A DNA stretch of 25,796 bases from a virus. The stretch is taken from positions 1 through 25,796 of IMG/VR virus record IMGVR_UViG_3300010396_000351; one strand, 5' to 3'. Below, one piece after another: positions 1-25,796 of this stretch. The translations under genes and the position numbers were made by a program. The notes beneath the pieces were generated by a model. The model saw nothing but the letters and a program-made list of their open reading frames with translations. It was not told the DNA's origin and did no database searches. The stretch's first letter is position 1, and each line of letters opens with the position of its first letter.

Positions 1-108
1 CAGTACACCAATACGGACCCCTCGGCTAATTTCTCAGATCCGACCCAGACGACCACTCAGACAGACGACGGAACGACCACGTACTTCGGGGACGGATACC
101 CATACTAA
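1..108 (+). CDS. 3' end of a virion-type protein (partial)
   Basis: Reading frame 1 is open from the left edge and stops at TAA 106-108. The visible 35 residues are rich in Thr, Asp, Gln and Tyr and end in GDGYPY, like the flexible acidic tail of a structural protein. The frame belongs to a gene that starts outside the window. Its last codons overlap an open +1 frame that continues into the next gene, so a read-through or frameshift relationship with the 324-aa protein cannot be excluded. No family can be assigned from this fragment. Confidence 0.6.
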   Translation, partial: QYTNTDPSANFSDPTQTTTQTDDGTTTYFGDGYPY

Positions 109-154
109 TACCGCTGGCGGGACCCCCGCCCAGTCCAGCGGACCAAACCCATTA

Positions 155-1129
155 GTGGGGGAGATAGGACAAGCCAATAGTGCTGTAGGACTCGGCAATA
201 ACGTTGCCGGTATGTTCGGCCAAGGCAATTCTAGTCTAGGCGCTATTAACTCAGGCGTAGGGGATATCCTGGGACTCTATTCTGGACTATCCAGAGGTGG
301 AGTAACCGGAGATGCTCAAGCAGCCATAGATGCTGGCAGATTAGCTAATCAGGCAGGTCTATTCGGCAGCGCTAGCGGAGGCATAGGGCAGGCTCTAGGA
401 GCAGCTGCTATACCTCTCAGCCTCTATAACGAGATCAATAGCTGGGAGTCCGGTAGTACTGGTAACGATGCCCTGGGCGGAGCTTCTACAGGAGCCGCCA
501 TAGGCTCTGTGGTACCTGGAATAGGTACGGCCCTTGGAGCCTTAATAGGAGGCGCTGCGGGCGCCCTATCAAGCCTGTTCGGACCTGGCAAGAAAGACCC
601 AGAGACGGCAGGAGTGCAAAATATCATTAACGCGGTTGGCCAGAATCCTGGACAAGCGCAACAGATTACTTCTCAGGTCCAAGATCCTTACCTAGGACTA
701 GCGGGACTGTTCGATGAGAGATCCTCTACTCTGCCTATGTACCAGCAGTACGGTCGTATGGGGGAGCAGAAGTTCACCAACGACATGATTAACAAGATCA
801 ACTCTGCCTTTGCAGCGGGTACCATAAACAAGTCCTCTACTCCCGAGCAGGTCTACGATAAGGTCGTAGCCCCTTGGGTAGGCTCTATGGGCCAGGGATG
901 GTCTAATGTAGGCTCTACTTACAAGGCTACCACACAAGGTCTTCTGCAGGATATGGTCTCCCAGTATATGTCAGGACAGGCTCCTCAAGACTGGAAAGCC
1001 ATAGGAGGAGATTCTCCGTTCTCCGGATTAGCAGCTTACGGCTCCGCTCCTGGTGCCTCTAGTGTTCCTTATAACCCTGTAGCTATAGGCGGTAGCGGGG
1101 CTTCTAATCGTTCTTTATATAGGTTGTAA
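155..1129 (+). CDS. Gly/Ala-rich virion protein, possible inner-membrane/ejection protein (T7 gp14-like position)
   Basis: The 324-aa product is very rich in Gly, Ala and Ser. Residues about 105-143 form glycine-zipper segments (GAAIGSVVPGIGTALGALIG and the following stretch) that could insert in a membrane. The C-terminal half is polar, with Gln/Tyr-rich stretches. It is the first and smallest of three consecutive genes of 324, 518 and 956 aa. That order resembles the internal virion (ejection) proteins gp14-gp15-gp16 of T7-like podoviruses, but I see no decisive motif, so this is inference from size and position. The start is uncertain: the GTG at 155 has no good SD, the next in-frame ATG (212) has none either, and the frame stays open upstream to base 2 with no ATG. 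TAA 1127-1129 lies 4 bases before the next gene. Confidence 0.75.
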   Translation: MGEIGQANSAVGLGNNVAGMFGQGNSSLGAINSGVGDILGLYSGLSRGGVTGDAQAAIDAGRLANQAGLFGSASGGIGQALGAAAIPLSLYNEINSWESGSTGNDALGGASTGAAIGSVVPGIGTALGALIGGAAGALSSLFGPGKKDPETAGVQNIINAVGQNPGQAQQITSQVQDPYLGLAGLFDERSSTLPMYQQYGRMGEQKFTNDMINKINSAFAAGTINKSSTPEQVYDKVVAPWVGSMGQGWSNVGSTYKATTQGLLQDMVSQYMSGQAPQDWKAIGGDSPFSGLAAYGSAPGASSVPYNPVAIGGSGASNRSLYRL

Positions 1130-1133
1130 ACCA

Positions 1134-2690
1134 ATGCCAAATGGTATGATTACTCCCAACTTCCTTCTAGCTGACCAGAGATATAATAACTCTCCTGGCA
1201 TAGATCCGTACGCCTATAACCCTCAGAGTATGGGAGGGTATGATCCTATGCAGGCCATGCTGATGAACCAGTTAATGGCTAAGCAGCTGTTCGGGATGCA
1301 GAATCCTAAGCTCATGCTGTCTCAGAACTTCGGGCAGACAGTAGGGGCTAGACTTGGGCAGTCTGTCAACAACATGGTTAACAATGAGGAAGACCAAGCT
1401 CCTAAGCAGACTTCCGCAGATCCAGCAGGTCCTGGTCAAGGTCCTGGTGGGCAGCCTAAGTTTGCTGCCGCTCAGTGGATGCAGCAAGAGCAGCAAAGAC
1501 TAATCGCTAACGGTACTCCGGCTAACAAGGCCCTCTACCAAGCAGCTACGTCCCTTATAAGTAACCCTGCTTTCCAGGGTGACCCCATGACTCAGCTGAT
1601 TGCTGATCACGCTCTAGTCCACGCCACTAAAGAGCTAAGCTATAATCCTATTGAGGATCCTGAGTACAAGACTAAGCAAGAGGCTCTAGGCAAGTCTGCT
1701 GAGAACTTCTACCAGCCCCAAACAGGGGCTAGAGTGTCAGCTATTCCTGGTACTCCTATGTACATGAAACTAGCCAACCCCCAGAGTGGGTGGGTTAGAG
1801 CCGAGAATACTCCTCAGCTAACTCCTGGAGCTATCGAGAAAACCACTAGGAACGGCATGAACGCCACCTATCAGGTTGATAGCCAAGGTGGCCTAGATAT
1901 CTCTGGTAAACCCGCTATTTCCAGCACTCAGCCTTTCCAGGCTGCTGTGAACATGTCAGGTACTCCTGATGAAATGCAGCAGGCCGGGGTTCACATACCC
2001 GGTCTAATGACCAACTCAGGGTATGATAAAGAAGCTACGGATCTCTCTAATAGAGCCAGCGCTACCCAAGATGCTATCAGAGCTATCGACAAAGTTACAG
2101 GCATGGTAAACAACGATCCTGCTTCTGTTGGTAAGTCTGGTGATGTTCTAGAGAGCATCAATAACTGGAGATCCACGGTTAAAGGTCTGGCTAGCACAAT
2201 CACTGGCAAAGACTATTCTATGTCTACCCAGTTTGCTAAAGAGTCAGCTCCTATACTTGATCGTCTACGCCAGAAAGGTATAGATGCCACTACGTTCAAC
2301 TCGGCTATCACAGACTTGGCGTACGTCATCGAGAAAGCTCAGGGTAACACTAACACAGATCCTGCTTCTCGTAAGTCTCGTATTGACCAGATTAAAGAGG
2401 ATCTCCTGGCTGATCGTAGCTCAGATCCTTTGGCTGTTACTAAGGCTTTAGGGATGCAAAGGGACAATCTCATCGAGAGATTGAACGACGCCTACGATAA
2501 CTCTCCCAACAAGAACCTAAGGCAGTCTAAGCCTCAGTTCTTGCTAGACGAGAACATGCAAGCTAATGGTAACAAGGACTGGGGATTTGCTCCAGCCGGT
2601 CAGGTCATGGGTAAGCTTAAGAAGGGGGATAAATACATGGGCCACACCTACAAAGGTGGGGACTTCAAAGATCCCTCTAACTGGGAATAA
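1134..2690 (+). CDS. Virion protein, possible internal/ejection protein (518 aa)
   Basis: The 518-aa protein starts at an ATG four bases after the preceding stop; an AGG about 11 bases upstream is a weak SD, and a second ATG lies at 1146. The N-terminal 90 residues are rich in Met, Gln and Asn (for example QAMLMNQLMAKQLFGMQN). A Gly/Pro/Gln linker follows at about 90-110, and then a mostly helical Ala/Gln/Asp-rich body. There is no signal peptide, transmembrane segment or enzymatic motif that I can recognise. Its middle position in a row of three large genes suggests a T7 gp15-like ejection protein. That is positional inference only; a tail or neck protein is also possible. It ends in TAA four bases before the next ATG, so the genes are likely cotranscribed. 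Confidence 0.75.
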   Translation: MPNGMITPNFLLADQRYNNSPGIDPYAYNPQSMGGYDPMQAMLMNQLMAKQLFGMQNPKLMLSQNFGQTVGARLGQSVNNMVNNEEDQAPKQTSADPAGPGQGPGGQPKFAAAQWMQQEQQRLIANGTPANKALYQAATSLISNPAFQGDPMTQLIADHALVHATKELSYNPIEDPEYKTKQEALGKSAENFYQPQTGARVSAIPGTPMYMKLANPQSGWVRAENTPQLTPGAIEKTTRNGMNATYQVDSQGGLDISGKPAISSTQPFQAAVNMSGTPDEMQQAGVHIPGLMTNSGYDKEATDLSNRASATQDAIRAIDKVTGMVNNDPASVGKSGDVLESINNWRSTVKGLASTITGKDYSMSTQFAKESAPILDRLRQKGIDATTFNSAITDLAYVIEKAQGNTNTDPASRKSRIDQIKEDLLADRSSDPLAVTKALGMQRDNLIERLNDAYDNSPNKNLRQSKPQFLLDENMQANGNKDWGFAPAGQVMGKLKKGDKYMGHTYKGGDFKDPSNWE

Positions 2691-2693
2691 TTA

Positions 2694-5564
2694 ATGCCCA
2701 CCACTCCTTGGGAAGCACTTTCAGCTACGAGCGCTGACGCAGGGCCTTCTACTCCGTGGGAGGCCCTCTCTAATCATACGAACGTAGTATCTAAGGCTCT
2801 CAACAGAACACCTTTCATGCTGCCTCAAGGCTACGCTGCCATCGATCCTTTCAACAAGGTTCAGCAGAGTGAGGCCGCTCAAGGCATATCTCCGTTCACC
2901 TCCAAGGATCAGATGGCGGCTAAGAACGGAGTAGACATCTTTACTGGGGCTCCTTACGGTCTACGGAACATGGTAGACCTAGCCTCAGATCCTAAGGATA
3001 AGCTCCAGGCCATCAATAGCTACTTCGGTCGTAAAGGTATCCACCCCCCTGAAGGGGTGCCTGGCATGGCCAGGATAGGACCTGATACTGGAGAACCGGA
3101 GTACTACAATCCTGAAACTCAACGGTACACTACCGTAGATTCTCGTAAACAGAACTCTAACGGTCTAGCAACTCTGCCTAGCATCCCTAATGCTGTGGAG
3201 GGAGGAGCCGTTACAGCGGCTGCTATGCTTGGGGGGCCAGGAGTTATAGCTCCGGCTCTTATGGGCGGTCTAGCTACCTCTGCTGCCGAGACAGTCAAGT
3301 ACGGGCTTAACGCTCTACTAGGCAACGACTCTACAGCTAAAGACACTCCTACCATGACAATCAAAGGTCAGCCTGTCCACGTAGACGTAAGTGCTCTAGG
3401 CAGCAACGTTCTAGAGTCCGCTAAGACTACTGGCTCGGGGCTGCTGTTCGGAGGAGTAGCCTCTATTCCTAGGGCTGCTAAGTTCTTCAGATACGGACCT
3501 ACGCTGTTCGATGAGCCTGTGTTCCACGGAGACTATTGGGGAGAGATCGCTAAGGGCCTACAAGAGGCTCAAGGGGATCTGCAGGACTTCTATAAGCTGG
3601 CGGGGGAGAATAAGGTAGTCCTGGACGTAGCCCAGCAGTCTCAGCACGAAGCTGCTCAGATGGCTATGGGTACCGGCCTGGGCCTCAAAGCCAATCAGGT
3701 AGACTATAACCTCAGGGCTAAGGATAACCAGACTAGCCTCCAGAGAACGTTCCAGAAGGTCATAGACGCCTATACAGGCTCCGCAGAAGGGGCCCCTATG
3801 GAGTCTGGCCAGAACATTACTAATTTTGCGGCTGAGCAGAAATCTGCTGCAGCTGCTAGATCGCAGCTGGCTCAGCAAGCGGCTATAGACAACGCTAAAC
3901 AGACCGTAGATGGTCTGCCTAAGATGAACGACGCTGAGATTAACCAAAGAGTCACGGAACAGCTAAACCTTAAAGAGCAAGCCCAGAAGCAAGACTTGGA
4001 TCAGGCATGGGGGGACCTTAATGTCAAGCTAGGCGTTCACCCGTATGATGCCTACCAGCAAGATGCTAGCCTCTATGCTCACCCCGTAGACAGTACTATG
4101 AACTTCCAGTGGTTACCAGAAAATCTGTCCCTGATGAAGGAGTACTTGGCTAGGGCAAAGACTATAGGTAAGGTAGACACAGATATTAAGGGAGCTAAAC
4201 TCAGGGCTATCCCTGACGGGTTCCTAATCAATGCCGAGCCTACCCCTGGCACAGATATTACGGAGGCTGATAAGGCTCTTATGGAGTCTATCGGCCTAGA
4301 GCCCCCAGAGCCCTCTGACGGGGAGTCTGGTGGACTCAAGATCAGTGAGAAGCCCAAGCCCATGTGGGCTGTCATAAGCGCCATTAAGGGCCTACGGGCT
4401 GGTGTGCGCCAAGACATGGCCAGAGCTAAGGGGGCCATACCCCCCGATATCCAGGACACAGCGAGAGTAGCTCAGATCCTGGCAGATAATGCTAAGGCCA
4501 ATATGGCCGAGCAAGATCCTACGGCTCTAGCAGCCTGGGAGACGGCGGAGACTAAGACTCAAGCTTATGGAGATAGGTGGAGACAAGGTGTACTGGCTGA
4601 AGCGGCTAAGAAGAAGGATGGGTTCAATACTCCTGTTCAGTCTAATGCTGTCTATAATACTCTATTCGATAGTGGCATTAACGATAATCCTGCTGGGGTT
4701 CAAGCCCTGAACGATATCTCTGACGGGGATCCTAGTTTTCAGGATTCTATCCGTCAGTCGATATTCTCTATCTATCGTAACCACTACACCAAGAACGGTG
4801 TCCCAGACCCTAAGCTACACGCTAAGTTCATGAACGATATGAAGCACCCTATGGATGCTTTCTTCGGACCTGACGACATGAGTGCTGTAGATAGGTTAGG
4901 GACTCTAGGAGACGCCGTAGCCTCTACCTCAGCCGAGGTTAAGGCTTTCGAGAAGACGTGGAAAGAGTCCCCATACGGTGATATTCCGGCTAACTCGACT
5001 ATGCTAGCCAAGGCTGCGTTCTCTAATGCTGACAGTGTGCAGGGTATAGGTTCGTTCCTCAGGAACCATAACCCAGAACTACTGGCTCAGCTTCAGAAAG
5101 ACACAGCTATCCAGCTGGCTAGTCAAGTGCTAGGCACAGAAGGTAAAGGATTCAATAGGAAGGTTTTGAATGATGCTCTGGACACTGTAAAGGGGCGCCA
5201 GATCCAGGACATTATGGGTCCTGAGTTCATGGCTAATTTGAAGACTATTAGGAACGTTGCGTTCCATGTCCAGAACACGGTTGCGGGGGATGTGAAAGCT
5301 GATGACCCCCTCATCTATAGGATCATCAAGCTTTACACGGGTGCCTTTGGACGAGAGGCCAGAACGGTCCACGTCCTTAAAGGGTGGAGACAAAAAGGGG
5401 CCCAGAATCTTCTCTACAATATTCTATCGGACCCCGATAAGATGAGACAGTTTATGTCGAAGGCTCAAGCTCAAGGAGAGCAAGCTACGGCAGGATCTGT
5501 TCTAGGTACTATGGGAGCTTCTATACTTTCCCCAGACTTCGACGATCACCAGCCATCACAATAA
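2694..5564 (+). CDS. Large virion protein, possible ejection protein (956 aa)
   Basis: This is the longest gene in the window. The N-terminus carries a tandem TPWEALS motif (residues about 4-10 and 20-26). A Gly/Ala-rich hydrophobic stretch at about 168-205 (GGAVTAAAMLGGPGVIAPAL and beyond) could touch a membrane. The rest is a long, helix-prone Gln/Ala/Lys/Asp-rich body with no recognised catalytic motif; I found no lytic transglycosylase signature. Size and position resemble the biggest internal virion proteins (T7 gp16 type), which form a DNA-ejection channel, but homology is not shown. The start at 2694 follows the previous stop directly, with a weak GGGA upstream. The stop at 5562-5564 overlaps by 9 bases the end of the convergent gene on the other strand, and I see no terminator hairpin there. 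Confidence 0.78.
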   Translation: MPTTPWEALSATSADAGPSTPWEALSNHTNVVSKALNRTPFMLPQGYAAIDPFNKVQQSEAAQGISPFTSKDQMAAKNGVDIFTGAPYGLRNMVDLASDPKDKLQAINSYFGRKGIHPPEGVPGMARIGPDTGEPEYYNPETQRYTTVDSRKQNSNGLATLPSIPNAVEGGAVTAAAMLGGPGVIAPALMGGLATSAAETVKYGLNALLGNDSTAKDTPTMTIKGQPVHVDVSALGSNVLESAKTTGSGLLFGGVASIPRAAKFFRYGPTLFDEPVFHGDYWGEIAKGLQEAQGDLQDFYKLAGENKVVLDVAQQSQHEAAQMAMGTGLGLKANQVDYNLRAKDNQTSLQRTFQKVIDAYTGSAEGAPMESGQNITNFAAEQKSAAAARSQLAQQAAIDNAKQTVDGLPKMNDAEINQRVTEQLNLKEQAQKQDLDQAWGDLNVKLGVHPYDAYQQDASLYAHPVDSTMNFQWLPENLSLMKEYLARAKTIGKVDTDIKGAKLRAIPDGFLINAEPTPGTDITEADKALMESIGLEPPEPSDGESGGLKISEKPKPMWAVISAIKGLRAGVRQDMARAKGAIPPDIQDTARVAQILADNAKANMAEQDPTALAAWETAETKTQAYGDRWRQGVLAEAAKKKDGFNTPVQSNAVYNTLFDSGINDNPAGVQALNDISDGDPSFQDSIRQSIFSIYRNHYTKNGVPDPKLHAKFMNDMKHPMDAFFGPDDMSAVDRLGTLGDAVASTSAEVKAFEKTWKESPYGDIPANSTMLAKAAFSNADSVQGIGSFLRNHNPELLAQLQKDTAIQLASQVLGTEGKGFNRKVLNDALDTVKGRQIQDIMGPEFMANLKTIRNVAFHVQNTVAGDVKADDPLIYRIIKLYTGAFGREARTVHVLKGWRQKGAQNLLYNILSDPDKMRQFMSKAQAQGEQATAGSVLGTMGASILSPDFDDHQPSQ

Positions 5565-6056
5565 CCAGATACCTCCGTACTTACCTCTGGCTAGAGCTTG
5601 GTGGACAGTCCAGCATCCTCCTGACTTAACGTGATCCCAGCCTCGATGGTAATCTGCCCTCTTACAGTGATAGCAGTAAGGGAAACGTAATCCATCGTAC
5701 TCTAGAGGATACTCTCGACGAGTTAAACACACCACTATGTCACTGGCGTTAACTATTTCTAAGTTCCTGTCCTTATAACCTCCTGTCCATTGATACTTCT
5801 TAGGCAGAAACTCCTTGAAAGGTACGCCCTTCTTTTCGCACTCCTCCTTGGCCAGGATATCTATTCCACCTAAGTGGCACCCCCCAGAGACCACTAGATC
5901 AATCTTAGGGTGATCCATAGGGAATCCGAACATATTTCCAGACTCCCAATTTCCCCTCGTAGGATCTATGATATCTCTAATCCAGGCCTGAGCTATAGAC
6001 CACTCTCCTGTTAGCTTTTTAGCCTCTACCCCTACTATCCCTACAGTTATCCCCAT
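5556..6056 (-). CDS. SLOG-fold (YspA/DprA-like) nucleotide-binding protein with a Cys/His-rich C-terminus
   Basis: The 166-aa product shows a Rossmann-like pattern typical of the SLOG superfamily. It has an N-terminal hydrophobic strand (MGITVGIVGV), VVSGG at 55-59, GGID at 63-66, then a helix with EECEKKGVPF, F/LP at about 83-85, the KDRNLEIVNASDIVV segment at 95-109, and a C-terminal GGCWT...A segment. In this superfamily the glycine motifs bind nucleotides or nucleotide-derived ligands. C128, C131, H137, H142 and C148 could form a metal site, which is unusual. I chose ATG 6056 over the upstream ATG at 6086 because GGAGGAAAAGG sits directly before it. It overlaps the preceding 35-aa ORF by 10 bases and is the last gene of the leftward block. 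The ligand and role are unknown. Confidence 0.75.
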   Translation of the reverse strand: MGITVGIVGVEAKKLTGEWSIAQAWIRDIIDPTRGNWESGNMFGFPMDHPKIDLVVSGGCHLGGIDILAKEECEKKGVPFKEFLPKKYQWTGGYKDRNLEIVNASDIVVCLTRREYPLEYDGLRFPYCYHCKRADYHRGWDHVKSGGCWTVHQALARGKYGGIWLL

Positions 6057-6154
6057 CCTTTTCCTCCAGCTAGTGCTATCAGACACACAGCCAGTACCAC
6101 AATCCCTAGAAGTACGGCCCCCCAGGCCAGTACAGTCTGAAGTAGATCAATCAT
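6047..6154 (-). CDS. Single-TM micropeptide (35 aa)
   Basis: An ORF of 35 codons starts at ATG 6154, only 3 bases after the stop of the 28-aa peptide. It ends at TAA 6047, overlapping the start of the SLOG gene, whose SD lies in this ORF's last codons. Residues about 4-29 are nearly all hydrophobic (LLQTVLAWGAVLLGIVVLAV and onward), followed by a short GGKGWG tail. One transmembrane helix is therefore expected. No clear SD precedes it, so translational coupling to the upstream peptide is likely. It resembles no family I know. Its place beside the lysis region suggests, but does not show, a membrane role during lysis. Confidence 0.55.
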   Translation of the reverse strand: MIDLLQTVLAWGAVLLGIVVLAVCLIALAGGKGWG

Positions 6155-6157
6155 TGG

Positions 6158-6244
6158 TTACAGCCTCGAAGTAGCCACAAGGCACAAGAGGCCCGCCAGA
6201 TAAAGAGCGAACGCAACCGCCAATATTACAAATATACCGCACAT
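6158..6244 (-). CDS. Single-TM micropeptide (28 aa)
   Basis: A 28-codon ORF runs from ATG 6244 to TAA 6158. It is preceded by a strong SD (GGAGGAG, 7 bases before the ATG). Residues 3-25 (GIFVILAVAFALYLAGLLCL and on) form one hydrophobic helix with a short polar end (TSRL). The ATG shares the tetranucleotide CATG (6242-6245) with the start codon of the endolysin on the opposite strand, so the two initiation sites overlap head to head. Neighbouring - strand genes lie 23 bases upstream and 3 bases downstream, consistent with operon membership. No known family; possibly a small membrane protein acting at lysis or superinfection. Confidence 0.6.
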   Translation of the reverse strand: MCGIFVILAVAFALYLAGLLCLVATSRL

Positions 6245-6611
6245 GTCAGAACTCCTCCAAGCACAGTTTACTTTTTCTCGCCTACTGCCTCGTCTTTTGG
6301 ATCAGGCTTACTCTTTAGGATATTCTGTAACATTGGGCGAAGCCTATCGGACGCCGCAGCAAGCGCTCCTAGATGCCCAAGCAGGTTCTGGCATTGCCCA
6401 AAGCTTACATTGCCAGAGACTAGCAATTGACCTACAACTTTTCCGAGACGGTTATTATCTATCCAAGACAGAAGATTATCAAGCTCTTGGAGAGTACTGG
6501 GAAAAGTTAGGGTCTCAGCAGAACCCGCCGGTCCCACTTTGTTGGGGCGGACGATTTTCATCTCGTCCCGATGGAAACCATTTTTCTCTAGAGTTTCAAG
6601 GAGTTCGGTGA
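6243..6611 (+). CDS. Endolysin, M15-type peptidase (L-Ala-D-Glu / D-Ala-D-Ala peptidase-like)
   Basis: The 122-aa protein is a complete M15-family metallopeptidase domain of the kind used as phage endolysins. GEAYRTPQQ (32-40) matches the conserved 'E.yRt..qq' segment. SLHCQRLAIDL (54-64) supplies the expected zinc ligands H56 and D63, and DGNHFSLE (110-117) supplies H113. Such enzymes cut peptide cross-links in peptidoglycan. There is no signal peptide, so export would need a holin, which lies 330 bases downstream on the same strand. The ATG at 6243 has no recognisable SD. The gene lies on the + strand while almost all of it (6268-6611) is antiparallel to a - strand ORF that does have a strong SD. 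It is probably expressed late from the rightward structural transcript. Confidence 0.85.
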   Translation: MSELLQAQFTFSRLLPRLLDQAYSLGYSVTLGEAYRTPQQALLDAQAGSGIAQSLHCQRLAIDLQLFRDGYYLSKTEDYQALGEYWEKLGSQQNPPVPLCWGGRFSSRPDGNHFSLEFQGVR

Positions 6612-6696
6612 GATCGTACACACCGCTCTCTACCCAACCGCTTCCGTGATTATGGAAGAACGGTAGACGGCACGGAATTGTCGGTAGCTGTTTCAT
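6268..6696 (-). CDS. Hypothetical protein (142 aa), antiparallel to the endolysin gene
   Basis: ATG 6696 follows AAAGAGGAGAAGG with 7 bases between GGAG and the start, one of the strongest SDs in the window. The product begins MKQLPTIPCRLPFF, has a mixed charged middle (LTELLETLEKNGFHRDEMKI) and ends Lys-rich. It is not recognised. Start and stop fit the - strand operon: it overlaps the 92-aa gene by 47 bases and ends 23 bases before the next micropeptide start. The difficulty is that bases 6268-6611 also encode the well-supported endolysin on the other strand. Codon position 1 of one frame faces position 1 of the other. It is either a true overprinted gene or an unusually well-decorated shadow; I favour the first, with moderate confidence. 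Confidence 0.5.
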   Translation of the reverse strand: MKQLPTIPCRLPFFHNHGSGWVESGVYDLTELLETLEKNGFHRDEMKIVRPNKVGPAGSAETLTFPSTLQELDNLLSWIDNNRLGKVVGQLLVSGNVSFGQCQNLLGHLGALAAASDRLRPMLQNILKSKPDPKDEAVGEKK

Positions 6697-6928
6697 TAAC
6701 CTTCTCCTCTTTCACTGGTGTAAGTGCCAAAAGTGCTTCATCAATAAGTTTACTAGCTCGATGCCTAGGGAAATCAGAATAGGGATCCACCACGGCATAG
6801 ACGTAAGTCTTCTCGTCAAGCGAGAACTCCACGTAGAATAGCACTTTAGCTCTAACGTCTTCCCTTCTCTTGGCATATAAACTAGCATCTAGTATTCTCT
6901 TTAAGTCTCGTCTCTCCAATACTTGCAT
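6650..6928 (-). CDS. Hypothetical protein (92 aa)
   Basis: ATG 6928 is preceded by TAGGAGA, 5 bases upstream. The product starts MQVLERRDLKRILDASLYAK and contains a beta-like stretch (VLFYVEFSLDEKTYVYAVVD), followed by FPRHRASKLIDEALLAL and an acidic/polar tail. It looks like a small cytoplasmic alpha/beta protein; no family is recognised. It fills the 330-base space between the two + strand lysis genes and overlaps neither of them. It begins 25 bases after the 162-aa ORF stops, and its 3' end overlaps the start of the 142-aa gene. This regular spacing and the good SD support the whole leftward gene chain. Confidence 0.72.
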   Translation of the reverse strand: MQVLERRDLKRILDASLYAKRREDVRAKVLFYVEFSLDEKTYVYAVVDPYSDFPRHRASKLIDEALLALTPVKEEKVNETATDNSVPSTVLP

Positions 6929-6940
6929 AGGGTCTCCTAC

Positions 6941-7408
6941 ATGAGCGATATAATTAAAGATCTAGGAACGGCACTGTCAACTGCGACAGCTGCGACACCT
7001 CTGGGTTGGCTTCAGCCAGTTCTAGGTTTGCTTGAGCGACTAATCCCGGATCCGGCGGCACGGGCGCAGGCACAGCTTGCCCTACTCCAGCTACAGCAGC
7101 AGGGGGCGCTGGCGGAGCTACAGGCTCAACTACAGACATCCTTGGCGGAATCCCAGACAAATACGGCTGAAGCAGCTTCTCCGACTGCAGGACTGTTTCG
7201 AGCTGGTTGGCGTCCTTTCGCAGGCTGGATATGCGGCTTTGGATTGTGCTACCAATTCCTCTTGCTTCCTCTACTAAGTTGGATATCTCAGTCTGCACAT
7301 CTTCCAGTTCCTTCAGGTCTAAATATAGAGACTTTGACAACGCTGCTATTTGGGATGTTAGGTCTCGGAGCAGCGAGGACGACTGAGAAGTTGAGTGGTC
7401 TACCTTAG
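6941..7408 (+). CDS. Holin, GTA-type 3-TM family-like
   Basis: The 155-aa product has an N-terminal amphipathic segment with LGWLQPVLGLLERLIPDP, a long Gln/Ala/Leu-rich helix (AQAQLALLQLQQQGALAELQ) and then RAGWRPFAGWICGFG, a strong match in style to the phage/gene-transfer-agent holin family with about three transmembrane segments. Hydrophobic runs follow at about 97-113 (FLLLPLL) and 130-145 (TLLFGMLGLGA), ending ARTTEK. It would permeabilise the inner membrane for the endolysin. I chose ATG 6941 over the TTG at 6923 because the family usually begins with a short MSD-like N-terminus; only a weak AGGG precedes it. Bases 6954-7408 are antiparallel to a - strand ORF with its own strong SD. Confidence 0.78.
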   Translation: MSDIIKDLGTALSTATAATPLGWLQPVLGLLERLIPDPAARAQAQLALLQLQQQGALAELQAQLQTSLAESQTNTAEAASPTAGLFRAGWRPFAGWICGFGLCYQFLLLPLLSWISQSAHLPVPSGLNIETLTTLLFGMLGLGAARTTEKLSGLP

Positions 7409-7442
7409 AATATGAATTGATGAAATATGATGATATTGCCAA
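6954..7442 (-). CDS. Hypothetical coiled-coil protein (162 aa), antiparallel to the holin gene
   Basis: The start is TTG 7442, preceded by AAGGAGA with 8 bases between GGAG and the codon. It begins 13 bases after the preceding gene's stop. The N-terminal 100 residues look like a real helical, coiled-coil protein (SLLRDLTSQIAALSKSLYLD; ELEDVQTEISNLVEEA; SSLRKDANQLETVLQSEKLL). The C-terminal third is Pro/Ala/Val-rich (PVAPPAPPAAVAG), as expected opposite Gln/Ala-rich holin codons. No signal or TM segment is evident, so it is not an obvious spanin. It occupies the same DNA as the holin in the same relative antiparallel phase as the endolysin pair. It is supported by SD and operon spacing, and opposed by the possibility of a shadow frame. 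Confidence 0.5.
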   Translation of the reverse strand: MAISSYFINSYSKVDHSTSQSSSLLRDLTSQIAALSKSLYLDLKELEDVQTEISNLVEEARGIGSTIQSRISSLRKDANQLETVLQSEKLLQPYLSGIPPRMSVVEPVAPPAPPAAVAGVGQAVPAPVPPDPGLVAQANLELAEANPEVSQLSQLTVPFLDL

Positions 7443-7454
7443 AATAGGTTCTCC

Positions 7455-7652
7455 TTACTTCTTCTTGCCGTTCCAAATCTGATTGACTCTCTCGCTCATG
7501 CGAGACCTGGGCTCTGGTGGTAAAAACTCCAGAGCCCATTTTTTTGCAGCATCAGGTCCTTGAGTCTTGTACAGATGGATGTACCTAAGAGCCCATTTCT
7601 CAACTAGCTTAGGGTGTTCCTTGACAATCTCAGCTAGCTTAGCGACGGCCAC
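7455..7652 (-). CDS. Hypothetical small basic protein (65 aa)
   Basis: I place the start at GTG 7652 because GGAGG lies 5 bases upstream and the codon overlaps the exonuclease stop (7639), a typical coupled arrangement. The frame is open further upstream to an ATG at 7874, but that ATG has no SD and would lie deep inside the exonuclease gene. The product is helical and basic: VAVAKLAEIVKEHPKLVEKW, a middle with YIHLYKTQGPDAAKKWALEF, and a KKK terminus. It is unrecognised. It is probably part of the same leftward operon, 13 bases before the next gene. Confidence 0.65.
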   Translation of the reverse strand: MAVAKLAEIVKEHPKLVEKWALRYIHLYKTQGPDAAKKWALEFLPPEPRSRMSERVNQIWNGKKK

Positions 7653-8391
7653 TCTTACCTCCCTTCTTATGTACTCCGGTAGCGGGATCTCGGAAGGGTA
7701 TAGATCCCCATTTACCGCACTCCTGACAGCTGATCCGCTGCCGCTTGGTGGCTGGGGTGACGTAAAATCCTCGTTTCTGGACACGTTGTGAGCCGCAAGC
7801 AGTGCATGAGAGATCACGAGTGTTAAGCAGCCCAATATGAGGGTGAGCAGGAACCAAAGGGCGTAGTTCGACATAGTTCTTGGCCAGTATGATAGCGTCT
7901 TTATCGCAGTGTTTAGCCACGTAGTCTATCGACTTCTTGTGGCCTCCGGCAGCTTTGATCCAGACAGGCAGCTCAAGGGAAGTCTTATCTCCGTGCCCGA
8001 GTAGGTCGCTGACAACCTGCAAGCGGTTGGAGTGGAGTCGTAGTCTCCTCTTAGCTGTGTCGTATAGGTCGATATGAGGCACGTTCTCAAGATGCTCGAT
8101 CGACCTACCCCGACCCCGCCAATAAACAATCCTAGTGCTAACGAAAGGATGATCAAACCTCTTTCCGTAGTAAGTAACCCAAACGTCAGCAGTAGCAAGA
8201 TATTTAGACAAATCCCGAACGAGAGCAAAATCATTGCCAGGGTCATTTTTCCACCCCTTGTAGTCATCTATGCGGAACGCTCTGAGGACCTTGGACGGCT
8301 TACTAGCGTCCACCACTGAGGCGGTAAGGACAAAGCCTCCATTGCCATTAAGCCCGCTCGTTTCAATGTCCCAACAGTAAATTTTAGCCAT
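7639..8391 (-). CDS. DEDD-family 3'-5' exonuclease (RNase H-like) with C-terminal zinc ribbon
   Basis: This is a 250-aa predicted nuclease. The N-terminus MAKIYCWDIETSGL gives the Exo I residues D8 and E10. VTYYGKRFDHPF (72-83) supplies the Exo II Asp (D80), and the segment around H161-D165 (KHCDKDAIIL) fits Exo III. This order is typical of DnaQ/PolB-like proofreading-type exonucleases, which remove 3' nucleotides using two metal ions. The C-terminus adds a CxxC...CxxC zinc ribbon (C196, C199, C222, C225), which may bind nucleic acid. ATG 8391 has AGGAG six bases upstream. It probably takes part in replication or repair together with the 5'-3' exonuclease and endonuclease upstream. The polymerase has its own exonuclease domain, so this is a separate activity. 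Confidence 0.82.
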   Translation of the reverse strand: MAKIYCWDIETSGLNGNGGFVLTASVVDASKPSKVLRAFRIDDYKGWKNDPGNDFALVRDLSKYLATADVWVTYYGKRFDHPFVSTRIVYWRGRGRSIEHLENVPHIDLYDTAKRRLRLHSNRLQVVSDLLGHGDKTSLELPVWIKAAGGHKKSIDYVAKHCDKDAIILAKNYVELRPLVPAHPHIGLLNTRDLSCTACGSQRVQKRGFYVTPATKRQRISCQECGKWGSIPFRDPATGVHKKGGKSGRR

Positions 8392-8406
8392 CCATAGCTC
8401 CTATTA

Positions 8407-8556
8407 TTATTCATGGAGAATCTCCAAGGCTGATTCGATTTGGTCCAGTACGTCTGTAACATACCAATCCTTGGTTCTAACAAGTTCTTCTAACTCCTCT
8501 TGACAAGCTTTAAGGGTCTCGACGAGAAACCTCCGTTCCAGTTCTGTTATTTTCAT
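8407..8556 (-). CDS. Hypothetical small acidic helical protein (49 aa)
   Basis: A short ORF runs from ATG 8556 to TAA 8407. It starts MKITELERRFLVETLKACQE and continues as a charged helix (ELEELVRTKDWYVTDVLDQI), ending LEILHE. GAGGA immediately upstream serves as SD with tight spacing. It overlaps the end of the DUF6378 gene by 47 bases and ends 15 bases before the exonuclease start, filling what would otherwise be a gap. Composition and spacing suggest a real gene; no family is recognised. Confidence 0.6.
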   Translation of the reverse strand: MKITELERRFLVETLKACQEELEELVRTKDWYVTDVLDQIESALEILHE

Positions 8557-8824
8557 CTTCCTCAATCCTTTGAGTCACTAAGTGCACGTATCCCTCAATA
8601 TCATGCCAAGAATCGTGATGGTTGTGGTCACCGTTCAGGATTCGACCTATCTTGTGCGCCACCATCTCTAGACACTCCGTCTGATCAGGAGGTAGTCTGT
8701 TCCAGTTAGGAGAATCCCTCATGGCAGTCTTTAAGTTCTGTACTATCCTCGCGTGATCTATGAACGCACCGTACTTAGATCCTCGGGCCTTCAAAGTCGT
8801 CCTTATGTCTGTGGAATTATCCAT
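8510..8824 (-). CDS. DUF6378-like phage protein (104 aa)
   Basis: The product matches the common phage protein pattern I know as DUF6378. It has 'RTTLKARGSKYGAFIDHARI' near the N-terminus, then an 'MRDSPNWNRLPPDQTECLEM' segment, 'HKIGRILNGD' and 'HDSWHDIEGYVHL'. The family is small and alpha-helical with conserved His/Asp and is often found in replication or nucleotide-metabolism neighbourhoods; its function is unknown to me. I start it at ATG 8824, where family similarity begins, rather than at 8875; only weak purine-rich sequence precedes it. It overlaps the endonuclease I gene by 22 bases. Confidence 0.8.
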   Translation of the reverse strand: MDNSTDIRTTLKARGSKYGAFIDHARIVQNLKTAMRDSPNWNRLPPDQTECLEMVAHKIGRILNGDHNHHDSWHDIEGYVHLVTQRIEEDENNRTGTEVSRRDP

Positions 8825-9348
8825 TCTTCTGGTACCTCTTCTCCTACGTAGTACTTCAGTCCTAGTTTCGTGCACCAGTCCGAGTACCTCGCTTTATGTT
8901 TCTTAGTTATCCAATTGTCCCTTTGAAAGAGAAACCTCAGGTCAATTCCAGGATACGCTTTGAGAAAATCTTCCATTCTCGATCGAATTTCTCCCGTGAG
9001 CTTTCCTTTAATTTCGACCCAAAACCCTCCCACCTCAAGATCAGGCGTGTATTCCCTTTCGACGCTAACGTCCTTACTTCCACATGCTCCACAGAGTCCG
9101 CGATGTACACGTCTGGGGAACTTGAAGGTTTTTGTCTCGTAGCCATACGGAATACCTCTCTTCTCTAAGTCTGCGATTACTCGATCCTCTAATCCAGATC
9201 GGTGGTCCCTAGTCCGTCGCAAGTGGGGCAGATGTCTGCGAGTCTTCCGCTTGCGATTCCGAGACAGTCGGGGCATATACCGACTCTTTTGTGCCGAGGC
9301 TCCTTTCTCTTGGGACTGGTCTTGGCTTCCTTGCTTCTTTTTGGCCAT
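8803..9348 (-). CDS. Endonuclease I-like Holliday-junction resolvase (T7 gp3 type)
   Basis: The core from residue about 51 onward follows T7 endonuclease I. SGLEDRVIADLEKRGI gives catalytic E54, REYTPDLEV gives D103, and FWVEIKGK gives E112 and K114; then RFLFQRDNWI, a 'YSDWC...G' segment and the C-terminal VPEEWI. This is the PD-(D/E)XK nuclease fold that cuts branched DNA such as Holliday junctions during packaging and recombination. A small CGACG knuckle (86-90) between the first and second catalytic motifs is an insertion relative to T7. The first 50 residues are Arg/Lys-rich and the start is uncertain: ATG 9348 has a poor SD, and ATG 9276 or the TTG near 9220 are alternatives. Its 5' part shares DNA with two other reading frames. 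Confidence 0.82.
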   Translation of the reverse strand: MAKKKQGSQDQSQEKGASAQKSRYMPRLSRNRKRKTRRHLPHLRRTRDHRSGLEDRVIADLEKRGIPYGYETKTFKFPRRVHRGLCGACGSKDVSVEREYTPDLEVGGFWVEIKGKLTGEIRSRMEDFLKAYPGIDLRFLFQRDNWITKKHKARYSDWCTKLGLKYYVGEEVPEEWIIPQT

Positions 9349-9380
9349 CCTTGCTCTCTCTGTTTATTGTAGGCGACCAT
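9189..9380 (-). CDS. Small zinc-finger protein (63 aa), overlapping two neighbours
   Basis: This ORF is basic at the N-terminus and ends with a DnaJ-like double knuckle: CPDCLGIASGRLADICPTCD, then GLGTTDLD. The paired CxxC spaced by 12 residues strongly suggests a bound zinc ion. Start ATG 9380 lacks an SD, and the whole ORF lies inside the 3' end of the exonuclease frame and the 5' end of the endonuclease I frame. The conserved look of the zinc knuckle makes chance unlikely, but the gene is only moderately supported. Confidence 0.45.
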   Translation of the reverse strand: MVAYNKQREQGWPKRSKEAKTSPKRKEPRHKRVGICPDCLGIASGRLADICPTCDGLGTTDLD

Positions 9381-10225
9381 AACGGTTCATTCTGTTTGTG
9401 TTTCAACCTCGTAAGACGAGCTGTCTCTAGTGCGACCTCTTCTGGGTCTCTGTCTTTGTAGGGACAACCTTCTAGTTTCTGAGATTCCTTATACTTCTTG
9501 ACTATCCTAGGCCATACCTCCTCGTCGTTAAGACCCTTACAGGTCGTGACAAAGTACTTAGCCTTTGAGTACCCGAACTTCCAGCATCCCGGCACATTGT
9601 CGGCCGAGTCACCAGAAAGTACTTGGCACCAGAACCATATCCTGGCTTCATCCTCCGTTACTGTTATAGTATCTTCCCATTCCAAGTTGTAGTGGGTGCC
9701 AGGGATCTGCACAAGGTCTTTATCATTCCCGATGATGACCACCTCTTTCCCTTGATTGTGCATCTCCCTAGCGGTCCAACTAATCCTATCGTCAGCCTCC
9801 TCACTTACAGCAACCATCGCACCCAGGGTATTAACGCAATACTCTCTGAGATCAGGATAGTAGACAGGCCTCTTATGCGTGTCCCTGTTGCCTTTGTACT
9901 TACGTATCGTGGCAATGGAATCCCTGAAAGTACCGCCAGTCGGGCTGAGATAAATGAACGGTGAAGTATCACCTGACCCTCCCGCGCCTTTAATGGCTTT
10001 TTGAAGAAGAGCGTTGAGCGTTCCTATAGCTTGATCAAGAGAGCCGACCTCCCGTCGGCTCCATATCCAGCCTCCACCACTTTCTACGGCGGCGTCGGCT
10101 TGGGCTTTGGTATCACAATGAGTGAGCCTAAGTCCTTGATGTTCCACAAGATATTTAGTTTTCTCGACGGAGAACCCTGCTCTGTAGACGAAACTATCTC
10201 CATCAATCAGTACGTACTTAGCCAT
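9209..10225 (-). CDS. 5'-3' exonuclease (T7 gp6 / FEN family)
   Basis: The 338-aa protein has the FEN-type metal-binding motifs in order: YVLIDGDSFVYRA (D8, D10), IRKYKGNRDTHKRP (107-120), EEADDRI (142-148), IIGNDKDLVQIPG (164-176, D168 and D170) and LSGDSADNVPG (203-213), followed by a helix-hairpin-helix-like region. This family removes 5' nucleotides and RNA primers and can degrade host DNA. Family similarity ends near NEPLWSP (about residue 285). The last 50 residues are low-complexity, Lys/Arg/Ser-rich, and are shared with two other frames. ATG 10225 overlaps the previous gene by 8 bases; the upstream sequence offers only a weak SD, consistent with translational coupling. Confidence 0.88.
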   Translation of the reverse strand: MAKYVLIDGDSFVYRAGFSVEKTKYLVEHQGLRLTHCDTKAQADAAVESGGGWIWSRREVGSLDQAIGTLNALLQKAIKGAGGSGDTSPFIYLSPTGGTFRDSIATIRKYKGNRDTHKRPVYYPDLREYCVNTLGAMVAVSEEADDRISWTAREMHNQGKEVVIIGNDKDLVQIPGTHYNLEWEDTITVTEDEARIWFWCQVLSGDSADNVPGCWKFGYSKAKYFVTTCKGLNDEEVWPRIVKKYKESQKLEGCPYKDRDPEEVALETARLTRLKHKQNEPLWSPTINRESKDGQKEARKPRPVPRERSLGTKESVYAPTVSESQAEDSQTSAPLATD

Positions 10226-10460
10226 TCAAGAAGTCCGGCAAAGCGGCTGGACTAGTCTCGTCCCCTGGGGGATTCGAGATCCATTGCTCCAGCATTTCCA
10301 AGAACTTCTTAGCGTTGGCTAAGATAGACGTAGACATTTCTACTACTCGGTACCTCCGATTAATAATCGCGTAACAAGTAGTGTCTACTCCTGGGACATC
10401 AGCGACCACCAGAGCGTAGTGCTCAGTTTCCGAAACTGTCTCGTATACCTTAAGATCCAC
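10218..10460 (-). CDS. Hypothetical protein (80 aa)
   Basis: The product has an N-terminal beta-rich part (LKVYETVSETEHYALVVADV, then TTCYAIINRRYRVVEM) and a C-terminal helix (ILANAKKFLEMLEQWI), ending acidic. I start it at GTG 10460, 9 bases after GGAGG and overlapping the stop of the upstream SSB-like gene, instead of at the earlier ATG at 10502. The compact alpha/beta pattern suggests a small regulatory or accessory replication protein. I do not recognise the family. It sits between the SSB-like protein and the 5'-3' exonuclease in a tightly coupled run. Confidence 0.65.
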   Translation of the reverse strand: MDLKVYETVSETEHYALVVADVPGVDTTCYAIINRRYRVVEMSTSILANAKKFLEMLEQWISNPPGDETSPAALPDFLNG

Positions 10461-10986
10461 TATTAGCAACCTCCATGTTTGAACACTTAGCGAAGAAGTC
10501 ATTGGTAAGATCGTCTATCTTACCGATAACCACCGCGACGTTATCGCCGTCCTTGGCTAATTTGAGCAGCTTCTCACGTAGCAGAACATCTACTACAGTA
10601 ATAGCTGCGTTCCTAGCGGACTGATACTGAATGCGAAGATCGTTCGCCTTATAGTAGTCGTCCTTAGCTAGATCCCGTAACTCCTTGTTCTTCCAATAAT
10701 CATCCTTGGAAAGACCCCCGGAGTTGACTCGATATTCAGCAGTACGCACCTCAGGAACATCGCTAGAGGTACTAAGATCAATGCTCCGGATACTAGCAAG
10801 ATCGACATTTGCGAACCCGTCCTTCTCTTCGTACTCGAACTCAATGAGGTCGTCTTTGGATATAGCCGGCTCGGCGGTGCCGCACCGGAACCACAGATCC
10901 TGATTCTTCAGTCGGAACGAATACAGTTTCTGCCCCTTGTACGTCGTTCCTCCTAGGTAAGTAACATATCCCTTTGTTTTCGTCAT
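10450..10986 (-). CDS. Putative single-stranded-DNA-binding/accessory replication protein (178 aa)
   Basis: The N-terminal half reads like a small beta-barrel (KGYVTYLGGTTYKGQKLYSF, LKNQDLWFRCGT, then an acidic LIEFEYEEKDG). The C-terminal half is a helical bundle with DDYWKNKELRDLAKDDYYKA and YQSARNAAITVVDVLL. That two-part arrangement, and its location between the polymerase and the 5'-3' exonuclease, matches phage proteins annotated as OB-fold SSB-like. I do not see an unmistakable SSB signature, so the assignment is tentative. ATG 10986 has GGAAG 6 bases upstream. The gene overlaps the zinc-ribbon ORF upstream and the 80-aa gene downstream. Confidence 0.6.
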   Translation of the reverse strand: MTKTKGYVTYLGGTTYKGQKLYSFRLKNQDLWFRCGTAEPAISKDDLIEFEYEEKDGFANVDLASIRSIDLSTSSDVPEVRTAEYRVNSGGLSKDDYWKNKELRDLAKDDYYKANDLRIQYQSARNAAITVVDVLLREKLLKLAKDGDNVAVVIGKIDDLTNDFFAKCSNMEVANSGS

Positions 10987-11125
10987 TCTTTTCTTCCTTT
11001 AGTCTAGCTGCCATGAACTCGCATATTGGGCAAGTGCTGTTTTCCTTTAAAGCCTCCCTGTAGCACTTCTTGCACTTCTTCCTAGGTTCGTACCTAGGCG
11101 TAAGCTCACTAGGTTCTACTGCCAT
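10841..11125 (-). CDS. Small zinc-ribbon protein (94 aa), long 3' overlap with the SSB-like gene
   Basis: From ATG 11125 the protein begins MAVEPSELTPRYEPRKK and then shows a clear CKKC...CPIC zinc ribbon (two CxxC pairs about 14 residues apart). The remainder is Lys/Glu-rich, then an Arg-rich tail that lies in the coding region of the SSB-like gene and may only be shadow. The start is 11 bases after the polymerase stop; an upstream ATG (11194) inside the polymerase gene is less likely. SD support is weak. Zinc-ribbon miniproteins of this kind often bind nucleic acids; nothing more specific can be said. Confidence 0.5.
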   Translation of the reverse strand: MAVEPSELTPRYEPRKKCKKCYREALKENSTCPICEFMAARLKEEKNDENKGICYLPRRNDVQGAETVFVPTEESGSVVPVRHRRAGYIQRRPH

Positions 11126-11135
11126 AGCCCGTTCT

Positions 11136-12995
11136 TTATAGCCGGATACTTGTGGCAGTGTCGGAAGTGAACTTGAATCTTTTATCGTTTTCATATTTCT
11201 TTTCAGATCCTTCCCCCCAAAAACTCGAACCAGATTTAAAACCGAGGCCGAAAGGAGTAACAGCATTATACCCATATAGACGATCAAGACAGTCATATAT
11301 TTCTTCTGTGTAACAGTATACCATCAACTCCTCTATTTTGTCAAGCTCCTCTCGACAAGCTTCGAGAACTCCTGAATCGTGAATAGTATTGCATATGAAA
11401 CTGTCCATACTACCCATATGATGCCAAAGTAGAAGCAGGCTAAGCTGAGAAATATCAGCAGTAGCAAAAGATGAAATAGGGTAATTAAAGATAGCTGGAG
11501 TGTTCGTAATGTAGCCACTGCTGGTTATCTCCGTGTCCGGCCAATAGAACACAAGTCCGGATGAGATTTTAAGAGACTTAGTTTCCAGTACTCTGTAGAC
11601 CCATCCCATTTGCATGTCATACATAACTCTATAGCGGTTTCTGAAAGCTTCGTAATAATCCCGAAGCTTCTTAGGACCGGATCTGCCCCCGTACATAGGC
11701 TTGAAAGTATGGGGTTTAGAGTCAGTCCTACTGAAGCCTGTAACGTGCGAGGTGAGAGAGTGGACGTCAGCTCTCGCCAGAATATCTGCGAGTCCAACCA
11801 TGTCTCTACTGAGGTCAATTCCAGTTCGAAACTCAAGTTGCGGGCAGTCTCCTTCAGCCACCACCCAAGTTCCATTGCTAGCCCTAAAGAGAGTCTTGAA
11901 ATCTCTCGGGAAGTTCTGGAAGTTAAATCCCCACTTAAGGCCAGTCGACGATAGCCGGTGGTTTCCTGCGACGCACTGGTTAAACTGGGCAAATACGTGT
12001 CCACCGTCTTCTTCGCAAGCTCCGACTAGGTTTTTAAGGATTGAGACCCTCTTCTTTAGGGGGGATAGCTGCCCGTATAGTTTTTTGAATTTAGCTTGAG
12101 CTTCTGTTGTGGCGACAAGCTTTCCAAGTACTTCGTCCGCCGTAGAGGGCTTACCTGTAGCAGTTCTCTCAGGTTGGCCCCTGTAATCTCGAACTTCAAA
12201 GAACCCAAGCTTCTCATATACGAGCTCCCGCACCTGCTTAGAAGAGCGAAAATTAATTCCTCCGAAAGCTTCACCAAGCTCACCCTCAAGTCTGTCGTAC
12301 TCAGTATTTGTAGACTTATATCGACTATATATTCTTTCTTCGTCGAGCTGCATTCCTCTAGCTTCGATGTCGGCAAGCATCGGTGATTGCAGGCATCGTC
12401 CGTAAAAGACTCTCTGAAGGCCGCTTCTAAAAATTTCCCCTCTTTGTTGAAGAAAGAGACTTTCTGTTCTTCGAACGTCACAAATGCAATACTCTCGAAG
12501 CTCGCGTTGAGGAATGCTGCTTGGGCATACTCCATTGTCAATAAGTGCCGACACATAGCGCAGCTTACCTGGAATTTTGTACCTTTGTAACGTAGCGTCA
12601 AGGGAAAGCCCTCCGTCAAATTTGCGGTTACCGGCGAGCACGAACTCGCCGATCATAGGATCGTAGACTATTAGTTTCCTAAGATCCACCCCAGCTCTGA
12701 GGAGCCACCCGAGTTCGAACTTTGCGTTGTAAGCAACCAGAAAAGAAGATCTTGCAATAGCCTCGTAAAGTTCGTTTTGTTCGTATTCATTTCCAAATTT
12801 ATGTAATATGGACGACGAATACCCTGTGTGTAACGGATGTTCGTTTCCGATACTCCAAGCAGCGAGCACCACGTTATTGCCGGGATTAAGTGGGCGTCCG
12901 TGGTCCAGATTTGTAGTCTCAAAGTCGAGGACGACATAATCGTTCCTCCAGTATACGTCAGGATTTAGGTCTAGAGGGTGGGGCTTCCTTGCCAA
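11136..12995 (-). CDS. DNA polymerase, family A, with 3'-5' exonuclease domain
   Basis: This is a 619-aa replicative polymerase. The exonuclease domain shows VVLDFETTNL (D24, E26), AYNAKFELGW, where Exo II has E94 in place of the usual Asp, and YCICD (D173). The polymerase domain has RLSS...FNFQNFPR (347-364), motif A AEGDCPQLEFR (D383), motif B R423-K427-F431-Y435-GG and motif C TIHDSG (H539, D540). Motif A DCPQLEFR and motif C HDS differ from the usual DYSQIELR and HDE. The start is TTG 12995: AGGAGG lies 9 bases upstream, inside the end of the helicase gene, whose stop is 2 bases away. It follows primase and helicase in one transcription unit, so it is the core replicase of the phage. Confidence 0.93.
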   Translation of the reverse strand: MARKPHPLDLNPDVYWRNDYVVLDFETTNLDHGRPLNPGNNVVLAAWSIGNEHPLHTGYSSSILHKFGNEYEQNELYEAIARSSFLVAYNAKFELGWLLRAGVDLRKLIVYDPMIGEFVLAGNRKFDGGLSLDATLQRYKIPGKLRYVSALIDNGVCPSSIPQRELREYCICDVRRTESLFLQQRGEIFRSGLQRVFYGRCLQSPMLADIEARGMQLDEERIYSRYKSTNTEYDRLEGELGEAFGGINFRSSKQVRELVYEKLGFFEVRDYRGQPERTATGKPSTADEVLGKLVATTEAQAKFKKLYGQLSPLKKRVSILKNLVGACEEDGGHVFAQFNQCVAGNHRLSSTGLKWGFNFQNFPRDFKTLFRASNGTWVVAEGDCPQLEFRTGIDLSRDMVGLADILARADVHSLTSHVTGFSRTDSKPHTFKPMYGGRSGPKKLRDYYEAFRNRYRVMYDMQMGWVYRVLETKSLKISSGLVFYWPDTEITSSGYITNTPAIFNYPISSFATADISQLSLLLLWHHMGSMDSFICNTIHDSGVLEACREELDKIEELMVYCYTEEIYDCLDRLYGYNAVTPFGLGFKSGSSFWGEGSEKKYENDKRFKFTSDTATSIRL

Positions 12996-12996
12996 A

Positions 12997-14205
12997 TTAA
13001 GCTACCTCCTCGACTAGGCCGATTCTCGGATCGACCCTGATTTGGAACGAGTCGTGGATACCCCCGAGCTTGTTCTTCGAGACGTTGATCGTCCGAAAAT
13101 TATATCTCTTGTCTTCATTTGAAGCTCCGATCCCCACAGCCAGGTCAATGGCTCCAGGAATCCCGGTTTTTGAAAAGTCAATGTCACTGAGTTCGAGGTG
13201 AGATCGGCCTTCAGCCGAATCCCCTGCTTGGGTAACTGAGACAACCAGGACTCCAAGACTTTTGGCGAGATTCCTGGCACCGATGGCAGCTTTTTCGAGG
13301 GCAACGACACGGTTATCATCTCCTACGTTAAGGTTACGAAGCTGGTCTAGAACTACGACCTGAGGTTGGTACTTATCACATAGTCGCACAATTTCCGGGT
13401 ATGACCCCGGCGATAGTGGGGCTCCAATAAAGAAGTCGTAGTTTCGAGATTTTGCCAAGTCAAGGCTTTCGCGTGGAGAGCGCCTAATCTCCTCCTTAGT
13501 TCGTCTTGTGAGGCCCCCCACAAAGCGAAGAACCAAGTCAGGCATTGGGTCCTCGTTGCCAATGTAAAGGCAAGTTCTCTCTCGCTCAACGAACGAGCGT
13601 ACCATGTTAAGCGTGATGAGGGTCTTTCCAATTTCAGGTCTAGCAAATACAAGGACGTGATGTCCTGGTCTCGCGCCTCCTTCGCACATCTTATCAAGCG
13701 TTGGTAGTCCCAGGGAAATTGTGGAGGAATCAAAGTGTCGCTCAAGTAACTCCTCGAGCCCAACTCCACGATATACGTCATTGCCGTCAACCCTATCATC
13801 TGGTACTCCTAGCTCTTGATATACCTTGAGCAGTTCATCGACTTCACTGCCCTCTTGGCGATTTGCGAGTAAGCCAGCGATCTTATCACCGACTCTAAAT
13901 CTACGCTGTCGTCGAAGATCGCTGACAAGGTTGGGTACAGATATGGTCCCGTCAAGTCCAGATACGAAACCCTGAATGATTCCAGCAGTCTTAGGGCTGA
14001 GGACCTTCTCTGTGCAGCGGTTAGCAATAATCTCCTTGTTACAAGATCCTGCAGCCGGGTCTTGAGTGTAGTAATCCTCGATACTTTTCGCGACGACAGT
14101 GCCAATCGAGGAGAAGGCGGAGTCGTAACTGGAACCGATAGCCTCTCGTACCAGCTCATACGACCCCCTGCTTCCTATCATCGCCGATAAAATCTCTCTT
14201 TCCAT
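12997..14205 (-). CDS. Replicative DNA helicase, DnaB-type (RecA fold)
   Basis: The 402-aa protein begins MEREILSAMIGSRGSYELV, like the N-terminal domain of DnaB helicases. The RecA core carries Walker A ARPEIGKT (188-195, with Ala in the first position), the H1a Glu in YIGNEDP (E218), Walker B VVVLDQL (D287) and the sensor VVSVTQAGDS. It would form a ring that unwinds the fork in front of the polymerase. Unlike T7 gp4 it has no primase domain; the primase is the next gene upstream, and the two genes overlap by 50 bases. ATG 14205 is preceded by GAGAGG at good spacing. Confidence 0.9.
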   Translation of the reverse strand: MEREILSAMIGSRGSYELVREAIGSSYDSAFSSIGTVVAKSIEDYYTQDPAAGSCNKEIIANRCTEKVLSPKTAGIIQGFVSGLDGTISVPNLVSDLRRQRRFRVGDKIAGLLANRQEGSEVDELLKVYQELGVPDDRVDGNDVYRGVGLEELLERHFDSSTISLGLPTLDKMCEGGARPGHHVLVFARPEIGKTLITLNMVRSFVERERTCLYIGNEDPMPDLVLRFVGGLTRRTKEEIRRSPRESLDLAKSRNYDFFIGAPLSPGSYPEIVRLCDKYQPQVVVLDQLRNLNVGDDNRVVALEKAAIGARNLAKSLGVLVVSVTQAGDSAEGRSHLELSDIDFSKTGIPGAIDLAVGIGASNEDKRYNFRTINVSKNKLGGIHDSFQIRVDPRIGLVEEVA

Positions 14206-15040
14206 CTACTGCCTCTCTAATCCTTTTCCTTGAGACGTACTTCAGGTCATCCTTAAGAGACCACACTTCTACGTTATCCCCCCATATTATACCAAATTTG
14301 TCCTTATATTTCATCAACAGATGCATGGTTCCTCGATCCAGGGCCAAATAAATGGGTCCGTTCCAGTCATTATAAGCCTTGATCTCATAGGCTCTCTCGA
14401 AGTCTATGAAGGTCCCTAAGAGGGCCACAGCCTTCATGCCGGCATCGGACACTTTCTTAGCGCTGAGCCAATCCTCAACTACCACTACCCCTGGGGCATA
14501 ATCCTCTATGGGCATATCCCAAGAGATAAAAGGCTGTTCCGTCGTGGACGGGTAGTGCAGAGCCTTTATCGGCCTAATCCCTAGGTAGTCCCTGAGGGTC
14601 CAGCCCCGCATTTCCATGCTGGGTCCCCTGACCTTGTGGGCGTACATCTTCTTCTCCTCACACCAGAAGGTTGACATACGGTTCAGATTGATGCCGTAAG
14701 TATCCCTGAAGATCTCGACATCCGTATCCGCAAGGTCCGTAAGCTCGTCCTTAAAGAGCTTAGAAGCCTTCATAGGCAGAGGATCCTTCTCCTGGACGTG
14801 CTGGGTACCCATGAACTGGCGACCGTAGAACCGGCAAGTAGCCCGGAAACAGATGAACCTTAGCATAGAGCCTAGGTCTCGGCTCACCAAGAAAGACTTC
14901 TCTTTGGAGTCACCTCCTTTACATTTGGGACATATGCCACGGGCAGATTGCCCGGCATACAAGGTAGTAGCCATAGCTACTATTTCAGCAGCTTGGTCTG
15001 GAGTTGTGCTATACATCGTCTTCATGCTCGAGATCATCAA
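14156..15040 (-). CDS. DNA primase, zinc-ribbon plus TOPRIM (T7 gp4 N-terminal/DnaG type)
   Basis: The 294-aa product starts with a zinc ribbon (C37, C40, C64, C69), as in phage and bacterial primases that recognise the priming site. A linker follows, then a TOPRIM core: VVVVEDWLSAKKV (E189), the glycine segment ALLGTFID, and IYLALDRGT (D235). The usual DxD is here DRG, so the second acidic residue must come from elsewhere. It synthesises RNA primers for lagging-strand synthesis and pairs with the separate helicase just downstream. Several Met codons crowd the start; 15040 is used, while 15025 and 15016 are possible. Its start overlaps the acidic 67-aa gene. Confidence 0.85.
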   Translation of the reverse strand: MMISSMKTMYSTTPDQAAEIVAMATTLYAGQSARGICPKCKGGDSKEKSFLVSRDLGSMLRFICFRATCRFYGRQFMGTQHVQEKDPLPMKASKLFKDELTDLADTDVEIFRDTYGINLNRMSTFWCEEKKMYAHKVRGPSMEMRGWTLRDYLGIRPIKALHYPSTTEQPFISWDMPIEDYAPGVVVVEDWLSAKKVSDAGMKAVALLGTFIDFERAYEIKAYNDWNGPIYLALDRGTMHLLMKYKDKFGIIWGDNVEVWSLKDDLKYVSRKRIREAVDGKRDFIGDDRKQGVV

Positions 15041-15212
15041 GGGCTTTTCCTATGACCTCATCTAGGTCTGGTTCGTAGACTCTCTCGTCGTCTACGTGAA
15101 GGTTTAAGGGCTGGTAAGACTCATCGTCCGAAAAGTCTACCGACTCTTGATCGTCGGGTTCCTCCGACGAGTCCGTCTGAACTCCCGGTAACAGAGGTAC
15201 TTTCGTTCTCAT
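15009..15212 (-). CDS. Small highly acidic protein (67 aa)
   Basis: ATG 15212 has GAGGAG about 9 bases upstream. The protein is strongly acidic (SSEEPDDQESVDFSDDESYQ in the first half; DDERVYEPDLDEV and LEHEDDV in the second), with no hydrophobic core and little predicted structure except a short C-terminal helix. Such proteins can mimic DNA or interact with basic partners, but that is speculation. It overlaps the 147-aa CCG protein by 92 bases and the primase by 32 bases, so it is translationally linked to the replication genes. Confidence 0.65.
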   Translation of the reverse strand: MRTKVPLLPGVQTDSSEEPDDQESVDFSDDESYQPLNLHVDDERVYEPDLDEVIGKALDDLEHEDDV

Positions 15213-15564
15213 TCTTCTTGCTCCTCAGGAATACGGTCCTCTTAGAGACCTTTTTGTCTTTGTGGGCGAACCACATAAAGAATTTCAGATAGTTATAGCT
15301 CTTGGGGTTCTTGCCAAGCTCGATCTCGTCTACGTGGTACCCCTCCTTACGTAGAAAGGCAGCCCAAGCGTCCCCTCCTCCGGCCTGGTGGTCAGGAGAG
15401 GCTTTTCCTGTGGCATCCGAGAACACCACAATCACAGGTAACTTACCGTTACCGGATTGCTTGAGACTCGTTAAGATGAGGTCCAACGCCTCCTTGGTAG
15501 GCGGCGTATAGAGACCAGTCATCTGGTAGGTCCCGCAACAATTCATCGTAGATGATACTTGCAT
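15121..15564 (-). CDS. Small 'CCG' protein, paralogue of the gene at 21698-22093 (147 aa)
   Basis: From ATG 15564 (AAGGA 8 bases upstream) the product begins with NCCGTYQM (8-15). It then has a hydrophobic strand PVIVVFSDA, GGGDAWAAFLRKEGYHVDEI and LKFFMWFA. The same order occurs in the 131-aa protein at 21698-22093 (GCCGVFVM, VNVVFTDA, GEFWASCFRKMGWKVKRIQL, LRLWVA). The two are clearly related and lie on the two sides of the amide-ligase cluster. The last 45 residues, Ser/Arg/Gly-rich, are outside the shared domain and overlap the acidic gene. No known family is recognised; the alternating strands suggest a small Rossmann-like fold. It is the first gene after the hairpin-rich gap. Confidence 0.7.
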   Translation of the reverse strand: MQVSSTMNCCGTYQMTGLYTPPTKEALDLILTSLKQSGNGKLPVIVVFSDATGKASPDHQAGGGDAWAAFLRKEGYHVDEIELGKNPKSYNYLKFFMWFAHKDKKVSKRTVFLRSKKNENESTSVTGSSDGLVGGTRRSRVGRLFGR

Positions 15565-15589
15565 CTCTGTTTTCCTTTGAAATAAATCG

Positions 15590-15609
15590 CTTGACACATG
15601 TTAGTCAAG
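15590..15609. promoter_or_regulatory. Inverted repeat overlapping a promoter (operator candidate)
   Basis: CTTGAC and GTCAAG form perfect 6-base arms separated by 8 bases. The left arm contains the -35 box of the rightward promoter and the right arm lies just before the -10. A dimeric repressor binding here would block that promoter. The repeat is 26 bases upstream of the leftward CCG gene start, so it could affect both directions. No protein partner is identified. Confidence 0.45.
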
Positions 15610-15619
15610 CTGATATAAT
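15591..15619 (+). promoter_or_regulatory. Consensus sigma70 promoter facing right
   Basis: TTGACA (15591-15596), a 17-base spacer and TATAAT (15614-15619) match the sigma70 consensus perfectly. Transcription would begin near 15626 and run into a region with no + strand gene but three hairpins. This is the clearest host-type promoter in the window. Its direction, opposite to all surrounding genes, is the odd part. Confidence 0.7.
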
Positions 15620-15625
15620 ATTTGT

Positions 15626-15752
15626 CTTCCATCCCCCAAGACAGTGGGGGAATAAAAGGGGGTTGATAAAACTCTTACTCTTCGCGCTGTCCACCCCAAG
15701 ACAGCGCTCTTAGAGTCCGGCCTCACCCAAAGGCCGGACTCTCTTAAGAGAG
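15626..15752 (+). ncRNA. Candidate structured small RNA with three hairpins
   Basis: Downstream of the consensus promoter lie three perfect stem-loops: 15632-15651 (TCCCCC/GGGGGA), 15684-15707 (GCGCTGTC/GACAGCGC) and 15713-15741 (GAGTCCGGCCT/AGGCCGGACTC, 11 pairs). The sequence CCCCAAGACAG occurs twice, in hairpins 1 and 2. The last stem is followed by TCTCTT and sits in a 14-base palindrome (15739-15752), so it could act as a weak terminator. Read on the - strand, none of the stems has a good T-run, which argues against simple leftward terminators. The alternatives are tandem leftward terminators after the 219-aa gene, or a replication-origin structure. Confidence 0.45.
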
Positions 15753-15753
15753 A

Positions 15754-16413
15754 TTAGGCTACAGCCTTCTCGGCTTCCGCCTTATCTACAGAACCTAAGG
15801 AATAAGCGTGAGAGGTTAGCATACCTCGAGCGTTATTCCTGAAGCTCTCGCTTTTGGTAGCGAGTGCTTCTTTATCGAAGACTACTACATCCGGAAGGAA
15901 CAGCACCGTCAATCTTGACGGGTGCGCGAAGGTGCCGTAGGTCAAGTTGCCAAATATAGGCAACTGGTAGACCGTAACTCCGTAGCTAGGATCACGCTTG
16001 AATATCTCAATAAGAGACCCAAAGTTCCTCCAGTATGGGATGTCCCGGAGGTTTTGGTAGATAGTATCCGAGAACACAAGAGCTGAGGGCTTGTAGTGAC
16101 CTGGGTCACTCGGGAAGATTGTATTAGCTCCCCCAGCAGACAGAGGGCCGAAGGTTTTGTTCACCTTCAGGCTAGCCAACCACTCCGTGATAAACTCTTT
16201 CTCGTTCTCCTTGCCGAGCTTCTCGAACTCTGTGGTCCTGGGCGGATCGTAGTACGTGTCGAGAGAAGTGCTGGTGGCGTCGCCGGCAAGCCCTTGAGTA
16301 GTCACCTCAAGATGGATGCGGCCTACCATCTTCGTGCCACAATTGTACTCGACGAACTTAGTCACGAGCCTAGCCGTAGCGGCTTTACCGAACCATTTGC
16401 AAGCGATAGACAT
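15754..16413 (-). CDS. Unknown protein of the amide-ligase cluster (219 aa)
   Basis: I start it at ATG 16413, preceded by GGGGAG at 9 bases and lying 2 bases after the stop of the ATP-grasp gene. The longer frame from 16464 would overlap that gene. The product begins MSIACKWFGKAATARLVTKF and contains EYNCGTKMVGRIHLEV, a Pro/Gly-rich middle, an aromatic segment (YQNLRDIPYWRNFGSLIEIF) and hydrophobic strands (YQLPIFGNLTYGTF, RLTVLFLPDVVVF). It ends KAEAEKAVA. It looks soluble, alpha/beta and structured rather than catalytic; no family is recognised. As the last gene of the ligase cluster, before the hairpins, it is a candidate substrate or carrier for the ligases, but that is inference. Confidence 0.72.
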   Translation of the reverse strand: MSIACKWFGKAATARLVTKFVEYNCGTKMVGRIHLEVTTQGLAGDATSTSLDTYYDPPRTTEFEKLGKENEKEFITEWLASLKVNKTFGPLSAGGANTIFPSDPGHYKPSALVFSDTIYQNLRDIPYWRNFGSLIEIFKRDPSYGVTVYQLPIFGNLTYGTFAHPSRLTVLFLPDVVVFDKEALATKSESFRNNARGMLTSHAYSLGSVDKAEAEKAVA

Positions 16414-16415
16414 AA

Positions 16416-17204
16416 TTAATGACTCCCCGGATTGATTAAGCGACCTAAACAGAGTGAAAACCAACTAAGCGCTTGGCCTTCTAGGCCTGGGGCGGTGTTC
16501 ACCTCCCCCACTACATAGTTCCCCTTCGTATCCTTCATCACATCCACCGCTCCGTAGTCCAGTTTCATAGCTTTCATAGCTCTGATTGCTAATTCCATAG
16601 CCTTCGGGTCGTCGGGGACCTCCCTCGAATATATCCACCCGTTCGAGTACGTCCTGACGAACGTTGTCGGCGCTTCGCTTATGTCGAACTCTTTGTACCG
16701 ATTTTCGAGGACTCTTTTTTTCTCCATGTAGAAGGTCGAATACGTGTCCCCTGACCTCACGCACAGGACCCTGCATTCCACCCTCTTCGGGAAATACTTT
16801 GTGTAGACCTTGCACGACGACGGACCTCCTTCCCCCTTCTTGAATAAAGTAAGCCCCGACCCGCTGTGTCCGTGAAGGTTGTGATGGCCTATTACAGATG
16901 ATGTTTTGTGCCACTTTAACGCTTCGGCCACGTCCTTAGTCCATTCTAGGGTCGCTATCTTAGCCTCTGATAGAGCTTGGAACGTCCTGAGCTTATTGGC
17001 GGCTACGGCAACCCGGCTTGCATGGTTGAGTACCCTGCACCTAACCGGCAAAACTTTGCCACATCCCCAATTAAGAATCAGACTAGGAGTCACGAGACGG
17101 GGCTTATCAAACTTTTCTGGTGTCCTTACGACCGCGTTCAAGGACGCCGCAAGCCTTCGCGGCGTCCCTCCCCTCCACGGGGATAAAATTACTTTCATTG
17201 CCAT
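16416..17204 (-). CDS. ATP-grasp ligase (phage amide-ligase cluster)
   Basis: The 262-aa protein has the ATP-grasp layout. Around 111-118 a glycine-rich loop (HGHSGSGL) fits the nucleotide lid; VYTKYF and RVLCVRSGDTYSTF form the central strands; DYGAVDVM (216-223, D221) and GEVNTAPGLEG (233-243, E234 and N236) give the C-terminal metal-binding motif. Such enzymes join a carboxylate to an amine through an acyl-phosphate. Its neighbours are a class II amidotransferase and two further amidoligase-type genes, matching phage clusters described as peptide or metabolite tagging systems. ATG 17204 follows AGGGGGG by 4 bases, and the previous stop is 9 bases upstream. Confidence 0.82.
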   Translation of the reverse strand: MAMKVILSPWRGGTPRRLAASLNAVVRTPEKFDKPRLVTPSLILNWGCGKVLPVRCRVLNHASRVAVAANKLRTFQALSEAKIATLEWTKDVAEALKWHKTSSVIGHHNLHGHSGSGLTLFKKGEGGPSSCKVYTKYFPKRVECRVLCVRSGDTYSTFYMEKKRVLENRYKEFDISEAPTTFVRTYSNGWIYSREVPDDPKAMELAIRAMKAMKLDYGAVDVMKDTKGNYVVGEVNTAPGLEGQALSWFSLCLGRLINPGSH

Positions 17205-17213
17205 GGTACCCCC

Positions 17214-18803
17214 CTAATTAATTTCCGCCGAATCCAAGGGTCCAGGCACGAAGTCTTCGTCCTCGCCCTTATCTGGAGCATCCGGGAGAACTATCTTTTC
17301 CTCTTCTTCGTTCTCCAGCTTCTCAGCTATGTCCTGAGGAAGGGTGATGTTCCTCTCAGCCGCTATCTGGAGAGTAAGCTCCTTACAGCAAGTAGGGCAG
17401 ACCATCTGCCTCTGAACATCGGTCGGCAGATCCTCGGGATTGAGCGGATGAGTCATGAACCCTACGTGACCCACGTCTGTATCCAGAATAGCTCCGTCGC
17501 ACTCAGCGCAGCCCTCCTTCTGAAGGTCCTTCCACTTCCACAGAGAGATCTGACCGGCCCATCCAGGGACTAGGTTAACCGTGGGGTGCCAGTACTTCTT
17601 ATTGTTAAGCTGAGTCTGGGCTCTTGTTCGATCCAGACACACCTCATAGCTCAGGATCTCCCTATTCGTAGTGGTCTGCTTTACAATTTCCACTCTGAGG
17701 ACCTTGCACGGTAACTCCTCGATGAGATCCTTGTAATGAACCAGATCCTCTTTGTTTATGCCGACTAGTTTGATCGACGAGTCTTGGTCGAGTTTACGGG
17801 TCCCATAAATGTACCCATAAATAGTCTGTTCTCCATTCTTGTTTGTTCCGTGGTGGAAACTTCCTCTCGATCCCGCAACAAAGCTGAAATCTCCGTAGAT
17901 AATGTCCCCTTTAAGGGGATGCAAGGGATTGATTTTGACGGCAGAATCTTCTGCGAGGGGGTCACTCCCAGTATTCGCTCCAGTCGTCCGCGATCCATGG
18001 GTACCTGCCTTCCCTGAACCCCCTTGGTACCCCTGGTACGCTTTTTTTTCTTCGTATTTCCTTGCAAGAGGCTTGTCCAAGCTATTCTTGGTAAGGTCCC
18101 AAGTATAATGGATAAACGGTTTCAACTCCCAGTAGTTCTTATCCACCTCTACGCCTACTCTATCCAGAGCGAACTTCAACATTTCCTTCTCGGAAGAGTA
18201 GTAGATCTGAGTCTTGGCCTTGTTCGCCACCATGTACAGCTCACGAGTCCCATCGTTACGGCAAATGTTCATGGTCTTGGCTAGCTGGTTGTACCACACC
18301 AGTACGTAGAAACCGTCAAGTTCGGCCAGGACGTTCTCCACCTTGTTCTCGCCAGCCATCAGAAGGGCGTAGGCGATGTGGGCGGAGTCCACCGGATGGT
18401 TGAAGTCGGTTGGCGTCAGCCTGAAAGCCTTCGAGCAATGCCCGTTGTGCGTCAGCATGACCGCTTCCATCTGCTTCTTGTCGTTCTCGATCTCCCATAC
18501 AAAGGGGTGCGCTCCTTCCGTATTGTAGCTGTTCTGGTTGGTGGAATGCCTGGTATGCCCTAGACAAGCCCTGCTCTGAACCATGAACTTCTTGGCCCAG
18601 GCCCAATGACGGGTCTGGAGGAAGTCCGGCGAAGCAAGGTGAGACTTGCTGAACGAGGCGGCGAAGTTCGACTCCACCAAGCCTATACCAGTGCCGTCGG
18701 TACCTCGCAGAGCATTGACGTACAGTCCGTGCTCCATGAGGTCAATGATTTTATGATCAAAAAGGGCATTATCCGCTCGGAAAGCCCCAAAAAGTCCACA
18801 CAT
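17214..18803 (-). CDS. Class II glutamine amidotransferase (Ntn-hydrolase) with extended C-terminus
   Basis: The protein (529 aa) begins MCGLFGAF, so removal of Met exposes the catalytic Cys2. RGTDGTGIGLVE (33-44), GHTRHST (82-88), GAHPFVW (97-103) and LTHNGHC (117-123, oxyanion Asn120-Gly121) are the GAT-II signature. YYSSEKEMLKFAL (201-213) is the typical end of the domain. The enzyme frees ammonia from glutamine. There is no asparagine-synthase or GFAT synthetase domain; instead residues about 230-529 are unfamiliar, with a Gly/Ser-rich linker (258-280), paired cysteines C432/C435 and C469/C472 and a very acidic tail. Ammonia is probably passed to one of the ligases encoded next door. ATG 18803 has AGAGG 5 bases upstream. 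Confidence 0.87.
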   Translation of the reverse strand: MCGLFGAFRADNALFDHKIIDLMEHGLYVNALRGTDGTGIGLVESNFAASFSKSHLASPDFLQTRHWAWAKKFMVQSRACLGHTRHSTNQNSYNTEGAHPFVWEIENDKKQMEAVMLTHNGHCSKAFRLTPTDFNHPVDSAHIAYALLMAGENKVENVLAELDGFYVLVWYNQLAKTMNICRNDGTRELYMVANKAKTQIYYSSEKEMLKFALDRVGVEVDKNYWELKPFIHYTWDLTKNSLDKPLARKYEEKKAYQGYQGGSGKAGTHGSRTTGANTGSDPLAEDSAVKINPLHPLKGDIIYGDFSFVAGSRGSFHHGTNKNGEQTIYGYIYGTRKLDQDSSIKLVGINKEDLVHYKDLIEELPCKVLRVEIVKQTTTNREILSYEVCLDRTRAQTQLNNKKYWHPTVNLVPGWAGQISLWKWKDLQKEGCAECDGAILDTDVGHVGFMTHPLNPEDLPTDVQRQMVCPTCCKELTLQIAAERNITLPQDIAEKLENEEEEKIVLPDAPDKGEDEDFVPGPLDSAEIN

Positions 18804-18815
18804 TTCGACCTCTTC

Positions 18816-19709
18816 TTATTTGGTGTAAGACGCAAAAAGATACAAAGTGGCTAGACCCAGCTTAAAGTTGCCGTAAGGGTCGAGGCCGGGCATGATATCT
18901 GCGTAGTCTTCTTCAAATACCTCCTTAGTAAAGTCGAACGGGCCCTTTTTCTGAGCCTCTTCTATGATATCGCGAACAGAAAGAGTGTGGGTCACGGCCC
19001 ATTTCTTGAGTCGCATCAATAGATTAACCCACTTGACGATCTTGTTCTTAGGCATGTCCACAGAGGCGTGCCTGAACTCGATCGTACCGTAGTCCCCTAA
19101 GCTGAAGAAGTTCAAGCCAGCGTACTTGTACTGCTTAGCCTCCTTCAGGCTACGGGCCACCTTGGTAGGGGCCTCTGGGAACATTTTAAAAACGGACATA
19201 GAACGGAAGTACTGCTCTATGTGCTGAGGATGGATGTACCACGGCACACAGTAGTTACACAGACTCCGCTCGTCCCCTATAAAGTCGTACAGGGCAGGCT
19301 CTACGAGGCAATATACAGCCCCCAGACGCTCTACTGTCTCAGGGAACTCCGTGTCCAGCATATCCAAATGGACGTGCAGGGAGGTCCTATAAGAGCCCTG
19401 AAAGCCCTTTGCTTTGGCTACCTGATCCATTACGTCTATGGCGTTTATAACGTGAGACCCCATGAACGGCTTACGGAACACGTACTCAGCAGAGCTGCCC
19501 CTAAGGGAGCCGTCGGCGTGGCAAGTAAAATAGTTCCTAAACTCCGTACCTAGTGCGTCCGTACCCAAGAAAGAGAAGTTCTGTACGTTCTCCCACTCGT
19601 ACTCCATACCTACTTTGCACTTCGGGAGACACAGTAAAGGAGTATCTACGGCTGCCGGAGGATCCGGGGGGAGCCCCAAGATATCCCTGACTTTAAGATT
19701 GGTTTTCAT
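18816..19709 (-). CDS. Amidoligase_2-family COOH-NH2 ligase
   Basis: I begin it at ATG 19709, 2 bases after the previous stop and behind GGGGA; the longer frame from 19784 would overlap the previous gene. The 297-aa product carries amidoligase signatures of the glutamine-synthetase/GCS-like fold: KVGMEYEWE (32-40), HADGSLRGSSAEYVF (64-78), SLHVHLDM (110-117) and, later, GTIEFRHASVD. In these enzymes the acidic and His residues bind ATP-Mg and the substrates to form an amide bond. Amidoligase_2 proteins, GAT-II and ATP-grasp enzymes recur together in phages, as here. It may act on a peptide or a protein side chain. The substrate cannot be read from sequence. Confidence 0.8.
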   Translation of the reverse strand: MKTNLKVRDILGLPPDPPAAVDTPLLCLPKCKVGMEYEWENVQNFSFLGTDALGTEFRNYFTCHADGSLRGSSAEYVFRKPFMGSHVINAIDVMDQVAKAKGFQGSYRTSLHVHLDMLDTEFPETVERLGAVYCLVEPALYDFIGDERSLCNYCVPWYIHPQHIEQYFRSMSVFKMFPEAPTKVARSLKEAKQYKYAGLNFFSLGDYGTIEFRHASVDMPKNKIVKWVNLLMRLKKWAVTHTLSVRDIIEEAQKKGPFDFTKEVFEEDYADIMPGLDPYGNFKLGLATLYLFASYTK

Positions 19710-19711
19710 TC

Positions 19712-20713
19712 TTATATTTCCCCAAAGTACTTGGTTAAGACGAGGTTGATGTAGGACGCAGACAGTTCGTTCCCCTTGTTCCACGCGGCTACGTGGGTGT
19801 AGTTGGGATGATTTATAGGGTCTCCTAAAAACAAGTAGAAGGCGTGATCTATATTACCCTGCAGAATGTGTCCCCTGCCCCAGCTAGGCATGACCATTTG
19901 CCCTACTGACTCGAACGCTCGGCCTGTCTGTTTGCTGTAGACTCCTAGTCTCCAGGAGGCTTGAGTAGCTCCTGGAGGAGCAGCTGGGTGCAAAGGCCCA
20001 AACTCATGACGTTCCGCTTTTGCTGGCTCTGGAGGATCTACGGTGATGTTCTGCGGGCTTACACGAGCCTCTCCGACTAAGAGTTTGCCAAAGAAATCGT
20101 TCCTATTGTAGAGGTGTATCTTCCTAGCCAGATCTATGGTCCCTATCTTTCTCCTGCCGTACAGCACGTCTCCTTCAATAAACGGGTTCTCTTGCACGAA
20201 TACGAACCCTCCTTGGACATGAGCTGCGGCTCTCTTGGACCGTAGGAACGCATCACCGTCAGGCAAAGTGAGCTTATAGGAGGGTGTATAAATCTCAGGG
20301 AAAGCCTTCTGCAAGAAGTGCTGCTCTATCCTCTCATTAGTAGTCAAGTTTCCCCTGACCTCAATGTTCGCCGTCTCAGCGTACAGAGACTTTCTCCTGT
20401 TCGTGGCTAACTCAGGGTACCAAGAAGCGCACCCATCGTGGAGATTAAACAGCCTAGGCTTGAACGAGGAAATGCAGAAAAGGTACTCCCACCAAGCAGC
20501 GAACGGCACGCTCTTTTCCTTCCACTCCTCTCCTAAAGACAAATACTGGCCCCCTATTGTATTGTGGTCATTAGTCCCCTCCACTTGGTAAAGGCGGAAC
20601 TTATCACTACCTGGGCGCAGCCTGTAGACCATGTAGGTCCCACGGAAGTAGTGATTAAAATCTTGCGCTGAGCAATCTTTGTACTTAGCTGCGCTTATGA
20701 AGTGTTCCCCCAT
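19712..20713 (-). CDS. Unknown protein of the amide-ligase cluster (333 aa)
   Basis: The gene lies 3 bases after the COOH-NH2 ligase and 2 bases before the amidoligase_2 gene, so all three are surely cotranscribed. The product starts MGEHFISAAKYKDCSAQDFN. It contains aromatic-rich and basic segments (RGTYMVYRLRPG, AAWWEYLFCISSF, RIEQHF-like and VYSKQTGRAF) and a Pro-rich stretch near 226-245 (VDPPEPAKAERHEFGPLHP). It ends YINLVLTKYFGEI. It has no signal peptide or TM helix and no motif I recognise. NHY/WYP/WGRGH motifs suggest a specific fold. It may bind the ligase substrate or be a further enzyme of the pathway. Confidence 0.75.
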   Translation of the reverse strand: MGEHFISAAKYKDCSAQDFNHYFRGTYMVYRLRPGSDKFRLYQVEGTNDHNTIGGQYLSLGEEWKEKSVPFAAWWEYLFCISSFKPRLFNLHDGCASWYPELATNRRKSLYAETANIEVRGNLTTNERIEQHFLQKAFPEIYTPSYKLTLPDGDAFLRSKRAAAHVQGGFVFVQENPFIEGDVLYGRRKIGTIDLARKIHLYNRNDFFGKLLVGEARVSPQNITVDPPEPAKAERHEFGPLHPAAPPGATQASWRLGVYSKQTGRAFESVGQMVMPSWGRGHILQGNIDHAFYLFLGDPINHPNYTHVAAWNKGNELSASYINLVLTKYFGEI

Positions 20714-20716
20714 AAA

Positions 20717-21685
20717 CTACACCGCCTCAGGGTCGTCGCCCACATGGAATACGAAGTCGCCTGTGGAGAAGGTCTTCTTGAGTGGAGGAGGCTCTTTCTT
20801 TAGCGGCTTGCCAGGGAAGACCACAGTCTCTAGCCTTCCCTTGAGGATGTTCCCTGCGGACGAAAGTGAGTGGAACGCCCCGAAGGAAGCCTTGAACTTG
20901 TTCGATGAGGTTAGCTTCCTAATCGAATAGTCGGACATCCAAGTATTCACAATCTCAGCAAGCACTCGTCCATCAGAGCTTTTCTCCAAGAGAGCAGAGA
21001 CTAGTGTCAAGGTGTTATCGAAGAGGTTGATGAAGTGAGTCCTATCAGATTTCGGCTGAGCATGGTGGCACCACCAATTATCTGGGGATCTCCACTCCAC
21101 ACCATAGTCCGTGTCTCTGTACAGTCCAGGGTGTCCATAGAACGGATATCGAGTCGTGTCCATTCTCTTACACCACGGGTTCAAGACTAGGAAGTCTAGG
21201 ACCGTAACGAAAGTCTCCCTCGCCAACCCTTCGGGCCACGGATCGATGCCTACGTGAATATGGCCTCCTGCGAACCGGCTCGTCTTGAATCTGTTGATCT
21301 GAGGAGCGGTGCGAAGGCCATACACAAACTTGTCTGCTGAACACCCTATCACCATCGTGGCGGGGTTCATCTTGAGAACAGTTTTTGGAAACTGCGCGCT
21401 GGTGCCTGGCGCTATTACGTAGTTCGGGAATTTGGCTTCGAAGACTTCAAGAACTTTATCGATCTTCAAAGCCACTTGTTTCAAAGAATCAGACGGAACA
21501 ACGTTGATCTCCACTGTTGCCCCATCCTCTAAATAGCCCCCCTCTTCACAAATAAGAACGGGGGCTTTTTTAGTGCCCCCGAATTTACCACACGCCGGCA
21601 CTACGTGCCCAGAAGCCTCCTCCTGGACAAAGAACTCAGGATCAGCCCCGACCGTGATGTTGAACTTCTTCTTGCTTTTCGTCAT
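20717..21685 (-). CDS. GCS-like COOH-NH2 ligase, phage phiEco32 type
   Basis: The 322-aa product shows the fingerprint of phage COOH-NH2 ligases of the phiEco32 'type 2' group: VGADPEFFVQEE (12-23), YLEDGATVEINVVPS (51-65), GGHIHVGIDPW (140-150) and RDTDYGVEWRSPDNWW (190-205). The His/Glu/Asp residues match the ATP-Mg pocket of glutamate-cysteine ligase-like enzymes, which form peptide (amide) bonds via acyl phosphate. It is the first enzyme of the cluster in transcription order. ATG 21685 follows the 131-aa CCG gene by 12 bases. Two GCS-fold ligases, an ATP-grasp ligase and an amidotransferase together imply a multistep amide-forming pathway. Confidence 0.83.
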   Translation of the reverse strand: MTKSKKKFNITVGADPEFFVQEEASGHVVPACGKFGGTKKAPVLICEEGGYLEDGATVEINVVPSDSLKQVALKIDKVLEVFEAKFPNYVIAPGTSAQFPKTVLKMNPATMVIGCSADKFVYGLRTAPQINRFKTSRFAGGHIHVGIDPWPEGLARETFVTVLDFLVLNPWCKRMDTTRYPFYGHPGLYRDTDYGVEWRSPDNWWCHHAQPKSDRTHFINLFDNTLTLVSALLEKSSDGRVLAEIVNTWMSDYSIRKLTSSNKFKASFGAFHSLSSAGNILKGRLETVVFPGKPLKKEPPPLKKTFSTGDFVFHVGDDPEAV

Positions 21686-21697
21686 TGGAAATCCTCG

Positions 21698-22093
21698 TTA
21701 CTTCTTAGTGGCTACCCAGAGCCTTAAACCGTTCCCGGTAGTGGGACTCCGATTTAATTGAATCCTCTTGACCTTCCATCCCATCTTCCTGAAGCACGAA
21801 GCCCAGAACTCCCCGTTCTCGTAGTCAACGGCAAGGTCGTTGGCGTCCGTGAACACCACGTTAACGGCTCGGGCAGTAAGGTCTTTAAGAGAGTCTACGC
21901 CTGCCTTGAGTTGATCAGATCTTTTAAGAACTTCCTTCGTGTAACTGCCGGCAAGTTCCTCGTAAAATACGTCGTCTTCCGGATTCCCGAGGTTATACAT
22001 AACGAACACACCGCAACATCCAGGGAGTTCGCAGATTTCGTTTTCTTCAACGAAGATCGGATCGCCTTTTGCACTGCCTTTTGTACCGCTCAC
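21698..22093 (-). CDS. Small 'CCG' protein, paralogue of the gene at 15121-15564 (131 aa)
   Basis: The start is GTG 22093, preceded by AAGGA 6 bases upstream. The N-terminus is variable (Gly/Ser/Glu-rich), followed by PGCCGVFVM (24-32), a helical region, VNVVFTDA, ENGEFWASCFRKMGWKVKRI and LRLWVATKK. The Cys-Cys-Gly motif, the V-VVF-DA strand and the W-A---RK-G---V--I-L block are shared with the 147-aa protein 6 kb away. It stands directly before the COOH-NH2 ligase. It could be a carrier, substrate or regulator of the ligase pathway. I do not know the family; the role is inferred only from position and duplication. Confidence 0.72.
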   Translation of the reverse strand: MSGTKGSAKGDPIFVEENEICELPGCCGVFVMYNLGNPEDDVFYEELAGSYTKEVLKRSDQLKAGVDSLKDLTARAVNVVFTDANDLAVDYENGEFWASCFRKMGWKVKRIQLNRSPTTGNGLRLWVATKK

Positions 22094-22181
22094 GATTGAT
22101 CCTTTTGCGCTCTAGGCGCTGTTTAAGTCGTTGATTTTCAAGCTCTTTTATCTCGTCCTCACTAATCCTCGGCTTAGCCAT
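22047..22181 (-). CDS. Small basic coiled-coil protein (44 aa)
   Basis: ATG 22181 begins a 44-aa product, MAKPRISEDEIKELENQRLK followed by a strongly basic helix (Arg/Lys about every second residue). It overlaps the start of the CCG gene by 47 bases, and the previous gene's stop (TGA) overlaps its ATG by one base. GGAGG is 12 bases upstream, longer than ideal. A single charged helix like this could bind nucleic acid. The longer frame from 22250 would overlap the previous gene completely and is less likely. Confidence 0.55.
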   Translation of the reverse strand: MAKPRISEDEIKELENQRLKQRLERKRINRERYKRQCKRRSDLR

Positions 22182-22182
22182 A

Positions 22183-22413
22183 TCAGGCGGTACCCTCCGC
22201 AGCTGGAGTGAAGACGTGGAAACTCTTCCAGATTCCCTGATTGTACCCATCTATTTTCTGTATCTCTGCCCATTCATCGCCCTCCACAGTGGGCTGTTTC
22301 CATACAACGAGAACACCTCCTGAATGAATGTCAACGCCGATATCAGTAGCGTCCTGCGGTTGATGTATAGTCACGGGCTCTGACTTGTGAAAATAGATAG
22401 TGACTGCTTTCAT
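22183..22413 (-). CDS. Hypothetical protein (76 aa)
   Basis: ATG 22413 overlaps the previous gene's stop (ATGA-type overlap), a sign of coupled translation. The protein is beta-rich: MKAVTIYFHKSEPVTIHQPQ, an IGVDIHSGGVLVVW strand pair, DEWAEIQKIDGYNQGIWKSF, and an Ala-rich end. It looks like a small compact beta-barrel or ubiquitin-like domain. No family is recognised. It belongs to the run of small genes at the head of the large leftward operon. Confidence 0.65.
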   Translation of the reverse strand: MKAVTIYFHKSEPVTIHQPQDATDIGVDIHSGGVLVVWKQPTVEGDEWAEIQKIDGYNQGIWKSFHVFTPAAEGTA

Positions 22414-22694
22414 GTTTTCAGTACCTCGGAAATGAATTGTGGATGCTTCTTCAACAATCGTCCGACAGCGCATTGCCGTCCTCGCTTCCTGCTAGGAACG
22501 TCTCGAGGGCTACAGAAAGCCCAAAAATCCTCTGTCAAGGCTTTGCCTGTTTCTAGATCAACTACGGTTGCCCTTGTAGCGTACAAAGGAGGATTGTTTT
22601 TGCCTTTCTCTGCATCAACTGCTCTAACGGCTCTGACCGTGTGGTCCGCGTCGTTACCATCATGAAAATGACGCACAACGATTTTCGGTTTCAT
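22410..22694 (-). CDS. Hypothetical protein (94 aa), first gene of the main leftward operon
   Basis: Start ATG 22694 has AGGAG about 11 bases upstream. The product begins MKPKIVVRHFHDGNDADHTV, contains a repeated RAVRAV and a TRATVVDLETGKALTEDFWA segment, and then a basic tail (PSRKRGRQ) and a short helix. It resembles a small alpha/beta protein; no family is recognised. It follows a 313-base region without genes that holds a terminator, a hairpin and possible promoters. It is therefore probably the first gene of the transcript that includes the amide-ligase and replication genes. Confidence 0.65.
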   Translation of the reverse strand: MKPKIVVRHFHDGNDADHTVRAVRAVDAEKGKNNPPLYATRATVVDLETGKALTEDFWAFCSPRDVPSRKRGRQCAVGRLLKKHPQFISEVLKT

Positions 22695-22735
22695 GTGTAC
22701 CTAACTCCTGAGCTTGACCATTAGAATGAAAGAAT

Positions 22736-22759
22736 GGCCTGGACTTCGCCGCCCAGGCC
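22736..22759 (-). repeat. Leader hairpin before the 94-aa gene
   Basis: GGCCTGG and CCAGGCC form a perfect 7-base stem with a 10-base loop. On the - strand it is followed by ATTCTTTCATT, a weak T-rich tail, so it could be an attenuator or weak terminator in the operon leader. It lies just downstream of the SP6-like element. Confidence 0.4.
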
Positions 22760-22773
22760 CATACGGCCCATTA

Positions 22774-22790
22774 GGATAGTAGTGTCACCT
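22774..22790 (-). promoter_or_regulatory. SP6-like phage promoter candidate
   Basis: The - strand reads AGGTGACACTACTATCC. The first 11 bases are identical to the core of the SP6 RNA-polymerase promoter (AGGTGACACTA), and the base positions before it (GTA) partly agree. The site lies where a promoter is expected, between a terminator and the first gene of the operon. I found no second copy in the window, and no phage RNA polymerase gene is visible here, so the assignment is tentative. Confidence 0.35.
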
Positions 22791-22929
22791 TACGGTTAAG
22801 AAATAACCAGAATTAACGTTAAGGATTCTGTATAAATCGAGGGTACGGGTTTATCAGTCCTGCCTTAGATAAATACGTATTCTGAACGCAATTGTTAAAT
22901 CGCCACCATCCCTCCGGTAAACCAATAGA

Positions 22930-22957
22930 TAAAAGAAGGCCCTAATTAAAGGGCCTT
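22930..22957 (-). terminator. Rho-independent terminator
   Basis: A perfect 8-base stem AAGGCCCT/AGGGCCTT (22936-22943 and 22950-22957) with a 6-base loop is followed on the - strand by CTTTTAT. It lies 51 bases after the stop of the 95-aa gene and would end the leftward transcript before the main operon promoter region. Confidence 0.7.
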
Positions 22958-23007
22958 ATAGTGCAGGCTTTTCCGGGTTAGGTAGCCTGCTGACCTCCTC
23001 TCAGTCT

Positions 23008-23295
23008 TTACAGTCGAGCAATCATCGGGAGAGCGGATAACGGTGGTCGCTCAACGGGCCTTGTAGCGTCGTAGACGTGCGTCTCGACTTTATCAAGTCT
23101 GTTAGCCCGGAGCCAATCCTCCGCTTGTCCGCGATCAAGAATCAGGTGCACTTTAAGAGTGCCTTCATATGGCCGTTGGGGATTAGGCCAATTAGTTGTC
23201 AAATAAACGTGGTCAGGACCCGACTTTAGTCGGTAAACCTCGACGCTTCTTACTTGAAAAATCATCGTCGTTTGACTTACTTGCGAAATGCTCAT
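23008..23295 (-). CDS. Hypothetical protein (95 aa)
   Basis: The product is a small beta-rich protein: MIFQVRSVEVYRLKSGPDHV, then YLTTNWPNPQRPYEG, VHLILDRGQAEDWLRANRLD, and a C-terminal VYDATRPVERP segment. ATG 23295 is used; it lies inside the preceding gene and has only a weak purine SD. The internal ATG at 23265 (MIFQVRS) is an equally good candidate. The gene is last before a terminator. No family is recognised. Confidence 0.6.
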   Translation of the reverse strand: MSISQVSQTTMIFQVRSVEVYRLKSGPDHVYLTTNWPNPQRPYEGTLKVHLILDRGQAEDWLRANRLDKVETHVYDATRPVERPPLSALPMIARL

Positions 23296-23467
23296 TTGAC
23301 GCCCCGTACAGCCAAATAGCTAAATTAGTGCAAGCGATACCCAAAGCTTGTTCAGCCTCTCTTATTAGTCTATGTTCAGAGAGTACAGGCTTTAAATACG
23401 CCCGTGTCGAGGCCGCCTCATTGAGGGCAGCCGCAACAAAGTTCTCAATTTCTTGCTTGCTCGGCAA
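23213..23467 (-). CDS. Hypothetical helical protein (84 aa)
   Basis: The start is TTG 23467, with GGAG 9 bases upstream. The protein begins MPSKQEIENFVAAALNEAAS and continues helical (SEHRLIREAEQALGIACTNL, IWLYGASNEHF), with a Lys/Arg/Asp-rich tail (NDDDFSSKKRRG). This pattern resembles small phage proteins annotated only as hypothetical. It follows a strong terminator by 22 bases, so a promoter within or after that terminator, or read-through, is needed. It overlaps the 95-aa gene by 83 bases. Confidence 0.62.
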   Translation of the reverse strand: MPSKQEIENFVAAALNEAASTRAYLKPVLSEHRLIREAEQALGIACTNLAIWLYGASNEHFASKSNDDDFSSKKRRGLPTKVGS

Positions 23468-23488
23468 GGTCTATAACTCCTTCAGGCA

Positions 23489-23543
23489 ATAAAAAAGGGC
23501 GGGGCTCTAAGTGGTGGAGTGACAAGAGGGCGGCCCCGCCCTT
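23489..23543 (-). terminator. Rho-independent terminator with long loop
   Basis: An 11-base GC-rich stem (AAGGGCGGGGC at 23495-23505 with its complement at 23533-23543) is followed on the - strand by TTTTTTATT. The loop is 27 bases. It closes the gene-poor unit between 23544 and 23892. Confidence 0.75.
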
Positions 23544-23892
23544 GAGTGTGAATGATCTTTCAACAACAATCAGAAGAACATGCTTGGCACATGGCACATG
23601 TGCTTATTTAGATCTCACATTGGGGCACCTCCTTTTCTTTCTAGACCGATTTCATCGCTTACAAGACTTAGACAACGAAAAACGGAAAAAGTTCCCGACA
23701 AGGAAACGCAAAGTGTAAATTTTGCGCCAATCCCAATACTCTTTGATCCTAAGCACCGCTATGATGCCTAGGACCAAAGGATACTCAAGGAAAGAGCTGC
23801 CCCACACAATCAGTTAACCACGAAGGGCTTTCCGTCTTTGAGAGGTTCTCTTAGTATGTTCGACAGAGCCATAAAAACTCCTCGGTGAATAT
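23544..23892 (-). other. Gene-poor unit between two terminators
   Basis: This 349-base region has no ORF above 20 codons that I trust. On the - strand it contains the 20-aa ORF, a stem-loop at 23745-23775 (GGTCCTAGGCA with TGCTTAGGATC, fully paired on the - strand RNA if two G-U pairs are allowed, but mismatched on the + strand RNA), and a perfect SD AAGGAGGT (23627-23634) 6 bases before ATG-TGA (23615-23620). The strand-specific stem supports a leftward RNA. It could be a small RNA or leader-peptide unit. Confidence 0.4.
23810..23872 (-). CDS. Micropeptide with strong SD (20 aa)
   Basis: GAGGAG is followed 5 bases later by ATG 23872, and the ORF ends at TGA 23810. The peptide starts MALSNILREPLKDGKPFVVN, which is its whole length. 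It has no membrane segment. It lies 21 bases after a terminator. The good SD suggests that it is translated; it may be a leader peptide or remnant. Confidence 0.4.
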   Translation of the reverse strand: MALSNILREPLKDGKPFVVN

Positions 23893-23919
23893 GAAAAGAA
23901 AAAGGGCCATCCATGGCCC
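23893..23919 (-). terminator. Rho-independent terminator
   Basis: GGGCCA/TGGCCC (23904-23909 and 23914-23919) with a 4-base loop is followed on the - strand by TTTTTCTTTTC. It lies 16 bases after the stop of the 86-aa gene and ends that transcript. Confidence 0.75.
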
Positions 23920-23935
23920 CCGCTGTCAACCAGCC

Positions 23936-24196
23936 TTACTCTCCTGACTCGGAGAACTCACCAACCTCGATGGTGAGGCACTGAGGGGGAGTGTACCTGT
24001 CGTCGTTCGCCTGGTAAGCGTTCTGTACCTCCCGTGTGTTGGCGTTCCAGGATTTTTGGAATTCCTGGCTGTTGTGTGGCCGGATGAGCACAGACGCGTT
24101 GTCCGGCATTCCTTCCAGAAGAGTCCTGAGCTTGCCCACGGTGATGTTCGTGGTGACAGGCTTGGACGCACGTTGAGCCGATGACTTCTCGTTCAT
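23936..24196 (-). CDS. Hypothetical protein (86 aa)
   Basis: The product begins MNEKSSAQRASKPVTTNITV, then GKLRTLLEGMPDNASVLIRP, and ends with QCLTIEVGEFSESGE. The 'LRTLLEGMPDNASVLI' segment is common in small phage proteins of unknown role. GGAG lies 9 bases before ATG 24196. A second strong SD (AAGGAGG, 24267-24273) lies upstream, 9 bases before an ATG at 24257 in a different frame (MCRENMQEVLFY...), so a short upstream ORF overlapping this gene is possible. A terminator follows directly. Confidence 0.65.
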   Translation of the reverse strand: MNEKSSAQRASKPVTTNITVGKLRTLLEGMPDNASVLIRPHNSQEFQKSWNANTREVQNAYQANDDRYTPPQCLTIEVGEFSESGE

Positions 24197-24288
24197 ACGG
24201 ATATACTCCGAGGTTACGTGTGTAAAATAAGACCTCTTGCATGTTTTCACGGCACATGCGGCCGATCCTCCTTAAGAGGGGGAATTCT

Positions 24289-24612
24289 TCAGTGATTACC
24301 AATAGGAAGGGCGTCCGTGGCGGACGTGTGGTAATTCTTGACAAGGTAGTAAGCCACGTGACCCACAGCCGCCTTCTTGACTGGCGAAAATGTGGCCAAA
24401 GCCCCGTCCGACAAGCACCAGTAGTTGCACTCAAGGTCCAGTTCGGGGCTTACCGGCTTTCCGAACGTTTCCTCAAGCGTCAGCCTAGTCTTTGAGGCTT
24501 CTTCCCGTGTCTTGTAAACGTACCGGAAAATGTAGTAATCGTGGCGGTATTTGACGCGAACGCACCAGTAATTGCCGTGGTGCGTAACCTGAAACATTGC
24601 GACAGCGGACAT
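24289..24612 (-). CDS. Hypothetical protein (107 aa)
   Basis: The product is beta-strand-rich and aromatic at the N-terminus (MFQVTHHGNYWCVRVKYRHD, YYIFRYVYKTREEASKTRLT). A helix and Pro/Leu segment follow, then CNYWCLSDG, a typical small globular pattern. ATG 24612 is preceded by AAAGG; the internal ATG at 24597 (MFQV) is a possible alternative. No family is recognised. It lies 14 bases after the previous gene in the same direction. Confidence 0.68.
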   Translation of the reverse strand: MSAVAMFQVTHHGNYWCVRVKYRHDYYIFRYVYKTREEASKTRLTLEETFGKPVSPELDLECNYWCLSDGALATFSPVKKAAVGHVAYYLVKNYHTSATDALPIGNH

Positions 24613-24625
24613 AGAGCTATCCTTT

Positions 24626-24802
24626 CTATGCGTTGAAGAAGTCAGGAGTCTTCATTCCTGGCGTTACGGCCGAAATGATTTCCCCCAAGGTGATATCACG
24701 ACCTAGCCTGACAGCCTCAGACTTGCGCAATTCAGCCAATGCGTTTTTGTCCTCTGCGGACATAGCCTGATAGGCTTTCATGACGTTCATACCTTCACTC
24801 AT
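24626..24802 (-). CDS. Hypothetical helical protein (58 aa)
   Basis: ATG 24802 has AGGAG 10 bases upstream. The protein reads MSEGMNVMKAYQAMSAEDKN, then ALAELRKSEAVRLGRDITLG, then EIISAVTPGMKTPDFFNA. It is a small helical acidic protein with a plausible helix-turn-helix-like middle, though that is not demonstrated. The longer frame from 24892 is excluded because its N-terminal part (Lys/Pro-rich) lies over the SD and has no SD of its own. It begins a short leftward gene group after a terminator. Confidence 0.65.
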   Translation of the reverse strand: MSEGMNVMKAYQAMSAEDKNALAELRKSEAVRLGRDITLGEIISAVTPGMKTPDFFNA

Positions 24803-24950
24803 AATTAAGGTACTCCTAGCAGTTTTGGGAGGAAGTTTAGTATCTGGTGGCCATTTCGGGGGCTTATTTTTATTGGAACATTCTCGCCACACTAAGGCTT
24901 AGACTCTGTTTTAGGCAAAAAGTTCCCTAGGGTTCCGGTTCAAAAGACAC

Positions 24951-24987
24951 AAAAAAAGAGGCCCCCAGGCTTGCGCCCAAGGGCCTC
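24951..24987 (-). terminator. Rho-independent terminator
   Basis: GAGGCCC/GGGCCTC (24958-24964 and 24981-24987) encloses a GC-rich loop with further pairing. It is followed on the - strand by seven T bases (complement of 24951-24957). It lies 8 bases after the stop of the gene that runs off the right edge and is the best terminator in the window. Confidence 0.85.
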
Positions 24988-24995
24988 GAATCGTC

Positions 24996-25796
24996 TTACT
25001 CGCCTACAACGTCTTGCAACGTCTGCGGCTCGTTCTCGATCTCTTCGATAATCGCTTCATCCGCTTCCGTGAGTGGCTCGCCAGCCGGATCGTCGGGCAG
25101 TGCATCCATGTAAGACTTGGCTGCGTCCGCCTTATCTTCGTCCGACATGGAAAACGCAGGTTTCTGGGCTGCGTCCCGCTCGTCGGACATTTTGTCCTTA
25201 ATCTCACCGACTGCGTTGTTGAGGATCTCTACGAGCCAGCCTTCCCGTTTCTCAACTGCGGCATCGTTGCCGCTAACCGCGTCAAGGAAAGTCTGTATCA
25301 TGAGATTCCACGCAGCTTGCAGAGTAGGCGACTTGATTTTGATTTCGTCCCTCTTGTCGCCACTGACGGCCGTGCCGGCTCCGTTTTGATCTATCTTGCG
25401 CTGCTCCGCTTCCTTCTTTGCAGCCCGCTCAGCCCGTGCCTTCTTTGCCTCGAATGCCCTAAGCTGTTGCTCCGTTCTGTTCGCGTCCCGGCGCCACAAG
25501 TCGAATCCTTCCGGTCCCTCATAGCGCTTTGAGAACATGTCCAGCCATCCGTCGGACAGCGTGACCTGATCCGCCCCCTCGTTCTTCACCAACCAGTCAT
25601 AGTACTCTTGCATCTGCTTGGCCAGTGTGAACCGCTCAGTATATGCCTTGATTATCCGAGACTTGTACTGCTCGTAGGTCAATCGCTGGAGTCCTAATCT
25701 CCGAGCGATATCCCGCAGAGTCTCAATCTTAGCGGTAGGTTCCTCGACCTTGAGTGACCGCTCGAAGATTGTGCAAGCGTGGTGTTCCGCTGCTTC
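24996..25796 (-). CDS. Hypothetical coiled-coil protein, 5' end outside the window (266 aa visible)
   Basis: The frame is open from the right edge to the stop at 24996 with no upstream stop, so the gene is partial. An internal TTG at 25682 has only a weak SD and is probably not the true start. The visible N-terminal part includes KVEEPTAKIETLRDIARRLG. A helical, charged body follows (KKARAERAAKKEAEQRKI is typical coiled coil), and then a very acidic C-terminus (EEIENEPQTLQDVVGE). There are no TM or catalytic motifs. It could be a scaffold, an early protein or a DNA-binding accessory protein; the family is not recognised. A strong terminator follows. Confidence 0.75.
   Translation of the reverse strand, partial: EAAEHHACTIFERSLKVEEPTAKIETLRDIARRLGLQRLTYEQYKSRIIKAYTERFTLAKQMQEYYDWLVKNEGADQVTLSDGWLDMFSKRYEGPEGFDLWRRDANRTEQQLRAFEAKKARAERAAKKEAEQRKIDQNGAGTAVSGDKRDEIKIKSPTLQAAWNLMIQTFLDAVSGNDAAVEKREGWLVEILNNAVGEIKDKMSDERDAAQKPAFSMSDEDKADAAKSYMDALPDDPAGEPLTEADEAIIEEIENEPQTLQDVVGE

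Follow-up and report, generated by a model that had tools for sequence, protein, structure and literature searches.

A highly divergent copy of a described phage amide-ligase cassette in an IMG/VR viral fragment

Amide-ligase cassettes in phage genomes

About 300 of the 50,697 sequenced phage records, as well as hundreds of environmental phages, carry a cassette that combines two predicted amide ligases with a class II glutamine amidotransferase (GAT-II) and an ATP-grasp ligase. Its distribution is restricted to phages: it was found in more than 500 viral stretches, whereas about 85,000 genomes yielded only 11 MAG contigs with it. In LUZ24-, phiEco32-, PA11- and RIO-1-like phages and in dozens of environmental phages, these genes lie in an identical order beside primase and helicase genes. 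The name 'peptidoglycan modification module' is used for it in PMC5498523, PMC11945000 and PMC6256558, which refer to Hardies (2013) and Iyer (2009), and further literature support is given by PMC10580990. The product of the cassette has been predicted since 2009, and no experimental demonstration in any phage was found in the literature. Here, a cassette of this type in the window, i.e., the whole viral DNA stretch of 25,796 nucleotides that was analysed, is compared with these systems.

In LUZ24-like phages (Bruynoghevirus PaP3, Vicosavirus NV1, UFV-P2), the order is COOH-NH2 ligase, a protein of ~190 aa hereafter designated as X, Amidoligase_2, GAT-II and ATP-grasp, followed by primase and helicase, as in the window (PMC3890496). 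PaP3 and NV1 further have their own 72-aa gene, a gamma-glutamyl cyclotransferase (GGCT) and two upstream genes of ~300 aa, in contrast to the window, which has three other genes instead (p7, p8 and Y) and a longer X of 333 aa. The phiEco32-like phage SU7 possesses the five components in an order identical to that of the window, and PF14395 was named for phiEco32; however, its GAT-II and ATP-grasp are longer, a GGCT is present, and the window proteins are about 22-28% identical. The RIO-1/PSA-HP1 'peptidoglycan modification cassette', described with seven genes (Hardies 2013; PMC5498523), resembles the window in having two amidoligases, an ATP-grasp and a GAT-II beside replication genes, but includes a GGCT. 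Rearranged versions occur in the related Zobellviridae loci, where GAT-II precedes the ligase, and in Stenotrophomonas phage StenR_269 (GGCT-COOH-ATPG-X-AML-GAT), whose DNA polymerase is among the closest to that of the window phage (36% over 96%).

Organization of the locus and predicted enzymes

Six minus-strand genes spaced by 2-12 bases encode the cassette and Y, with the following features in and around them:

p7: 21698-22093, minus strand; 131 aa, opens the operon 12 bases ahead of the COOH-NH2 ligase gene, paralogue of p8
COOH-NH2 ligase type 2: 20717-21685, minus strand; 322 aa, predicted GCS-like amide ligase (PF14395, phrog_3815)
X: 19712-20713, minus strand; 333 aa, phrog_4877/11055 family with an extra C-terminal extension
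Amidoligase_2: 18816-19709, minus strand; 297 aa, the other predicted amide ligase of GCS-like type (PF12224, phrog_7469)
GAT-II: 17214-18803, minus strand; 529 aa, predicted class II glutamine amidotransferase (PF13522 GATase_6, phrog_4736)
ATP-grasp: 16416-17204, minus strand; 262 aa, predicted RimK/alpha-L-glutamate-ligase-like ligase (PF08443, phrog_2599)
Y: 15754-16413, minus strand; 219 aa, closes the operon, without detectable homologue
p8: 15121-15597, minus strand; 158 aa, paralogue of p7, recognised by a family profile that excluded the window
Primase-like protein (294 aa) and DnaB-like helicase (402 aa): 12997-15040, minus strand; phrog_19 (1.7e-34), usual downstream neighbours of the cassette

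The open reading frames and motifs were as described in the initial annotation, which had delimited a module at 15754-21685; the six genes are indeed there, but the operon starts one gene earlier, with p7. Measured from predicted starts along the minus strand, the gaps are p7-(12)-COOH-NH2 ligase-(3)-X-(2)-Amidoligase_2-(12)-GAT-II-(9)-ATP-grasp-(2)-Y, with Y starting at the ATG at 16411-16413 (219 aa rather than 236). The cassette belongs to an early/replication unit, and structural genes are on the opposite strand. A comparison of gene neighbourhoods in 94 loci revealed that the cassette order recurs across unrelated phages, COOH-X-AML-GAT-ATPG(-GGCT) being the most frequent. The window falls in this commonest class, together with the LUZ24-like PaP3 and NV1 and the phiEco32-like SU7, LAh_9 and BUCT695, and primase-like homologues also lie downstream of the cassette in loci L026, L035, L015 and L003. 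Such an arrangement of motifs and genes is not due to chance.

Sequence identity with relatives is about 25-30%, and searches with the ligase, X, Amidoligase_2 or DNA polymerase found no close relatives for selection tests. The window almost certainly carries a very divergent copy of an already described phage cassette rather than a new system. The combination pointed out by the initial annotation is real, but it was predicted before and belongs to a widespread, named cassette, making it less unusual than implied; the link drawn there to the phiEco32-type systems predicted by Iyer et al. (2009) was correct. The strong divergence, a GGCT that was not found and an unrelated extension on X could indicate a cassette that is decaying and has lost its function in the window lineage. 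Yet, all reading frames are intact, the spacing is tight and every invariant catalytic residue is retained, which makes decay extremely improbable.

Profile searches against Pfam and PHROG agreed with the enzyme families initially assigned. The 322-aa protein scored 24.2 bits against PF14395 (COOH-NH2_lig), 0.8 under the Pfam cut-off of 25, but matched phrog_3815 with E=1.8e-29, reached 102 bits with the family profile and kept all 19 columns that are invariant among 48 homologues. The 297-aa protein matched PF12224 (Amidoligase_2; 32.7 bits, E=9.1e-8, cut-off 22) and phrog_7469 (5e-36), and its invariant residues G34, E36/E38/E40, H112/H114, E211 and R213 are kept in the window copy and in homologues. 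All collected homologues of the two ligases (sets of 48 and 43) matched the same Pfam models, so that both proteins are placed in ligase families with conserved catalytic residues. Their GCS/glutamine-synthetase fold is predicted from the Pfam family definitions, sequence-profile comparison having found no solved-structure match for either profile. No homology between the two ligases was detected (hhalign probability 0.7%, with the H.H segment alone aligning).

The 262-aa protein matched PF08443 (RimK; 27.5 bits, cut-off 21) and phrog_2599 (7.5e-44), and its invariant residues E234, N236, K71 and K163 are kept in the window copy. Its profile matches RimK and cyanophycin synthase structures. 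While it has the C-terminal ATP-grasp core and the E..N motif in common with RimK and alpha-L-glutamate ligases, it remains far below the RimK equivalog cut-offs, including that of rimK_fam (7.3e-11).

The 529-aa protein matched PF13522 (GATase_6; 40.4 bits, E=3.7e-10, cut-off 27) and phrog_4736 (2e-36). It starts with M-C-G, which provides the N-terminal Cys nucleophile, has invariant R85, N120-G121 and D139, and carries a C..C/C..C zinc-ribbon-like motif at its C-terminus; no synthase domain was recognised in it. Among matching structures (GlmS, PurF, AsnB and EgtC), the glutaminase domains of GlmS and PurF were the best. The proposal that GAT-II releases ammonia from glutamine for amide formation is plausible, and stays at that level because the same fold also performs gamma-glutamyl hydrolysis, EgtC being among the structure matches. 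The cassette may make a small gamma-glutamyl metabolite, or use gamma-glutamyl groups as a temporary protection, with GAT-II as the gamma-glutamyl hydrolase instead of a source of ammonia, GGCT, where present, taking off the last group, and a cofactor, a toxin or a signalling blocker, in place of a modified wall, as the product. Gamma-glutamyl chemistry of this kind is used in the biosynthesis of ergothioneine (EgtA/EgtC) and butirosin (BtrJ/BtrG). The GCS-like ligases, a GAT-II devoid of a synthase partner domain, its weak profile match to EgtC (4zfj, E=9e-4) and the GGCT-type enzyme of most relatives are consistent with this scheme, but the better matches to GlmS and PurF, and a window copy in which no GGCT was detected, leave it somewhat unlikely. 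GGCT occurs in most but not all cassettes, PA11 and others being likewise without a match, and the contig searched here, using a profile built from 74 GGCT members, is a fragment.

X and the accessory proteins

The initial annotation counted two unknown proteins, and this was true of only one of them. Y has no homologue in Pfam, PHROG, NCBIfam, PADLOC, phages or IMG/VR, and the idea of a disguised GGCT received no profile support. By profile comparison, the other, the 333-aa protein, is a divergent member, lengthened at its C-terminus, of a conserved cassette family: residues ~15-208 correspond to the ~200-aa family phrog_4877/11055, and residues ~215-333 to the additional extension. X is annotated elsewhere as 'hypothetical' or left without annotation. 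Single-protein searches of phages and IMG/VR were empty, but X is not an orphan, since the iterated family profile found its relatives. A 12-member profile alone was borderline (E=0.0017) and was not relied on; membership was resolved by the iterated profile of 69 X proteins with the window excluded, which gave 38.2 bits (E=5.1e-10) among 7828 ORFs, the next non-member reaching 10.5 bits. The hhalign probability of the window X against the family was 95.6.

The genomic context of X points in the same direction. Members of the family sit between the COOH-NH2 ligase and Amidoligase_2 in 66 of 67 cases, as in the window, and X and Amidoligase_2 were both present in 68 cases, both absent in 20 and discordant in five (3 + 2); corresponding hold-out numbers were nine, three and zero. 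The confidently predicted structure of a typical X (pLDDT 92.5) has an N-terminal barrel matching SH3/Tudor-like domains (Z 5-6.4, residues 5-109), the C-terminal half being barely covered. These matches may reflect just a common small barrel, and a family missing from them does not count as rejected. The model of the 333-aa X (mean pLDDT 65) returned only noise in fold searches. X has no conserved catalytic set and, as suggested by this barrel of the typical member, is probably a binding subunit.

The paralogues p7 and p8 (blastp E=9e-10) belong to a cassette-linked family with CG...NxNSxN motifs, detected by a window-excluded profile (p7 E=8.6e-6, p8 E=5.7e-8), and members of this family adjoin ATP-grasp or GGCT in other cassettes (L045, L052, L060, L079, L085, L038, L015, L046, L031, L094). 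A single-protein search of phages and IMG/VR with p8 gave no match. Motifs of distant relatives suggested GNAT acyltransferases, but neither p7 nor p8 has a significant GNAT profile match, the sole signal being that of the distant relative L080 against PF00583 (E=0.0049, below cut-off).

Predicted pathway and implications

As judged from sequence, the window encodes members of three families of ATP-dependent carboxylate-amine ligases together with a domain of the glutaminase type, with active-site residues intact, in one tight operon. Multi-step amide ligation is highly likely, and a divergent COOH-NH2-ligase/X/Amidoligase_2/GAT-II/ATP-grasp cassette performing it early in infection is quite probably the best overall explanation. 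The cassette would be expressed early, and the ligases would act in sequence to join amino acids or ammonia to a host carboxylate, on a peptide or a metabolite, via amide or isopeptide bonds. Added amino acids would probably be of the glutamate type, given that the ATP-grasp most resembles alpha-L-glutamate ligases. GAT-II would supply ammonia or remove gamma-glutamyl groups, and X would serve Amidoligase_2 as a scaffold or binding partner. Judging from the literature alone, the acceptor may be a peptidoglycan stem peptide or precursor, changed so as to keep out competing phages or in preparation for lysis; peptidoglycan is tentatively the leading candidate substrate, although less likely than not. 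An extended scheme is unlikely, in which X would be a dedicated SH3/Tudor-like subunit binding a substrate or partner and needed by Amidoligase_2, and the p7/p8 family, with its invariant Cys-Gly and NxNSxN, a further cassette enzyme or a ligase-modified protein, so that the phage would have an amide-ligation pathway complete in itself, down to the carrier or substrate protein.

Homologous genes in PSA-HP1 are transcribed immediately after infection (PMC7082346). Such immediate early expression would also fit ligases that tag a protein (host ribosome, RNA polymerase or a defence protein) with glutamate-type or other residues, as RimK does on ribosomal protein S6, for host takeover or to blunt defence; a RimK-type ATP-grasp and a predicted SH3/Tudor-like X are in line with such tagging. 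However, three different ligases and a glutaminase exceed the needs of a single tag, and a PADLOC search gave no defence or anti-defence family match for the cassette, so that tagging appears quite unlikely. A role in the virion, as raised in the initial annotation, found no support. The ATP-grasp, GAT and YtfP/UPF0131 (GGCT-like) proteins were detected by mass spectrometry in an SU10 phage preparation, as expected if cassette products decorate or mature the virion, but the same study counts them among the early gene products present in the preparation (PMC4281155). With the PSA-HP1 transcripts and the location of the genes in the early unit, opposite to structural genes, this makes a virion role very unlikely.

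The cassette itself was known; new here are the identity of X, the paralogy of p7 and p8 and their link to the cassette, and a fragment in which no GGCT was found. That so divergent a copy keeps the same five proteins designates the two GCS-like ligases, GAT-II, ATP-grasp and X as the likely indispensable parts. X, being kept in this copy, therefore belongs in any reconstitution, and with it included, PaP3, phiEco32 or similar laboratory phages allow a direct test of what the cassette makes.

Organization of the operon and its surroundings

The window is an IMG/VR virus record of 25,796 bases, and its left part carries plus-strand genes with weak matches to tape-measure-like, endolysin and holin proteins. 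Two large products encoded there (155-5564, + strand; 518 and 956 aa) follow a glycine-zipper protein and had no PHROG match; they probably lie inside the virion of a podovirus-like lineage not described so far. The DNA polymerase of this lineage shares about 36% identity with those of Vibrio phage (VpV262-like) and StenR_269. The remainder of the window is a minus-strand block encoding a DNA polymerase, an exonuclease, an endonuclease, a DnaB-like helicase and a primase-like gene, and the amide-ligase module lies directly upstream of this replication block.

Genes of the module and its flanks, in minus-strand gene order
21698-22093, minus strand: p7, 131 aa
minus strand: COOH-NH2 ligase, 322 aa
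minus strand: X, 333 aa
minus strand: Amidoligase_2, 297 aa
17214-18803, minus strand: class II glutamine amidotransferase, 529 aa
minus strand: ATP-grasp protein, 262 aa
minus strand, ATG at 16411-16413 (assigned by eye): Y, 219 aa
15121-15597, minus strand: p8, 158 aa, about 156 bases beyond Y

From p7 to Y, the successive intergenic gaps are 12, 3, 2, 12, 9 and 2 bases. Y is counted as a cassette member solely by its 2-base gap, and relatives of it were detectable in none of the collections searched. On the strand opposite the operon, 15591-15745 (+) holds a 12/12 match to a sigma-70 promoter, unique within the 9.6 kb that were scanned (TTGACA-17-TATAAT, carrying a TG extension, its -35 within an inverted repeat) and followed by four hairpins, one of 12 bp, with an RNA folding z of -6.2. 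This region matched no Rfam family and may encode a small RNA of the phage that has escaped annotation.

Enzyme families and distribution of the cassette

The window proteins scored over the curated Pfam cut-offs for Amidoligase_2, GATase_6 and RimK, while COOH-NH2_lig fell 0.8 bits under its cut-off, with a PHROG 3815 match at 1.8e-29. In alignments of 13-48 sequences, every family-invariant residue was retained, in the COOH-NH2 ligase (D15/E17, D54, E59, R137, H142/H144, G195-E197-R199), Amidoligase_2 (G34, E36/E38/E40, H112/H114, E211, R213), the amidotransferase (R85, N120-G121, D139, and likewise Cys2) and the ATP-grasp protein (K71, K163, E234, N236). Profile placement of both ligases and conservation of their catalytic residues, on which the initial annotation had made its reading depend, were thus both found. 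At the sequence level, one operon is shown to encode members of three ligase families together with a glutaminase-type domain, all of them with their active sites intact. No solved structure related to the ligases by sequence was found, and their predicted GCS-like fold is taken over from family definitions. The amidotransferase has a tail of about 300 residues with two CxxC pairs, which recur in most phage relatives; the tail is otherwise poorly conserved.

The module described by the initial annotation is real and was accurately reported, and its interpretation was broadly right; the system, however, was already known. Tblastn matches to the COOH-NH2 ligase occurred in 306 of 50,697 phage records (Amidoligase_2 in 295, the amidotransferase in 300). 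The same proteins cluster beside primase/helicase in 13 annotated neighbourhoods, from LUZ24-like, phiEco32-like, Zobellviridae, Lahexavirus and unclassified phages. Scanning IMG/VR with the ligase alignment gave more than 500 relatives, and 80 of these were retained. Among the 94 loci compared, window included, the commonest order was COOH-NH2 ligase, X, Amidoligase_2, amidotransferase, ATP-grasp and gamma-glutamyl cyclotransferase (GGCT; 34 loci), with rearranged versions next; in the window, the first five stand in this order. When the same pattern was searched for in about 85,000 species genomes of bacteria and archaea, only 11 relatives came up, each of them on a contig from a metagenome-assembled genome, consistent with a phage-restricted gene. 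A second cassette class (loci L016, L018, L021, L024, L034 and similar) combines a COOH-NH2 ligase and GGCT with merely weak ATP-grasp, amidotransferase and ~570-aa amidoligase-like matches, and X was not detectable in these loci.

Additional cassette proteins

Reference phages encode a hypothetical protein of ~190-210 aa (phrog_4877 or phrog_11055) between the two ligases, its gene often overlapping the amidoligase start. A 12-member profile of this X family ranked the 333-aa protein top among window ORFs, yet at only E=0.0017. Iterated over IMG/VR loci to 69 members, with the window excluded throughout, the profile matched its residues 15-208 at 38.2 bits (E=5.1e-10 among 7,828 ORFs; best non-member, 10.5 bits), and hhalign gave a probability of 95.6. 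By these profile comparisons, the 333-aa protein is assigned to the X family and is not an orphan. X and Amidoligase_2 were both present in 68 loci, both absent from 20, and found singly in five (Amidoligase_2 in 3, X in 2; Fisher p = 4e-15, a significance overstated by the relatedness of the loci). Among 12 loci outside profile building, nine had both, three neither, and none was discordant; in MW202615 the X gene is present but unannotated in the record. A typical X is modelled by AlphaFold at a mean pLDDT of 92.5, and its residues 5-109 resemble SH3/Tudor-like barrels at Z 5-6.4, a level that can reflect just a common small barrel. No conserved catalytic set appeared in X, which is probably a subunit for binding or scaffolding. 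The window X has an additional C-terminal part of ~115 residues, modelled at low confidence.

The two flanking genes, p7 and p8, are paralogous to each other (blastp 9e-10), and a family profile built without the window recovered both (p8, 5.7e-8; p7, 8.6e-6). Within the family a Cys-Gly is invariant, and the C-terminal part carries an NxNSxN motif. Its relatives in about 10 other loci lie between the amidotransferase and ATP-grasp genes, between those for ATP-grasp and GGCT, or immediately behind ATP-grasp; on gene neighbourhood, the family is cassette-linked. In the window, p8 and p7 bracket the cassette, one per side, and tandem copies adjoin the ATP-grasp gene in loci L046, L015 and L038. 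A GNAT match was not significant.

Proposed function

From family knowledge, each ligase would use ATP to form an acyl-phosphate that is then joined to an amine. The ATP-grasp protein, whose nearest matches are RimK and further alpha-L-glutamate ligases, probably handles glutamate-type residues, and the amidotransferase would release ammonia or remove gamma-glutamyl groups. Homologues suggest that the cassette may act early, since that of PSA-HP1 is transcribed immediately (PMC7082346) and the ATP-grasp protein, the amidotransferase and a YtfP-type protein were detected by mass spectrometry in an SU10 phage preparation (PMC4281155). Peptidoglycan is the leading proposal for the substrate: the literature, in which we found no demonstrated substrate, names the system a peptidoglycan modification cassette or module (PMC5498523, PMC11945000, PMC6256558; citing Hardies et al. 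2013, Iyer et al. 2009), with suggested roles in superinfection block or lysis preparation (PMC10580990, PMC11945000). A gamma-glutamyl metabolite as the product and the tagging of proteins are possible alternatives; models needing GGCT are slightly weakened by its absence from this fragment, although the contig is incomplete. To this known system, the analysis usefully adds X, now recognized as a near-invariant protein of the cassette, together with the p7/p8 family and an extended boundary for the operon.
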